This document shows, in pieces, positions 1-64,000 of a stretch of 64,000 bases of DNA. Below the pieces are notes generated by a model that had not been told where the DNA came from, did not search any database, and saw only the letters and a list, made by a program, of their open reading frames with translations. A program made the translations under genes and the position numbers. This DNA is from Caldicellulosiruptor naganoensis. Lineage in GTDB: Bacteria > Bacillota > Thermoanaerobacteria > Caldicellulosiruptorales > Caldicellulosiruptoraceae. The stretch spans positions 212,582-276,581 of the forward strand of contig NZ_CP113864.1 of the NCBI RefSeq assembly GCF_026914285.1. The letters run 5' to 3'. Every line of letters begins with the position of its first letter. The stretch's first letter is position 1.

Positions 1-13
1 AATGCTTACATCA

Positions 14-1109
14 GTTTCAATCCCCAAAGGGCAGGCTACAAACCGAAATAATATCATATCCAATTAACGGCAAAAAATAGTTTCAATCCCCAAAGGGCAG
101 GCTACAAACGCGTATCAGGGTGCAACTGGAGACCCTGCTTGGTTAGTTTCAATCCCCAAAGGGCAGGCTACAAACTATTAAGGATAGGGATATAACAAGG
201 TTTGAAGTGACTTGTTTCAATCCCCAAAGGGCAGGCTACAAACTCTGTGATGAAAGGCAGGTGAGACAATGCCTAATGAGTTTCAATCCCCAAAGGGCAG
301 GCTACAAACAAACGAAAACAAACTACTACCAACATTACAAGGTTGCTTGTTTCAATCCCCAAAGGGCAGGCTACAAACAAATATATAGGTCGTGTGTAGG
401 TTGTATTTGAAAGGAGGGTTTCAATCCCCAAAGGGCAGGCTACAAACAATTGACTGTTAAGAAGCTTATTGATATTAGTGTTGGTTTCAATCCCCAAAGG
501 GCAGGCTACAAACAACCGCGAAGCTTACAGGCGAAGCTGGAGCTCTACGTTTCAATCCCCAAAGGGCAGGCTACAAACACCTGTGCCTTATGATGTACCA
601 GAAAATTATCCTGCGTTTCAATCCCCAAAGGGCAGGCTACAAACTTGCGAAGTTATTCTTTAACACACTGTGTTTTTACTTGTTTCAATCCCCAAAGGGC
701 AGGCTACAAACAGAGGAGTAGTGAAAAGATTAAGAGAGGTAGATTTTGGGTTTCAATCCCCAAAGGGCAGGCTACAAACTCTCGCAGAGTAGGAAGTTGG
801 GGTATGATGTAATTCGTTTCAATCCCCAAAGGGCAGGCTACAAACTACATATGCAAATCTAACACGTGTTAATCCAAAAGCGTTTCAATCCCCAAAGGGC
901 AGGCTACAAACTATCACCTTCTGGGATTGCCATATACAATTTATTTTGTTTCAATCCCCAAAGGGCAGGCTACAAACCATGGACGTACACAGCTACAGGA
1001 GAGAGTATGCTGAGTTTCAATCCCCAAAGGGCAGGCTACAAACAAATAGAGTTTGTAGAATATTATTACTACCAGAGAAGTTTCAATCCCCAAAGGGCAG
1101 GCTACAAAC
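14..1109 (-). CRISPR. CRISPR array, 17 repeats, transcribed leftwards
   Basis: Seventeen copies of one 30-bp repeat start at 14, 80, 146, 214, 280, 349, 418, 484, 549, 615, 682, 750, 816, 882, 948, 1014 and 1080, separated by 16 spacers of 35-39 bp. The copies look identical as read. On the + strand the repeat begins GTTTCAATCCCC and ends GGCTACAAAC. Its reverse complement ends ATTGAAAC, the conserved 3' tail that forms the crRNA 5' tag in type I-B and III systems, so the array is read on the minus strand. A consensus promoter just right of the last repeat agrees, so the repeat at 1080 is the leader end with the newest spacers. The left end lies outside the window; bases 1-13 belong to a further spacer. 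No cas1, cas2 or cas6 is present here; the only cas-like genes are the broken ones at 12.4-16.8 kb. Confidence 0.98.
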
Positions 1110-1484
1110 TCGTTAAATAGCTTGATTTTATTATATCAAGATTATACACACATGTCAATGTTTTTATATCAAAACATCTGTGGATAAGTCATCTCAACAG
1201 AGGAAAATCAAACAACAGAAGCACATAAGCCTTTTCCGTCTATCCAGCTGCTGCCAGCAATTTGATCTAATCCATGCACTGCAAGCCTGAAACCGAATAC
1301 AAATCAAGCCTCAAAATTTTGCAACTGGAGGTCGACAGATATGACTTTTAGTCAAAATGAAACATAATGCGATATGTTGTGCATATATATTCTGCAGAAA
1401 ATGTTTTCTTGAGAATGTCCTTAGTTTGGAGTAATATATAATTTAGCAAATAAACTGCTGCAAAGAGAGGATAAAACATCAAAG
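1110..1484 (-). other. CRISPR leader region and recD2 upstream gap
   Basis: This 375-base stretch has no gene. Its left part is AT-rich, holds the array promoter and, from the array orientation, should be the leader where new spacers are added. The part nearer 1484 is the 5' flank of recD2, with a weak GAGAGG ribosome site at about 1465-1470. I see no other convincing element. Confidence 0.6.
1130..1158 (-). promoter_or_regulatory. CRISPR array promoter
   Basis: On the minus strand TTGACA (1158-1153) and TATAAT (1135-1130) are both perfect sigma-A hexamers with a 17-base spacer. The predicted transcription start is near 1123, about 14 bases before the first repeat at 1109. This sets the array orientation independently of the repeat sequence. 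Confidence 0.85.
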
Positions 1485-3710
1485 ATGCTTCAGGATATAA
1501 AAGGAATGGTAAGCGATATAATATACAAGAACTTAGAGAACAACTACACAGTGTTTGAGATACTCTGTGATGATGAGGTTTTCACAGCAGTGGGAGTTGT
1601 GCCAGACATTGCGATTGGTGAAAAGGTAAAGGTGTACGGAGAGTTTTATGTCCATCCTGTCTATGGTCAGCAGCTTAAAGTTGCATACCTTGAAAAGCTT
1701 TTGCCAGAGACAAAGGATGAGATTTACCTCTACCTTTCTTCAGGTGTCATCAAAGGCATTGGGCAGAAGACTGCAAAGAGGATTGTTGATACATTTGGCG
1801 ATGATACAATGAGAGTTTTGCAGGAAGAGCCAGAAAAGCTTCTTTCAATCCGCGGGATGACACCTGAGAAAGTTGAAAGGATAAAGAATATGTTTTCATT
1901 CCAGAAGTTTTTGAAAGACATCATGACAATATTCTCCCAGTACGGACTTTCACAGAACCATGCAATGAGGCTTTTTAAACTCTATGGTTTTTCAGCTTTG
2001 GGGCTACTTTATGACAACCCCTATTTTTTGCTTGACGTATTTCCAGAACTTGACTTTAAGAAGGTAGACAGGCTTGCACTTGATATGGAAGTTAAGATAG
2101 ATGATGCAAGAAGAATCTCTGCAAAGATTATAAATCTTTTGAACATAGGCAGCAATAATGAAGGACACACATGCCTTCCGAAAGAAAAACTCATTTTGCT
2201 TGTTTCAAAGGCATTGGAAATAGATGTTGAAAAAGTAGAAGAAACACTTGAGAGCCTTGTAAAAGCCAGAAGAGTTGTTATTGACACGATAGATGGTATT
2301 GAGATGGTTTTTCTGTTTGGATTTTACGAATGTGAAAGGTTTATTGCTGACAAGATTTTTTCTATGCTAAGACAACACGAGGACATTTCTAACATAGACG
2401 AAAAAGTTGCTGAATTTGAGAAGAAAAACAACATAGTATTTTCACAAAATCAGAAAAAAGCTATTAGGATGGCTTTAACTGAGGGTGTGAGCATAATTAC
2501 AGGAGGACCTGGCACAGGAAAGACTACAATTATAAAATGTATAATTGACATATTTGAACAGGAAGGCAAGAAGGTTTTTCTTTGCGCACCAACTGGAAGG
2601 GCAGCAAAGAGGATGCAAGCAGCCTGCCAGAAAGAGGCAAAGACTATTCACAGACTTTTGGAAATGACTGTAACAGACTCTCAAGTATTTTTTCAAAAAG
2701 GGCCCAATAATCCTTTGAAATGTGATGTCATTATAGTTGATGAGATGAGCATGGTAGACAGCTACATCATGTACTATCTTCTTTCTGCAACAAAAGATAC
2801 AACAAGACTTGTTTTAGTTGGCGATAAAGACCAGCTTCCTTCTGTTGGTGCAGGAAATATCTTAAAAGACCTGATAAGAAGCGATGTTGTTCCATATGTA
2901 AGGCTTACTGAAGTGTACAGGCAAAGTGAAGACAGCTTTATAGTTCTAAATGCACACAGGATAAACAATGGAGAGTTTCCGCACCTTCAGAAAAACAGCG
3001 ATTTTTATTTCATTCAAAAAAATTCTCAAGAGGAAATACTAAAGACCATTGTTGAGCTTGTAACAAGAAAACTCCCAAGCTACTTGTCAGCCGACCCGCT
3101 GACAGACATTCAGGTTTTGTGTCCTTCTAAAAAAGGAATTGTTGGAATGTATAATATAAACAGGGTACTTCAGCAGTATTTAAATCCCAAAGATGGGTCC
3201 AAAAAGGAGATTGTGTACAAAGAGAACACCTTCAGAGTTGGCGACAAGGTTATGCAGATTAAAAACAACTACTCGCTTGAGTTTACAATTATTGAAGGTG
3301 AGGAGAAAGGTAAGGTCTCAACAGGGATATTCAACGGCGATATTGGGGTTATTAAGGACATTGACAGGGCAGGCGGTGCAATGGAGATTGTATTTGACGA
3401 TGACAAGCTTGTATTTTACGACTTTTCGCTCTTGGATGACTTGGAACTTTCTTATGCAATGACAGTTCACAAATCCCAAGGGTCTGAGTTTAGGTGCATT
3501 GTAATGCCAGTTGTTGAGACCTACCCGATTTTAATGACAAGAAACCTTCTGTACACAGCAGTTACGCGCGCAAAAGAGCTTGTTGTGCTGGTGGGTAAAA
3601 AAAGTGCCTTGGAGTACATGATAGCAAACCAAAAAGAGGCTATGCGATATTCAGCACTTTACGACTTTTTAAAAAGGAAGCTAAAAGATACGCAATTGCA
3701 AGCTTTATGA
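1485..3710 (+). CDS. recD2: RecD2-type ATP-dependent DNA helicase (exonuclease V alpha-like)
   Basis: A 741-residue superfamily 1B 5'-3' DNA helicase of the RecBC-independent RecD2 type, acting in DNA repair and replication-fork maintenance. The long N-terminal region, with helix-hairpin-helix-like segments at about residues 85-200 (GIGQKTAKRI, IRGMTPEKVERI), is typical of RecD2. The motor follows: Walker A GGPGTGKTT near residue 340, Walker B VIIVDEMSMVD near 416, GDKDQLPSVGAG near 445, AMTVHKSQGSEF near 658 and YTAVTRAKEL near 690. The ATG at 1485 is preceded by GAGAGG. The 3' end overlaps the convergent bioY by 71 bp. Length and motifs are complete, so it appears intact. Confidence 0.95.
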   Translation: MLQDIKGMVSDIIYKNLENNYTVFEILCDDEVFTAVGVVPDIAIGEKVKVYGEFYVHPVYGQQLKVAYLEKLLPETKDEIYLYLSSGVIKGIGQKTAKRIVDTFGDDTMRVLQEEPEKLLSIRGMTPEKVERIKNMFSFQKFLKDIMTIFSQYGLSQNHAMRLFKLYGFSALGLLYDNPYFLLDVFPELDFKKVDRLALDMEVKIDDARRISAKIINLLNIGSNNEGHTCLPKEKLILLVSKALEIDVEKVEETLESLVKARRVVIDTIDGIEMVFLFGFYECERFIADKIFSMLRQHEDISNIDEKVAEFEKKNNIVFSQNQKKAIRMALTEGVSIITGGPGTGKTTIIKCIIDIFEQEGKKVFLCAPTGRAAKRMQAACQKEAKTIHRLLEMTVTDSQVFFQKGPNNPLKCDVIIVDEMSMVDSYIMYYLLSATKDTTRLVLVGDKDQLPSVGAGNILKDLIRSDVVPYVRLTEVYRQSEDSFIVLNAHRINNGEFPHLQKNSDFYFIQKNSQEEILKTIVELVTRKLPSYLSADPLTDIQVLCPSKKGIVGMYNINRVLQQYLNPKDGSKKEIVYKENTFRVGDKVMQIKNNYSLEFTIIEGEEKGKVSTGIFNGDIGVIKDIDRAGGAMEIVFDDDKLVFYDFSLLDDLELSYAMTVHKSQGSEFRCIVMPVVETYPILMTRNLLYTAVTRAKELVVLVGKKSALEYMIANQKEAMRYSALYDFLKRKLKDTQLQAL

Positions 3711-4194
3711 TATCAGGTATTACAAATGGTGCAACACCTACCAAAAAAGCCTTTTTTAAAGTAAGATGAGCAGCAGCTGCTAAAAACAAAAATCCCAATG
3801 TATAAATTAAGCACAGACCAACAATGAGAGCAAAAGCTGCGTTTATAATATCGTTTTTTATTGGCTTTTTTGTATTTATATAGCTTGTTACAAATGCAGC
3901 AATTGGAAAAGCTATTAAATACCCACCTGTTGGTCCAACAAATTTAGAGAGCCCACCAGAAAATCCTGCAAAAACAGGGACCCCAACAGCACCTAAAAGG
4001 TCATAGACAAGAAGGCTTAAAAAAGCATACTTTGGTGGCAAAATTAAGCTTGCCAAGAAAATTGCAAAAACTTGCATAGTAAACGGCACAGGACCGATTG
4101 GAATAGAGATTTGGCTACATGCAGCAACTACTGCTGCAAAAAGGGCAGAGAGAACAAGCATTTTTGTTGTATATGTGCTCTTTGTATTTTCCAT
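3640..4194 (-). CDS. bioY: Biotin transporter BioY (ECF S component)
   Basis: A 184-residue membrane protein with about six hydrophobic segments. It is the substrate-binding S subunit of an energy-coupling-factor biotin importer. The QISIPIGPVPFTMQVFAIF segment near residues 28-46 and the GGYLIAFPIAAF segment near 90-101 are characteristic of BioY. The ATG at 4194 follows AAGGAGG. No EcfA or EcfT gene is adjacent, so the energising module would be encoded elsewhere, or BioY acts alone as reported for some family members. A BirA-like operator lies just upstream. Its 3' end overlaps recD2. Confidence 0.93.
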   Translation of the reverse strand: MENTKSTYTTKMLVLSALFAAVVAACSQISIPIGPVPFTMQVFAIFLASLILPPKYAFLSLLVYDLLGAVGVPVFAGFSGGLSKFVGPTGGYLIAFPIAAFVTSYINTKKPIKNDIINAAFALIVGLCLIYTLGFLFLAAAAHLTLKKAFLVGVAPFVIPDIIKLAIAYLLASFLKSRKVLNIA

Positions 4195-4210
4195 ATTTTT
4201 TTTGCCTCCT

Positions 4211-4244
4211 TAATGTAAACTCATTATTTTAAAATGGTTTACTA
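4211..4244 (-). promoter_or_regulatory. BirA-like biotin operator upstream of bioY
   Basis: TAATGTAAAC (4211-4220) faces GGTTTACTA (4236-4244) across about 15 bases. This matches the BirA operator pattern of two inverted GTAAAC/GTTTAC half-sites separated by about 14-16 bases. Its position 17 bases upstream of the bioY start suits repression by biotin-loaded BirA. The functional assignment rests on the pattern and the target gene. Confidence 0.75.
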
Positions 4245-4420
4245 AAAATATAGCAATAAAAAAGAGGTTTGTCAAGGATATTTCATAACACAATTTCCCT
4301 TTTCCCGTTTACAAATACAAAAGCCCTCCATCCAGTATAAAGCTGTTATGTAAATTTTCTCAATGTGAAGGAACCACTTTTTTAATAAAAATTCTTCTAT
4401 CCAATTGTGTGACAATATGA

Positions 4421-4452
4421 TATAATATTCCTAACAAGATGCAAACGTTTGC
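4421..4452 (+). promoter_or_regulatory. Promoter -10 and LacI-type operator for the GH13 gene
   Basis: TATAAT at 4421-4426 is followed by a perfect 12-bp palindrome with a central CG, GCAAACGTTTGC, at 4441-4452. CG-centred palindromes of this kind bind LacI/CcpA-family repressors. It lies where RNA polymerase would start, so repression is the likely effect. No good -35 is visible. No LacI gene lies within the window. Confidence 0.65.
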
Positions 4453-4506
4453 TAACACAAAAATTGATTTTGCATGCACTAAAAAAGCAGAAAGGAGAGA
4501 GTTCTT

Positions 4507-6585
4507 TTGCAAAATTCCAGTCTTCTAAAATTGCTTCAGATTCTCAAAGAAAAATCTGAGAAGTGGGACAAAACAAATGACTATAGAATTCCAAAGATAT
4601 GGGATAGTTTCAACTATTCAGGTGAGAAAAAAAGAGAAAATTCTGATGGCACAATTTCGGTAAATCCTTATAACTTTCTATATGAATGCATAACAAAAGC
4701 TATTTTGCCCTATGCAGATTCAAATACTAATTACCTGCAATCGTTAGCACAAATTGAAAGGAAAAAAGGATCTTCTTCAACTACTCAAGGCAGCTGGATT
4801 AAAAAAAGTAGCATCTATGGAATGCAGATTAGGACAAGCTCAGCCTGGGATCATGACAGCGATGGAGAGTTAAAACTTGAAAATGAATTTGGACTTAAAG
4901 ACACTGGAACTTTCGTTAAAACAATTGCGCTTTTGCCTCTTATCAAAAAGATGGGGTTTGATACCATTTATACCCTTCCCATTACCAAAAACAGCACAAG
5001 ATACAAAAAGGGCGAGATGGGTTCGCCTTATGCGGTTAAAAACTTTTTTGAGCTTGACCCTATTTTAAAAGACCCTATGACAGATGAGCTTTCAATAGAA
5101 GAAGAGTTTGCAGCCCTTATTGAAGCTTGTCACATACTTGGAATAAGATTTGTTATAGACATAATACCGCGAACATCTGCAAGGGATTCAGATTTTATCT
5201 TAGAACATCCTGATTGGTTTTACTGGATAAAAGTCTCAGACAGAGAAAAATACGGTCCGCCAAAGCTAACACTGATAAAAGAGTTCACAAAGGCAGATGA
5301 GTCTAACATTGAACTTATCTACAAAGACCCAGCTGTAAAGGAGCATCTGAAGCTTTTTGTACAATCACCTGATAAGTTCGCACCTGAAAAGTGGGAAAAA
5401 ATAAAAAAGGTTTGCAAGCAAAATCCAGATAGAGACTTTTTTGAGCTGATAGAAAAGGAAATAGGTCTTACAACTGCGCCTGCGTTTTCTGACTGCCTGA
5501 ACGACCCACAGCCGCCCTGGACAGATGTTACATACCTCAGGCTTTATTTAGACCATCCTGTGCAGTCTGCAAAATACGTAGATCAAGACCAGCCACCTTA
5601 TATTCTTTTTGATACTATAAGGGCAAATATTTTCAAAGGTAAAAAGCCAAACATTGAGCTTTGGGAAAGGATTTCAAACATCATTGTACATTACCAGCAG
5701 AAGTTTGGGATTGATGGTGCGCGAATAGATATGGGCCATGCACTGCCAAAAGAGCTGGAAGACATGATAATCACCAAGGCAAAAGAAGTGGATCCTGATT
5801 TTTGCTTTATTGCAGAAGAGCTAAGTTTGAACGGCGACAAGAAAGCAAAAGAGTCAGGCTATGATATGATAATTGGAGATGTTTGGGCAAGAGAGCCGAG
5901 GTATTATGAGGGAAATCTCAAAAAGATGATAGACAAGCTTTTGAAATTAAAACTTCCTGTTTTTGCAGCATCTGAGATTCCAGACAGTCCGCGGGCGGCA
6001 TCAAGGGTAGGCGGCAAGGATTTTTCAAGGTTCTCTGTGGTTCTAAACAACTTTTTACCAAATGCAGTTTTCTTCTTGACATCAGGGCAAGAGGTTTTTG
6101 AAGTCCAGCCGATGAACTTAGGACTTGACCCACAGCCAGATGGAAGGTTTAAACTTTCTAAGTCTGACCCGCTTTACGGCAAGCTTGCATTTTTTGACAG
6201 GTATGCTCTTCACTGGACAAATGAAGATGCAGAAGAGATGATAGAACTGATTTCTACCGTCTCAAAAATAAGAAAAAGGTATGTTGATTTTATTAAACCT
6301 GAAAATTTCATTAAGTTTCCATACAACAGCAAATTTGTCATTGCCTTTGGCTACAAGCTTGAGCTGAAGGAAGAGAAGTATTTGATTGTCATTGCAAATG
6401 CTGATTTGCTAAGAGCAAAGAGAGTAGAAATTAATTTAGAAAAGGCACAGCTTGGCTTGGCAAGAGAAATAAAAGAAGTTGACACGCTATTTGCTCTTAA
6501 AAGTACCAGCCCTGTGAAGTTTCAAGATCTAAAACTCAGCATCTTTTTAGAGCCTTTGGATATAAAAATTGTTTTAGCAAAATAA
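4507..6585 (+). CDS. GH13-like alpha-amylase-family protein, intracellular
   Basis: A 692-residue protein with no signal peptide. It has a glycoside hydrolase family 13 barrel: strand-4 motif GARIDMGHALP near residue 403 (nucleophile Asp), strand-5 FIAEEL near 434 (acid/base Glu) and PDSPRAASR near 490 supplying the third Asp. Motif I is FVIDIIPRTSARDSD near 213, without the usual N-H ending, and the His normally before the third Asp is Pro, so this is a divergent branch. It starts with TTG at 4507 after AAAGGAGAG. A role in cytoplasmic alpha-glucan or maltodextrin metabolism is likely; the exact reaction cannot be read from sequence. It is monocistronic, between its own operator and a terminator. 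Confidence 0.8.
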   Translation: MQNSSLLKLLQILKEKSEKWDKTNDYRIPKIWDSFNYSGEKKRENSDGTISVNPYNFLYECITKAILPYADSNTNYLQSLAQIERKKGSSSTTQGSWIKKSSIYGMQIRTSSAWDHDSDGELKLENEFGLKDTGTFVKTIALLPLIKKMGFDTIYTLPITKNSTRYKKGEMGSPYAVKNFFELDPILKDPMTDELSIEEEFAALIEACHILGIRFVIDIIPRTSARDSDFILEHPDWFYWIKVSDREKYGPPKLTLIKEFTKADESNIELIYKDPAVKEHLKLFVQSPDKFAPEKWEKIKKVCKQNPDRDFFELIEKEIGLTTAPAFSDCLNDPQPPWTDVTYLRLYLDHPVQSAKYVDQDQPPYILFDTIRANIFKGKKPNIELWERISNIIVHYQQKFGIDGARIDMGHALPKELEDMIITKAKEVDPDFCFIAEELSLNGDKKAKESGYDMIIGDVWAREPRYYEGNLKKMIDKLLKLKLPVFAASEIPDSPRAASRVGGKDFSRFSVVLNNFLPNAVFFLTSGQEVFEVQPMNLGLDPQPDGRFKLSKSDPLYGKLAFFDRYALHWTNEDAEEMIELISTVSKIRKRYVDFIKPENFIKFPYNSKFVIAFGYKLELKEEKYLIVIANADLLRAKRVEINLEKAQLGLAREIKEVDTLFALKSTSPVKFQDLKLSIFLEPLDIKIVLAK

Positions 6586-6591
6586 AAAGAG

Positions 6592-6633
6592 GGGGCTTTG
6601 TTTCCAAAAAAGGTGGGTGAAAAGCCCCTTTTA
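6592..6633 (+). terminator. Rho-independent terminator after the GH13 gene
   Basis: GGGGCTTT (6592-6599) pairs with AAAGCCCC (6621-6628), followed by TTTTATTTTTAT. It lies just after the stop codon at 6585. Confidence 0.8.
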
Positions 6634-6670
6634 TTTTTATATGAAGCTATTTTACATAGAAAAACTTCTT

Positions 6671-7896
6671 TTAGAGAGTTATTTCTACAACTTCATTTGC
6701 CCTGTCAAGGACAAAATTAGCTTTTTTGTCTTTGCAAACAACTTCATATTCGCCCATGAAACCTGATACTTTTACAGTGCCATTTTCGTCCGTAATCAAA
6801 CTTTGTGTATCTGTCCACCATTCTTTCTTTATCAATTGGTAAAGGGTGGAGTAAATGGGTTTTATTCTGCCATCTTTTGTAATAAATCCGGCTGGTGCGC
6901 CAAGCCACGCAAAAGTGTCAATGAAATTCCACCATGTAATTGCTTCAACAAGTGGGTGTGCAAACAACATTTTGTAGAAAAGTTTTGCTTCCATTGCCTG
7001 CCTTTCTTCGCCCTCAGGAGTTGATGGCCAGCTTTCAGGCTTGTAGTCGTTGAGGTCTTTTATGTGCGGTGGCATAAGCTTTCCAGAGATTAATGTAACT
7101 TCTGTAAAGTGAAGAGGCAAGCCAAAACGTGAAAACCTTTCAAGCACTTCCTGAGTCTTTTCCACTCCCCAGAAACCCTGGTGCATATGTGACTGTATTC
7201 CTATTGCATCAATCTTCACACCTTTGTCAAGCAACGCCTCAATCAGTATTTCATAGGCATCTGAAACAACATAGTCATTGATAAGCAAAATAGCTTTCGG
7301 ATTTGCCTCTCTTGCTGCGTCAAAGACCATTTTGACAAGACCTATTCTGCCGTATTGCCTGCAAATTCTGGTGATTCCATTGTCGTATTTGTTGAAGTTT
7401 GGCATTATAACAACCTCATTTATTACATCCCACATATCGATAAGACCGGCAAAATCGCTTACCTCACGCTTTATCCTTATAAGCTGAGCTTCTAAAATTT
7501 GGTCATTGGTAAGTTCTAAAAGCCAATCAGCAGTGACTGTGTGCCAGCAAAGTGGATGACCTTTGAGAACAAAACCGCGATTTTTAACCACTCAGCTGCT
7601 TTTTTAAGCCGCTGCGTATCTGGTTTGCCCCTGACAGGTTCAAACCTGCCACAGTAAAAAGGAAGCGTGGCAAAGTTGAAAAGGTCAACAAATTTTTCAA
7701 AGGCCATTTCAGCTTTTTCTCTCAGGTCACCTGAAAACTCGCCGTTTACAAAAGGAACAATTGAAAATTCTGCACATCCAAATAAAAACTTGTGTTTAGT
7801 TTGCCGGACTGTGATTTCAACATTTTTCAAAGGTTTGCCATCAGCTGCAGTAATTTTCAATAGAACTTGGCTTTTTCGGTGTTCGTATCTATCCAT
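6671..7896 (-). pseudogene. GH10 endo-1,4-beta-xylanase, intracellular type, frameshifted
   Basis: Two overlapping reading frames together encode one family 10 xylanase of about 408 residues without a signal peptide, so it probably acts on imported xylo-oligosaccharides. The N-terminal frame starts at ATG 7896 after AGGAGG. The frame changes near 7588-7594 in a run of five A (coding strand): AAEWLK continues as NRGFVLKGHPLCWH if one A is added. The acid/base Glu in WDVINEVV (about residue 160) and the nucleophile Glu in HFTEVT (about 263) are both present in the second frame. It is first in map order of a leftward cluster with a CE4 and an SGNH esterase. The single missing base may be a sequencing error, in which case the gene is intact. 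Confidence 0.85.
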
Positions 7897-7954
7897 TTTT
7901 AAAACCTCCTAAAAACAAAATATTCACAAAACTCAAGTTTAATTGTATTACCGG

Positions 7955-8752
7955 CTACTTAATTTCAACAATTTCACCTCCTTTTACCTCTACAGTATGG
8001 CCATTTACAGAAAGCCATACAGAAATGGCCGAGGGATTGTAAACAATATCTCTTTTTACAGAAAACTCAAGCATTCTCAACGCTTTGATGTATCTTACAA
8101 TTTCAATATTTGTCGCAAACCAAACAGAAGTTGTTTTTGAAACCATCTTGCAAAAATCTTCAATCAACTTCCAGTTGTTTTCTCGTTCAAACTCGAAGCT
8201 GTGTCCCCATACATACATAAGTTGCAGATGATTTTGATTTTCTGTTTCCAAAAACCTCTTTGTAATTTCAAGCAGATCTTGTTTATGATGGCAGGTTGGA
8301 TTCCACACAAGAAAATTTGTTGGTATGTTAAAACTATAAGTGGAACTTACCGTCCTTGAATATTCAATACCAAGCGATGGCAAAATCTTCACAACTTCTT
8401 CATTGTAAACTCCATATGGATATGACATTCCTTTGACAGGATATCCAACCAGGGTCTCTAAGTATCTCCTGTCTTCAATAATCTCTTCAATTATGCTTTC
8501 AAGAGGTATTGAGTCTAAAAAAGGATGAGTTTTTGCATGTATTCCAAGTTCATGCCCTTTATAAAGCTGAGAAACTTCATCAAGAAGGACAAAGATATCC
8601 TTGCCAAGATTTGCTGAGTTTAAAAAGAAAGTTCCTCTAATTCCGTATTCGTTAAATATGCTGACAAGTTTTCTGTCATATACCTGTCCATCGTCATAGC
8701 TCATTGTAAGCGCCTTCGATCTGCCACCTGGGAATAAATAGCATATATTCAT
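7955..8752 (-). CDS. Polysaccharide deacetylase (CE4 / NodB domain)
   Basis: A 265-residue cytoplasmic NodB-homology protein. It shows the metal-binding pattern: MSYDDG near residues 17-22 with the catalytic Asp, and HELGIHAKTHPFL near 70-82 with the H(x)nH zinc ligands. It starts at ATG 8752 after TGGAGGG. Its place between a GH10 xylanase and an acetylesterase suggests removal of acetyl groups from xylan oligosaccharides. CE4 enzymes also act on chitin and peptidoglycan, so the substrate is inferred from neighbours. It is intact, unlike both neighbours. Confidence 0.85.
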   Translation of the reverse strand: MNICYLFPGGRSKALTMSYDDGQVYDRKLVSIFNEYGIRGTFFLNSANLGKDIFVLLDEVSQLYKGHELGIHAKTHPFLDSIPLESIIEEIIEDRRYLETLVGYPVKGMSYPYGVYNEEVVKILPSLGIEYSRTVSSTYSFNIPTNFLVWNPTCHHKQDLLEITKRFLETENQNHLQLMYVWGHSFEFERENNWKLIEDFCKMVSKTTSVWFATNIEIVRYIKALRMLEFSVKRDIVYNPSAISVWLSVNGHTVEVKGGEIVEIK

Positions 8753-8780
8753 TTATAATCCCTCCATTAAACGAAATATT

Positions 8781-10668
8781 TTAAATCTCATCTTCAGTTG
8801 TAAAAGGAGATGCTGGCAACCCCTCTTTGTTGTAAAGATTTGCACCTTCTGGATTGTCAGCCCAAGCATATCTTACATAAACAGGGTTTTGAATACTCTC
8901 GTGCCACACAACCACTTTGTCATCTTCTATGACAGCATTTGCCCATACAAATTTTTTGTCTTTTCCAGCTATTGCAAAGTGTTTTAGCATGCCACTTCCT
9001 TTTGCAACAAGGCCACTGCCCACTTCTGAAAACTCTAAGACAATCTTACTTCCCTCAATTTTCATAGATTTATAAAGAGGGCCTGATGCTACCAAGTCTT
9101 TTTCGCCGTACGCCACTTTTTGAGCAAGAAGAGCAAGCCTTTGAGCTACATCTTTTTTGTTCGATGGGTGAAGGTCGTTCCACTCACCAAGGTCAATTGC
9201 AACTGCCATTCCCACATTGTCAAGGAAAAGAAGAGCTCTTCTTTGTTCTTCTCTCAGCCTTGCCCAGTTGCTCTCACAAGGCTGCGGTTTTGCTTCCATA
9301 AAGTTTGCAAGCTGCACATATAAAAATGGTAGATTACTATCACCCCATTTCTTTCTCCAGTCTTCAACAAGAGCACACAGCTTTTTGCAGTAGCCCTCAG
9401 GCCTGTCTGTATTGGACTCACCCTGGTACCATATTATACCTTTTATACTGTAGTTTAGAAGCGGCGCAATCATTCCGTTGTAAAGACCTGTAGGTTTGTA
9501 CTGCCAAAAAGTTTGTGGTGGCAAGAGTTCTTTGGCTTGAACTCCGACCTTGCACAGCCATTTGCCTTTGAGGTCAAGCTTGCAGTCTTCTGTAAATATC
9601 TTGTATTCTTTTCCTTTTACAAACTCTCCATTCCCATCGTTGCTTATTACTCTTACAACAATTGTATTTTTTCCTTCTTTTAGAAGACCTGCAGGTATAT
9701 TATACTTTCTTGGTGGATATCGATATGAAGTTGAACCAATCAGCTTTCCGTTGACATATGTAAAGTCGCTGTCTACTATTGTTCCAAGATAAAGTTTTGC
9801 TGGTTTTCCTGCCATGCACGAAGGTATGTCTATTTCTTTTCTGAACCACACAACACCTATTGTTGAGTCAAGCCCCATTTCCTTCCATGAGCCCGGGATG
9901 GTTACTGTTTTCCAATCAGATGGGCTATAGTTTTCTTCAAAGAATGGTAGAGGTTGATTTTTAAGTCCAATGTCGAAAGTATCTAAATAGTCAAACCATG
10001 TCTTTATTTTTGCCTCTTGTTCTTTTTTGACAGATTCTATATAACTGTCGTCCTTGAGTTTTTCAAGTTCTTCAGGATTTTCAAGAAACTTGTATACTAT
10101 GTCTTTGCTCATCCATGCTTCTATTGGAGTTCCACCAACACATGCCTTAATCAGTCCAATTGGTACATTGTATTTTTTGTAAAGTGCTTTTGCAAAAATA
10201 CCCCACAGCTGAAAATTTAAGTAAAGTCTCTTTGCTAAGAACTTCCCAGCAGCCACCTTCTAATTCTTCCAGCGGACCTTTAAAATAGTATCTGTCGGGG
10301 ACTGTAAACTGCCTGATAGATGGAATGTTGCAGTCTTCAAGCTCTTCAGGATATGAATCAATAACCCTTTCCATTGGCAAAACCATGTTGGACTGACCAG
10401 AGCAGATCCACACATCTCCAATAAGAATATCTTTTATGGTAATAGTAAGATGTGTGCATTTAATCTCCATCAAGTAAGGGCCGCCTGCCTGCAAGGGCGG
10501 CAAAGTAACTTCCCATTTTCCTTCATCAGTGGCTTTTGTAGAGTATGATTTGCCTAAGAAGTTTACTGTTACCGTTTCACCTGGATCAGCCCAGCCCCAA
10601 ATTTTTACACTTTTGTTCCTTTGAAGTACCATTTTGTCACTTAATAAGTAGGGCAGTCTCAATGACAT
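8781..10668 (-). pseudogene. SGNH-family sialate/xylan O-acetylesterase, frameshifted
   Basis: Two frames together give a protein of about 630 residues of the sialate O-acetylesterase (SASA) type. It starts at ATG 10668 after AAGGTG. Block I GQSNM lies near residue 90, GIIWYQGESN near 413 and DLHPSNK near 498, giving the Ser and Asp/His of an SGNH hydrolase. A beta-sandwich insert lies between these blocks, as in the family. The frame breaks near 10193-10200 in a run of five T (coding strand): SAVGYF must join AKALYKKYN, which needs one T fewer or two more. With GH10 and CE4 it forms a xylan side-chain removal cluster. There is no signal peptide, so intracellular action is likely. Confidence 0.82.
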
Positions 10669-10898
10669 ATTCAATCACCTTGACCTTTAAATATTTTAAA
10701 ATGAGAAAGCGATTTCAAAATGAAGTATAACAATAAACCTAAGAAGGTTGAATCTGCTTGCAAAAAATATTATATCACTCCGAACAGGCAAAGAAAACTG
10801 AAAAGTTAAAAAGCTTTTTTTCAAACCATCTTGATTAGCCATCATGTGTTTGTTAAGACCGCATAAAAAGAAAGTAATAAAACAAAGATATGGTTACA

Positions 10899-10918
10899 TT
10901 AATATTTTTGAATATTAA
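10899..10918. promoter_or_regulatory. Perfect inverted repeat upstream of the ferritin-like gene
   Basis: TTAATATT (10899-10906) and AATATTAA (10911-10918) form an 8-bp dyad with a 4-base centre, 50 bases before the ferritin-like start. A dyad at this position could be the operator of a metal or peroxide regulator, but it does not match the PerR or Fur consensus well. The rest of the gap 10669-10967 shows no clear element. Confidence 0.4.
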
Positions 10919-10967
10919 GAGGCAAAATATTAATTGAAATCTCACAAACAAAGGTAGGTGATTTAAT

Positions 10968-12232
10968 TTGCTAAATCCTTTCAAGGAAAAAACAATCAAA
11001 TTAGAAGATGGTTTTATGGATTGGAATACTATGTATCCAAAATCATACTCTAAAGCTGATGTTGATCCTTATACCAAAACAAGAATAATCCTGATGAATG
11101 GAATAGAGACAGAGGCAGCAATCTTTCTTCATCAATTTCACAGACACTGCCAAGATAATAACATAAGACGCGAACTTGCTGCAGTCCGCAGAATTGAACA
11201 GATGCAGCAAAAGCACATTAACTGGTTAAAACCTATTGACGAAACACCTCTTGAGACAACAAAATAGGCTATGAACATGTTGCGGTAGACCTAACTGCAT
11301 GGCTTGCTCAAAATGAGCCCGACCCTTATGTCAAACAAACACTTGATTTTATACTCCTTGAAGACTTTGACCATTTATACAGATATGCAAATTTGCTTGA
11401 CATGGACGCGAATACACCAGCTGCAAATCTTGTTCGAAGCTATGTAGAAATCACACCCGGACGTCCAACAATTGCGCATCACAGGCATCCTTATGATACA
11501 GTGAGAAAATATGTTGATTTCAAAAAAGCAGATATTCGCACTATTATGAACATCTTGACGATAACCGCAGGCGAGCAGCAGACAATGAATTTTTACAACA
11601 ACATTGGAAACACCTACTCCAATAACCTTGGCAGAAAGCTTTACCTTGAAATTGCTCTTGTTGAAGAAGAACATGTAACTCAATATGGCTCGTTGATAGA
11701 CCCAACACTGACATGGCTTGAGAGCTGGATTTTGCATGAATATACAGAGTGCTACTTGTACTATTCATTCTATGAGGACGGAGCAGATCCAAATGTAAAG
11801 CCAGTTTGGGAGATGCATCTTGCTCAGGAAATTGCCCATCTTCACAAGGCAGCAGAACTTCTTTCACAGCATGAGAACAAAGATTACACTCAGATAATTG
11901 GTGAAGGAAGTTTTCCGCAGCTTTTGAAATTCCATGACACAAAAGAGTATGTACGAAAGATTTTAGCTGAGCAAGTTGAACTTACAGCTGACAAGGAAGA
12001 TTTGAGAGATGTAAATCTTTTGCCGCAGGACCATACCTTTTTCGCTTTCCAGAACAAAATAAATGGCGATGTCAATTCAGTTGCAAGCCATGTAGTGATT
12101 GACATGCATATAAAGACAAAAGGAGAAGATTACCGAGCTGAGATGCGACCAAATCCTGTTGAGGCACTTCAAAATAGAAAGGAAGACAATTATCTTGTAG
12201 GAAGGACAAAGCAAAGGAAAACGACAATATAA
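10968..12232 (+). pseudogene. Large ferritin-like diiron protein, frameshifted
   Basis: Two frames join into a protein of about 421 residues rich in four-helix-bundle metal motifs: NGIETEAAIFLHQFHRH, LEDFDHLYRY, GEQQTMNFY, LVEEEHVTQYG, EYTECYLYYSF and LAQEIAHLHKAAE. The repeated E/ExxH pattern suggests two ferritin-like units in one chain, so it may bind diiron or dimanganese and detoxify peroxide or oxygen in an anaerobe; the exact reaction is unknown. It starts with TTG at 10968 after AGGTAGGTG. The frame breaks near 11261-11265 in a run of four A: ETPLETT continues IGYEHVAVDL if one A is added. A terminator follows. Confidence 0.7.
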
Positions 12233-12251
12233 TTTAAAAAGAACACTTAAT

Positions 12252-12286
12252 AGGGGCAGTTCACAGTGGTTGCTGCCCTTATTTTC
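12252..12286 (+). terminator. Terminator after the ferritin-like gene
   Basis: AGGGGCAG (12252-12259) pairs with CTGCCCTT (12273-12280), followed by ATTTTCTT. Bases 12287-12457 hold nothing I can identify. Confidence 0.7.
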
Positions 12287-12457
12287 TTGCAGACTCTTTA
12301 ACTTTACTGCTCAAAAAATTTCTTACTTCTACTAATAAAACTTTTTAATAAACTCATAAATAAATTGCAAGTTTCCTAAAAATTTTATTAAAAAAAGAAG
12401 GATTTTTACAATTAATGTCGAAATATAATAATTAATACAGTTTGACCCAGGAACTTG

Positions 12458-13210
12458 TTAAAAAAGGTAAGAAAGAATATAACTTCCTGCCCATAAATCT
12501 TGGGCTTTACGCGCTGTTGCAATAAAACTCTGAACAGGTCCGATAGTGAAAAGTAAAAATGCTGGTATATCACCTTTTAATTCGCCACAGAAAAGTTTGT
12601 CAACATCTGTAATAGCAGTTGCAATTGCACTTGTCTGAACTAAATGGTTGTAAATTGAATGAGAAGGTATTCTACTATCTGCCGGATGTATGTTTACCCA
12701 TTTGAAAAACTCAGGGACATATTGCCAAAGAAGTAAGAAAGCTAATTTTGCTTTTTCATCATCACATTTCAAATAGGAACATACCTTTGCTAACAGTTGA
12801 AAAAAGTGTTCTAATGCAAGGTGATTTTTTTCAAAGTATTTGTGAATGACTTTTTTTCTGATTTTTCTTGAGTAGATATCATGAAAATGGATTTCTTCTG
12901 GTTTTCTAACTGTTGAGGTTTTTCGTTTAAGTACTTCGCCTAATATTTCGTTCAGTGGATAAGAAATTTTATCAGCAATTTTTGTCAGCTCTGAGAATTC
13001 TTCTATACATTCATTAGGAATAATATAGTTTAGAAATCTTTCTGCCACTATTTCATGGATTGCTTCGTGGTTTTTATTTTTTGGACACATAAAATTTTGT
13101 ATATTAAGTTTTGGCCTGGGGTCTGACTCACCCTTATCAAGACTCAGTACTCACTGTTTGTCAAGAGGGTCATGTAAGAAGGCTTTTAGTTTTAGCTTCC
13201 ATATGCTCAT
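12458..13210 (-). pseudogene. cmr2: cas10/cmr2 remnant (type III CRISPR), N-terminal part only
   Basis: Reading leftwards from ATG 13210 after AAGGTGAG, the product starts MSIWKLKLKAFLHDPLDKQ, the N-terminus of Cas10/Cmr2 with its HD residues (LHD). Codon 20 is an in-frame TGA (13153-13151). The same frame then continues open to 12458 and ends LLFTIGPVQSFIATARKA followed by QDLWAGSYILSYLF, the conserved Cmr2 segment that precedes the palm domain. The remaining two-thirds, including the GGDD cyclase palm that makes cyclic oligoadenylate, is absent, and no frame downstream resembles it. Inference: both a nonsense change and a large 3' deletion. It lies divergent from the csx1-like gene. It belongs to type III-B (Cmr) by similarity to Cmr2. 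Confidence 0.8.
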
Positions 13211-13249
13211 TTTACTCACCTTTCAAACTTTAGATAAGTTTCGACATGT

Positions 13250-13279
13250 TTGAACATTCAATGAAAAAGTTTGTATAAT
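13250..13279 (+). promoter_or_regulatory. Promoter of the csx1-like gene
   Basis: TTGAAC (13250-13255) and TATAAT (13274-13279) are separated by 18 bases. The transcript would start near 13286. The first ATG (13290) would then be almost leaderless, while the GTG at 13347 has AGGAGG 8 bases upstream and is the better start. Confidence 0.65.
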
Positions 13280-14557
13280 TATATCACATATGAACAAAAA
13301 ATCAATAATAAAAGTTAAATCGACTTTACCACAGGAGGTTTTTAGAGTGAGATTAATATATCAATTAGGACGTTTGGATGCTAATATGGAATCTCAAAAA
13401 TTTAAGATTGCAGGTGATGCTGATGAAAATTACATTGAATCTGAACTAAGTTCTCTTTTTTTAAAGAAATATTTCGAAAACAGAAAAGGAAATGAAATGG
13501 AAAGTGAAACAAAGGTGATACTACTTTATCCTGTAAGTTTACCTTTTAATACTACTTTGCTTAGAAGTACAAAACTTGATGAAAAACTCAAAGAAGAAAT
13601 TGTAAATATTTGGAGAAATGAGGATGAATACTTTAAAAATCCATATGAATTTTTTGGAAATAATTTCCCTTATGGTAAAGAAAAAGATGATTTCATAGTT
13701 ATTCACTCAATAGGTAAATATCCATACGGTAAAGGTGAAGAAGGTACAAAAGAAATAAGGTTTGATACTGTTTATGGAGACATTGTATTAGAAATTTTCC
13801 TTGACATGCTAAAAAGATATCTCAAGGAAAATAATTTAATATCAGAAGTTTATATTGATATTTCAAGCGGACACAATATTTATATTTCGGCTATGCTTGA
13901 AGCACTCAGGCATTTTGCTACATTTACAAATTTAAGACACTGGGTAGATAAAAGAAAAAGACCCAAATTATTTATAACAATTTGTGATCCTATTTTGCCT
14001 GGTAGTCAAAATATTCATCAAGTATACAGGGAAGAGCAGCGATTTGTTGTTTTCTTTGAGTCTCCTTTGAGGTTAAATGATTTGAAGAAAATTGAAAAAA
14101 TATTCTTTAACAATGATGAATTTAAGAAAGATGTAAAGGATGTTTTAGAAAGGTTTTTGTTGACTTTTAGCGCTATAAAAAACAATGTACCTCTTTATCT
14201 GTTTGATGCCTATAGTTTCATTGACAAATCAGACGAAGTTAGTAAGATGCTCAGCAACGTAGTTGAATACTTACATAATAAAATAACAGAAAGTTACAGA
14301 TATTCTCCTAAGTTGGATAAAAGTATTTGTATTAGAATAATAAATGCACTTGGGTTTTATTTGGGAATAATTGATGTAATGAATTATTCAAAAATTTCAC
14401 CGTATGAGCCTAAAAAGGGTATTTTAATAAAAGATGTAAAAGATAAAGTAATTGAAATGTACAACAAATTTGGTCTCACCAATAATATTGATATTTTGGA
14501 AGTTGAGCTGCACAAACTAAGGGGACTATATAAAAAGATTGATCCAAAATGGATTAG

Positions 14558-14632
14558 AGAAAGATGTAATAATTATTTGGAAAAAATAAAAAACGAAAAA
14601 GATTCAAAAGACAGAATGCAACGCAATTTTTT
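14558..14632. repeat. 75-bp target-site duplication, left copy
   Basis: It begins AGAAAGATGTAATAATTATT and ends CGCAATTTTTT, directly abutting the left IS end. It is identical over 75 bases to 16615-16689. Two further bases (AG) are shared by chance with the IS right end. Confidence 0.92.
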
Positions 14633-16614
14633 CTTGACTTTGTCAGTTTGAAGCTCAAAAAGCTTGGGAGGACTGGGATTGACAAAATATGGACCTCAAT
14701 TTTGTCACTACATCATTTGCTAATACCAATAAATTCTAAGCCTTCCTCATATGTCATGAAGTTTTTTGGACCCTTTATCTTCATTACATTCAGTATATCT
14801 CCAGCTTCTCCCTCAATTTTTTGCTTTATCAAATATTTCTTCCCTTTTATCTCTATTTCAAAAAAGTTCATTGAATATATTGCTTCCATTATCCTTTCAC
14901 TACTTATTCCTTTACCTTTTCTCCTCAAAATATATTCCAATGTCCTTTGCAGTAAAAATGCCAAAAAACATATCACAAAATGTCCTTTTATTCTGCTTTC
15001 TGTAAAGTGATATATCGGTCGCACTTCTAAACAGCTTTTCATTACTCTGAATGACTGTTCTATCTTCCATAAATCGTGATATGCTCCTAAAACCTCTTCT
15101 ACATCCATATCCTTTTTGCTCGTTTGAATTGCATAATAACCGTCAAATTTCTCATCTCGTTTTATCGCTTCCTCATCCAATACATATTCTTCTGATTTTG
15201 ATTTCTTCTTCAAATATTTCCTTGCACCTTTCTTTTCTAAGGCTGTTATGCTTCCTTTGTTCTCTAAAAGCTCTTTGGCTTTTCTTACCAATCTCTCTCT
15301 GTCTTCTTTGTCTTTCTTGGCTCTCTTGCTTGAATACGTTATTATCAAATTCTCTTCTATTTTGAACTCTTTACCCTCTTCATCCTTGACAATATTTGTT
15401 CTTTCCAATACCTTATATTTGAATTCATCACCATAAATTTCTTCAGCATTCAAACATCTTTTGCCATCAAGTCTTTTATATCCTTCTTCATTAAAAACTT
15501 CATCTAAAATTTCTTTACTTGCATTCTTTAATCTGCTTGCTACTATATAGTCGTACCCAGCTTCTTTTATCATCTTTAAATTTATTCTGCTGTTAAGCCC
15601 TTTGTCTGCTACTATTATTATCTTATCTATACTAAATTTTTCCTTCAGCTTCCTCAGTATCTTTACCATCGTCTTGCTATCTATCGTATTACCAGGAAAA
15701 AGTTCATACCCTATCGGTCTGCCTTCTTTGTCCACCAAAAGCCCTAATACAACTTGCACTTCATTTACCTTGTTGTCTTTGCTAAACCCAAAATTTTTAA
15801 GTTCATCCGCTCTACAACTCTCAAAGTATATTGTCGTCACATCATAAAACACTACATCAACTACCATCTTAAATAAGTCTTTATTTCTCTGATACAGGTA
15901 TGTCTCTAAATCTTCTTTTACACTGTCAAGAAAATCTAAACACCTGTACAATTGATTCAAATCTATATCCTCTTCAAATCCAAAATATTTGCTTCTCTGA
16001 TGATAAGTTCTTAGTTTGCTCATTGGCTCTATCAATCTCTGTATGGTCATTAAAAAACTTACTTTGTCTACATCAAATTTTATCTTTCTCTCTTTTGCTG
16101 CTTTCCCTTTTAAAAACTTATCAATTTCAAGCTCCTGCCATAACTTTCTGTATACAATGTATCCCCAGTTTTTTACAACTGCATCCGAAATATCTTCTTC
16201 AGATTCAATAGTAACAGCTTTTGCATTCTCAGTAGTTGTTTCAGCGACAATATCAGATAGTTTTTTTACAATGTTTTTAAAAGCGGGGTCATCTTTGAGA
16301 ATATCAAGTCTACCAAAGTTAAATAGTACTCTTTGCTTTACTTTACCATTTTCACGGTAATTTTCGACTAACCTAACATACTGATAACCGCCAGCATTAG
16401 TAATTTTGACAAACATATGGCAACTCCTTGAAGATAGTTTGTTATATTGTACCACAAAATATTTAAAAAGTCAAGCAAATTCAGTATATATTAAGCTAAA
16501 ATTTGTCCCTACATTTTTTAAAATTTTTTATTTTTCTCTTCTTGAAACCCGCATAAATTAAGACTTTGTTATTTTTTGTTAGCTCAAAAACACCTCTTAA
16601 CTGACAAAGTCAAG
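14633..16614 (-). mobile_element. IS1634-family insertion sequence, complete (1982 bp)
   Basis: It is bounded by perfect 16-bp inverted repeats, CTTGACTTTGTCAGTT at 14633-14648 and its complement at 16599-16614. It carries one transposase gene on the minus strand and is flanked by 75-bp direct repeats. Very long and variable target duplications are known for IS1634, which supports the family call. It is inserted in the csx1-like gene at the HEPN motif. A second, diverged copy starts at 62436. Confidence 0.93.
14713..16416 (-). CDS. IS1634-family transposase (DDE, IS4 superfamily)
   Basis: A 567-residue DDE transposase read from ATG 16416, which has AAGGAGT 7 bases upstream; a longer frame to 16455 lacks such a site. 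DDE landmarks: FYDVTTIYFES near residue 180 with the first Asp, IIVADKGLNS near 250 with the second, and AYHDLWKIEQSFRVMKS near 440 with the catalytic Glu in the YREK-like helix. TTGACT and TACAAT with a 17-base spacer upstream form its promoter. It is intact, so this copy could still be mobile. About 90 percent of residues are shared with the copy at 62634 by eye. Confidence 0.92.
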   Translation of the reverse strand: MFVKITNAGGYQYVRLVENYRENGKVKQRVLFNFGRLDILKDDPAFKNIVKKLSDIVAETTTENAKAVTIESEEDISDAVVKNWGYIVYRKLWQELEIDKFLKGKAAKERKIKFDVDKVSFLMTIQRLIEPMSKLRTYHQRSKYFGFEEDIDLNQLYRCLDFLDSVKEDLETYLYQRNKDLFKMVVDVVFYDVTTIYFESCRADELKNFGFSKDNKVNEVQVVLGLLVDKEGRPIGYELFPGNTIDSKTMVKILRKLKEKFSIDKIIIVADKGLNSRINLKMIKEAGYDYIVASRLKNASKEILDEVFNEEGYKRLDGKRCLNAEEIYGDEFKYKVLERTNIVKDEEGKEFKIEENLIITYSSKRAKKDKEDRERLVRKAKELLENKGSITALEKKGARKYLKKKSKSEEYVLDEEAIKRDEKFDGYYAIQTSKKDMDVEEVLGAYHDLWKIEQSFRVMKSCLEVRPIYHFTESRIKGHFVICFLAFLLQRTLEYILRRKGKGISSERIMEAIYSMNFFEIEIKGKKYLIKQKIEGEAGDILNVMKIKGPKNFMTYEEGLEFIGISK

Positions 16615-16689
16615 AGAAAGATGTAATAATTATTTGGAAAAAATAAAAAACGAAAAAGATTCAAAAGACAGAATGCAACGCAATTTTTT
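16615..16689. repeat. 75-bp target-site duplication, right copy
   Basis: Identical to 14558-14632. It is followed by T and then GCTCAC, restoring the original csx1 codons for R-N-F-F-A-H. Confidence 0.92.
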
Positions 16690-16822
16690 TGCTCACTGTG
16701 GACTTGAAGAGCATTTTGTTTTTGTAGCGGAAGAAAAGGAAGGCACTTTTGTAAGGTATATTGAGGAATTGCCTGAATTAAGAGATACAATAAAAGAGAT
16801 GCTTCTTCAACGAATATAAAAA

Positions 16823-16850
16823 GCGGAGCCTCTTGTGCTCCGCGTTTTTA
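16823..16850. terminator. Bidirectional terminator between csx1 and PBP1A genes
   Basis: GCGGAGC (16823-16829) pairs with GCTCCGC (16837-16843), flanked by AAAA on the left and TTTTTATT on the right, so it can stop both convergent genes. Confidence 0.85.
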
Positions 16851-16867
16851 TTAAATTTTTCCCCGCT

Positions 16868-19384
16868 TTACCTCTGCCCATAAGCTTCACCTGATGTAGT
16901 TTGTTGCTCTTGGGGACCACTTCCGGTTTCGGCTTGATTTGTTTGAAAAAAGCCTTGCTGAGTGCTGCTACCAGAACCGCTTTGCATCTTACTTCCTTGT
17001 CCTTCCAAATTACCACCTTGCAAAGTCTGATTTTCTCCTTGTGGCTGAAGATTTGTCTGATCCTGTGGCAGATTTTCTAGTGCTTTGTGAATGTTACAGT
17101 ACTTTGTTGGTGCTTGGTACATATAATCATCCGGTGGTACAACTGACTTTGAGGTATCAGGCCAGATGGGGTTGTCTCTGCGAATAAATACCTTCTCAAT
17201 GAAATTAAGACAATACTGGGTGGCCAACGCTTTTGATTCTGTGCACACTTTTAGCTTAACATGCCTGTCACAGTACTCTGTTGGCTCTGTGCCAGCGACA
17301 AATATCTCCTTTATTACCTGACTTCCTCTTGGATCTTGCCTACATAGGTCTGTTGCAAGTTTTCCAGACTCTTTGCAAATGTACTTTTCAACAATTCCAG
17401 GTGGCCTTAAAAATCCAGAGCTTACACCTTTTTTGCTCACAACCTTGTCCATTATGCCCTTGAAAATCTTTAAAGCCGGGTTTGTACCTGTAAGATAATT
17501 TAATGCAACAGGCTTGTCTTCACCAACCCAAACACCAAGTGCATAGTTTGGAGTGTACCCTACAAACCACCTGTCTTTACTATCATCAGTTGTACCTGTT
17601 TTTCCTGCAACAGGGTAAGAGAATTTCACACCTACTGTAATTCTTGCAGATACAACGCTTTGTAAAATATTTGTCAAAATGTATGCATTTTTCTCATCCA
17701 TTACCTTTCTTTTGTAGGGTATTCTTTCAAACAAAGTAACTCCATTTTTATCTTCAATCTTAGTAATAAAATAAGGTTTTATATATATCCCACCATTTGC
17801 AACTGCAGCAAATGCAGCTGTCAGTTCAATTGGCTTTACACCGTAAGTAAACCCACCAATTGCAATAGAAAGGTTATTCATGTCCTGTGGAGCCAAAGTG
17901 GTAAACCCGAATCTTTTTAGGTTTCTGTACACATTTTGAATACCAAGGTTGTAGGCAACTTTTACAGCTGGTACGTTTGCAGACCACTGCAGGGCTTCTC
18001 TTAGCGTCATCAACCCTTTATAGCCGCGCTTCCCAGCAACTACATTGCTCTTGTACCAGTTTCTTGGTGTGTAGCCTCCTACTGAAAATGGGACATCGTC
18101 AATTATTGTTGCTGCCGTATAGCCATTTTCAAGCGCAAGTGCATAGTCAGCAATTGGCTTGATACTAGATCCGGGCTGGCGCACAGACATTGTCGCCCTG
18201 TTTAAAAGCCTTACACCTTTTAAATTTCCTCTTCCGCCCATTATGCCTTTTACTGCTCCTGTTGAAAAATCTATCAACACTGCTGCTGCCTGTGGCTGGG
18301 GTGTGCCAGATGCATCATAGTGACGAATTTTGGGCATATATGCAGGGTCAGAAAATACCTCCTCCATAATACTTTGGATAGTTTCATCCATTGTTGTATA
18401 AATTTTGAGTCCGCCGCCATAGATAAGATTTTCTGCTTCATCCTCTGATATTTTCTTTTTAGTTGATAAAACCTCAATAGCCTCATCTATTACAGAATCA
18501 ACAAAGTATGGATGTTTATAGGCAGACTCCATTGGAATATCTTTTTTAACATACACAAGCTTTTGATTTTTTGCCTCTAAATATTCCTGTTCGGTGATAT
18601 AACCAAGTTCTAACATTTTTTTAAGAACAAGCTCTTGCTTTTTCTTTGCATGTTCCGGAAAGACATAAGGATTGTAGTATGAGGGATTTTGCGTAATGCC
18701 TGCAATTAGAGCACACTCTGCTAAGGTCAACTGCGACACATCTTTTCCAAAATAGATATACGCAGCCGCCTCAACACCATATGCACCATTTCCAAGATTT
18801 ATAGTATTCAAATACTCTTCCATAATCTGCTCTTTTGTCCACACTTTTTCGAGTTGGATTGCCAAATACTGTTCTTGTATCTTTCTTTTGAATGATTTTT
18901 CAAAGGTCAGAAGCTTATTTCTCACAAGCTGCTGTGTGATTGTGCTTGCACCTTCAGATAGGCTTCCGCTTTTGATATTTTTGTAAATTGCACCGAAAAT
19001 TCGTTTAATATCAATTCCGTTATGCTGCCAGAATCTTTCATCCTCAATTGCCACAAAAGCATTGATAAGGTTTTTTGGTATCTTGCTGTAAGGGACTCTA
19101 ATTCTGTTTTCACTTCCATGGAGCCGCGCAATTTCGTTTCCACTTTGGTCGTATACAATTGTTGTTTGACTATCATTTGCAGAACTTGTTATTATATCCA
19201 AAGCGTTGGGTGGTATTGCCTTTATGTATGCTGTAACCATTCCAAATACAGCGCCAATTGCAACCACTGCACTTGCAATGAGCAAAATTAAAAGTGTTCT
19301 TAAAAAGCTTTTTATAAAGATTCTAAAGCCAGAGTTAATTTTAGTTTTTTTAGAATTTTTGCTTTTTTTGATATTTTTGACCAT
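16868..19384 (-). CDS. Class A penicillin-binding protein (PBP1A type)
   Basis: An 838-residue bifunctional peptidoglycan synthase anchored by one N-terminal membrane helix (about residues 28-52). The glycosyltransferase GT51 domain shows AIEDERFWQHNGID near 110, GASTITQQLVRN near 150 and a KVWTKEQIMEEYLN segment. The transpeptidase domain shows PGSSIKP near 410 (active Ser and Lys of SxxK), SAN near 470 and GKTGTTDD near 593. The C-terminal 80 residues are low-complexity, rich in Gln, Gly and Ser. It starts at ATG 19384 after AAAAGGAGG. It is complete and monocistronic. Confidence 0.95.
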   Translation of the reverse strand: MVKNIKKSKNSKKTKINSGFRIFIKSFLRTLLILLIASAVVAIGAVFGMVTAYIKAIPPNALDIITSSANDSQTTIVYDQSGNEIARLHGSENRIRVPYSKIPKNLINAFVAIEDERFWQHNGIDIKRIFGAIYKNIKSGSLSEGASTITQQLVRNKLLTFEKSFKRKIQEQYLAIQLEKVWTKEQIMEEYLNTINLGNGAYGVEAAAYIYFGKDVSQLTLAECALIAGITQNPSYYNPYVFPEHAKKKQELVLKKMLELGYITEQEYLEAKNQKLVYVKKDIPMESAYKHPYFVDSVIDEAIEVLSTKKKISEDEAENLIYGGGLKIYTTMDETIQSIMEEVFSDPAYMPKIRHYDASGTPQPQAAAVLIDFSTGAVKGIMGGRGNLKGVRLLNRATMSVRQPGSSIKPIADYALALENGYTAATIIDDVPFSVGGYTPRNWYKSNVVAGKRGYKGLMTLREALQWSANVPAVKVAYNLGIQNVYRNLKRFGFTTLAPQDMNNLSIAIGGFTYGVKPIELTAAFAAVANGGIYIKPYFITKIEDKNGVTLFERIPYKRKVMDEKNAYILTNILQSVVSARITVGVKFSYPVAGKTGTTDDSKDRWFVGYTPNYALGVWVGEDKPVALNYLTGTNPALKIFKGIMDKVVSKKGVSSGFLRPPGIVEKYICKESGKLATDLCRQDPRGSQVIKEIFVAGTEPTEYCDRHVKLKVCTESKALATQYCLNFIEKVFIRRDNPIWPDTSKSVVPPDDYMYQAPTKYCNIHKALENLPQDQTNLQPQGENQTLQGGNLEGQGSKMQSGSGSSTQQGFFQTNQAETGSGPQEQQTTSGEAYGQR

Positions 19385-19564
19385 AAAAAAACCTCCTTTT
19401 ATTCAATTATACCACAAAAACAAAGAGGTATACCGTTTTGAAAAGTTTTGTCAGAAAGCTCAGAAAGCTATTTTTCTTTAAAATTTGCTTATAATATAGT
19501 ATAATGAAATTAAATATCCTTTTAAAATGATAGAAATACTCTAATTTTGTGAGGAGAAGAAAAA

Positions 19565-20626
19565 ATGAAGGCAAAAGAAATTTTGGACAAAGCTTACAAT
19601 ACCCATAAGCTTAGCAAAGATGAAATAAAATTTTTGCTATCCCTTGAAGGAGAAGAAAAAGAACTTTTGTTTGAATATGCAGACAGAGTGAGGAAAGAAT
19701 ATGTTGGTGATGATGTTTATTTGAGAGGACTTATAGAATTTTCAAGCTATTGCAAAAACGACTGTTTTTACTGTGGGCTCAGGCGTAGCAACAAAGAAGC
19801 TCAACGCTACAGAATGCAAGAAGATGAGATAGTTGAGGTTGCAAAAAGAGCATACGCCATAGGCTACAGAACGGTTGTACTCCAGTCTGGTGAAGACCCA
19901 TACTATACAAAAGATAGAATTTGTAGTATTATAAAGAAAATAAAAGAAAATATAGATGTTGCAATAACACTTAGCATTGGTGAAAGGTCATATGAAGATT
20001 ACAAAGCATTTCGGGAAGCTGGAGCAGATAGGTACCTTATGAGGTTTGAGACATCCAACAAAGTTCTCTATCAAAAATACCACCCGGGGATGAGCTTTGA
20101 AAATAGAATAGAATGTTTGAGATGGATAAAAAGTTTAGGATATGAGCTTGGGACAGGGTTTTTGATTGGTCTTCCGGAACAGACAATAGATGATTTGGCA
20201 GACGACATACTTCTTGTGTATGAACTTGACAGTGACATGGTAGGAATAGGTCCTTTTATACCCCATCCCCAAACACCTTTAAAAGATGCTGAGGTGGGGT
20301 CTGTTGATCTGACATTAAAGTGTATTGCAATTTTAAGGCTGTTGCTTCCAGACAGCAACATCCCAGCAACAACTGCGCTTGGCACGTTGGACCCTCTTGG
20401 GCGGCAAAAGGGGCTAAAGTGCGGTGCTAACATTGTCATGCCAAATGTAAATGACCTCAAATACAAGCTAAAATACGAACTTTACCCCGGCAAAATCTGT
20501 ATAAATGAAGATGCAACAAAGTGTAGAGGCTGTATTGAGTCAATTATAATTTCTCTTGGTAGAAAAGTAGGGCAAGGTTATGGCCAGAGCAGGCATTATA
20601 GGTTGAAAAAGGCTGTTGGAGATTAA
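19565..20626 (+). CDS. hydE: [FeFe]-hydrogenase maturase HydE (radical SAM)
   Basis: A 353-residue radical SAM enzyme for H-cluster assembly on [FeFe] hydrogenase, cytosolic. The CxxxCxxC cluster motif is SSYCKNDCFYCGLR near residues 60-73. The IGPFIPHPQTPL and PATTALGTLDPLGRQKGL segments are characteristic of HydE rather than biotin synthase. It starts at ATG 19565 after GAGGAG. The usual partners HydF and HydG and hydrogenase subunits are not adjacent. It implies hydrogen metabolism in an anaerobe. Confidence 0.92.
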   Translation: MKAKEILDKAYNTHKLSKDEIKFLLSLEGEEKELLFEYADRVRKEYVGDDVYLRGLIEFSSYCKNDCFYCGLRRSNKEAQRYRMQEDEIVEVAKRAYAIGYRTVVLQSGEDPYYTKDRICSIIKKIKENIDVAITLSIGERSYEDYKAFREAGADRYLMRFETSNKVLYQKYHPGMSFENRIECLRWIKSLGYELGTGFLIGLPEQTIDDLADDILLVYELDSDMVGIGPFIPHPQTPLKDAEVGSVDLTLKCIAILRLLLPDSNIPATTALGTLDPLGRQKGLKCGANIVMPNVNDLKYKLKYELYPGKICINEDATKCRGCIESIIISLGRKVGQGYGQSRHYRLKKAVGD

Positions 20627-20721
20627 TTCTATTGATTTCGGTCGTATTGTGGTATAGACTTTTGAATATAAACACCTAGAACAAGGTTTTTTCACTCCTT
20701 TAAAAAGGGGATTTTAAAAAG

Positions 20722-21414
20722 ATGAGGATAAAGAAAAGCAATAGCAACAAAAAGTGGATTTTAGGCCTTATAATAGGAGTTATTTTAGGGCTTGTAGGAG
20801 GGGTGGTAGCAGGGTATTATATCTCATCACACATAGCTACCCAAAAACAGCAAGTGTCTTCTCCAGCTTCCACGCAGCAGCAATCACAAGCTGAAAGTAC
20901 GACATCTTCTGGCGTTTTACCACAAACCTCAAAATCTCAGCAAAATCAACAGCAAGCACAAGAAGGTACCAATTTACAAAAACCAAAAACTTACAAGGCA
21001 TATGGCAGGTATTTAGGAGAAGCAGATAGACATTCAATTGAAGTAAATCTTTTGAACACCAGTTTTGATTATAAGACGTTTGAGTTTGAGCCGGCAAATA
21101 TACAAAAGTACAATCTGCAACCGGGTCAAATTGTAGAGCTTGAGTTTGAAGAGCCTCACGATGGAAGAAATCCAAAGATAACAAATTTAAATGTTCCGGA
21201 TGAGATTACATTAAAAGGAAAATTTATAGGACTTGCTGATAATAACTTTGCCGAGTTTTTGTTCGACCAAAAACACGTTGTGCTTCAGATAACTGCTGTT
21301 TCAGACAAGATTTCTTATCTTGATGAGAATACAGATGTGGAGGTCACTTTCAAGACAAATCCGCAAGATCCAAACTCAAACCCTGTTGTGACGGATATAA
21401 AGATTTTGAAATAA
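20722..21414 (+). CDS. Membrane-anchored protein of unknown function
   Basis: A 230-residue protein. A basic start (MRIKKSNSNKKW) precedes one hydrophobic helix at about residues 13-34 (glycine-rich, GLIIGVILGLVGGVVAGYY). A Gln/Ser/Thr-rich linker follows (about 40-90), then a soluble domain of about 135 residues with alternating beta pattern (KAYGRYLGEADRHSIEVN, VTFKTNPQDPNSNP). The topology suggests an extracytoplasmic domain on a flexible tether. I do not recognise the family. It starts at ATG 20722 after AAAGGGGA. It lies 95 bp after hydE and may share its transcript. Confidence 0.7.
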   Translation: MRIKKSNSNKKWILGLIIGVILGLVGGVVAGYYISSHIATQKQQVSSPASTQQQSQAESTTSSGVLPQTSKSQQNQQQAQEGTNLQKPKTYKAYGRYLGEADRHSIEVNLLNTSFDYKTFEFEPANIQKYNLQPGQIVELEFEEPHDGRNPKITNLNVPDEITLKGKFIGLADNNFAEFLFDQKHVVLQITAVSDKISYLDENTDVEVTFKTNPQDPNSNPVVTDIKILK

Positions 21415-21424
21415 AATATAAAAG

Positions 21425-21466
21425 AGGAGGGGCTCCTTGTATCAACACAGCGAGAGAGCCCCTTTT
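21425..21466. terminator. Bidirectional terminator
   Basis: GGGGCTC and GAGCCCC pair around a loop of about 18-20 bases, followed by TTTTTG on the + strand and an A-rich left flank. It serves both the gene ending at 21414 and the convergent MFS gene. Confidence 0.8.
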
Positions 21467-21472
21467 TGAATT

Positions 21473-22894
21473 CTAATTTGGATTTTCTTCAGTTTTGTAG
21501 ATATTTTCTCTTTTTATTGACGCTACTATTCCCGCAATGGAGAGGATTGAGAACACAAAAAAGCTTATCTTCATGCTCTTTAGAATCATCAGATAATTTT
21601 CATGAGAGAGTTTTGCACCTTTTAAGTACAAAGAGAATATAAAAGAGACAATTGCCATTGAAAATGCCTGTCCCATTACTCTCATGACAGATATTGTAGA
21701 TGACGCCGCACCATACAGAGACTGAGGCACAGAGCTCATCACAACATTTGTATTAGGTGATGAAAAAAGTCCAAAGCCAACACCCATAATAATTAGGTTT
21801 ATTATAACAAAGACTATATTTGTCTTACTTAAGAACAAAGAAAAGATGAAAAGCCCGGCGGTTGTGAGAGCCATTCCTGCTGTTGCAAGCTTTCTTGGTT
21901 CAATTTTTTCTGATGCCCGCCCTGAAATTAGTGATGTAATAACCTGTGATATAGGCTGCAAAATTAAAACAGTTCCAGCAAACTGTGAAGGTATAGCTTT
22001 TACAATCTGAAGATACAGCGAAAGAAGATACGATGCAGAGAATGTACAGCTGTAGTTTATAAGTGCTGCTAAGTTAGAAAATCCAAATTGAGGGATTTTT
22101 ACAAACAACTTCACATCAAGCAAAGGGTTTTGAGTGGAAAGTTCAAATACTACAAATAGTACTAAAAAAGCAAAACCTAAGAAGAATAAAATCTTTGGTG
22201 TTTTGCCAAGCTCAAAAGTTGAAGCACCATAGATCAACAAAAAGAGTCCTACAATGGAAAAGAGTGCCCCAGTTTTATCAAGGTTCTTAAGACTTTCTGC
22301 CAAAGAAGCATGCTCTACTACTTTAATTTCTTTTTTTAGCAAGAAAAGACTTACAAGTGATGCAACAAATCCTACCAAAAATGCAAACAAGAATATACTT
22401 CTGAATCCAAAAAGTCGCACCAAAATTCCGCCCAAAAAAGGTCCGATTGATGTTCCAAGGTAGACTGTGGCTGTGTTTATCCCAAGAAGTCTTCCTCTTA
22501 TTTTAGGCGAGTGGTTTTCAATCAAGATTGCAATTGATGTTACAAACACAAAAGCAGAGAAAAAACCTTGTAGAGCTCTGAATATAAACAAGAATGTTAT
22601 ATTTGGCGCTATGGCACACATGAGTGTGGAGAGTGTAAACGAAACATGTCCTGTTATGAATATCTTCGTGCGGTCAAATGTGTCCGAAAGCTTTCCCATT
22701 GGCAGAATAAATGCAGCTGAAAATAGCAAGAAAATAGTAATGACAAAGTTTAAATTCTCTGCAACTAAGTTAAATCTTTTAGCAATGTCAGGTGCAGCGA
22801 TGTTTACTGCGCTTGACATAAAAGGGACCAGAAATGAAGAGGTTGTTGTTGCAATAAGGATGTTTTTGTTAATCTTTTGCTGTGTAAGCTCCAT
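21473..22894 (-). CDS. MFS multidrug efflux transporter (DHA2-like)
   Basis: A 473-residue polytopic membrane protein with about 14 hydrophobic helices, the DHA2 drug:proton antiporter layout. LPMGKLSDTFDRTKIF near 62-77 is MFS motif A between helices 2 and 3. I place the start at ATG 22894 (MELTQQK), which has AGAGGTGG 8 bases upstream, rather than the longer frame to 22924. It is probably an exporter of lipophilic compounds; the substrate is unknown. No regulator is adjacent. Confidence 0.85.
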   Translation of the reverse strand: MELTQQKINKNILIATTTSSFLVPFMSSAVNIAAPDIAKRFNLVAENLNFVITIFLLFSAAFILPMGKLSDTFDRTKIFITGHVSFTLSTLMCAIAPNITFLFIFRALQGFFSAFVFVTSIAILIENHSPKIRGRLLGINTATVYLGTSIGPFLGGILVRLFGFRSIFLFAFLVGFVASLVSLFLLKKEIKVVEHASLAESLKNLDKTGALFSIVGLFLLIYGASTFELGKTPKILFFLGFAFLVLFVVFELSTQNPLLDVKLFVKIPQFGFSNLAALINYSCTFSASYLLSLYLQIVKAIPSQFAGTVLILQPISQVITSLISGRASEKIEPRKLATAGMALTTAGLFIFSLFLSKTNIVFVIINLIIMGVGFGLFSSPNTNVVMSSVPQSLYGAASSTISVMRVMGQAFSMAIVSFIFSLYLKGAKLSHENYLMILKSMKISFFVFSILSIAGIVASIKRENIYKTEENPN

Positions 22895-23099
22895 CTTACG
22901 TCGCCACCTCTTTTGTATCTTCAAAATTCAACGAAAATGTTACAAACTATATGATATCACTTTTTGCTTAAAATATATACTCTGGAAATCCATAAATTTT
23001 GGCACTTTTGGTCTTTGAAAAGGTCAAGGTAAAAATATAAAATTAATTATGTAAAATTATTGAATTAATAATCATAAACTTGTGGGTGATAAAAAAGAG

Positions 23100-23750
23100 A
23101 TGAGGGTTGCGTGGAGTGCAACACATCAGGAATTTTTGCTCTCTGACGGGTATTATTTTTCAGGGCTTTATAAAGAACTTTCGAAGAGAGGGGTATTGAT
23201 CGAGGAAGTTGAGGATTTTGATAGACTTTTTGAGTACGATGTAATTATATTTAACTATCCAGAAAATCCTTTTGAACAAGAAGAAAGAGAGAGAATAAAA
23301 AAGAGCTTGCAAGAAGATAAAAAAAGAATTATCTTCACAGCTCACTTTAGAGGAAAAGATGGAGTTGCAGAGATTTGCAATGCTATAGCTAAAGATTTTG
23401 GCATAAACATCATGCAAGAAGCAGTTAAAGATGAGAGCTACCACTTAGAAGATGACAATTTTATTATAACAACAAACAATATCGAGAAATACGCATCAGG
23501 TGTAAAAGAAGTTGTATTTCCTTATTCAGCTCCGCTTTCTATATCAGATGGTGTGGAAATCATATTAAAAGGTCGAGATACTGCAGTTTCTGATTCAGGG
23601 CAAAGATCGCCCATCTTGATTGCACAAAAGAGTTTTGAAAATGGAAGCAAGCTAATTGTCTGTGGAGGCTGCATCTTTTGGGACAACTTTTCACTCTTCA
23701 GACTTGACAATCTGCAGTTTGTGATGAATTTGATCTTAGGGAATGAATAG
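23100..23750 (+). CDS. Conserved hypothetical protein, possibly GATase-like fold
   Basis: A 216-residue cytosolic protein starting at ATG 23100, with GGTGAT 8 bases before; an in-frame GTG at 23082 is less likely. Hydrophobic strands alternate with helices (VAWSATHQEF, YDVIIFNYP, KRIIFTAHFRG, KLIVCGGCIFWD), recalling a Rossmann/glutamine-amidotransferase-like fold without a clear nucleophile-elbow cysteine. The family is not recognised and the function unknown. Confidence 0.6.
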   Translation: MRVAWSATHQEFLLSDGYYFSGLYKELSKRGVLIEEVEDFDRLFEYDVIIFNYPENPFEQEERERIKKSLQEDKKRIIFTAHFRGKDGVAEICNAIAKDFGINIMQEAVKDESYHLEDDNFIITTNNIEKYASGVKEVVFPYSAPLSISDGVEIILKGRDTAVSDSGQRSPILIAQKSFENGSKLIVCGGCIFWDNFSLFRLDNLQFVMNLILGNE

Positions 23751-23836
23751 AAAGGAAGCTGGTTTTAAAAAAGTTTTTAGGATATATAGGATATAATTGA
23801 AGATATAGAAAGTGTACTACTAAGGTGTTTTTTGAA

Positions 23837-24412
23837 ATGGAAGAGTTTACTTCAATTGAGTTTGATTATAAAAAGTATCAAAAATCAAAAGATGAAGGGC
23901 GATATGAGATTATTGAAGGCAGGTTTTTCAACTTAGCAACTTCTCCTTCAGTTTTTCATCGGCATATGTGTGGGAACATTTATCATAAACTTAGGATTTT
24001 TTCTGCAGGGTAAAGAATGTGTGCCTTTTATTTCACCTGTTGATGTAAGGCTTGCACCAGAAGGAAGCGAAGAGAGGAATATAAAAAACGTAGTCCAGCC
24101 AGATGTGTTTGTGGTTTGTGACAAATCCAAGATTGACCAAAAAGGCATAATAGGAGCGCCAGAATTTGTTGTAGAGGTTGCTTCTCCAAATACATCAGCA
24201 AGGGATTATCTTATAAAACTCAAACTTTATGAAAGATATGGCACAAAAGAGTATTGGATTGTAAATCCGCAGGAAAAGAGCGTTGCCGTTTTTGTGAAAG
24301 CAAAAGAAGAAGATTCGATATAAGCAGTATATTTTTTCATCCTGCTATTATTAGATCATCTTTTCTCTCTGGCTTTGAGATTTCAACCGACGAAATTTTT
24401 GCAGAAATATAA
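23837..24412 (+). pseudogene. Uma2-family (DUF820) putative nuclease, two frameshifts
   Basis: Three frames spell one Uma2/DUF820 protein of about 190 residues with a PD-(D/E)xK-like core: GRYEIIEGRFF, QPDVFVVCDKSKID, GAPEFVVEVASPNTS, DYLIKLKLYERYGTKEYWIV. The first break is in a run of six T near 23996-24001 (one T too many). The second is near 24315, where one added T lets the frame run on through FHPAIIRSSFLSGFEIS to a stop at 24412. The two indels compensate in sign. ATG 23837 has AAGG 11 bases upstream; a GTG at 23825 is the alternative. The family is widespread in bacteria and its biological role is unclear. Confidence 0.75.
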
Positions 24413-24419
24413 CTTAAAA

Positions 24420-24461
24420 AAATAAAGGGGCAAGGTAGGACCTTACTTTTCGTACCTTGCC
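24420..24461 (-). terminator. queF terminator overlapping its stop codon
   Basis: GGCAAGGTA (minus strand, 24461-24453) pairs with TACCTTGCC (24437-24429), followed leftwards by CCTTTATTTTTTTAAG. The upstream arm lies in the last queF codons. Confidence 0.7.
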
Positions 24462-24853
24462 ACAACTCTTGTTGAAATACCACCACGTTCGTGAAACTCT
24501 CCAATCACTTCCATAAACTTTGGCTCAAGCAGTTTTACAAGGTCGTCTAAAATCCTGTTTACTGCATGTTCTTGCAAAATTCCCACATTTCTAAATGATG
24601 TCAGGTAATATTTCAGGGATTTTAGCTCAACAAGCTTTTTGTTGGGTATATATCTTATTGTAAGGCGTGCTGTGTCAGGAAGACCTGTCCATGGACAGAC
24701 CGACGAGAATTCCTCTGTGATATACTCAACTACTGTATTTTTTTCTGGGTATTCATAGTTAATTGCCTCTAAAACATCTGTGTCTATCTTTTCGTATCCA
24801 TAGATATCAAATCTTCTTTGCTGGTATTTGTCGTTTGAATTTGGCGACTGCAT
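24443..24853 (-). CDS. queF: NADPH-dependent 7-cyano-7-deazaguanine (preQ0) reductase
   Basis: A 136-residue QueF of the short unimodular type, reducing preQ0 to preQ1 in queuosine biosynthesis. The catalytic Cys is in [14 protein letters not shown] near residues 46-59. [18 protein letters not shown] near 71-88 is the family QueF motif (E and S/L-rich), and [12 protein letters not shown] lies near the end. The start is ATG 24853, 9 bases after GAGGAGG. A longer open frame to 24958 is translation through the riboswitch and is rejected. No other queuosine gene is nearby. Confidence 0.95.
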
Positions 24854-24869
24854 TTTTTCAAAACCTCCT

Positions 24870-24902
24870 CTTGTTTTGTTGACCGGGGTTGCTGCGACCC
24901 GG
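24870..24902 (-). promoter_or_regulatory. preQ1-I riboswitch upstream of queF
   Basis: Minus strand: CCGGGTCGCAGCAACCCCGG forms stem P1 with the preQ1-binding loop, followed by TCAACAAAACAAG, the A-rich tail that docks as the second pseudoknot stem. It is nearly identical to the structurally known T. tengcongensis preQ1-I aptamer. The tail runs straight into AGGAGG of queF, so preQ1 binding should hide the ribosome site and repress translation. A separate small hairpin (AGGC-AAAAA-GCCT) lies just 5'. Confidence 0.95.
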
Positions 24903-25017
24903 GCAGGCTTTTTGCCTACTTGATAGTTTATTTTAGCACACTTCAACTTTGAGGGCAAATTGTTGTATAATAATATCCATCATGCTATATCACTTAAGAA
25001 ATGAGGAGCTTTTTAAA

Positions 25018-25935
25018 ATGTTTGAAAAAGAGCCAATTTACATAGAAGAGGTTTTCGACTATGTAACCCACAGCGCGCGGAAGTTTGTACTCAATTTTTG
25101 GGAAGATCCGCGATATTTTAAAGTTCACAGGCACAACTTTGTTGAGTTCATGTATGTTTTAAAAGGCGAAGGGTTTGAGACGGTTAACTCGTTGAGGTAT
25201 AACTTAAAACCTGGGACATTTTCTTTGGTGATGCCATATCAGATACATAAAATAGATTACTCTGAAGAAAACCCACTTTCTATATTTGTAGGTGCAATTG
25301 CCTTTGAAGAACTTTTGTCGCCAAATAGCATATTTTACAAAATTGGTGAGCTTCTTTTAAGCTATGATGAAAAGGTGTTGCCATATTACTACTTTGAAGG
25401 TGAAGAAAAACAAAAGATGGACTACCTTTTTAAAGAGGCATGGCAGCTTATAAAACAAAATGATGTTTGGTCAGAGATTATCTTGAGGGCCAAAGTTGTT
25501 GAGATAATTGCATGTTTTGACAAAAGCAGAAACAAGAATCTACAGAAAACTTGTGAGAAAAGTGCAGGCAGCAGTTTGGCTGAAAAATACCCCAAAGAGA
25601 GTGTATCACTTTCAGTTGACTACTGGCAGCTTGTATATTTTGTGCATAAGAATTATAACCAAAATATAGACTTAAAAGTGCTTTCAAAAGAGTTTCATTT
25701 AAGTCCTTCATACATAAGCCAGCTTTTCAAAAAACTTGTTGGGTGTAATTTTCACACGTTTTTAAATGAAGTGAGAATCCAGCACGCGTGCAGTCTTCTT
25801 GTCTCAACAGACAAACCTGTGACAGATATTGCTCTTGAGGTTGGGTTTGATTCATACTCAACATTTGCGAGGGTATTTCACAAGCAAAAAGGTATGAGCG
25901 CTTTAGAGTTTAGGAAAAGGTATGCCATGGTGTAA
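25018..25935 (+). CDS. AraC-family transcriptional regulator
   Basis: A 305-residue regulator with an N-terminal cupin sensor (FKVHRHNFVEFMYVLKGEG, LKPGTFSLVMPYQIH near residues 35-80) and a C-terminal pair of helix-turn-helices (SPSYISQLFKKLVG, ISYS-type segment VTDIALEVGFDSYSTFARVFHK). The cupin suggests sensing of a sugar or sugar derivative. I choose ATG 25018, after GAGGAGC; the longer frame from 24949 overlaps the queF leader. No metabolic target gene is adjacent. Confidence 0.88.
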   Translation: MFEKEPIYIEEVFDYVTHSARKFVLNFWEDPRYFKVHRHNFVEFMYVLKGEGFETVNSLRYNLKPGTFSLVMPYQIHKIDYSEENPLSIFVGAIAFEELLSPNSIFYKIGELLLSYDEKVLPYYYFEGEEKQKMDYLFKEAWQLIKQNDVWSEIILRAKVVEIIACFDKSRNKNLQKTCEKSAGSSLAEKYPKESVSLSVDYWQLVYFVHKNYNQNIDLKVLSKEFHLSPSYISQLFKKLVGCNFHTFLNEVRIQHACSLLVSTDKPVTDIALEVGFDSYSTFARVFHKQKGMSALEFRKRYAMV

Positions 25936-25937
25936 AA

Positions 25938-25985
25938 AAAGACCGCCTACCCCTAAGACTATTTGAGCGGTCTTTAAAACTTTTT
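25938..25985. terminator. Bidirectional terminator
   Basis: AAAGACCGC (25938-25946) pairs with GCGGTCTTT (25967-25975), with A-rich and T-rich flanks. It separates the araC-like gene from the convergent thioredoxin-like gene. Confidence 0.85.
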
Positions 25986-26227
25986 TAAGCATTTTCCTTT
26001 TTCAAAAACTCTTTAATTTCCTCAATCCCTGCAACCCTGCCTGATAAGACTACTTTTTCATTTACAACCAAAGCTGGTGTTCTCATAACGCCATATCCAA
26101 GAATTTTTTCATAGTCCTTGACCTCTTCAAATGAAGCTTCAATTCCAAGCTTCTCAGCTGCCTTTTTAGCATTTTCCATGAGCTTTTTGCAGTTTGCACA
26201 CCCACCACCGAGAATTTTAATGACCAT
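25985..26227 (-). CDS. Small thioredoxin-fold redox protein (redox-active disulfide protein 2 type)
   Basis: An 80-residue thioredoxin-like protein with the CxxC pair in GGGCANCKKL near residues 7-16 and the cis-Pro segment VMRTPALVVNE near 47-57. It is of the MTH895/TM0996 small type. It follows the permease gene by 39 bp in the arsR operon. Similar fusions and neighbours with this permease family are known. A role in reducing a metalloid substrate or the permease is possible but unproven. Confidence 0.85.
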   Translation of the reverse strand: MVIKILGGGCANCKKLMENAKKAAEKLGIEASFEEVKDYEKILGYGVMRTPALVVNEKVVLSGRVAGIEEIKEFLKKENA

Positions 26228-26266
26228 CTTAAAATCAACTCCTTTCAGTAATTTTTGTTCAAAACT

Positions 26267-27238
26267 TCATCCAATGATAAAGTTAAAAAGATATCCTGTG
26301 AGGACTATTCCACAACCAACAATTGATACAAATATAGCCAAAAGCTTTGGCTTTAAAACCCTTCTCAAAAGTATCATCTCTGGAAGAGAAAGGGCAGTTA
26401 CGCTCATCATAAAAGCTAAAGAGGTACCCATTGAAACGCCAAGACGCCTGAGCTCACTCACAAGAGGAATTATTCCAGCAGCATTTGAATAAAGAGGTAT
26501 TCCAATCAGTGTTGCAATAAATACTGCAAATGGGTTGTCTTTTCCAGCCAAAGTAGCAAGCGCTCCGGTTGGAATGTACCCGTGCATCCATGCACCTATC
26601 CCAATACCAATAACTACATATACCCGTACTTTTCTAATTAACTCAACAGTAAACTGCCATGTCTCTTTTATACGCTGTTTTAAAGTCTTTTTTTGCTCTA
26701 AAGCTTCAACATTTCCTACTTTTATCTTAAACACGTAATCTTCAACATACTTTTCAAGTCCAAACTTTCCTATGATGATACCGCTTATAATTGCAATTAT
26801 TTCACCAGAAATGATGTAAATCAAAGCGATTTTGAGTCCAAAGTTTGCATAAAGTAGTCCAAGTGCAACCTCATTTACCATTGGCGCTGCTATTAGGTAT
26901 GAGAAGGTAACACCAAGCGGAATTCCAGCTTCAACAAACCCTATAAAAAGCGGCACGGCAGAACACGAGCAAAATGGCGTTACAATTCCAAGCATTGCTG
27001 CTAAAATGTGTGCTATAAATGTTTTTCTTTTGTTTTTTGCAAGAAGGTCACGGGTTTTCTCTGGCGAGAAAAAACTTCTTATAAATGTTATAACAAAGAC
27101 AATTATAAATAGCAAAATAAAGATTTTGATTGTGTCAAATATGAAAAAGTTAAGTGCAGAGCCAAGTTTTGAGCCTTCTTTGATATTTAAAAGATTGTAT
27201 ACGACAAAGTCAGCAAATTTCTGAACAGGAGAAAACAA
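26267..27238 (-). CDS. Permease of the DUF318/ArsP family
   Basis: A 323-residue protein with about eight membrane helices. TPFCSCSAVPLFIGFVEAGIPLG near residues 82-104 carries the paired-cysteine signature of this family, and APMVNEVALGLL near 113 is also typical. Family members such as ArsP export organoarsenicals; many are uncharacterised. It lies between arsR-like and thioredoxin-like genes on one strand, which supports metalloid efflux. A TTG start at 27238 follows AGAGGTG. Confidence 0.82.
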   Translation of the reverse strand: MFSPVQKFADFVVYNLLNIKEGSKLGSALNFFIFDTIKIFILLFIIVFVITFIRSFFSPEKTRDLLAKNKRKTFIAHILAAMLGIVTPFCSCSAVPLFIGFVEAGIPLGVTFSYLIAAPMVNEVALGLLYANFGLKIALIYIISGEIIAIISGIIIGKFGLEKYVEDYVFKIKVGNVEALEQKKTLKQRIKETWQFTVELIRKVRVYVVIGIGIGAWMHGYIPTGALATLAGKDNPFAVFIATLIGIPLYSNAAGIIPLVSELRRLGVSMGTSLAFMMSVTALSLPEMILLRRVLKPKLLAIFVSIVGCGIVLTGYLFNFIIG

Positions 27239-27262
27239 TTTAGTATCACACCTCTTGCTTTT

Positions 27263-27586
27263 TTAAATATCATCTGGTGCATGAGCGGTAGAAAGAGTTT
27301 CTATGTTTGAAATAACAATCTCTTCCGCGTCTTTCAAAAGGAGCTTCACATATTCATTTTTAATTCTATAATGTATGTTTAGCCCTACTTTACGTGTATC
27401 CACCACTCCCGCATCTTTTAAGATTTTAAGGTGCTGAGAAAGATTTGGCTGGGAGTACTCAACAAGCCGATTTAGCTCACATACACATTTTTCACCATCT
27501 AATAAGATCTTTACAATCTTCACACGAAGCGGGTGTGATAGTGCTTTGAACACCTTTGCTAAAGCTTCATCCTTGACCAATTTCAT
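27263..27586 (-). CDS. ArsR-family metalloregulator
   Basis: A 107-residue winged-helix repressor with GEKCVCELNRL near residues 30-40, the CxC metal-binding motif of ArsR in helix alpha-3, and recognition helix SQPNLSQHLKILKDAGVV. It would leave DNA on binding As(III)/Sb(III) or a similar soft metal. I choose ATG 27586 with AAAGG 5 bases before; an in-frame GTG lies two codons upstream. It is the first gene of the operon arsR-permease-thioredoxin (24-bp gap). Confidence 0.9.
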   Translation of the reverse strand: MKLVKDEALAKVFKALSHPLRVKIVKILLDGEKCVCELNRLVEYSQPNLSQHLKILKDAGVVDTRKVGLNIHYRIKNEYVKLLLKDAEEIVISNIETLSTAHAPDDI

Positions 27587-27744
27587 ATTCACCTTTCCTA
27601 TAAATACATAAGCATTTAATTATATAATAAAGCAAAAAATGAAAAATGCAAGTGGAAATTAATACTTGTAAAACACTTAAAGTCTTAACAGATTGTTTAC
27701 AATTTTTTAACCGACTATTTATACTTTCGTAAAAATTAAGAGAT

Positions 27745-27750
27745 TATAAT
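27745..27750 (+). promoter_or_regulatory. Probable -10 element for the FtsX-like gene
   Basis: TATAAT lies 36 bases before the ATG at 27786; the -35 is weak. The gap 27587-27785 is divergent and must also carry the arsR promoter. Confidence 0.45.
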
Positions 27751-27785
27751 TTAACTAAAAGAACGAGGGAGTGAGCTAAAACACG

Positions 27786-29217
27786 ATGAAAAGTTTGTTC
27801 AAACGTGCAATTAGAAACATCCTAAGAATCCCTGCAAGAAGCATTTTACTTGCATTATTGATATTTATTGTTTCATTCTTAGCCATGATGGGTTTTGCAA
27901 TTGATAGTGGCAAAAAGACAAGTATAGAGAATATTAGAAGAAGTTTAGGAAATGACGTCAGACTAAGTGTTAATTTCAGGGAACTTATGAGAAGGTATCA
28001 ACAAGGCGAAGATGTAGAAATTCCAACATTAACAGAGGAGATTGCTAAAAAGCCACTATCATCAAAGTACATAATAAACTATAACTTTGTCATAACACAG
28101 AATGCGACCTCAGATACAATAAAGCCAGTAGAATAAGTCTTCCAAACGACAATGCAAAAAGAGCAGGTGGACAGTTATTCGGCTTTGGAATGCGTGGTCA
28201 AGACCAACAAACATTTAAATTGGTTGCTGATTTAAAGCCTAAACTTTCAAATGAATTCAGAAATGGGAATAAAGAAATAGTTCAAGGCAGGTTTATTTCT
28301 CAAACAGATTTGAAGAATAAAGCTTATGTTGTAGTTGTTGATAAGCTTCTTGCCGAAAAAACGGTCTTAAGGTTGGAAGTCAATTTGATTTGAAAATAGC
28401 AGATTCGACAAAATCGTTCAAAGTAAAAGTTATTGGAATTTGTGATGACAAGACAACCACAGAGGAGCAAAACAACTTCTCAGCAATGTCCAGCAATACA
28501 ATTTATATCCCTTATACAACTTTAAAGGAAATCATAAAGTCTATAAATCCCGATGCGGCAGATGAGATTACATATGCAATGTATTATCTTGACAATCCTT
28601 TAAATGTTGACAAATTCAGAAGTGACGTTCAAAAACTTGGAATTGATACAACCAAGTTTATGCTAAATGCCAATGATAATCTTTTTAACAGAATAGCTGC
28701 TCCAATTGAGAGAGTTTCAAAATTTTCAAGAGTAACAATAATTGGAATACTGATAGGTGGTGCAATTATAATAATGCTTCTTATGAGCATTGTGATAAGA
28801 GAAAGAAAACTTGAGATTGGAATTTTGCGTTTGCTGGGCTTGAAGAAAGGCAAGCTTGCAGCTCAGTTTGCAATGGAAGCTTTGATAATAACTCTTGTTG
28901 CTACAATCTTAGGTGGTGCAATTGGCGGTGCTCTTTCTCAAAATGTTGCAAATGCACTTTTGAACAAGGAGATAAATGCCCAGCAGCAGGCTTTTGAACA
29001 GAGAGGATTTATGATGATGGTGCAAAGGGATGTGAATTTGCCTAATAGAATACAGCAAAGGTATTCTGATCTGACAAAGCTTGAAGTCAAGATAGGAGCA
29101 AATGAGATTTTAAAATTGTGTGGAGTTTCGCTATTTTTAGTCCTTTGCGCAAGTACAATTTAGATTTACAGTATCTCACGATTTGAACCTATGAGTTTGC
29201 TGGTAAGTAGGTCTTAA
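27786..29217 (+). pseudogene. FtsX/MacB-type ABC transporter permease, two frameshifts and a stop
   Basis: Fragments in different frames together give a permease of about 475 residues. The N-terminal helix is ARSILLALLIFIVSFLAMMG; an extracytoplasmic domain is followed by FtsX helices (VTIIGILIGGAIIIMLLMSI, ALIITLVATILGGAIGGA) and the IRERKLEIGILRLLGLKKG motif. Break 1 is near 28129 (one base missing). Break 2 is near 28360 in a run of six A that should be seven. An in-frame TAG at 29161 cuts off the last helix end and SRFEPMSLLVSRS. It forms a unit with the ATPase gene downstream. It is probably an efflux or lipoprotein-type transporter. Confidence 0.75.
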
Positions 29218-29240
29218 AAAAGAAAAGGCGAGGAGATAAA

Positions 29241-29968
29241 ATGGAAGAGATATTGCGGCTTGAAAATGTTAAATATTCGTATAAATCTGGCGCAAATGAA
29301 GTCATGGCTGTGAAAAATGCTACAGCAACCTTTTACAGTAACAAGCTTTATTCCATTGTAGGCAGGTCAGGTTCTGGTAAATCAACATTGCTGTCATTAA
29401 TGGCAGGACTTGACTTACCACAAGAAGAGAATATATATTTCTGTGGCAAGAGTTTAAAAGAGATTGACAGGGACTTTTATAGAAGCCACGATGTTGGAAT
29501 AGTATACCAATCATACAATTTAATACCTTATACACTGCATATGAGAATGTCGAACTTGCCTTAGATGTAATGGGCGGTACAGTAGAAAACAAAGATGAGC
29601 TTATTTATGAGGTTTTAGGGAAAGTAGGGATTGACAGAGAAAAAGCAAAAAGAAAAGCATCGCGCCTCAGTGGTGGAGAACAGCAGAGAGTGGCAATTGC
29701 AAGAGCGCTGGCTATCAATCCAAAGTTAATTTTAGCTGATGAACCGACGGGGAACCTTGACTCAGAGACAAGCGATGAGATATGTAAGATATTTTTAGAT
29801 CTTGCTCATCAGGATGGAAAATGTGTAATAATTGTCACACACTCAAAAGAAGTGGCAAGACTTTCGGATGAGATATATCAAATGAAAGATGGAGTGTTGC
29901 AATCTACGCTTGTTGAGAAGAGTAACGAAAACGAGGAGGCAAATGCATTTGTAGACTCCTCCTTTTAA
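29241..29968 (+). pseudogene. ABC transporter ATPase (LolD/MacB type), frameshifted
   Basis: Two frames encode one ATPase of about 242 residues. Walker A GRSGSGKST lies near residues 42-50, the signature LSGGEQQR near 148 and Walker B LILADEPTGNLD near 168. The frame breaks near 29530-29540, where one base is missing: YNLIPY must continue TAYENVELALDVM. It is the partner of the FtsX-like permease ending at 29217. Start ATG 29241, with AAGGCGAGGAG upstream. Confidence 0.82.
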
Positions 29969-29978
29969 CATAGATTTT

Positions 29979-30034
29979 GGAAGGGGCTCTATAGGCAAAG
30001 GATTTACTTTTTGCCAGAGCCCCTTCCTTTGTTG
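29979..30034 (+). terminator. Strong terminator after the ABC genes
   Basis: GGAAGGGGCTCT (29979-29990) pairs over 12 bp with AGAGCCCCTTCC (30016-30027), with an inner GGCAAA/TTTGCC stem, then TTTGTTG. The rest of the gap, 30035-30285, shows nothing recognisable. Confidence 0.8.
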
Positions 30035-30285
30035 TGCAGTTTAATTCTGAGTTCGTTCTCGATTTTCATAATATCTAAATTTCTTCCTACTAATTCTGTT
30101 ATGAGAACTTAAATACATTCAATACCTTTTGATTTGTAGTGAATCAATATTTTGATTTTTAAAACAATAATAATGAGGGCAGTTTTCAGTTTTGTTTCCT
30201 TTAAGATATGGTTCAGGGAAGTCTTCAAAGAATTTGTCACTCAGTATGTAAAAGAAATGTTCGTGTAATTGAATCTAAAAAAGAT

Positions 30286-31023
30286 TTAAATTAGCAAATT
30301 TACCCCATACCAGACAGCAGGCACAAATATTGCAGGGAGAAGATTGCCAACTTTAATTTTAGATATTCCAAGCATGTTAAGACCTATTGCAAATATCAAA
30401 ACAGAACCTACCATTGACATCTGAAGTACAACAGTGTCTGTCAAAAGAGGTTTCAAAAGCCCGGCAAGAAGTGTGATTGACCCCTGGTATAAAAGCACAA
30501 CAATACTTGAAAACATAACGCCTATTCCAAGTGTTGCAGAAAATATCACAGAAGTAACACCATCTAAGATTGATTTTGCAAAGAGAATAGAAAAGTTGCG
30601 ATTAAGCCCGTCCTCAAGGCTTCCTACAATTGCCATGGCTCCGACGCAAAACACAAGGCTTGCTGTGACAAACCCTTCTGTAAATGTAGAATTTTCAAAT
30701 TTTATCACCTTCGATACTGCCTTTTTTATTCTCTCACCAAGTCTGTCCAAAAAATCTTCGATTTTCAATATTTCACCTACAAGCCCGCCAATTACAAGCG
30801 AGAATATCATAAGCATTATGTACTGCCTGTCGATTCTGCCGCTATTTAACACTTTGAATATTCCCTGAAGCACTCCCGATATTCCGATGAAGATGACAGA
30901 TAACGATATTGCCTGCATAATTGTAGATTTGAACCTTTCTGGGATACCAAACTTTAACACAAGTCCCAAAATTGACCCTGCAATCACAGCAGCAGCGTTT
31001 ACAATGGTCCCAAGCCCTATCAT
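30286..31023 (-). CDS. DUF554-family membrane protein
   Basis: A 245-residue protein with about seven hydrophobic helices. It begins MIGLGTIVNAAAVIAGSILG, the typical DUF554 start, and contains SLVIGGLVGEILKIED and a FCVGAMAIVGSLEDGL segment. It starts at ATG 31023 after AAGGAGAGG; the longer frame to 31125 has no such site. The molecular function of this family is not established; transport is a guess. Confidence 0.85.
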   Translation of the reverse strand: MIGLGTIVNAAAVIAGSILGLVLKFGIPERFKSTIMQAISLSVIFIGISGVLQGIFKVLNSGRIDRQYIMLMIFSLVIGGLVGEILKIEDFLDRLGERIKKAVSKVIKFENSTFTEGFVTASLVFCVGAMAIVGSLEDGLNRNFSILFAKSILDGVTSVIFSATLGIGVMFSSIVVLLYQGSITLLAGLLKPLLTDTVVLQMSMVGSVLIFAIGLNMLGISKIKVGNLLPAIFVPAVWYGVNLLI

Positions 31024-31261
31024 TGATGTCCTCTCCTTCTTGATAAAATTTTTTGACTGGCAGATAGTTATATTAGTATAATAGTTATGAAGGTATAAAT
31101 TATAACTTCTTAAGTTTCTCCACATCTTAGGTCATAATAGCCCAATAATTATGTTTTAATAAGTTGATACAATCTTTTGCAATTTATTTGGACCTGCATT
31201 TTTGATTATTATATTACTTTCCAGCATTTTTTTCAAACAAAAGTTTAAGGAGTGATTAAAA

Positions 31262-31759
31262 GTGCAGATAACTCAAGAAATTATAAACCAGATTGCAGAT
31301 AATATGCTTTCCATATTTCCAATGCTCACAAAAAATGTGCTCAAAAAGGACGAGTTTACTGAAAAGTATGGACTTCCACCGCGTTTTATCCACATTCTAC
31401 ACATTTTAGACCATTTTGGGCCAATGTCAATAAGCGAGATGTCAAAAAGACTTTCTATTCTTGCTCCGAACATGACGCCGCTTATCGACAAGTTGATTTC
31501 AGAGGGTTATGTCAAAAGAAGTCAGGCTGCATCAGACAGAAGAGTATCTATTATTGAGATAACTCAAAAGGGTAAAGAACTTACCCATCTTCACACCCAG
31601 TGGGTCAATCACAACCTAAAGAAGCATTTACAGAACCTGTCTGATGATGAGATTGAAGAGCTGTGGTATGTGCTAAAGAGACTTAAAAAACTTGTCATGA
31701 AGATGATTGGTTGTAGCCATCATAAGGAGGATGAAGAAAAAGATGTTAAAGCTTTTTAG
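31262..31759 (+). CDS. MarR-family transcriptional regulator
   Basis: A 165-residue winged-helix regulator. The recognition region is MSISEMSKRLSILAPNMTPLIDKLISEGYV, followed by the wing RSQAASDRRVSIIEITQKG near residues 78-102. It starts with GTG at 31262, with AAGGAG 9 bases before. It overlaps the first exporter gene by 17 bp, so it most likely regulates its own operon with the ABC exporter in response to an exported compound. Confidence 0.92.
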   Translation: MQITQEIINQIADNMLSIFPMLTKNVLKKDEFTEKYGLPPRFIHILHILDHFGPMSISEMSKRLSILAPNMTPLIDKLISEGYVKRSQAASDRRVSIIEITQKGKELTHLHTQWVNHNLKKHLQNLSDDEIEELWYVLKRLKKLVMKMIGCSHHKEDEEKDVKAF

Positions 31760-33479
31760 GTATCTAAAACCGTATACATGGGCGGTGGTATTAGCTCCGC
31801 TTTTCATGCTTTTAGAGGTTGTGATGGACCTCATGCAGCCAAGGTTTTTGGAGAGAATAATAGATGTTGGACTCAAAAATGGGGATATGGCGTATATTTT
31901 CAGAACCGGGCTTTTGATGATTTTGGCAGCAGTTGTAGGAATGATAGGCGGTGGCGGCTGTGTTGTTTTTTCAAGCATTGCAAGCCAAAACTTTGCATTT
32001 GATTTGAGAAATGATCTGTTCAAGAAAGTTATGGCTTTTTCGTTCAAAAACATTGACAGGTTCAAGCCAGAAACTTTAATCACAAGGCTTACAAACGATG
32101 TCATGCAGATGCAAAATATTGTCATGATGTCTTTGAGAATTGTTGTAAGAGCTCCACTTCTTTTCATAGGTGGGCTTGTGATGGCTGTTATGATAAATCC
32201 AAAGCTTTCCATCATTTTATTTATTGCAATTCCCTTTGTAATTTTAATATTTTACTTTATGGTCAAAAAGAGTTTTCCACTGTTTTCAACTCTTCAAAAG
32301 AAAATAGATAGGGTCAATGCAGTTATGCGTGAGAATTTACTGGGAGCTCGACTTGTAAAAGCATTTGTCAGGCATGAACATGAAAAGTCAAGGTTTTTAA
32401 AGGCAAATCAAGACCTTTTGGATGTATCACTCCAAGCCTTTGGGCTGATTGTGATTGCAATGCCACTTTTTATGCTTGTAATGAACATGAGTATGGTAGG
32501 GGTTGTATGGTTTGGGGCAGTTCAGATAAAAGCAGCCAATATGCAGGTTGGTGAGCTTATGGCATTTATAAACTACACATTGCAAATTCTATTTTCGTTG
32601 ATGATGATAGGCAATATCTTTTTGTTCATTACAAGGGCAAGCGCCTCTGCTGAGAGAATAAATGAGGTTTTAAATTGTGAGATTGACATCAAAAACAAAG
32701 ATGGGGCGATTACAACTCCAATAAAAGAAGGAAAGGTGGAATTTAGAAATGTCACATTTTATTACAATGAAGAAGAAAAAAGCCCTGCTCTTTGCGGAAT
32801 CTCTTTTGTTGCAAAGCCCGGTGAAGTTGTTGGGATAATCGGCACAACAGGTTCAGGAAAATCAACTTTAGTAAGTCTTATCCCGAGACTTTACGATGCT
32901 ACAGAAGGCGAGGTTTTGATTGACGGAATAAATGTTAAAGACTATGATGTGACCGTTTTAAGAAAGAGTATCAGCATGGTATTGCAGGACACTGTACTTT
33001 TCACAGGGACTATAAAAGATAACATTGCATGGGGAAATGAAGATGCATCAATGGAAGAGATAATAGAGGCAGCAAAAGTTGCCCAGGCTCATGACTTTAT
33101 AATGAGTTTTGAAAAAGGCTATGACACAGAGGTATCTGAGCGAGGTGTGAATCTTTCCGGTGGGCAAAAACAGAGAATCTCTATTGCAAGAGCTATCTTA
33201 AAAAAGCCAAAGATACTCATTTTAGACGACTGCACATCAGCTGTTGACATGGCGACAGAAAAAAGAATCCAAGCAGCCTTGAAAGAATATATCAAAGGTA
33301 CCACTACATTTATAATTGCCCAGAGAATCTCTTCTATAAAACATGCAGACAAAATTTTGGTAATGGATGGAGGAAGGATTGTAGCACAGGGTACACATGA
33401 AGAACTTTTGAAAAGCTGCCCGATTTATCAGGAGATTTATCAGACTCAGATGGGAGAGGGGGAAGGACAAATTGCCTGA
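31743..33479 (+). CDS. ABC exporter subunit A (heterodimeric multidrug type)
   Basis: A 578-residue half-transporter with six membrane helices and one ATPase domain. Walker A GTTGSGKST lies near residue 366, the signature LSGGQKQR near 472 and Walker B ILILDDCTS near 494. The residue after the Walker B Asp is Asp, not the catalytic Glu, marking the degenerate-site subunit of a heterodimer (LmrC/TM287-like). I prefer ATG 31743 (MLKLFRYLKPY); an ATG at 31731 directly abuts AAGGAGG, and the open frame extends to a TTG at 31707. It overlaps the marR gene and the next subunit. Confidence 0.9.
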   Translation: MLKLFRYLKPYTWAVVLAPLFMLLEVVMDLMQPRFLERIIDVGLKNGDMAYIFRTGLLMILAAVVGMIGGGGCVVFSSIASQNFAFDLRNDLFKKVMAFSFKNIDRFKPETLITRLTNDVMQMQNIVMMSLRIVVRAPLLFIGGLVMAVMINPKLSIILFIAIPFVILIFYFMVKKSFPLFSTLQKKIDRVNAVMRENLLGARLVKAFVRHEHEKSRFLKANQDLLDVSLQAFGLIVIAMPLFMLVMNMSMVGVVWFGAVQIKAANMQVGELMAFINYTLQILFSLMMIGNIFLFITRASASAERINEVLNCEIDIKNKDGAITTPIKEGKVEFRNVTFYYNEEEKSPALCGISFVAKPGEVVGIIGTTGSGKSTLVSLIPRLYDATEGEVLIDGINVKDYDVTVLRKSISMVLQDTVLFTGTIKDNIAWGNEDASMEEIIEAAKVAQAHDFIMSFEKGYDTEVSERGVNLSGGQKQRISIARAILKKPKILILDDCTSAVDMATEKRIQAALKEYIKGTTTFIIAQRISSIKHADKILVMDGGRIVAQGTHEELLKSCPIYQEIYQTQMGEGEGQIA

Positions 33480-35316
33480 AGGAAGAAAAAAAGATGTGCA
33501 AACACCGCAACCTGCCTTTGGACCTGGTCCTGGGCCAGGAAGAGGGCCAAAGCACAGATTTTTTCATCCTAGAGCAAAGCCAAAAGATTTAAAAAATACA
33601 CTCAGAAGGCTATGGAGGTATTTTGGCAGGTATAAAATTGCACTTTTGGGTGTGTTCTTGCTGATAACAATTAGCTCATTTATCTCAATAATTTCACCGC
33701 TTTTGATACAAAAAGCCATAGATAAGTATATAGTACCCAGAAAATTTACAGGGCTTGTAAATATCATCTTTGCAATGATTGTTTTGTATATTTTAAACTC
33801 AATCTTTGCATATTTTCAAGGCTATAGTATGATGAAAATTTCCCAGAAAGTTGTTTTCAATATGCGAAATGATATGTTTTCAAAGCTTCAAAAACTTCCT
33901 ATAAAAATCTTTGATACCCGTGCTCATGGTGATTTGATGAGCAGGCTTACAAACGATATAGACGTTGTTAACAACACCATCAATGCAAGTGTGACTTCTA
34001 TTTTCTCAAGCGTAATTACACTTGTGGGCTCTGTCATTGTCATGTTGACAATAAGCCCAATTTTGACAGTTTGTACTTTGCTCGTTGTGCCGCTTATGTT
34101 CATCTTGACAAACTGGATTGCTAAAAACACAAGAGAATACTTTTCACAAAACCAAAAACTGCTTGGCAAACTCAATGGGGTAATTGAAGAGGACATCACA
34201 GGTCAAAAAGTCATAAAGGTGTTCACAAGAGAGGAAAAGGAGATAAACAAGTTTATTGATATAAACAGGCAGCTGACTTCTGTTGGAATAAAAGCTCAGA
34301 TTCTATCTGGGGTAATTCCGCCGCTTATGAATATGCTCAACAACTTTGCTTTTATAATTGTTGCAGCAGTAGGTGGGTATTTAGCGCTAAAAGGATTGGT
34401 TTCAATTGGCAGCATCGCAAGTTTTATTCAGTATGCAAGACAGTTTGTACGTCCTTTAAACGAGCTTGCAAACCAGTTCAACCAGCTTCAATCTGCCTTT
34501 GCTGCAGCAGAAAGAGTCTTTGAGATAATGGACGAGGAAGAAGAAAGAGAAAATGAAAAAGATGCTATTGAGCTTACAAATATCAAGGGTGAGGTTGAAT
34601 TTAGGAACGTGTGGTTTTCTTACAAAGAAGGTGAACCTGTTTTAAAAGATGTAAGCTTTCACGCAAAGCCCGGACAGATGATAGCCTTGGTTGGTCCAAC
34701 TGGTGCTGGCAAAACTACAATTGTCAATTTGCTTACAAGGTTTTATGATATTGACGAAGGTGAAATTCTCATTGATGGAATTGATATAAGGAAGATAAAA
34801 AGAGAGTCTTTGAGAAAAAGCCTCGGGATTGTACTTCAGGACACATATCTTTTCTCTGAGCCTGTGATGGAAAATATCCGTTATGGAAAGCTCACAGCAA
34901 AAGATGATGAGGTTATAAAAGCAGCTAAAATTGCAAATGCTCATGAGTTTATAAGACACCTGCCACACGGCTACAAAACAGTGCTCACAGATGGCGGGGC
35001 AGACCTTAGCCAAGGACAAAGACAGCTTTTGGCAATCGCAAGAGCAATTTTGTCTGACCCGGCAATACTCATCTTAGATGAGGCAACAAGCAACATCGAT
35101 ACAAGAACAGAAAAGCTTGTTGGGGAGGCAATGCAAAAGCTCATGCAGGGAAGAACAAGTTTTGTGATAGCCCACAGACTTTCCACCATCAGAAATGCAG
35201 ACCTCATCCTTGTCATATACAACGGCAGAATTATTGAACAGGGGACTCATGAGGAGCTTATAGCAAAGAAAGGGTTTTATTATAACCTCTATATGAGCCA
35301 GTTCGCAGTAGTGTAA
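33472..35316 (+). CDS. ABC exporter subunit B (heterodimeric multidrug type)
   Basis: A 614-residue half-transporter. A Pro/Gly-rich cytoplasmic extension (about residues 10-30, GPGPGPGRGP) precedes six membrane helices and the ATPase domain with GPTGAGKTT near 407, LSQGQRQ near 512 and LILDEATS near 533. It has the canonical catalytic Glu that subunit A lacks. Start TTG 33472 overlaps the end of subunit A by 8 bp, implying translational coupling and a 1:1 complex. The substrate is unknown. Confidence 0.9.
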   Translation: MPEGRKKDVQTPQPAFGPGPGPGRGPKHRFFHPRAKPKDLKNTLRRLWRYFGRYKIALLGVFLLITISSFISIISPLLIQKAIDKYIVPRKFTGLVNIIFAMIVLYILNSIFAYFQGYSMMKISQKVVFNMRNDMFSKLQKLPIKIFDTRAHGDLMSRLTNDIDVVNNTINASVTSIFSSVITLVGSVIVMLTISPILTVCTLLVVPLMFILTNWIAKNTREYFSQNQKLLGKLNGVIEEDITGQKVIKVFTREEKEINKFIDINRQLTSVGIKAQILSGVIPPLMNMLNNFAFIIVAAVGGYLALKGLVSIGSIASFIQYARQFVRPLNELANQFNQLQSAFAAAERVFEIMDEEEERENEKDAIELTNIKGEVEFRNVWFSYKEGEPVLKDVSFHAKPGQMIALVGPTGAGKTTIVNLLTRFYDIDEGEILIDGIDIRKIKRESLRKSLGIVLQDTYLFSEPVMENIRYGKLTAKDDEVIKAAKIANAHEFIRHLPHGYKTVLTDGGADLSQGQRQLLAIARAILSDPAILILDEATSNIDTRTEKLVGEAMQKLMQGRTSFVIAHRLSTIRNADLILVIYNGRIIEQGTHEELIAKKGFYYNLYMSQFAVV

Positions 35317-35506
35317 GAAGTCAGGGCAGTAGAACAAAAAGAGTTGTATGACTTTTTTGGAAATAATCTTGCCGCCAGTTTGAAATATATTGGGGTATAA
35401 TTGAAAGCGGTTAAATGACAAAGATAAATAAATATTAGGGTTAAAGCCATAAAAAGTGAGGGTAAAAATATATTAAACCTCCGAGGGGACTGGAGGAATT
35501 TGATTT

Positions 35507-37168
35507 ATGCTTTCAAAGTTTTATTTTTCAAGATGTTTCAGAAAGAGTTTGCTTACTGCCCTGATATTTTTTGTTTTAAATCTTACTTATTTAGCTATGG
35601 TAATATACATAGCATTTTTTAAAGAGTCATTCTTTGAAAAATACAAACTTTTTGTGGGCATTTCTTCTGCAGTGGTGGTTACAGCAGACAGCTTTTACTT
35701 ATTTTACACACTATACACCCTTTTACAAGAAAAATACAAGCTCAAAATGTCTCTGCAAAAAACGATTGTTCAATGTGATACTATCAAAAGGAAACTTTTA
35801 GATATTACAAAAAATGAGCATAAGAGGTTTCAAAATGGCAAAAAAACAAAGATAGTTGAAATTGCATATTTTGACATGCTAACAGGGCTTCCAAACAAAC
35901 TTCAGCTTGAAATATTTTTTGAAAGGCTGAGTCAAAAGGTGCCTTCACATTTTGATGAAATAGCAGTAGCTGTAGTTGATATAGAAAATTTAGTGGGGTT
36001 TCAAAGTGAAGGTTTTTATTCTATCTTGAGTATTATTTTGAAAGATATTGGTTATAAACTTAAAAATGGGCTTCCAGAAAAAAGCTTTGTTACAAAAATA
36101 GAGGACAATAAATTTGCAATAATCTTTTATGATTATGGATGCAGAGATTTGTTAATAGAATACATAAAAATCATTGAGGAGACTATCGAAGGTAGATGGT
36201 ATTTGGTTGGTGATGAGTTTGAATTAAAGAGCGTTGTAGGAGTTGCTTTTTATCCTCAGGATGGAAGTTGTATAGACGAAGTTTTAAAAGCTGCTACAGA
36301 AGCGCTTGAACAGGCAAGGCTAAGGGAAGAAAAGAAAATATATTTTACAAGTAGTGAAGATAATACAAAGCTTTTCTACAACATTTCAATTTCTAATGAA
36401 CTTAAAAAGGCAATCTTGCAGAAAAACTTTTTGCTTGTATATCAGCCATTGGTGGATTTGCAGAAAAACAAAATTGCTGGAGCAGAGGTATTTGTTCGAT
36501 GGATAAGTCCTGAAAAAGGAATGGTTTCTGCAAAGGAGTTTATGTCAGTTGCTCAAAAAGAGAGAATGATTCCTGAGATTGAAGAGTGGGTTTTAGATAC
36601 CGTTGCTGAGGATGTGCCAGCTTTTGAGAAGATGTTGCCAGATGATTTCTTCATTTCTTTAAATGTATCGTTTTTAGATTCAAGTGTAGCTGAGTGTATT
36701 TTTTCAAACAAAGTATTTACTCACTATAGTAAATACAATAAGATAATGGCATTTGAAATAAATCAGCAAGATATAGATACAAATCTTTCTGACTGTTTAA
36801 AAGTTGCTGAAGAGGTTAAACATAAAGGGTTTAGGATAATTGTGGATGATTGGTGTAGTAGCAATATAGCTGTTGATACCATAAGATATTTTCCAGTGGA
36901 TGCAGTGAAAGTTGATAATAGATGCATTGAAAATGCAGTTTTTGACAAGAGTATTAGCGTAATAATAAAAGGAATTATTGAGATAGCCCATGCATTGAAA
37001 ATAAAAGTTATTGCTGAAGGTGTTGAAACACCATTTCATTACAGAGTGGCAAAAGAACTTGGATGTGACTTTGCTCAAGGGTTTTTATTTTCAAAACCAA
37101 TGGTTAGAAATGAGTTTTTAGAGTTTTATAGAAAATATGAGATGGGCCTGGCAAAGGTTATTGCATAA
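35507..37168 (+). CDS. Membrane-bound GGDEF-EAL protein, cyclase site degenerate
   Basis: A 553-residue protein: two membrane helices (about 16-38 and 47-70), a GGDEF domain starting AYFDMLTGLPNKL near 125, and a C-terminal EAL domain. The GGDEF site is replaced by KIEDNKFAI, so no cyclase activity is expected. The EAL domain begins AGAEVFVRW and keeps SLNVS, FEIN, IVDDW, VKVD, AEGVET and QGFLFSKP, so the main metal ligands seem present and c-di-GMP hydrolysis is possible. It starts at ATG 35507 after ACTGGAGG, followed by a terminator. Confidence 0.87.
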   Translation: MLSKFYFSRCFRKSLLTALIFFVLNLTYLAMVIYIAFFKESFFEKYKLFVGISSAVVVTADSFYLFYTLYTLLQEKYKLKMSLQKTIVQCDTIKRKLLDITKNEHKRFQNGKKTKIVEIAYFDMLTGLPNKLQLEIFFERLSQKVPSHFDEIAVAVVDIENLVGFQSEGFYSILSIILKDIGYKLKNGLPEKSFVTKIEDNKFAIIFYDYGCRDLLIEYIKIIEETIEGRWYLVGDEFELKSVVGVAFYPQDGSCIDEVLKAATEALEQARLREEKKIYFTSSEDNTKLFYNISISNELKKAILQKNFLLVYQPLVDLQKNKIAGAEVFVRWISPEKGMVSAKEFMSVAQKERMIPEIEEWVLDTVAEDVPAFEKMLPDDFFISLNVSFLDSSVAECIFSNKVFTHYSKYNKIMAFEINQQDIDTNLSDCLKVAEEVKHKGFRIIVDDWCSSNIAVDTIRYFPVDAVKVDNRCIENAVFDKSISVIIKGIIEIAHALKIKVIAEGVETPFHYRVAKELGCDFAQGFLFSKPMVRNEFLEFYRKYEMGLAKVIA

Positions 37169-37176
37169 AATGAAAG

Positions 37177-37222
37177 TAGCTGCCATTGAAGATATAGATA
37201 AAGGCAGCTATTTTATTTTTTA
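37177..37222 (+). terminator. Terminator after the GGDEF-EAL gene
   Basis: TAGCTGCC (37177-37184) pairs with GGCAGCTA (37203-37210), followed by TTTTATTTTTTA. Confidence 0.85.
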
Positions 37223-37365
37223 GCCATATTACAAATATTTCTTGCAACAAACAAAAACTTAAGGTATAATATTTACAGCAAATTTATGATTGCTTAGAGA
37301 TGGAATTGGTGCTTGGGTGTGTGAGCCTAATCATGTACCAAAAATTTCAAGGAGGGGTTTAAAAG

Positions 37366-38028
37366 GTGGAGTATTTGAAACCTTCAAATCTTTTAAATCT
37401 GATTGTCTCACCGGGAAAAGTATTTCAAAAGGTAAAAGAAAAACCGGATTTTCTAATTTTAATATTTTTGATACCAGTGATAGCAGCCCTCACGACCTTG
37501 TTTATGCCAAAAGTGACAGAAGAAGCTTTATTAGAATATGTGAAAAGAACAATTGAAGACCCTCAAGTACAAGAAGCTACTCTGAAAACTTTAAAACTTA
37601 CAAAATCACCTATCTTTTTGGCAGGAACGGCATTTGTAAATACCTTTATTTCATTTTTTATTGCTTCCTTTGTCTTGCTCGTAATTGTAAGGCTTGCAGG
37701 TGGTGAGATTGATTACAAAAAAGCACTTACAATTGTGGCAGTTGCAAATCTTGTAATGATTCCATATTACATCTTCTATGTGATATATGCCAGGGTCGTA
37801 AATTTGAACATTTTGGATATTCAAATGAATTTTAAGTATTTTATAAGAACATACCTGCATGTGTTTGCTATATGGCGATATGTACTAATTGGGATTGGGG
37901 TGTTTGCTGCCTGTGAACTTAACAAAGCAAAAAGTATTATTGTTAGTATTGTCTATAGTGCAGTCACACTCATAATGCCGATTGTTTCAATGTTTACACA
38001 AAACTTTATGAAGTTTGGTGGCAGATAA
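37366..38028 (+). CDS. Yip1-domain membrane protein
   Basis: A 220-residue protein with five hydrophobic helices, starting PSNLLNLIVSPGKVFQKVKEKPDF, the typical opening of bacterial Yip1 proteins in which SP..F is followed by K.KP. It starts with GTG at 37366 after AAGGAGGGG. It is followed within 20 bp by the adaptor and the MacB-like permease, so the three form an operon. Its role in the transporter is unknown. Confidence 0.8.
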   Translation: MEYLKPSNLLNLIVSPGKVFQKVKEKPDFLILIFLIPVIAALTTLFMPKVTEEALLEYVKRTIEDPQVQEATLKTLKLTKSPIFLAGTAFVNTFISFFIASFVLLVIVRLAGGEIDYKKALTIVAVANLVMIPYYIFYVIYARVVNLNILDIQMNFKYFIRTYLHVFAIWRYVLIGIGVFAACELNKAKSIIVSIVYSAVTLIMPIVSMFTQNFMKFGGR

Positions 38029-38047
38029 AAAAGGAGAGTATTCTAAC

Positions 38048-39694
38048 ATGCAAAGCACTGCAAAAGGTCTAAAAAACTGGCAAAAAGCTGTAATTATTGT
38101 GTTACTTATATTAGTGGGATTTATTTTAACACTTGTTTTAACAATGCCATCTGGGAGCAAAAAGGATGCTTCATCTAAGCCCAAGACTGCAAAGGTACAG
38201 AGGATTTCTTTAAAGCAAACACTTTTGGTATCTGGCATTGTGCAAAGCAGCAGCACAAGGAATGTTTTATCAAAAGTAAATGGTACTTTAGAAAAGATTT
38301 TTGTCAAAAACGGGCAATATGTCAAAAAAGGAGATTTAATTGCCAAGATAGATGACAGTCAAGCAGTTTATAAGATAGACTCTTTAGAAAGACAGCGTCT
38401 TGAGCTTGAACTTCAGAGAGAAAATTTGCAAAGACAACTTCAGAACTATATTTTAAAATCTCCTCAAGAAGGATTTATCCAAAACCTTGCGGCAGAAGAA
38501 GGTCAACTTGTCAGCCAAGGAATGCAGATAATGACTATTGTTGATGATTCAAAGATGAAGCTAAGCACCCAGCTTCCTGCCTGGTGCTATGGGAAGGTAA
38601 AAAAGGGGCAGAAGGCAGAGGTTGTAGTATCTGACCTTATGGATAGAGTCGACGGTGTTGTGGAAAGTATTGGTAGCAGGATATACAAAAATGATGATGG
38701 TGTGATGGTATTTGATGCAAAGGTAGTAGTTTCAAACAAAAACGGTAGTTTGACTGAAAGTATGAGGGCAAGTATAAGTTTAAAACTTTTAACCGGCGAA
38801 AAAGTGACATCGCTCAGCGAAGGTGTTTTAGAGGTATTTTCAAAAAAGAGTATTGTAAGTCCTGTTTCTGGCAAAATAGAAAAGGTTTTTGTGGAAAACG
38901 GGCAGAAGGTAAAAATGGATAGTTTGCTTTTGAAATTTTCGACAGATGATATTGAAATGCAAATAAAACAGCTTGATTTGAAGATAGAAGAAATAAAGTC
39001 CCAGATAGAAGCATCCAAAGAGGATTTGAAAAACTTTGAAATTTTATCACCAATTGACGGTAAAATAGCTGATTTGAATCTTCAGGATGGTGATGTGGTA
39101 AGTGCTGGGCAGTTAATATGTTCAGTATATGACCCAAAACACCTTGCAATAAATGCTCAGGTGGAAGAACTTGACATTTTGAAGATAAAGCCAGGGCAGA
39201 AGGTTAACATAAAGCTTGATGCAGTAGGAAGTACAAGAAATAGGCCTTTAGAAGGGTATGTTGCAGAGATTTCTGAAAAGGCTCAATCAGATAGTAGCAG
39301 CGTCTCAAAGTTTGTTGTTAAAATAGAGTTTGAAAATAACAACAGTATAAAAATTGGGATGCACGCAGAAGCAGAGATTATCTTAAAGTCCAAGGAAAAT
39401 GCGCTGGTTGTACCAGTTGAAGCAGTTCACAAAGAAGATGGAAAATATTATGTGTATGTTTACACACAACAAAAGGCTAAAACTTCTGAGAAAAACAAAG
39501 AACAAAAAACCAGCCAGAAAACAGACGAATACGGACTTGACAGCTCTTACTATAAAGATGCAGAAAAAAGGCCGGTCAAACTTGGCATGACAACCGAAAA
39601 ATATGTTGAAATCTTGGAAGGACTTATCGAGGGCGAAGAAGTGGTGCTTCCAAAGTTTGATACTGAAAAACAGGGTCAAAGTCTTTTCTACTAA
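38048..39694 (+). CDS. Membrane-fusion (HlyD/MacA-type) efflux adaptor
   Basis: A 548-residue protein with one N-terminal membrane helix (about residues 13-35). It carries two lipoyl-like half-motifs (VNGTLEKIFVKNGQYVKKGD near 81; VSGKIEKVFVENGQKVKMDS near 281) each with its partner, a coiled-coil segment, and C-terminal beta-barrel regions (KPGQKVNIKLDAV; VVPVEAVHKEDGKYYVYV). The duplicated lipoyl region makes it longer than the usual 350-400 residues. Start ATG 38048 follows AAGGAGAG. It is the adaptor for the permease 20 bp downstream. Confidence 0.85.
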   Translation: MQSTAKGLKNWQKAVIIVLLILVGFILTLVLTMPSGSKKDASSKPKTAKVQRISLKQTLLVSGIVQSSSTRNVLSKVNGTLEKIFVKNGQYVKKGDLIAKIDDSQAVYKIDSLERQRLELELQRENLQRQLQNYILKSPQEGFIQNLAAEEGQLVSQGMQIMTIVDDSKMKLSTQLPAWCYGKVKKGQKAEVVVSDLMDRVDGVVESIGSRIYKNDDGVMVFDAKVVVSNKNGSLTESMRASISLKLLTGEKVTSLSEGVLEVFSKKSIVSPVSGKIEKVFVENGQKVKMDSLLLKFSTDDIEMQIKQLDLKIEEIKSQIEASKEDLKNFEILSPIDGKIADLNLQDGDVVSAGQLICSVYDPKHLAINAQVEELDILKIKPGQKVNIKLDAVGSTRNRPLEGYVAEISEKAQSDSSSVSKFVVKIEFENNNSIKIGMHAEAEIILKSKENALVVPVEAVHKEDGKYYVYVYTQQKAKTSEKNKEQKTSQKTDEYGLDSSYYKDAEKRPVKLGMTTEKYVEILEGLIEGEEVVLPKFDTEKQGQSLFY

Positions 39695-39714
39695 AAAGGG
39701 GAAGATGTTGTGCG

Positions 39715-40902
39715 ATGGAGAAGTTTTTGCTTTCTTGCAAGATGGCAATCCAGAGCATTTTTCTAAACAGGTTACGGTCATTTCTAACGCTTCTTGGTGT
39801 TGTCATAGGCGTTGGAGCGGTGGTTGCAGCTGTGGGGCTTGCTGAGGGCACCACAGCTGGTATTACAAAAGAGATAGAAAAGCTTGGTACAAACCTTGTG
39901 TATGTTTTTATAAATCCAGCTTCAAAGAGCGAAGACATTTCAGTTGATCAATTTTTAGAGTTTGCAAGGAAAAATAACGATGTTATCATGGGTGTGAGTC
40001 CATTTGTCCAATATCCTGCTCAGGCAATTTTCAGAGGTAAAAAAGAGGAGTGCCAGATTATTGGTGCAACAGCCGAGTACATGATGATACAAAACCTTGC
40101 GCTTTCAAAAGGAAGGTTTATAAGTCCTGTAGACAGTGATTTTAGGCAAAAAGTGTCAGTGATAGGTTCGAGGATACAGAAAAAGCTATTTAATAGCCAA
40201 AATCCAGTGGGGCAAGAGATAAACGTAAATGGTCAGGTTTTCAAGGTGGTTGGAGTTTTAAAAGAAAAACAGGGCGGAAGGGACAACACGGTTGACGACA
40301 GTATCATAGTGCCCTTGTTTTCCTTAAATAGCCTCTCCACAGACGACTATGCGCTTGTGAAAAATTTTTTGGTACGTACAGTTTCTGCTGATAAGAACAA
40401 TGAGGTCAAAAAAAGGATAAAAGCATATTTGAGCAATGTTATAAAAAAGGAAGAAAACTATTCAGTCTATGATATGTCTGAACTTATGTCGACTCTCAAT
40501 CAAATAACATATCTTCTGATGATAATACTTGGCGGCATTGCTACAATCTCTCTTGTGGTTGGCGGCATTGGAATTATGAACATAATGCTTGTGTCTGTTA
40601 CAGAAAGAACAAGAGAAATTGGGATTCGAAAAGCAATTGGAGCAAAGAGAAGGGATATTAGAGTACAGTTTCTCATAGAGTCGATGGTTATAACAGGTGT
40701 TGGTGGTATAATTGGTATATTGCTTGGGTTTTTTGTAATTGCGGTGGGGATTTCAAGGATTCCTGGAGTTGAGCCTGTGTATTCGCTAAAGTGGGCTTTT
40801 GTGGCTTTTGGAATTTCAGTTTTGATAGGAGTTATTTTTGGAATGCTTCCGGCAGAGAAGGCAGCGCGCTTAAATCCCATTGAAGCGCTAAGATATGAAT
40901 AA
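39715..40902 (+). CDS. MacB-like ABC permease without fused ATPase
   Basis: A 395-residue permease: N-terminal helix after NRLRSFLTLLGVVIGVGAVV, a large extracytoplasmic MacB_PCD domain (about 45-250), then three helices with the FtsX motif VTERTREIGIRKAIGAKRRD near 296-315. It ends PAEKAARLNPIEALRYE, typical of MacB. The ATPase that normally lies next to or fused with such permeases is missing here, although adaptor and permease genes are only 20 bp apart. It starts at ATG 39715 after AAGGGGAAG. Confidence 0.9.
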   Translation: MEKFLLSCKMAIQSIFLNRLRSFLTLLGVVIGVGAVVAAVGLAEGTTAGITKEIEKLGTNLVYVFINPASKSEDISVDQFLEFARKNNDVIMGVSPFVQYPAQAIFRGKKEECQIIGATAEYMMIQNLALSKGRFISPVDSDFRQKVSVIGSRIQKKLFNSQNPVGQEINVNGQVFKVVGVLKEKQGGRDNTVDDSIIVPLFSLNSLSTDDYALVKNFLVRTVSADKNNEVKKRIKAYLSNVIKKEENYSVYDMSELMSTLNQITYLLMIILGGIATISLVVGGIGIMNIMLVSVTERTREIGIRKAIGAKRRDIRVQFLIESMVITGVGGIIGILLGFFVIAVGISRIPGVEPVYSLKWAFVAFGISVLIGVIFGMLPAEKAARLNPIEALRYE

Positions 40903-40909
40903 AAACAAT

Positions 40910-41001
40910 AGGCAAGGCAGCAAACCCTTAAGACTTTAGCACAAAAGAAGCCTTAACTATCCAAATAACCGGATAGTAGCTCAGGCTTTGCCGCCTTGCC
41001 T
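40910..41001. terminator. Long nested hairpin between convergent genes
   Basis: AGGCAAGGCAGCAAA (40910-40924) pairs almost perfectly with TTTGCCGCCTTGCCT (40987-41001). Inside lie AAGCCT/AGGCTT and ACTATCC/GGATAGT stems, giving a rod of three stacked helices. The right side ends in CTTTATTTTT and the left (minus strand) in TTGTTTTT. It probably terminates both the MacB-like gene and sufB. Confidence 0.6.
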
Positions 41002-41009
41002 CTTTATTT

Positions 41010-42260
41010 TTACATATTCTCCTCCTGCGTCTGCAAAATAAGCTCCTGTATATAATTTTCAAGATGCTTGGGAAGCCCAAGTATTTTTACATCCATAAAC
41101 CCCTGGGTTATAAGAGATATTGCCTCGTCTTTTGAAAGCCCTCTTGCCATCAGATATTCTACTTCTTCTTCGGCAATGGGACCTATTGCTGCCTCATGTG
41201 AAAGGTGGCTCTGTGGCGCACCGTCTGACAATAGCTCTGGCACAGCATACATAACACCTTCTTCAGAGAACAAAATTCCACGACAGTCTAAATGCGCACG
41301 AGATTGATTGTGCCTTGCTTCTAACACTCCACGCGAGTATATCTTTGCCCTGTCTTTTACAATAGCCCTTGATATTGCCTGGCCACTTGAATTTTCACCT
41401 TCTAAGATGATATGAGAGCCCATGTCAATCTCAGAGTCTTTTAGCCCATACAAGAGCGAGTTGAAGGATGCAACCGAGTTTTTACCTTTCAAAATTGCAA
41501 TGGGAAACGACTGTATGGACTTCACAGGTTTTAAAAGCACGTAGTTTGAAACAAACACAGCATCATCTTCAACAATGGTCACTCCACGGGGTCTGACATA
41601 AAAATCTTCTGCCCAATTGTGAACCATTGTAAATGTGAGCCTGCTTCCCTTTTCAAGGTAAAACTCAGAAATTCCAATGTGCAGCCCTTCCTTTACCTTT
41701 GGTGCTGTTGCGCATCCGTTTATAATCTGAACCTCTGCACCTTCTTCTAAGATGACAATATTGTGCACGTTTTGTATCCTTGCATTTTCCTGCAAAAGCA
41801 GGCATGCCTGTATTGGCTTTTCAACCTTCTGTCCTTTGAACACTCTTATAAAATACCCGTGGGCAGGGTGTGTTGCCGAAAATGCAGTGTATTTATCCCT
41901 GTCAGGCTTTACCGCTTTCCAGAAATACTTTTCGCGAACCTCTGGATACTTTTCCAAAGCTTCATTTATGTCCAAAATCTCAAGCTGGCCCTGGTACCTT
42001 TGCTGAAGCCGTCTGTATACAACAGAGTGGTCAAGCTGCAAAAAACTTCCCGACCGGCCTTCTTCAGATACCTCTATTCCAGCATTTAGGATTGTCTTTT
42101 GAATCTCTTCTGGAAGTTTAGAGAGCTCTGAAATCTGATCTTTTTCTTCTGCTTCTTCAAAAACTGAAAGGTCAACATCTTGCCCATAAGCTGCCTTTTT
42201 ATTTAAAGCTGACTTTGCAAGCTCCAAAATCTTTTCATCTATATAGTGTCTTGAAGACAA
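41010..42260 (-). CDS. sufB: SufB/SufD-family Fe-S cluster scaffold
   Basis: A 416-residue beta-helix protein of the SufB/SufD family. It contains VHNIVILEEGAEVQIINGCAT near residues 174-194, TMVHNWAEDFYVRP near 228 and SHLSHEAAIGPIAEEEVEYL near 346, the last being the conserved C-terminal core. With SufC alone and no SufD, SufS or SufU, it resembles the minimal SufBC (SMS) system of anaerobes. Start TTG 42260 overlaps the end of sufC by 22 bp. Whether it is SufB or SufD by phylogeny is not decided here. Confidence 0.85.
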   Translation of the reverse strand: MSSRHYIDEKILELAKSALNKKAAYGQDVDLSVFEEAEEKDQISELSKLPEEIQKTILNAGIEVSEEGRSGSFLQLDHSVVYRRLQQRYQGQLEILDINEALEKYPEVREKYFWKAVKPDRDKYTAFSATHPAHGYFIRVFKGQKVEKPIQACLLLQENARIQNVHNIVILEEGAEVQIINGCATAPKVKEGLHIGISEFYLEKGSRLTFTMVHNWAEDFYVRPRGVTIVEDDAVFVSNYVLLKPVKSIQSFPIAILKGKNSVASFNSLLYGLKDSEIDMGSHIILEGENSSGQAISRAIVKDRAKIYSRGVLEARHNQSRAHLDCRGILFSEEGVMYAVPELLSDGAPQSHLSHEAAIGPIAEEEVEYLMARGLSKDEAISLITQGFMDVKILGLPKHLENYIQELILQTQEENM

Positions 42261-42979
42261 TTTTCACACCTCCCAAACCCGTTTTGTCTTATCTCTTCAA
42301 AGAGGTCTTCTGCAGAACCTGAGCACACTATCTTTCCATCCATCAGAATGTGTCCTTTGTCTGCATTGACATACTCTAAAATATACCCGGTGTGTGTGAC
42401 AATCAAGCCGGAGGTGTGACGTTTTTTTATCTTTTCACCTTTCAAAAGCTTTTTAATTACATTTCCCAAAAGGGTAATATTGTCAAGGTCAACACCTGAC
42501 TCTGGCTCATCCAAAAGTACAAGGCTTGGTTTTTGACACAAAAGCTGCAAAAGCTCGGACCTTTTTATCTCACCACCAGAAAATCCATAGTTTACTTCTC
42601 TTGACAGATGTTCCTTCAAATTTAAAATTCTTGCATACTCTTGGATGTCAGCATCGGTGTTTCTTATAGACTTTATTATCTCAGAAAGTTTTTTTAGCTC
42701 AACTCCTCTTATTGCCGGTGGTTTTTGGAACATCATTCCAATCCCAAGCTTTGCCCTCTCATGAGTTGGCATGTATGTGATGTCAATGCCATTGAAGATA
42801 ATCTTGCCTGACGTTATTTTGTATTTTGGAAGCCCCATAATACTCATCATCAGAGTTGTCTTTCCGCTTCCGTTCGGGCCAAACAGAATGTGCGTCTCTC
42901 CATCCGGGATTGTGAGAGAGACACCTTTTAAAATCTCTTTTGAGCCAACTTCAACGTGAAGGTCAATGATTTCAAGCAT
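42239..42979 (-). CDS. sufC: SufC Fe-S cluster assembly ATPase
   Basis: A 246-residue ABC-type ATPase without membrane helices. Walker A GPNGSGKTT lies near residues 34-42, the signature YGFSGGEIKRSELLQLL is typical of SufC, and Walker B is LVLLDEPESGVD. I choose ATG 42979 (MLEIIDLHVEVG) after AAGGAGA; a longer frame runs to 43003. It drives cluster assembly on the SufB-like protein encoded in the overlapping next gene. Confidence 0.93.
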   Translation of the reverse strand: MLEIIDLHVEVGSKEILKGVSLTIPDGETHILFGPNGSGKTTLMMSIMGLPKYKITSGKIIFNGIDITYMPTHERAKLGIGMMFQKPPAIRGVELKKLSEIIKSIRNTDADIQEYARILNLKEHLSREVNYGFSGGEIKRSELLQLLCQKPSLVLLDEPESGVDLDNITLLGNVIKKLLKGEKIKKRHTSGLIVTHTGYILEYVNADKGHILMDGKIVCSGSAEDLFEEIRQNGFGRCENCLQDTI

Positions 42980-43151
42980 TTTTTTACGACATCTCCTTGT
43001 CAAAATGGATTTAAAATCTTCTAATTTAATTATTATACCACCAAAATTGCATTTGCTAACAACAAAGAATTGGCATAAAATTTAAATCAACTTAAGAAAA
43101 TTGTGGTAAAATAATATCATAATTGATTTTTAAAAAGGGTGAATTTAAAAA

Positions 43152-43478
43152 ATGAAATTAGTTTTGGCCATTGTGTCAGAAGTGGATAGAAATAAACTGA
43201 ACCTTGCACTTATTGAAAATAGTGTTCCTGCAACAATTATCTATTCAACAGGCGGTTTTTTGAATAGGGGCACTGTTACATTCATGATAGGTGCTGAAGA
43301 TGATAGGCTTGATGATGTGATTGAGCTTATAAAAAAGAACGTGTCAGAAAGGAAAGAGGTTTCAAAATCTACTTTGCCACCTGCTTTGCAGAGCCTGTTT
43401 TTTGTAAGCAAGCAGAAGATTGAACAGGGCGGAGCGGTGATTTTTGTGCTGGACATTGAAAACTTCTTGAAAGTTTGA
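43152..43478 (+). CDS. PII-like cyclic-di-AMP receptor (DarA/PstA family)
   Basis: A 108-residue protein of the DarA/PstA family: MKLVLAIVSEVDRNKLNLAL at the start, STGGFLNRGTVTFMIGAEDDRLDDV near 34-58 and GGAVIFVLDIENF at the end. Family members bind c-di-AMP as trimers with a PII-like fold; the downstream target is not established. It starts at ATG 43152 after AAAGGGTG. It is followed closely by the flavoprotein gene. Confidence 0.87.
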   Translation: MKLVLAIVSEVDRNKLNLALIENSVPATIIYSTGGFLNRGTVTFMIGAEDDRLDDVIELIKKNVSERKEVSKSTLPPALQSLFFVSKQKIEQGGAVIFVLDIENFLKV

Positions 43479-43536
43479 AATGATAGTTTTAAAATATACC
43501 CTGTATGGGTATAATAATATAGGGGTGAAGCTAAAG

Positions 43537-44409
43537 ATGATTTATGATTGTGCGGTGATTGGAGCAGGACCGGCGGGCTTGTCTGCTGCCATAAATCTTG
43601 CTCAGACAAACAGAAGTGTTGTTGTGTTTTCAACAAAAGAAGAAGACTCAAGTATCTACAGAGCACCTGAGGTGAACAACTATCTTGGGTTTTATGGTGT
43701 AGCAGGAAAAGAGCTGTTGAGAGCATTTTATGATCATGCAAAAAAGATGGGTATTGAGATTGTGCACAGAAAGGTTATAAACTTCTACAAATCAGGTGAC
43801 ATTTTTACGATAAATGCAAACAATGAGTTTTATGAAGCATACTCTGTCATTTTAGCAATTGGCACACCAAAGAAAACTCTTTTAGAAAATGAAGCTGAAT
43901 TTGTAGGTCGGGGAATTTCTTACTGTGCTGTTTGTGATGGGATGCTCTACAAGGGAAGAACCATCGCGGTTATTGGAGAGGCTATTGAAGCTGAAGAAGA
44001 GGCTGAGTACTTGTCTGAGCTTGCAAAAAAACTGTACTATATTCCACTTTATAAAAAGAATGAGTTTCATTTTAAAGACAATGTTGAGGTTATTTTGTCA
44101 CGCCCAAGAAGTGTGTATGGGGAAGACTTTGTAAATGCGTTAGAGTTTGAAGACAGGATATTGAATGTTGATGGAATATTTATAATAAGAAAGACAATGC
44201 CAGCTGACCAGCTAATTTACGGACTTGAGTTTACAGAAGATGGGCACATAAAAGTTGACAGCAAGATGCAAACATCTATTGAAGGGCTTTTTGCAGCAGG
44301 CGATGTAGTGGGAAGGCCTTATCAGGTTGCAAAAGCTGTCGGTGAGGGTCAGATTGCCGGGCTTTCAGCCTCAACATATGTGAAGATGGTAAAAGAAAAG
44401 CAAAAGTAA
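43537..44409 (+). CDS. Thioredoxin-reductase-like flavoprotein
   Basis: A 290-residue FAD protein with GAGPAG near residue 9, the redox pair C-A-V-C-D in ISYCAVCDGMLYKG near 126-139 and AAGDVVGRPYQVAKAVGEGQ near 253-272. The NADPH-binding loop, normally GGGNSA-like, reads VIGEAIEAEEEAEYL, so nucleotide use may differ (ferredoxin-linked or NADH-linked forms are known). It is a little shorter than usual TrxB. I choose ATG 43537 after AGGGGTGAAG. Confidence 0.85.
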   Translation: MIYDCAVIGAGPAGLSAAINLAQTNRSVVVFSTKEEDSSIYRAPEVNNYLGFYGVAGKELLRAFYDHAKKMGIEIVHRKVINFYKSGDIFTINANNEFYEAYSVILAIGTPKKTLLENEAEFVGRGISYCAVCDGMLYKGRTIAVIGEAIEAEEEAEYLSELAKKLYYIPLYKKNEFHFKDNVEVILSRPRSVYGEDFVNALEFEDRILNVDGIFIIRKTMPADQLIYGLEFTEDGHIKVDSKMQTSIEGLFAAGDVVGRPYQVAKAVGEGQIAGLSASTYVKMVKEKQK

Positions 44410-44448
44410 AAAGGACTGATTCGGTGTTTGCCGATGAGGTCCTTTTTG
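44408..44448 (+). terminator. Terminator after the TrxB-like gene
   Basis: AAAAAGGAC (44408-44416) pairs with GTCCTTTTT (44439-44447), with an inner TCGG/CCGA stem. Confidence 0.85.
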
Positions 44449-44452
44449 ATTT

Positions 44453-44801
44453 TTACTCCCAGTACAACAGGCTCAAAAACATATTTTCAAGCTTTGCCTG
44501 CTCTTCAAGAATACTTAGAGGTGTTATTCCAAACGGGATGGGCACAATTTCTCTTGACTCCAAAGTCCACAAAAAATGTTTTGAATTTTGGGTATTTGTC
44601 GATGTTTTGCTGCATAAACCACAGAAGGTCGCACAGGTTTTTGTAAAGCTCTGAGTTTCTTTCTCTTTCCTGCTGGAATCTATTCAAATCTACTATGAGC
44701 TCAAACACCTTTGCAATCTTGTATCTGAATTCATCTTGTGCTGTACTATTTTCAAAACTTTTACAAAAGTTCTGATAGCTTTCGCAAAATATCCTATACA
44801 T
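44453..44801 (-). pseudogene. Small helical hypothetical protein, frameshifted
   Basis: Starting at ATG 44801 (AAGGTGAGG upstream) the frame reads a charged helical protein (FRYKIAKVFELIVDLNRFQQER). Near 44562 a one-base insertion changes the frame. The continuation REIVPIPFGITPLSILEEQAKLENMFLSL ends at a stop at 44455-44453, giving about 115 residues in total. The family is not recognised and the function unknown. The original frame instead stops early at 44505. Confidence 0.55.
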
Positions 44802-44878
44802 TGTACCTCACCTTGAAGATTTGCAGGTTATAAAGTCTATTATACACCAGTTACTAAAAAAATAAAAACAAAAAAACA

Positions 44879-44918
44879 AGAGGGCAGCTTAGAATACTGC
44901 AATTTTGAGCCGCCCTCT
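44879..44918 (-). terminator. Terminator after the FmdB-like gene
   Basis: AGAGGGC (44879-44885) pairs with GCCCTCT (44912-44918), followed on the minus strand by TTGTTTTTTTGTTTTT. Confidence 0.75.
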
Positions 44919-44920
44919 TA

Positions 44921-45139
44921 TTAAAACCCACAAGACCCACCACAACATCCGCTTGGGCATGAATATCCGCCACTGTCTGAACGCGAAGATGAGATTATAT
45001 TAACACTTTTGAAAACTGCCTCAAGCTCATGACTGTGGCAGTTTGGACATTCAATCTCTTTGTTTTCCCTCTCTTTAATAGAAGCTCTGATATTGAACTC
45101 CTCACCGCACTCTTTGCACCTCAAATCATAAAATGGCAT
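44921..45139 (-). CDS. FmdB-type zinc-ribbon protein
   Basis: A 72-residue protein starting MPFYDLRCKECGEEF, with two CxxC pairs (CKEC, CPNC) forming a zinc ribbon and a Gly/Cys-rich tail (CPSGCCGGSCGF). It matches the FmdB/CxxC_CxxC_SSSS putative regulatory family, whose function is poorly known. ATG 45139 follows AAGGAGTG; a longer frame to 45244 adds a spurious hydrophobic segment. Confidence 0.85.
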   Translation of the reverse strand: MPFYDLRCKECGEEFNIRASIKERENKEIECPNCHSHELEAVFKSVNIISSSRSDSGGYSCPSGCCGGSCGF

Positions 45140-45315
45140 ACCCACCACTCCTTTTATTTTGTTTGCTAAATATATTATAGCTTCTAATACAGCAAAGGTC
45201 AATATACATATTAGGGGTATAAGGTAATATTTCTTCATAAACAATCAAATTTATAAAAGGTCCACAGATAGATAGTAGAATAACAAATAATAACCAAGTA
45301 TTCATATATAAATAC

Positions 45316-45364
45316 TTGACATTAACATTAAATTGTTTTATAATTGAAAATGAAAATCAATTTC
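45316..45364 (+). promoter_or_regulatory. Promoter and Fur box of the FTR1 gene
   Basis: TTGACA (45316-45321) and TATAAT (45339-45344) are consensus with a 17-base spacer. Immediately downstream, GAAAATGAAAATCAATTTC (45346-45364) matches 15 of 19 positions of the Fur consensus by eye. Iron-loaded Fur would block transcription, consistent with an iron permease. Confidence 0.8.
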
Positions 45365-45389
45365 AAAAACAAAGAAAGGAGTTTTTGGT

Positions 45390-46108
45390 ATGGTTCAGGG
45401 ATTTGTAATTGCTTTTAGAGAGGTTTTTGAGATAATTCTTGTAGTTGCTGTGATGATTGGGGTTATTCAAAAGCTTAACCAAAAGGATTTGCTAAAAAGT
45501 TTGAATATTGGACTGGCATTAGGGATTGTTTTGAGTGCATTGCTTGGTATTATTGTATTTGACTTTTATGAGAGCTTGGAAGAGTCCTTTGAGGGAATTG
45601 AGATAGCATTAAAAGCTTTACTGGTGATTCTAATTACATGGTTTTTAGCTTTAGCTATTAAATATCAGAAAAGGGATTTAAACAGCAGACTTATGAAAAG
45701 GTTATTAATTTCCAAAAATATTCATATGGAATTTTTCTCCTATCTCTTGTAAATGTTCTGCGAGAAGGAGCGGAACTGGTAATATTTTCGTTGGCTTCAT
45801 TTTCCAAGGATAAATCCTTAACTTTATTCTACGGGATTGGTCTGGGGATATTTGCAGCTGTACTTTTGGGCTACTTTGTGTTTAAGCTTTCTAATAGAAT
45901 TAATATAAGACTCTTTTTCATTGCCACAACATTAATTTTGGTGATTGTTTCGTCTGAGGTTTTAAAAGACTTGGTTGAAGAGATTCTTAAAGAAGGGTTA
46001 AAAACTCAGAATGATGTTATTCCTACTGCTTTGAGCTTTGGATATATTTTGATATTCTTAGTCCTGATGATAAGGTCAAATATCATTTCAAAGCAGAAAA
46101 CAGAATAA
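45390..46108 (+). pseudogene. FTR1-family iron permease (EfeU-like), frameshifted
   Basis: Two frames join into a membrane protein of about 240 residues with about seven helices. The two FTR1 iron motifs are FREVFE near residue 9 (a variant of REGLE) and LREGAE near 124. The frame breaks near 45712-45716 in a run of five A; one more A gives SKKYSYGIFLLSLVNVLREG. A Fur box and consensus promoter precede it and AAAGGAG precedes ATG 45390. EfeO and EfeB partners are absent. Iron uptake is the expected role. Confidence 0.85.
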
Positions 46109-46197
46109 AGGTTAAATCTTGTAATATTTCCCCCGCAAAAAAAATATATTTTTACTGACAAGTCCATTTGAAATTGCATAGGGGGAAAGATGTTTTG

Positions 46198-47674
46198 ATG
46201 GATGCTGATATCTACAGAGAAATAGCAAAGAGGACAAACGGTGACATTTACATTGGTGTGGTTGGACCTGTCAGAACAGGAAAGTCAACCTTCATAAAAA
46301 GATTCATGGACCTTTTTGTAATTCCCAACATTGAAGATGAGTATAAAAAAGAGAGAACAAAGGATGAACTACCGCAAAGTGCGCAGGGCAAAACCATAAT
46401 AACAACAGAGCCCAAGTTTGTGCCTAATGAAGCTGTTGAAGTTTTGTTATCAAGTGGTGCACGACTTAAGGTACGTCTTGTTGACTGTGTCGGGTACCTT
46501 GTTGAAGGTGCAATGGGGCACTTAGAAGAAAACCATCCGCGCATGGTTAACAACACCGTGGTTTGAAAAACCAATCCCGTTTGAAGAGGCAGCAGAGATT
46601 GGCACTAAAAAGGTCATCCAGGACCACTCAACAATTGGAATTGTGGTTACAACAGATGGCACGATTACTGAGATACCGCGAGAAAACTACATAAAGGCAG
46701 AAGAGAGAGTGATTGAAGAATTAAAACAAATCAACAAACCATTTGTGATTGTTCTCAACACCGCAAAACCCTACTCACCCGACACACAGGAGCTCAAAAA
46801 AGATCTTGAAGAGAAGTACAAAATGCCAGTTTTAATTGTTAACTGTCTTCAGATGCAGATTGAGGATGTAAAGAGGATTTTAGAGACAGTGCTGTTTGAG
46901 TTTCCTATTGTTGAAGTAAAGATTAACATGCCCAGATGGTTTGACGAGCTGGAAGATGGGTCGTGGCTCAAAAAAGAGGTTTATGAAAAGATAAAGGACT
47001 ATGCAGAAAAGCTTGACAAAATCAGAGATATAACAGACCAGCTTGAGATTTTGAAACAACATCCCCAGATTGACAGGTGTGAGGTTGTAGGAATAAATTT
47101 GGGAGAAGGGAAGAGCGAGCTTTCAATTTATTTCAAAGAAGGGCTTTTGTTCAAGATTATAGAAGAGGCAACCGGGTTTGAAATAAAAGGTGAACATCAT
47201 CTTGTAAGACTTCTTTGCGCTCTTTCGCAAATAAAGAGGGAGTATGAAAAGCTAAAAGATGCGCTAAATAGCGCAAAAGAGAAGGGATACGGTATTGTTG
47301 CACCTGCTTTAGATGAGCTCAAGCTTGAAACACCCGAAATAGTAAAAAGAGGGAACAGTTTTGGTGTAAGACTCAAGGCTTCTGCACCATCTTTGCACAT
47401 CATAAGAGTTGAAGTTGAGACAGAGGTGTCACCAATTGTTGGAACAGAGAAACAGAGCGAAGAACCTGTGAACTTTTTGATGAAAGAGTTTGAAGACGAC
47501 CCAAAAAAGATTTGGGAGTCAAACATATTTGGAAAATTGCTTCACGAACTTGTAAAAGAAGGACTTCAAAATAAGCTTCTAAGGGTACCAGAAGAGAGCC
47601 AAGAAAAGCTCAGAGAGACTTTGCAGAGGATTATAAACGAAGGAAGTGGAGGATTTATTCTCATAATCCTTTAA
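46198..47674 (+). pseudogene. spoIVA: Stage IV sporulation protein A, frameshifted
   Basis: Two frames give a near-complete SpoIVA of about 490 residues, the ATPase that polymerises as the spore-coat base layer on the forespore. Walker A is GVVGPVRTGKSTFIK near residues 22-36. The frame breaks near 46548-46556: HPRMVN should continue TPWFEKPIPFEEAAEIGT, which needs one base fewer. Start ATG 46198 has GGGGGAAAG 9 bases upstream. The rest, to VPEESQEKLRETLQRIINEGSGG, is intact. Its conservation elsewhere argues for a sequence error. Confidence 0.9.
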
Positions 47675-47677
47675 AAC

Positions 47678-47712
47678 AAAAAGGTCCAAACGCTATGTCT
47701 GGACCTTTTTGT
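47678..47712. terminator. Bidirectional terminator
   Basis: AAAAAGGTCC (47678-47687) pairs with GGACCTTTTT (47701-47710). It lies between spoIVA and the convergent glycosidase gene. Confidence 0.88.
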
Positions 47713-47715
47713 GTT

Positions 47716-50355
47716 TTAATGCCCTCTTGCAAGGTAAATGTAGCCTTTCTCAACATCACATGCGAGGTTTACACTTTTTGCATTTGATTTTGCAAGCAGA
47801 TTATTTGATGATGCATAGCCGATGTAAAGAGTATCGTATCTTTCTACACGGGTGTAGTCACTTGTGGTGCAGATGATCATTGAAGGTGCTTTTCTTGATT
47901 TTAAAAGCCTTATGAGTATATCCTTTTCACGTTGTCTGAGGCTTTCAAAGGGAATGTCCAAAACAACAATCAGCGGTTTTTTCTCAGCTGATAGATTTTT
48001 AATCCTGATCCACTGATAGAACGAAAAGTCCAAAATTGAACCGCTTTTGGTTCTTAAAAATACTATATTGAACTTTTCATTCTTTTCGTATGGTGGATTG
48101 TCCTTTTCAAGACTGTAGCATTTCAAATAGCTGCCAATGTTTGATTCTATTTTTTTCTTGATCTCACTTGGCAGATTTTCAAAACTCTTTGTCAGAAAGA
48201 TAACAGATGTCTTTGAAAGCTTCTCATCAAACTTTGCAACATACTGGTTTATATTTTCAACAGGAGGTAAATTTACAACGTTACCTTTCAGATTGTCAAT
48301 CCAGATATAACCTTGTGTTTTTTGGGGGATGATCAAAATATACACTAAAGTTTTGTAACTCTCTACATTCAAGGAATAGCTTTTGAAATTGTCGCTTTTG
48401 ATCTGAGGTATTTCAACCTCTTTTTGCGTGCCATTTAGCATTTTAAAGCCAAGGTAGACTTTGACATTATTTGCGCAAATGTCAAATGAAATTTTGCTTA
48501 TATTTGTAAGGTCAACAGGAGTTTTAAAATTGAGCTTAAAGCTTTTGCCTTTTGTTGATGAGACGCTGAAGTATATCTTGTTTGAATATTTTCCCTGTGT
48601 CTTGTTCTTAGATGAAAGAAACATCGAAACACCTTTTGGCCAGCTCAAGGCAAGGTAATCAAACGACCTAAGAAGCTGTAAAGTCTCACCTATTCCAACG
48701 GGTATACTGCATTTTAAATCTTTGTAAGTAAATGTTACAAAGCCTCGGAAGTTAGATTTTGCTATGAAAGTCCCATCTTTGAACTCAAAAGCAGGATTTT
48801 CTTCTGCTTGAACTTTTCTTGGGTCTATCTCTTTAAAGTGGCCAAGCTTATCTTTTATATAAAACCTTAGCTTGGCAGACTCACCGGGCAAAAGATAAAG
48901 CAGCTTTTTGCTTGTGGTCAAAATCTCTGGCTTGTACACCGAAATCCTTTTTTGTGCAAAAGCTTTCTGGTACACATCTTCATACACACAAGATATTGTA
49001 ACAACACCGTCTTTGTAAGGCATAAATAAACCATCTTTTATGTCTATCTCATAAGCATCCTGGTACACCTTCAAATACACAGCATCATATGTGATTGTGT
49101 TGTAAAATCTGTCCTTTGCATATACCTTTATAGGATACTCTTCGCCTGCAAAGACCTTGTCAGGACAGTCTATATAAAATGTGGAAATTTTATCATCTCT
49201 GTATTTGTAAAAAGCTGCTATTGAATCAAAGACTTTTCTGGTCTCACCTGTGTTGTAAAAGGCTTTGAGGTTTCCATCATTGTCCTTTGCAATAAGCTGT
49301 GTAGAATACCCACCATCAAGGTTTATGGCTGTCCACACGCCAATTGACTGCAAGAACCTTGCAAGCTCACCCTGTGAAAGACCGATACTCTTCCCATTTC
49401 GCCCATCAACCGCAACAAGATAGAGGTATCGACCAATTTTGTCAATGCCAATAGCAGAGCGCGGATGCCTCCCTAGAATCTCATGAGTAAAAGTTGGTAT
49501 TTTGCCGTCTTTTATCAAGAAGGTATTACCAGATGCCGCAGCTTTTATTTTCTCAAGTGGAATGGAAAGGTCTATCTTTAGACTTACTTTGTCGCCCACT
49601 TTGAAGTTTGCTTTCAGGTTTTTTGCATAGTTTCCTGTTGCAGCCAAAAGATATTCATCTTTATCTAAGGCCACAGCTGGAGCTTCTTCTCTGATATCTT
49701 TGATGATGCCATCTTTTATGATGAGTTCCACAATTCCCTTGTATTTGTTTCCGATGGTTTTTCGAACATAGTCGCCTGTGAACAAAATAGGGTATGTCAA
49801 ATCGCCTGTGAACTTGTTTATATGTGCAATCTTGAATTCATAGCCAGAATCCACATTTACAAGCTTGTATGAAAGACCATTTATATAGTCAAAAAGAATT
49901 TCATTCGAGTTTGTGGACACAAAGGCCGGGAAGGTATTTTGCTTGCTATTTGGCGAAGACAGAATCTTGCCACCTGACACAGAAATTCCAATTGGCCAGA
50001 TTTTATTGTAGTCTGTCTTGGTGTTTGTGTAAAAGAAGTTTGCGTTTATTGCAGCAACAGGGTTTTTGTCGATTTGGTTGTAGACCATATTATAGACAAA
50101 ATCACCGGTGTTTGCAACGCTGGCTCTCAGCACGTCAAAGTCAAACCCGCCATCTATAAGGTCAAGCTTTATGCAGTTTATATCCACAAATCCCTCATCT
50201 GTCAAAAGTTCATACTTTTCATAGTACGTGCGAGGAGCAATCTGCTGTGTTGTTTTAAATCTCAAGATTTCTGTGTACGGCTTTGCAAATGCTGATAGAA
50301 CGAGAGACAAAATTGTCGCACATGAGACAAAGCTTAAAAACCTTTTCATCTTCAC
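47716..50355 (-). CDS. Secreted phosphodiester glycosidase (NAGPA domain) protein
   Basis: An 879-residue protein with a signal peptide (MKMKRFLSFVSCATILSL, cleavage near residue 25). The NAGPA/DUF2233 phosphodiester glycosidase domain covers about 85-390: VAAINANFF, GRHPRSAIGIDK near 295, LVAVDGRN and TAINLDGGYSTQL near 341. The rest looks like beta-sandwich domains (about 400-720) and an alpha/beta C-terminal part. Related bacterial proteins act on cell-wall or exopolysaccharide phosphodiesters; the substrate is unknown. The start is GTG 50355 or ATG 50349 after GGAGG. Confidence 0.85.
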   Translation of the reverse strand: MKMKRFLSFVSCATILSLVLSAFAKPYTEILRFKTTQQIAPRTYYEKYELLTDEGFVDINCIKLDLIDGGFDFDVLRASVANTGDFVYNMVYNQIDKNPVAAINANFFYTNTKTDYNKIWPIGISVSGGKILSSPNSKQNTFPAFVSTNSNEILFDYINGLSYKLVNVDSGYEFKIAHINKFTGDLTYPILFTGDYVRKTIGNKYKGIVELIIKDGIIKDIREEAPAVALDKDEYLLAATGNYAKNLKANFKVGDKVSLKIDLSIPLEKIKAAASGNTFLIKDGKIPTFTHEILGRHPRSAIGIDKIGRYLYLVAVDGRNGKSIGLSQGELARFLQSIGVWTAINLDGGYSTQLIAKDNDGNLKAFYNTGETRKVFDSIAAFYKYRDDKISTFYIDCPDKVFAGEEYPIKVYAKDRFYNTITYDAVYLKVYQDAYEIDIKDGLFMPYKDGVVTISCVYEDVYQKAFAQKRISVYKPEILTTSKKLLYLLPGESAKLRFYIKDKLGHFKEIDPRKVQAEENPAFEFKDGTFIAKSNFRGFVTFTYKDLKCSIPVGIGETLQLLRSFDYLALSWPKGVSMFLSSKNKTQGKYSNKIYFSVSSTKGKSFKLNFKTPVDLTNISKISFDICANNVKVYLGFKMLNGTQKEVEIPQIKSDNFKSYSLNVESYKTLVYILIIPQKTQGYIWIDNLKGNVVNLPPVENINQYVAKFDEKLSKTSVIFLTKSFENLPSEIKKKIESNIGSYLKCYSLEKDNPPYEKNEKFNIVFLRTKSGSILDFSFYQWIRIKNLSAEKKPLIVVLDIPFESLRQREKDILIRLLKSRKAPSMIICTTSDYTRVERYDTLYIGYASSNNLLAKSNAKSVNLACDVEKGYIYLARGH

Positions 50356-50394
50356 GCTTGCCTCCAGTCTTTTGTCATGGAAAATTGCAAAAGT

Positions 50395-51102
50395 TTAGTC
50401 TTTCAACCCCCATATGTTTCTCTTTATAGCATTGAAGACCAAATCTTTGGTTGCAGGGTGAAATTGTTTTAAGCTTTTTACAAACTCTTTCATTCTTTGC
50501 CTGTTAGTTTTTCCATTTGCAGGGCATGGGTTTGTTATTACAGGAAGATCGAGCTTTTTTGCAGCAGATCTCAAGTCATGCTCTTTCAAATAAATCATGG
50601 GTCGAATTATTGTTACCTGGGTTCTGTCAAGGTATGTCTTTGGCGAAAAACAGTATATTCTTCCTTCAAAAAATAGGCTCAGGAAAAATGTTTCAACCAC
50701 GTCATCTAAGTGATGTCCGAGCGCAACCTTGTTACAACCAAGACTTTTTGCAGTGGAGTTAAGTATTCCACGGCGAAGGTTTGCACAAAGCGAGCAAGGG
50801 TTTTCTTCCTTTCTGATGTCAAACACAATCTGTTTTATTTGCGATGGCACAAGATGAAATTCAACATCTATTTTATCACAAAATTCTTTGATTGGCAAAA
50901 AATCCATTCCTTCAAATCCCATGTCGATTGTGATAGCAACAACATCAAACTTTTTGGGGTAAAATCTTCTCATAAAGCTCAAAGTGTAGAGCATGGTAAG
51001 GCTATCTTTTCCGGCAGACACACCAACCGCAACTTTATCGCCATCTTCTATCATCTCAAAATCTTCTACCGCTTTTCTGACTCTGCTAAAGATATGCTGC
51101 AT
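50395..51102 (-). CDS. TtcA-like tRNA thiolation ATP-pyrophosphatase
   Basis: A 235-residue PP-loop protein with GVSAGKDSLTM near residues 26-36, the CxxC pair ENPCSLCANLRRG near 97-109 and a third Cys in ITNPCPANGK near 190-199. This layout is that of TtcA, a [4Fe-4S] enzyme that 2-thiolates C32 of tRNA. Members in Firmicutes may have other targets. ATG 51102 has no strong ribosome site. It lies next to a tRNA cluster, which may be coincidence. Confidence 0.83.
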   Translation of the reverse strand: MQHIFSRVRKAVEDFEMIEDGDKVAVGVSAGKDSLTMLYTLSFMRRFYPKKFDVVAITIDMGFEGMDFLPIKEFCDKIDVEFHLVPSQIKQIVFDIRKEENPCSLCANLRRGILNSTAKSLGCNKVALGHHLDDVVETFFLSLFFEGRIYCFSPKTYLDRTQVTIIRPMIYLKEHDLRSAAKKLDLPVITNPCPANGKTNRQRMKEFVKSLKQFHPATKDLVFNAIKRNIWGLKD

Positions 51103-51211
51103 TTTCTATATTCCCCCAAATACTATTATTTTGATTTACATTGTAGGCATTATTAATTATACCATGCATAACAGAGAACAAAGAAGTTAAAAATTTCCTG
51201 TGTTTAACCTC

Positions 51212-51240
51212 TTGACGAAAACAAAAAATGATGTTATCAT
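51212..51240 (+). promoter_or_regulatory. Promoter of the tRNA cluster
   Basis: TTGACG (51212-51217) and TATCAT (51235-51240) with a 17-base spacer, ending 14 bases before the first tRNA. No promoter is evident between the following tRNAs, so all five may be one transcript. Confidence 0.75.
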
Positions 51241-51254
51241 ATATATGCTGATGG

Positions 51255-51331
51255 CGGGGTGTAGCTCAGCTTGGTAGAGCACGTGGTTTGGGACCATGGG
51301 GCCGGAGGTTCAAGTCCTCTCACCCCGACCA
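51255..51331 (+). tRNA. tRNA-Pro (anticodon TGG)
   Basis: Acceptor CGGGGTG pairs with CACCCCG. The anticodon loop TTTGGGA has TGG at 51289-51291. The T arm is GGTTCAAGTCC and CCA is encoded at 51329-51331. Confidence 0.95.
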
Positions 51332-51418
51332 TGAGAAGTAAATGGGTATTGACAAGAAAAAGTAGTGTGTGCTAAAATACAAAAGCGTCGGCTTTGAAGT
51401 TGTTTGGAAGTTAAAGAT

Positions 51419-51503
51419 GGAGGGGTACCCAAGTGGTCAAAGGGGGCAGACTGTAAATCTGTTGCCGCAGGCTTCGTTGGTTCGAATCCAACCCCCTCCA
51501 CCA
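51419..51503 (+). tRNA. tRNA-Tyr (anticodon GTA)
   Basis: Acceptor GGAGGGG pairs with CCCCTCC. The anticodon GTA is at 51453-51455. The long variable arm is expected for a class II tyrosine tRNA, and CCA is encoded. Confidence 0.95.
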
Positions 51504-51520
51504 TCATGAGAAAAAATGGT

Positions 51521-51596
51521 GCTGGCGTAGCTCAATCGGTAGAGCAGCCGACTTGTAATCGGCAGGTTGCGGGTTCGAGTCCCATCGCCAGCTCCA
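51521..51596 (+). tRNA. tRNA-Thr (anticodon TGT)
   Basis: Acceptor GCTGGCG pairs with CGCCAGC. The anticodon TGT is at 51554-51556 in the loop CTTGTAA. The T arm is GGGTTCGAGTCCC and CCA is encoded. Confidence 0.95.
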
Positions 51597-51624
51597 TTTA
51601 ATTTAATAAAGCTAAATAACAGGT

Positions 51625-51700
<76 letters not shown>

Positions 51701-51709
51701 TTTAAATGC

Positions 51710-51786
<77 letters not shown>

Positions 51787-51963
51787 TTTGTTTTTGAGGC
51801 TGTATTTTCAAGGGTTACAGGATTGAAACAAAAATTGGAAATGATATCTTAAATAGCAAATCCGATGGAAAATTTAAATCAACGGACTTAAACATTACTA
51901 TTGGACTAAAAAATGGCAAGCCATAGCCACCAATCGCAAAAAAATGCGAGAGGTGGTTTTATT

Positions 51964-52192
51964 ATGCCAAAAAGAAGCATTGTTAAACTGGATTGGCAAG
52001 AAGCAATGCAGCAGTTTTTGTTTTACAAGCGTGCTGAAGGGAGAAGCGAAAGAACGCTTAGCGACTATAAATACCACATAACACACTTTTTTGACCTTTA
52101 CCCTAACTGTTTTCATGACGAACAGCAACTCAAAAAATGTTTGTATGAATATCTTTCCCAGCCTATCAAACCAGCAACATACAATTTGAGGT
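51964..52192 (+). pseudogene. Tyrosine recombinase/integrase N-terminal stub
   Basis: From ATG 51964 (GAGAGGTGG upstream) the product resembles the SAM-like N-terminal core-binding domain of phage integrases: WQEAMQQFLFYKRAEGRSER and TLSDYKYHITHFFDLYP, ending PATYNLR exactly where the ISL3 element begins at 52193. The catalytic domain is missing; I found no continuation after the IS. Its position 180 bp past a tRNA-Arg gene fits an integrated element that used the tRNA cluster. Confidence 0.7.
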
Positions 52193-53679
52193 GGCTCTAT
52201 AATAAATATTGGGGTGGTAAGAAAAGAAAAAATATAGCACTTATTCTGAATGCCTGCTATAATTAAAATTGTTTTTAGGTATAAAAAAAAACACACAAAA
52301 GAAAGGAGGCATCCAGAATAAGTGCTTAATCATAATTATATCACAGAACTTTTGAAATCAAAAGATATCATTCTCCACCAAGTAGTAGAAAGCGAAAATG
52401 AAGTAGAACTCCATATAAGTCAGGCGCAAAAACCTCACAAGTGTCCTAAATGTGGCAGTATCACAAGCAAGATACATGATTATCGTGTCCAAAGAGTAAA
52501 GGACATACCAATAATGGGTAAGAGAACATATTTAGTTTTAAGGAAGCGGAGATATGTTTGCAAAGAATGTGGAAAGAAATTTTTTGAACACATAAATTTT
52601 TTGGGCAAGCGTCAAAGAATGACAAATAGATTAGCAGCATACATTATAAGTCAGCTTAAGTAGCTTGAGCAGTATGAAAGAGGTAGCAAGACAGACAAAT
52701 GTATCAGTTACCACAGTTATGAGGTTATTTGACAATGTAAATCCTACCAGGAAGATAGAGGATTTTTCTTCTGAGGCGATATGCATAGATGAATTCAAAG
52801 GAAATGCAGGTGGAGCTAAATATCAGTGTATAATTGTAGACCCTGTGAAAAAACAGATAGTAGAAATTTTAAGAGACAGAAGACAAGATGTTTTGATTGA
52901 ATATTTTAAGAGATTGAAGGATAGGGATAGAGTAAAGTATTTTGTATGTGATATGTGGAGACAATTTGTGGAGACAGCAAAAATATATTTTAAAAACGCG
53001 AAAATAGTAATAGACAAATTTCATTTTACAAGATATGTTTATTGGGCATTAGAAAATGTAAGGAAAAGAGTACAAAAGGAATTAGAAGATAATTTAAGGA
53101 AGTATTTTAAGAGAAGCAGGAAATTATTGTTAAAGTCTTATGAAGAACTTGCAGCAGAGCAAAGAGAAGAGTTAGAAGTGATGTTTTGGTACAGTAGAGA
53201 TTTAAGGAAAGCGCATAGACTCAAGGAAGAATTCAGGAAAGTTTTAGAAAGCAGTAATTCAGCAGAAGCAAAAGTTGAATTAAAAAAGTGGATAGAGGCG
53301 GCAGAGAGAAGTGGTCTTTGTGAATTTTGCAGATGCATAAAGGTTTTTAGGAACTGGTTTTCAGAGATAGTAAATTCTTTTGATGTTCCATATACAAATA
53401 GTGTAACAGAAGGTTTTAACAATAAGATAAAAGTTTTAAAGAGAAATGCATATGGGTATAGAAATTTTGAGAGATTTAGAAAGAGGATATTATATAGTTT
53501 GTGGTAGTTAGGATAAAGTAAAGAGAATAATTAAAACTCGCAAAAGTAGCGGGTAAAGGTAGGATTGAGTTTTTAAAATCGCTTACCTGTAATAGGCATA
53601 TATTACAATTAATGCTTGGTTGATAAAACTGAAAAAGGTGGGCATTCAGAATACCCACCCCAACTCTTGACAAAGAGCC
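52193..53679 (+). mobile_element. ISL3-family insertion sequence (about 1487 bp)
   Basis: The ends are imperfect inverted repeats: GGCTCT-N11-TGGGGTGG at 52193 and the same pattern on the other strand ending at 53679. A further TATTCTGAATGCC block is repeated near both ends. It carries one transposase. The expected 8-bp target duplication is not seen (TTTGAGGT on the left, ATTTATTT on the right), so one flank may have been rearranged. Confidence 0.8.
52322..53507 (+). pseudogene. ISL3-family transposase, frameshifted
   Basis: The N-terminal frame (52322-52663) has a zinc-binding domain CPKCGS ... CKECGKKF. The second frame has a helix-turn-helix (VARQTNVSVTTVMRLFD) and the DDE core: CIDEFKG, CDMWRQF and NSVTEGFNNKIK. 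Near 52655-52660 one extra A breaks the frame: ISQL should run on to SSLSSMKEVARQ. About 395 residues in total. No slippery sequence supports programmed frameshifting. Confidence 0.85.
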
Positions 53680-53719
53680 ATTTATTTTAGGTTGTTGAAT
53701 AAAAAATATTAACAATTAT

Positions 53720-53870
53720 ACATGTAATCTGCTACAATCGTATCCTCCATCTGCTAATACAATCTCACAGCCAAAGCCCCATGCCCTATACAAAAGTTCT
53801 TCTTGTTTTCAAGTCATGTTCATTTCCTCTGTTAAAATCCAAAAAAGCGGTATCACTTCTTCTTTGGCTG
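53720..53870 (-). pseudogene. Transposase scrap (DDE type)
   Basis: On the minus strand frames include AKEEVIPLFWILTEE and YRAWGFGCEIVLADGGYDCSRL, resembling the second-Asp region of IS4/IS5-type transposases (LADGGYD). No element ends are visible. The remaining bases to 54231 are very AT-rich and empty apart from the TATAAT before the next gene. Confidence 0.45.
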
Positions 53871-54231
53871 TACGCAAAAAATGTAATTTTTTTGAAATAA
53901 TTAGCTTAAAAATTTTTATTTTGTGCTTTAATGCTCATAAGTATATTTTTTTCTATTGTGTTTTATTAGATTTTTCCTAAATTAGAACTAAATATAAAAA
54001 CTTTCTTGTTACTATGTTTACTCTATATGGCTATTTCTGTTATTCAACAACCTCATCAGTAATTTTAAAACATTACAAACCATTTAATTAGTTTTCGTCT
54101 TAACTTCCGTTTATATTTTGCATATTAAACAAATTTAGTAACAAATATATGAAAAAATTCATCAATATTATATATTGTTTTTTTTTTTGGGATATAATCA
54201 AACAAAAATTGAGAAACGAGGAGTGAGGGGT

Positions 54232-55614
54232 ATGAGTAGTAAAATTATTACGAATTATAACCTGATTAAGAATACTCACAACAATATTAAGGTCAATAGT
54301 TCCAATCATAGTGTTTCTGCACGATTGCTTTCAACAGGTTGGATTGTGCCTAATAAACCTTCTGTGCAGTCTACTGCTGCATACAAAGTTACACTTTCAA
54401 ACACTTCTTTGCAAAAAGCTTCTACCAGCAGTAAAACTCATGGTTCGAATACACGAAATAGTGGAGGGATTTTGGGTATTTTTTCAAATATCAAAAAAGA
54501 TATTAGTGACACTGCAAAAAGTATTCAGAACAAAGTCAACAATTTTGTAAAATCTACAGTTTCAAATTTGAATAACACAGTTAAAACAGTAGAGCACAAA
54601 ATTTCTTCAGTAGTAAAATCAACTGGGAAAAAATTAGAGACCGTTGCAAAGGATATTAAAGAAGGTTTGAAAAAAGCTGTAGATGTTACAACAACAAATA
54701 GTATTTCTGTTGTAGGGAATAAAACTATAAAAGAGAAAAAAATAACCTTGAATGTAGCAGGCAACAAAATGTATCTAAAATTTACATCTTCAGTAAGTGG
54801 AGAAGTAGGAGTTGAGAAGACTTCACAGTACAAAGCAAATACAAAGAAGGCTTCTGGTGTTGTTGAGCACAGCAATTCTGGTAAATTGAATTTGGAATTA
54901 GAGAAGAGAAAAATTAGCAAGAGTTTTGAGACTATCACGAGTACGAAAGTTAATGATAAAACTGAAATTGCAGGTAATGTAACAGTTAACAAAAGGGGTG
55001 CTGAGGTTGCAGGTGGAACAAAACTGGTGCTTTTGAAGACACATAATCAGGAAGTTAATGTAACAGTTGGGGGAGCAGTAAAGGACAATAGAAAAGCTGA
55101 AATAAATTTAGCTAAGGTAACTCATTCTTTATCAACAGGTAAGATAACTTCCGAAAAAAGCGTAGGGTTAAGCATTGATGAGAAAAGTTTTAATAAGATA
55201 AAGACCACTATGCAGGGTGTATGGCTCGCAGTACCAAATGCTACAAAGTTTAAGATAGGAGTTGCTGTTGGAGTTTTCAAAGGGGCTGTAAATACTGCAA
55301 AGAGTTTAGTTGATGTTGTAACTCATCCAAAACAGATTGTAGAAGGGGTAGAAGTGGTAGTTAAACATCCTCAGGCAGCATTAAAATATGTAGAGCAATC
55401 TGTTGCTAAGGCAAAGAAAGAATTTGTAAATGGTGATGCTTACAAAAAAGGAGAAATGATAGGGAAAGCACTGTTTGAAGTAGGGGTTAGTATAGCAGGT
55501 ACCAAAGGATTAGATAAGTTAGCAAAGGCAGCCAAAGTATCTGGTAATTTAGGAAAACTTAAAAAAGTATTTGATGTTACGACAAAAGTGGCAAAACCAG
55601 CTTTTGGTCATTAA
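54232..55614 (+). CDS. Polymorphic-toxin-like scaffold protein without recognisable toxin domain
   Basis: A 460-residue protein with no signal peptide. Residues 1-80 are Ser/Asn/Thr-rich. Residues 80-150 form amphipathic helices with a periodic K-V pattern (SIQNKVNNFVKSTVSNL, NTVKTVEHKISSVVKS). The middle (150-330) is beta-rich (KKITLNVAGNKMYLKF, VNVTVGGAVKDN). The end (365-455) reads DVVTHPKQIVEGVEVVVKHP and KKGEMIGKALFEVGVSIAG followed by TKGLDKLAK, like the linker that precedes C-terminal toxin domains in secreted Firmicutes toxins. It stops shortly after, at KPAFGH. ATG 54232 follows ACGAGGAGTG, with TATAAT at 54193. Family not identified; the toxin relation is inference. Confidence 0.55.
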   Translation: MSSKIITNYNLIKNTHNNIKVNSSNHSVSARLLSTGWIVPNKPSVQSTAAYKVTLSNTSLQKASTSSKTHGSNTRNSGGILGIFSNIKKDISDTAKSIQNKVNNFVKSTVSNLNNTVKTVEHKISSVVKSTGKKLETVAKDIKEGLKKAVDVTTTNSISVVGNKTIKEKKITLNVAGNKMYLKFTSSVSGEVGVEKTSQYKANTKKASGVVEHSNSGKLNLELEKRKISKSFETITSTKVNDKTEIAGNVTVNKRGAEVAGGTKLVLLKTHNQEVNVTVGGAVKDNRKAEINLAKVTHSLSTGKITSEKSVGLSIDEKSFNKIKTTMQGVWLAVPNATKFKIGVAVGVFKGAVNTAKSLVDVVTHPKQIVEGVEVVVKHPQAALKYVEQSVAKAKKEFVNGDAYKKGEMIGKALFEVGVSIAGTKGLDKLAKAAKVSGNLGKLKKVFDVTTKVAKPAFGH

Positions 55615-55620
55615 ATCTTT

Positions 55621-55660
55621 GCACACAGAGCTTTGCAAAGAGCTCTGTGTGCTTTGTATT
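55621..55660 (+). terminator. Hairpin after the toxin-like gene
   Basis: GCACACAGAGCT (55621-55632) pairs perfectly over 12 bp with AGCTCTGTGTGC (55641-55652), followed by TTTGTATT. The weak T tract may allow read-through to the next gene at 55730. Confidence 0.7.
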
Positions 55661-55729
55661 GAAGAGAGTAATTGCTTTTTGATAAAATATACCCGGTAAA
55701 AAAGTTTGTAGTAAGAAGGGGAATGAGAG

Positions 55730-56854
55730 TTGAAAAGGATGAGGAAAAGCAGGAAGTGGCTGATAATTGGATTGATAGGTTTAATACTGGTTTATTTTGG
55801 TTTTAGATTTTTTTCAAACAGATATATCATTGTAGATGACAAAGTTATAATGAACACTTTGTCAATAGATGATACACATGATGTAATAACAAGCATGCAA
55901 GATAGAGGGGAGTATAATAACGCTGCAGCTCTTGCCAAATGGATTGTTAAAAATGCTAAAACTTCTGATGAGAAAATAAACGGTTATTATCGACTTGTGG
56001 AGATAGCTTACCAGATTGATAATCCGATGATGGAGGAGTATTATGCAGACCTTGCTTTGAAGAGTATAGATAATAAAACATCAAGGTTAAAGAGAAAAAT
56101 GGCATATTATGCAAAAGCTATTGCTGTTGTTGAGAGGAGTTGGGAACTTGGGGAAATAGAAAGAATGGGGGAAGCTGTCAGCTGGTTAGAAAAATCCTTA
56201 ATGATAAATGACTCTACGAATCCGAGAGACATGTGGTATTTTAATATCCTAACATACTATAGTCTTGCAGCGATATATTTAGAGGCATATGGAAATCATA
56301 AGAAAGCACTTGAATACATAGAAAAGTTCTTGGAACTTTATAAGGAAGATAATGAAAATAAATTTTTAAACAGATATATTGAGCTATTATCATATTCAGG
56401 GGATTGCTATTATGAATTAGGTATGAAGGATAAATTAAGAGAAGTATACGGCATCTGGAAAAAGAATTATCCAAAATACAAAGATTATTTTAAAAATTAT
56501 AAGTTTCAATTAAAAATGTTAGAATTTCTTAACAAACTAATTGATGGCAAATATAAAGAGGCAGAAGAGATTATGAAGAAAGAAGATCCAGAGTATTTAG
56601 GGATTTACTATTATCGAAAGGTAGGAGATATTGAAAAAGGCAAGAAAGCGTTGATAGGTTTTGGGAAGAGTAATATACAACTTTATCCATTTCCATTTTT
56701 TCAGAGGTGGGTAAAAGAATTTAAACTAAGTGAGGAAGAGAAGAAAGAACTTGAGGTTATGTGGAAAAGATGGGTTGAGGAAAACAGAAAGAAGTGTATG
56801 ACTACAAATGTACTTAGAAGTGATAAAGAGATAGCAAAGAGGGGTTGGAAATAA
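55730..56854 (+). CDS. Membrane-anchored helical-repeat protein, unknown
   Basis: A 374-residue protein. A basic start (MKRMRKSRK) precedes one membrane helix at about residues 10-28 (WLIIGLIGLILVYFGFRFF). The remainder is alpha-helical and looks like degenerate tetratricopeptide repeats (YYRLVEIAYQIDNPMMEEYYADLALKS; AIYLEAYGNHKKALEYIEKFLELYKED; ELLSYSGDCYYELGMKDKL). The start is TTG 55730 with AAGGGGAATGAGAG upstream, or ATG 55739. It overlaps the next gene by one base, so the two are coupled. A protein-binding role at the membrane is likely; an immunity role is only suggested by position. Confidence 0.6.
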   Translation: MKRMRKSRKWLIIGLIGLILVYFGFRFFSNRYIIVDDKVIMNTLSIDDTHDVITSMQDRGEYNNAAALAKWIVKNAKTSDEKINGYYRLVEIAYQIDNPMMEEYYADLALKSIDNKTSRLKRKMAYYAKAIAVVERSWELGEIERMGEAVSWLEKSLMINDSTNPRDMWYFNILTYYSLAAIYLEAYGNHKKALEYIEKFLELYKEDNENKFLNRYIELLSYSGDCYYELGMKDKLREVYGIWKKNYPKYKDYFKNYKFQLKMLEFLNKLIDGKYKEAEEIMKKEDPEYLGIYYYRKVGDIEKGKKALIGFGKSNIQLYPFPFFQRWVKEFKLSEEEKKELEVMWKRWVEENRKKCMTTNVLRSDKEIAKRGWK

Positions 56855-57529
56855 TGAGGTACAGGTTTGAATGCACATTTTTAGAAGCAGAGAGAGTTTA
56901 TTTAGAAATCATATCAGAGAAGACAGGGAAAAAATATATTCCGATGACAAGAGGAGATGATAGTTTTGTGTTGTGAGCTGGATTTGAATCCTTCTGATAT
57001 TTATAGATACATTTTTGTAATTGACGACAATATAAGGCTGATAGACTGGGCAGCACCGTTTACACTGCCAACAGAAGACGGGCAGATATTTTCCTGCATA
57101 GCTATAAATGCCAGCGGAGAAATCTTAACATATGATTTTGAACCAAGTATATATGTTAAAGACTTTGGCTTTTGCAGTGATACAGTTGAAAGTGGGGAGT
57201 TAATTTATAAAAGAGCTTTTTCAAGGAGAGACGAGAAGGTATGTGTGAGGATTGAATATAAAGATGTTTTGGGTTTTCATCAAAGCAGTATACTTTGGTA
57301 TAAGCCTAATGGGGAATTTTTTGTTCAAAGCAGTGGTATTGTTTGGAGCGATGATGAGAGAATGGACAACATAACTGAGTGGCATTACATACAGATAAGC
57401 GATGAAATGCCTACAGGTAAGTGGAAAGTAAAGTTTTTTATTGATGGATTGTACATCTTGGAAGACTATTTTGTGATAACTCCAGGTGTATATGGCGTAG
57501 AATCAGGTATATTAAAAACAAACGTATAA
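56854..57529 (+). pseudogene. Beta-rich hypothetical protein, frameshifted
   Basis: The ATG at 56854 overlaps the previous stop. The first frame gives MRYRFECTFLEAERVYLEII ending at a TGA near 56977. The second frame carries CCELDLNPSDIYRYIFVIDD and runs to 57529. One base too many near 56965-56972 separates them. The joined product is about 224 residues, beta-rich, resembling carbohydrate-binding or Ig-like early-set folds (YIFVIDDNIRLIDW, WYKPNGEFFVQSSGIVW, GKWKVKFFIDG). No signal peptide. Family unknown. Confidence 0.5.
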
Positions 57530-57633
57530 AGCCAAAAAGTAGTCTTTACCAACGTATTACAGACAACATAGCTCAAATAGTGGAGTAATAAGAAGGCATT
57601 ACTACAAACTTTTATGTGGAGGTGTATGACATA

Positions 57634-59028
57634 ATGAAGGAAATAATTAGAAAAGTAATTATTGTTATTTGTTTTCTGAGCATTATATCAGGTTTTCAGT
57701 TTGTTTTATCAGCTCAAACCAAAACTAAAATTGTGAAAATTGATAATTTAAACATTATAGTAAAAGTTGGAGACAGTTTTACCTTGCCAAGCAAAGTCAA
57801 GGCTACCCTTTCTGACAAGAAAGTAGTTTATGTTCCTGTAAAATGGACTCCTAATAGAGTATCTACTCAAAATGTAGGCAGATTTGTATTTAAAGGCAAG
57901 GTTCAAAATTATAAGAAAGATGTTATATTAACACTCAATGTAAGGTATTGGACCTTAGATGAGCTCAAGAAAGAAAAGAACAAGGTTGTTGTTTTAAAAG
58001 GTTATAACAAAGAAGGTAAGGTTTTTACATATTGTGGTATTTTGCTATCACCTGATGGGAAGATATTAACAACTTATACTGCTATCGATTATCTTCAGAA
58101 AGCGGAAGTATATATTGGAAATCAGAGATATGAAGTTGAAAAGGTTATAGACTATGATGTTTCAAAGGATATAGCGATTTTAAAATTGAAAGGGGCTAAG
58201 AATCTGCCATATGTAAAAATAGGCGACTCAACTAAGGTCAAACCAGGTGATAGAGTGGTAGTAATTAGCACATCAGCTATTTATACAAATGTGTTTGTTT
58301 CTGAATATGATAAAGATAACGGGGTATTTGTTCTTGGTGGAGAGGCTATTAAGAAGGACGATACAGGGATGGCAGCTTTTAATTTCAGGGGCGAGGTTAT
58401 TGGTATTGGATTTACAGGGTATTATAATGAGAATCCTAATAAGAAATATTTGATGGTGATTCCTTCTGAGAAAATAAAATCTCTTAAAGGTAATAAGAAT
58501 TTAAGTTTATCACAGCTTTTTAGACGGGAACATGTAATAGAGGGAAAAGATTTTTATTACGAAGGTGAGATAAAGGACGGTATGAGACATGGCTATGGCT
58601 ACTGCAAGTGGAGCAATGGAGATGAGTATATAGGTGATTGGAAAAATGATACAATGGATGGATATGGAGAATATTACAGCGCAAATGGAGATGTTTATAA
58701 AGGCGATTTCAAAAATGGCATGTTTGATGGCAGAGGGACGTGCACTTTTGCAAACGGAGATAAGTATGAGGGAGAATGGAAGAATGACAAGATAAATGGG
58801 AAAGGCACATATATATGGGCAAATGGTGATAAGTACGAAGGTGAGTGGAAAAACGGAGTCAAAGAGGGATATGGAATATACACATGGGCTGATGGGGATA
58901 GATATGAAGGTGAGTGGAAAAACGATAAAATGAATGGAACTGGGACAATGTATAAAGCAACAGGTGAGGTAATTAAGGGTATTTGGAAAGATGGTGAATT
59001 GATCCAAAAATTAGAGGATAATTTTTAA
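57634..59028 (+). CDS. Secreted Ig-like / pseudo-trypsin / MORN-repeat protein
   Basis: A 464-residue protein with a signal peptide or anchor (about residues 8-28, VIIVICFLSIISGFQFVLSA). A Big_4-like Ig domain follows (VKVGDSFTLPSKVKATLSD, KWTPNRVST; about 40-105), then a trypsin-like fold (GILLSPDGKILTTYTAID near 134; DVSKDIAILKL near 175; KDDTGMAAFNFRG near 241). The His and Ser positions of the triad are not recognisable, so it is probably not a protease. Six or seven MORN repeats (YEGEWKN-x-G-Y/K-G) fill 307-464. I choose ATG 57634; a GTG or other start 18 bases earlier is possible. Only 2 bases separate it from the IS256 end. Confidence 0.75.
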   Translation: MKEIIRKVIIVICFLSIISGFQFVLSAQTKTKIVKIDNLNIIVKVGDSFTLPSKVKATLSDKKVVYVPVKWTPNRVSTQNVGRFVFKGKVQNYKKDVILTLNVRYWTLDELKKEKNKVVVLKGYNKEGKVFTYCGILLSPDGKILTTYTAIDYLQKAEVYIGNQRYEVEKVIDYDVSKDIAILKLKGAKNLPYVKIGDSTKVKPGDRVVVISTSAIYTNVFVSEYDKDNGVFVLGGEAIKKDDTGMAAFNFRGEVIGIGFTGYYNENPNKKYLMVIPSEKIKSLKGNKNLSLSQLFRREHVIEGKDFYYEGEIKDGMRHGYGYCKWSNGDEYIGDWKNDTMDGYGEYYSANGDVYKGDFKNGMFDGRGTCTFANGDKYEGEWKNDKINGKGTYIWANGDKYEGEWKNGVKEGYGIYTWADGDRYEGEWKNDKMNGTGTMYKATGEVIKGIWKDGELIQKLEDNF

Positions 59029-59030
59029 AA

Positions 59031-60613
59031 GGGTCTGTAAATAATTTTGTGTATTTAAATTCAGGATAATCTTGTCTACCTTCTATTTTTTAGTATTACC
59101 ATTTTAAAAATTTTTATGCATAAATTTTTTAAAAGCTGGACAAAATTTAATAGTGGAATATATTGCTCTGATTTTTCTGGTTCTAATTTGTTTTAGATTG
59201 CTTCCATGAAAGCAATCTAAAGCGAACTGAGGTTTGTTATTAATTTATATATCCACTTAAACGTTCTGGATACATTATCAAAAGCTGATTTAATATTATA
59301 TCCCAATTTCTGTACCTCTGTGTCCACTTTCTTACAACATTTTTTGTTGCAAGATAGAGCATTTTCTCTAACGCTGTATCGTTTGGAAATACTGATTTTG
59401 CCTTTGTCACTTTTCTAAATTGTCTATAAACTCCTTATATGATGTTTGTTGTATAAATTATCTTCCTTATTCTGCCGGGGGAAACTTAAAAAACGAAGTC
59501 AGTAGCTTCCAGTTGCTTTCCCAGCTCCTGAACGCATAAGGATACTGTTTCCCCCCATTTTTCATTTACATGATAAAAATTTTCCAGTGCTTCTTCTTCA
59601 TTAGTTGCCTGATATACTTTTTTAAAATCCTTTGAAAATTCTTTTATATGCTTGTATGAAACATATTTGAACGAATTGACTTGGCTGATGGATAATACAC
59701 CTTTGAATATCGCTTTTCGGGAACACTGCTTCTATTGCTTCCTTTAAACCTGTCAACCCATCAACACAAAACAGTAATACCTCTTCTACTCCTCTTGTTT
59801 TCAAGTCATTCAAAACACCCAACCAGAATTTAGAGCTTTCACTTTCTCCAATCCATATTCCTAAAACATCCTTATATCCTTCAATGTTAATACCCAAAAC
59901 AACATAGGCAGCTTTATTCACAATTTTTACCCTCGTCTTTTATCTTGTAATGAATCGCGTCCCTGAAAATAAACGGATATATCTTTTCCAATGGTCTATT
60001 TTGCCATTATCTTATTCTGCTGAATAATTTTCTCTGTAATTTTGCTAACCATTTCAGCAGGTATTTCGATACCATAAATATCTTTTATTTGCACATGAAT
60101 GTCTCGAGTTGCTATTGCTCTTGAATACATGGCTATGATTTTGTCTTCAATCTCTGAAATATCTCTTTTGTACTTAGGAATTATCTTGGGTTCAAATTCA
60201 TCTTCTCTATCCCTTGGAATATCAAGCTCCATTTCACCAAACTTGGTTTTGACAGTTTTTTGACTATAACCATTTTGCGAATTTGTTGTCTGCTTGTTTT
60301 TGATATCATATTTTTCGTACCCTAAACTTTCCTCAATTTCTGCTTCTAGAAAACTTTGGAGTAAGTCTTTGAATAGATCCTTCAAACTCTCATAAATGTC
60401 ACTTACACCGTGGATGTTATTTTTCCTTATGAACACAAGCAATTGTTCTTTTGTTAAAACATTTTCCATAACAAAAACCTCCCTCTTGGATATTTTTGTT
60501 TATATTCTGATTCTTTAGCCGTTTGCAAAATGAATAGATGTACAAACCATAAAATAGGAATACAGGAATAAAAGTCAAGAGGCTGCATAGGTAAATTGTG
60601 CTATTTACACACA
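59031..60613 (-). mobile_element. IS256-family element, decayed
   Basis: The left end begins GGGTCTGTAAATA at 59031. The right end near 60600-60613 carries the inverted counterpart TATTTACACAC. Between them lies one frameshifted Mutator-type transposase on the minus strand. The element sits immediately after the MORN gene stop. Exact ends are approximate. Confidence 0.65.
59240..60469 (-). pseudogene. IS256-family (Mutator) transposase, multiple frameshifts
   Basis: It starts at ATG 60469 after GGGAGG. The N-terminal part (to 59996) has DLFKDLLQSFLEAEIEESLGY and the FEPKIIPKYKRDISEIEDKI motif. Further frames give PLEKIYPFIFRDAIHYKIKDEG with a first Asp, VLGINIEGYKDVLGIWIGESE, FCVDGLTGLKEAIEAVFPKSD and, near the end, IRKIIYTTN and WDIILNQLLIMYPERLSGYI with a stop at 59242-59240. 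At least four frame changes are needed over about 410 residues, more than in neighbouring genes, so real decay is likely. Confidence 0.8.
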
Positions 60614-60770
60614 ATAACAACATTATCAGCAACGTATGTGATTATAAATTTATTACCAAATAATTCAAAAGCCAAAAAAGGTAAAATTATATCAAACCCT
60701 TTAAAAAGGGTTTTTAGTGTGGGCAATTTGTAGAGGATTAAAAATGCATTTTTTAGAGTTAAGAAAAATC

Positions 60771-62058
60771 TCAGGCAATAAGTTTTTTAAGTTTTTGAAG
60801 TTTTTTGTAAGAGATATTTTGGTGATGTTTTAGTATGGCATAAGAGAGAATAAAGAGTAAAAGCATACAAATAGCAGAGAGTAAGAAGTCAGAAAAAAGT
60901 GAAATATGGTCATATGAGAAAATGGTATCATGACCGAGAAAAGACTTTAGATTAAAAATAGTTTGCTCGATAGTAACTCTGGATTTGTAAAGTTGATAAA
61001 ACTGGTCAGAATTTCTATCGATACCTGGATAATACCGCAGGTTGGCATCCGGGTATGTATAGAACATCCTACCTGACTTAGAAGTAGTACAAGGATGTGG
61101 GCAGGTGCAAAAGCGTTTATTGTCTTTAATCTGAGAGCAAGGACAGCGCAATTTAATTCTTGGGGAGCGATTTTTACCATTACAAAGACCTTCGTAGATA
61201 AAAGGTTTATTTAGTTTATTACAGAAGGGTATACCGTTTTGTGAGATAGTGATGTTAGGGTCAGAGGTAGGAGTATATGAAATTTGGTTAGAATTTCTGG
61301 GGTTAATAGGGATTATGACTTTAGAGAAATTGAAATCTTTGATGAGAGAAGAATAGACCATGTAAGAGTCAAGAGCACTGTCGGCGAGAAAGGTTGAAAA
61401 CTGATTGAATTGGAAATTGTGGTTTAGGTTAATCAAAGCGGGAATAAGAGCTTTTGAATCAGAGATAGCTTTAGAAAAAGCAGGGTCTTGAGGGTCATCA
61501 GAAGAAGGGCAGAAGGCAGGAGTGATTACAAGAGGTAAACCAAATCCATTAGTGATGATAGCGAATTTGTATCCATAGCAGAAATGACCATTAGCGAACA
61601 TACGAGTGATATAAGGTAAAGCAGAAGCAGATTTGGGGAGGTTTGAGTATGTGAGATAATACACAGCAGAGGAAGTAAGGTTAGGATTTTGAGATTTAGT
61701 TTTTCTGAGCGAAAGATTTTTCTAAATCTTGAGAATGTAGAGATAGAGAGTATAGTATCGAAGTTGCAGAAAGATTTGAGCTGGTAAGAGTTGAGCAAGA
61801 CAGCACGGAGTTGAGTTAAGGAGAGAATTTGAAGATTTTTTGGATGAAGAAAGCACATAACATAGATTGCAAAGAGAAGCATCTATGTTTACCGAAGTAT
61901 TTATAGTAGGCTTTAAAGAAGGATTGAGGGATGAGGCTATTGGTATTGATGTATTTATTGAAGAAGCCAAGAAGGTTATGAGGGTTATTGAGAGCGAGGT
62001 TTTTAACGTCCTCATAAAGTTCTAAAAAAGAGAGTTGTTTATTATGATTTTTAAACAT
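60771..62058 (-). pseudogene. DDE transposase (DDE_Tnp_1 type), two frameshifts
   Basis: Three frames from ATG 62058 (AAGGAGGAG upstream) to 60771 spell a transposase of about 430 residues. The N-terminal part is LSFLELYEDVKNLALNNPHN, the middle YQLKSFCNFDTILSISTFSRFRKIF, and the C-terminal part has GHFCYGYKFAIITNGFGLPL, FLADSALDSYMVYSSL with the second Asp and YKSRVTIEQTIFNLKSFLG with the catalytic Glu. Breaks lie near 61820-61830 and 61660-61690. It belongs to the IS4/IS5/IS1182 supergroup; I cannot name the IS family. Element ends are not resolved. Confidence 0.7.
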
Positions 62059-62183
62059 TTTATTCTCCTCCTTATAGAAAAAATGGTGAGGAAATAAGAA
62101 TTGAGGCGAATAGAGGTTTTCTATATAAATATCTCAGACCAGGAAAAATACACTAAAAAATTCAAGATAGAAATTAAACTTTT

Positions 62184-62224
62184 AGGGGCTGCTTATTTGA
62201 ATGTAGAGTAGGCAGCCCCTGTTA
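62184..62224. terminator. Hairpin near the right side of the DDE element
   Basis: AGGGGCTGC (62184-62192) pairs with GCAGCCCCT (62212-62220). The left flank is TTAAACTTTT, which reads as a weak T tract only for the + strand (GTTAAAT follows). It may be a terminator or part of an IS end. Confidence 0.45.
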
Positions 62225-62267
62225 AATAGAAGTATAGTGGTTTCTGGAGGATATAAAATTCAGATAA

Positions 62268-62454
62268 TTTTTCTTGTTAGGAATTGTTAAAAGTAAAAAT
62301 AGATGGAGTAAAGTTGCAATTATAATACCAATATATTTAGAATGTGTATCTTTATTAGCACTTTACAAGCAAAATATTGGCTTATATGGATTAGGCGGTT
62401 TAATGGTAATTATTCTATTTTTCTTAAGAAGATTTCTTGACTTTGTCAGTTAGG
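62268..62454 (+). pseudogene. Membrane-protein fragment cut by the second IS1634
   Basis: An open frame with two hydrophobic segments (WSKVAIIIPIYLECVSLLAL; GGLMVIILFFLRRF) runs into the IS left end at 62436 and stops within it at 62452-62454. No ribosome site is seen. It is probably the start or middle of a small membrane protein truncated by the insertion; the rest would lie beyond the window. Confidence 0.35.
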
Positions 62455-64000
62455 AGGAGTTTTTGAGCTAACAAAAAATAACAAAGTCTTAATTTATGCG
62501 GGTTTTGAGAATAGAAAAATAAAAAATTTTAAAAATTGTAGTGGCAAATTATAGTCTGAAATATGCTATAAATACTTGACATTTTGAATATTTTGTGGTA
62601 CGATTACTCAAAATACCTTTGAGGAGTTACCATATGTTTGTCAAAATAACTAATGCTGGCGGTTACCAGTATGTTAGATTAGTCGAAAACTATCGTGAAA
62701 ATGGCAAGGTAAAACAAAGAGTGTTATTTAATTTTGGTAGACTTGATCTTCTCAAAAGTGATCCTGCTTTTAAAAACATTGTAAGAAAACTATCCGACAT
62801 TGTTGAAAAAACAACTACTGGAAATACAAAAGCTGTTACTATTGAATCTGAAAAGGATGTATCGGATGCAGTTATAAAAAATTGGGGATACATTGTATTC
62901 AGAAAGTTATGGGAAGAACTTGAAATAGATAAGTTTTTAAAAGAGAGAGCAACAAAAGGGAGAAAGATAAAATTTGATGTAGACAAAGTAAGTTTTTTAA
63001 TGACCATACAGAGATTGATAGAACCTATGAGCAAACTAAGAACTTATCATCAGAGAAATAAATATTTTGGATTTGAAGAGGATATAGATTTAAATCAGTT
63101 GTACAGGTGTTTAGATTTTCTTGACAGTATAAAAGAAGATTTAGAGACGTATCTGTATCAGAAAAATAGGGATTTATTTAAGATGGTAGTTGATGTAGTT
63201 TTTTATGACGTGACGACAATATACTTTGAGAGTTGTAGAGCCGATGAACTTAAAAATTTTGGTTTTAGCAAAGACAACAAGATAAATGAAGTACAGGTTG
63301 TGTTAGGGCTTTTGGTAGACAAAGAAGGCAGGCCGATAGGTTATGAACTTTTTCCTGGCAATACAATAGATAGCAAAACAATGGTAAAGATACTGAGGAA
63401 ACTGAAAGAAAAATTTAGTATAGATAAGATAGTGATAGTAGCAGACAAAGGGCTCAACAGCAGATTAAATTTAAAGATGATAAAAGAAGCGGGATACGAT
63501 TATATAGTAGCAAGCAGATTAAAGAATGCAAGTAAAGAAATTTTAGATGAAGTATTTGAGCAAGAAGGATATAAAAGGCTTGATGGAAAAAGTTGTTTGA
63601 ATGCTGAAGAAATTTATGGAGATGAATTCAAATATAAGGTATTGGAAAGAACAAATGTTATCAAGGATGAAGAGTGTAAAGAGTTTAAAATAGAAGAGAG
63701 ACTGATAATAACCTATTCAAGCAAGAGAGCTAAGAAAGACAAAGAAGACAGAGAGAGATTGGTATCAAAAGCCAAAGAGCTTTTAGAGAACAAAGGAAGT
63801 ATAACAGCCTCAGAGAAAAAAGGTGCGAGGAAATATTTGAAGAAGAAATCAAAGTCAGAAGAATATGTATTGGATGAGGGAGCGATAAAACGAGATGAGA
63901 AGTTTGACGGTTACTATGCAATACAAACGAGCAAAAAGGATATGGATGTAGAAGAAGTTTTAGGAGCATATCACGATTTATGGAAGATAGAACAGTCATT
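62436..64000 (+). mobile_element. IS1634-family element, second copy, runs off the window
   Basis: It starts with the same 16-bp end, CTTGACTTTGTCAGTT (62436-62451), as the copy at 14633-16614, and the distance from this end to the transposase ATG (198 bases) is identical. It is in the opposite orientation and diverged by scattered substitutions. The right end and target duplication lie outside the window. Confidence 0.92.
62634..64000 (+). CDS. IS1634-family transposase, partial (3' end outside)
   Basis: From ATG 62634 (GAGGAGT upstream) an uninterrupted frame of 455 codons continues to the window end. The product begins MFVKITNAGGYQYVRLVENY and matches the first copy throughout with scattered substitutions, for example LLKSDPAFKNIVRKLSD against ILKDDPAFKNIVKKLSD. 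TTGACA (62576-62581) and TACGAT (62599-62604), 17 bases apart, form the promoter. The catalytic Glu region is reached at the last bases (AYHDLWKIEQS). Confidence 0.92.
   Translation, partial: MFVKITNAGGYQYVRLVENYRENGKVKQRVLFNFGRLDLLKSDPAFKNIVRKLSDIVEKTTTGNTKAVTIESEKDVSDAVIKNWGYIVFRKLWEELEIDKFLKERATKGRKIKFDVDKVSFLMTIQRLIEPMSKLRTYHQRNKYFGFEEDIDLNQLYRCLDFLDSIKEDLETYLYQKNRDLFKMVVDVVFYDVTTIYFESCRADELKNFGFSKDNKINEVQVVLGLLVDKEGRPIGYELFPGNTIDSKTMVKILRKLKEKFSIDKIVIVADKGLNSRLNLKMIKEAGYDYIVASRLKNASKEILDEVFEQEGYKRLDGKSCLNAEEIYGDEFKYKVLERTNVIKDEECKEFKIEERLIITYSSKRAKKDKEDRERLVSKAKELLENKGSITASEKKGARKYLKKKSKSEEYVLDEGAIKRDEKFDGYYAIQTSKKDMDVEEVLGAYHDLWKIEQS

What the first reader, a model, noticed from the sequence alone, without database searches (positions are those of the whole stretch)
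1..1160. CRISPR array with uniform repeats and a consensus promoter survives while the linked type III genes are dead
Seventeen repeats look identical as read and a perfect TTGACA-17-TATAAT promoter drives them. Repeats degenerate quickly without use, so an active adaptation and processing machinery is probably encoded elsewhere (type I-B or another type III locus sharing this repeat).
Basis: partly seen in the sequence, partly recalled or inferred. Interest (0 to 1): 0.5.

Follow-up and report, generated by a model that had tools for sequence, protein, structure and literature searches.

The report
Ordinary type I-B CRISPR array
This is a normal bacterial immune-memory array, one of seven in its genome built from the same or nearly the same repeat and apparently served by an intact type I-B system encoded elsewhere; the broken type III genes nearby are not its machinery, so its survival is expected.

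Summary
In detail: 17 identical 30-nt repeats (window 14-1109) and an exact TTGACA-N17-TATAAT promoter on the minus strand. The nearby type III-B genes are dead: a 230-aa cas10 stub, and csx1 split by an IS. The paradox dissolves in the whole genome. Seven arrays (151 repeats) share a repeat family, a leader and the promoter (7 of 7). One adjoins an intact type I-B operon (cas4-cas1-cas2-cas8b-cas7-cas5-cas3) 174 kb away; a stand-alone cas6 lies elsewhere, conserved in 12 of 12 genus genomes. No intact type III effector was found. In four relatives with intact III-B, no such array lies within the 20 kb fetched, so III-B was probably never its partner. One spacer matches (35/36) a capsid-like gene of a relative's prophage, which spacers of a sister array and of a second I-B system also match. 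Uniform repeats reflect copying at acquisition, not proof of current use. The guess that I-B machinery sits elsewhere is right; the surprise is not. Expression and present-day adaptation are untested.

The parts
14..1109 (-). CRISPR array: 17 identical 30-nt repeats and 16 complete spacers (s01 at the right, leader end); bases 1-13 are part of spacer s17; the array continues to genome 212458
1110..1362 (-). Leader, shared with the other six arrays of this repeat and with arrays in relatives
   Evidence: alignment of 7 leaders; leader matches in genus genomes
1153..1158 (-). -35 element TTGACA
   Evidence: same place in 7 of 7 leaders
1130..1135 (-). -10 element TATAAT, 17 nt from the -35 and 20 nt from the first repeat
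110..145 (-). Spacer s15: 35/36 match to a capsid-like gene in a prophage of a genus relative; overlaps by 21 nt a spacer of the second I-B system
846..881 (-). Spacer s04: same protospacer (35/36) as a spacer of the sister array at genome 28113-28608
1485..3710 (+). Right-hand neighbour, RecD2-like helicase (name by recall); not part of the CRISPR system
12458..13150 (-). N-terminal stub of cas10/cmr2 (homology ends at 12464 against four intact relatives)
13290..14651 (+). csx1 5' part, reading into the IS; ends RNFFLT, so the His of the HEPN RxxxxH motif (motif recalled) is lost
14633..16612 (.). IS of 1,980 bp in csx1 (DDE transposase 14713-16455, minus), flanked by 77-bp direct repeats 14556-14632 and 16613-16689
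16613..16819 (+). csx1 3' part (RNFFAH motif onward)

Best explanation
[quoted passage not shown] Its leader carries a sigma-70-type promoter that transcribes the array leftward (minus strand). The stand-alone Cas6 is the likely enzyme that cuts the transcript inside each repeat to leave an ATTGAAAC handle, and the Cas8b-Cas7-Cas5-Cas3 complex encoded 174 kb away would use the crRNAs against phage DNA. Cas1-Cas2-Cas4 of the same operon would recognise the common leader-repeat and insert new spacers in any of the seven arrays. The III-B module in this window, which in relatives has no array nearby and could only have borrowed crRNAs in trans, was partly deleted and IS-broken in this lineage without consequence for the array. 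Shown by sequence: shared repeat, leader and promoter, intact genes, a phage-matching spacer, broken III-B. Inferred: transcription, Cas6 processing, present-day acquisition and interference.
For: 151 repeats in 7 arrays plus one solitary repeat; 7 of 7 leaders alike with the exact promoter at the same place; intact cas4, cas1, cas8b, cas7, cas5, cas3 and cas2 beside an array whose 17 leader-side repeats are identical to the window's; two intact cas6, one of them stand-alone and conserved in 12 of 12 genus genomes; window spacer s04 recurs in a sister array (35/36); s15 hits a prophage capsid-like gene (35/36), and spacers of another sister array and of the second I-B system hit the same prophage; intact Cas10 in 4 of 11 other genus genomes, with no array of this repeat in the fetched 20 kb. 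PMC12814883 (abstract and section on acquisition rates read) reports that arrays with the same repeat are about equally likely to be updated whatever their distance from the cas locus.
Against: No expression data. Only 1 of the 16 complete window spacers has a protospacer outside arrays in what was searched. The 5' flanks of three system-1 protospacers (TCC, TAA, TCA) do not give one clear PAM, and one of the three is a weak match. That the stand-alone Cas6 cuts this repeat rests on its conservation, not on a test; the I-B operon itself has no cas6. Distal repeats are decayed (2 and 6 mismatches), so part of the array is old.
Confidence: 0.9

Rival explanations
1. A silent relic: the array no longer gains spacers or is no longer used, and looks intact only because it is young or recently moved here.
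For: This location next to the RecD2-like gene is unique to this genome among 12; distal repeats are decayed; no expression data exist.
Against: Leader and promoter are as intact as in the six sister arrays; all 17 leader-side repeats are identical; all required genes are intact in the genome.
Confidence: 0.08
2. The array belonged to the III-B module and outlived it.
For: Lies about 11 kb from a cas10 stub and a broken csx1.
Against: In 4 of 4 relatives with intact Cas10 there is no array of this repeat in the 20 kb fetched; in the one whose genes were named (L064: cas10-cmr3-cmr1-cmr4-cmr5-cmr6, csx1) the seven genes scanned include no cas1, cas2 or cas6; the leader is the one used by the array beside the I-B genes.
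Confidence: 0.02

Closest known systems
Type I-B (Cas8b/Csh1, Cas7/Csh2) CRISPR-Cas systems with several arrays
   Same: Repeat, leader, cas gene set, remote arrays sharing one repeat
   Different: cas6 is not in the operon but stand-alone elsewhere; seven arrays
Type III-B (Cmr) module of genus relatives
   Same: The stub and broken csx1 correspond to the intact loci in 4 relatives
   Different: Here only a 230-aa cas10 stub and a split csx1 remain

Membership tests
Type I-B CRISPR array | Regular direct repeats with unique spacers of uniform length | tested here: met
Type I-B CRISPR array | Same repeat and leader as an array adjoining a I-B cas operon | tested here: met
Type I-B CRISPR array | Intact Cas8b, Cas7, Cas5, Cas3 in the genome | tested here: met
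   (PADLOC Cas8b, Cas7b, Cas5b, Cas3b; open frames matching nearly whole profiles)
Type I-B CRISPR array | Adaptation genes cas1, cas2, cas4 | tested here: met
   cas1 and cas4 by profile; the 87-aa cas2 at L023 449-712 is named from its position and by eye, not by a profile
Type I-B CRISPR array | Cas6 present | tested here: met
   which of the two processes this repeat was not tested
Type I-B CRISPR array | Spacers match mobile elements | tested here: met
   1 of 16 complete window spacers (s15) to a prophage; none in the phage collection
Type I-B CRISPR array | A consistent PAM | tested here: inconclusive
   three flanks only, TCC, TAA, TCA
Type I-B CRISPR array | crRNAs are made and used | not testable with these tools
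   needs RNA data
Type III-B system (active) in this genome | Intact Cas10/Cmr2 | tested here: not met
   only a stub; the PF22335 hit at 20361 is read as a GGDEF/EAL protein from its sequence
Type III-B system (active) in this genome | RAMP proteins (Cmr1, Cmr4, Cmr6 and others) | tested here: not met
   PF03787: none in this genome; it does hit a relative's Cmr4 and Cmr6; Cmr4: none in G000

The most novel reading that the evidence does not exclude
A spacer of the second I-B system (L021 6881-6915) is 20 of 20 nt identical to the GGGAAGG variant of this window's repeat, as found in relatives and on plasmid pCALKR01, followed by 15 nt of other sequence. It may record an invader that carried a mini-array or a solitary repeat mimicking this repeat, possibly an RNA anti-CRISPR (Racr) aimed at the first system, so that one CRISPR system guards against an inhibitor of its sibling.
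Probability: 0.1. Interest if true: 0.55.

Novelty: new member of a known kind. Interest (0 to 1): 0.13.

Why it matters
It removes an apparent paradox: an array beside dead genes need not be orphaned, because repeat and leader identity, not proximity, tie it to its machinery. The genus-wide stand-alone cas6 and the shared leader make this a clean case for testing array use in trans. The finding itself is ordinary.

Tried and rejected
Rejected: array as a remnant of III-B (relatives' III-B loci show no array in 20 kb); a hidden second type III locus (PF22335 hit at genome 20361 reads as a substrate-binding/PAS/GGDEF/EAL protein; no RAMPs); self-targeting (window 1-1200 against the whole own genome gave only repeat-bearing places at E<=0.001: 17 matches); spacers against IS elements of this window (for the window array's spacers the blastn-short output shows no place in the window outside the array).

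Led nowhere: exact cores of s15 and s04 in IMG/VR, 0 hits, s15 with the prophage variant, 0; window 1-1200 in phages, no match, in plasmids one Caldicellulosiruptor plasmid by its repeats; repeat patterns in named genomes, 0 stretches (the tool says near relatives may be left out), so the organism is named only to genus, from the plasmid's name and general likeness. PF10040 found no Cas6 whereas PF01881 found two. No IS family was assigned to the element in csx1; IS1634-type long duplications are recalled, and a paper search (listing only) was not followed up. Source of the repeat-like spacer not found (the one phage hit is weak, E 0.2, and covers mainly the flanking repeat). Of the Racr paper (PMC10651486) only the abstract and outline were seen.

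Full report
Observation. The window is genome bases 212582-276581 of a single 2,494,610-base contig. Seventeen identical 30-nt repeats lie at window 14-1109, each scored as Rfam CRISPR-DR2. The array goes on past the window edge with two decayed repeats, 19 in all. The repeat in crRNA sense is GTTTGTAGCCTGCCCTTTGGGGATTGAAAC, so the array is read on the minus strand from a leader at its right. The promoter TTGACA-N17-TATAAT is exact. The repeat itself has only a weak hairpin (-4.2 kcal/mol, no better than shuffles).

The rest of the genome. The same repeat, with up to 3 mismatches, occurs 150 times against 0 for the reversed control. At a looser threshold the copies fall in seven arrays: 49, 8, 26, 24, 21, 19 (the window's) and 4 repeats, plus one solitary repeat at 44594. 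All seven arrays have the same leader of about 250 nt, and in 7 of 7 the exact promoter sits 19-20 nt before the first repeat. So the promoter is a property of the system, not of this array.

Machinery. Next to the array at 38953-40649 lies an intact operon on the minus strand: cas4, cas1, cas2, cas8b, cas7, cas5, cas3 (30701-38744; cas2, 87 aa, is named from position and by eye). It lacks cas6. Two cas6 genes exist: one in a second I-B system of the Cst type (about 2356.6-2364.7 kb) that has its own array of 77 copies of an unrelated repeat in the stretch fetched, and one standing alone at 2156 kb beside an ABC transporter gene. The stand-alone cas6 has a 76-78% identical counterpart in 11 of 11 other genus genomes, 12 of 12 with its own, followed by the same downstream sequence in all 11. 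I infer that it processes the system-1 arrays.

Type III. In the window only the N-terminal 230 aa of Cas10/Cmr2 remains, homology ending at 12464 against all four intact relatives. csx1 is split by a 1,980-bp IS flanked by 77-bp direct repeats; the upstream part ends RNFFLT where relatives read RNFFAH, so the presumed HEPN motif (recalled) is cut. No RAMP protein was found in this genome, although the same family does hit Cmr4 and Cmr6 of a relative; Cmr4 itself gives no match here. The only PF22335 hit reads as a GGDEF/EAL protein. Very divergent type III proteins could escape these searches. Intact Cas10 occurs in 4 of 11 other genus genomes, and a close Cmr4 in the same four (which also lists a weak 56-aa match in G006). 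In one of them the operon is cas10-cmr3-cmr1-cmr4-cmr5-cmr6 with csx1 beside it, and none of the four 20-kb stretches holds a repeat of this family. Thus III-B here has no array of its own nearby.

Why the array is where it is. It lies upstream of a RecD2-like gene. In 11 of 11 other genus genomes that gene has no such leader upstream, and the stretches fetched from three of them (G003, G008, G011) hold no repeat, although flanking genes are syntenic. The array has therefore probably moved or been copied here in this lineage; the mechanism is unknown.

Use. Repeat uniformity is not a measure of use: in sister arrays a base change appears at one point and is then carried by the repeats on the leader side, as expected if each acquisition copies the first repeat. 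Better evidence that the array has worked within the shared system is that spacer s04 recurs with one mismatch in the sister array at 28113 and that s15 matches, 35/36, a capsid-like gene of a prophage in another genus genome. A 20-kb stretch of that prophage also carries matches to a spacer of the array at 50634 (33/35) and to four spacers of the second I-B system (38/38, 36/36, 34/36, 31/35), with a partial match for a spacer of the array at 12261 (24/26 over 26 of 35 nt). The four second-system protospacers all have a 5' CCN flank; the three of the first system have TCC, TAA and TCA. Against this: 15 of 16 complete window spacers have no protospacer in what was searched (the listing was cut at its end), and nothing here shows expression.

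Literature. PMC12814883 (abstract and section 'Relative spacer acquisition rates' read) reports that arrays sharing a consensus repeat are about equally likely to be updated regardless of distance from cas genes, which fits this genome. Searches for Caldicellulosiruptor with CRISPR and spacer, and with Cas6 and CRISPR array (listings), showed no title on this subject; one listed paper was searched for passages (PMC10536717) and holds one unrelated mention.

Verdict. A real, intact but ordinary remote array of a type I-B system; a neighbour of, but not dependent on, a dead III-B locus.

Noticed in passing
L021 6881-6915 (genome about 2366.9 kb): A spacer of the second I-B system starts with 20 nt identical to the GGGAAGG variant of the first system's repeat (found in relatives and on plasmid pCALKR01) and goes on with 15 nt of other sequence: a spacer against a CRISPR repeat on some invader, perhaps a mini-array or Racr-like solitary repeat. 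Its own genome's repeats differ by one base and lack the 15 nt.
   Followed up: partly
window 14556-16689: The IS in csx1 is flanked by 77-bp direct repeats, an unusually long target duplication, as recalled for the IS1634 family.
   Followed up: partly
L028 9986-10738 (genome 2155986-2156735): Stand-alone cas6 far from the cas operons and arrays examined, with a counterpart of 76-78% identity in 11 of 11 other genus genomes and the same downstream sequence.
   Followed up: partly
window 1485-3710 and genome 174215-176511: Two copies of the RecD2-like gene, 91% identical; each of the other 11 genus genomes lists one.
   Followed up: partly
genome 29137-30465 and 43165-44415 (L010 9137-10465, L011 3165-4415): Two intact Csx1-like CARF-HEPN genes in a genome with no intact Cas10 found to make their signal.
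   Followed up: no
genome 44594-44623: A solitary repeat (3 mismatches) just downstream of a csx1-like gene.
   Followed up: no
L086 (plasmid pCALKR01) about 12.2-12.3 kb: A two-repeat mini-array of this repeat family on a plasmid of Caldicellulosiruptor acetigenus.
   Followed up: partly
genome 12261-15499: In this array a run of six spacers, s23-s28, recurs exactly as s42-s47: an internal block duplication.
   Followed up: no
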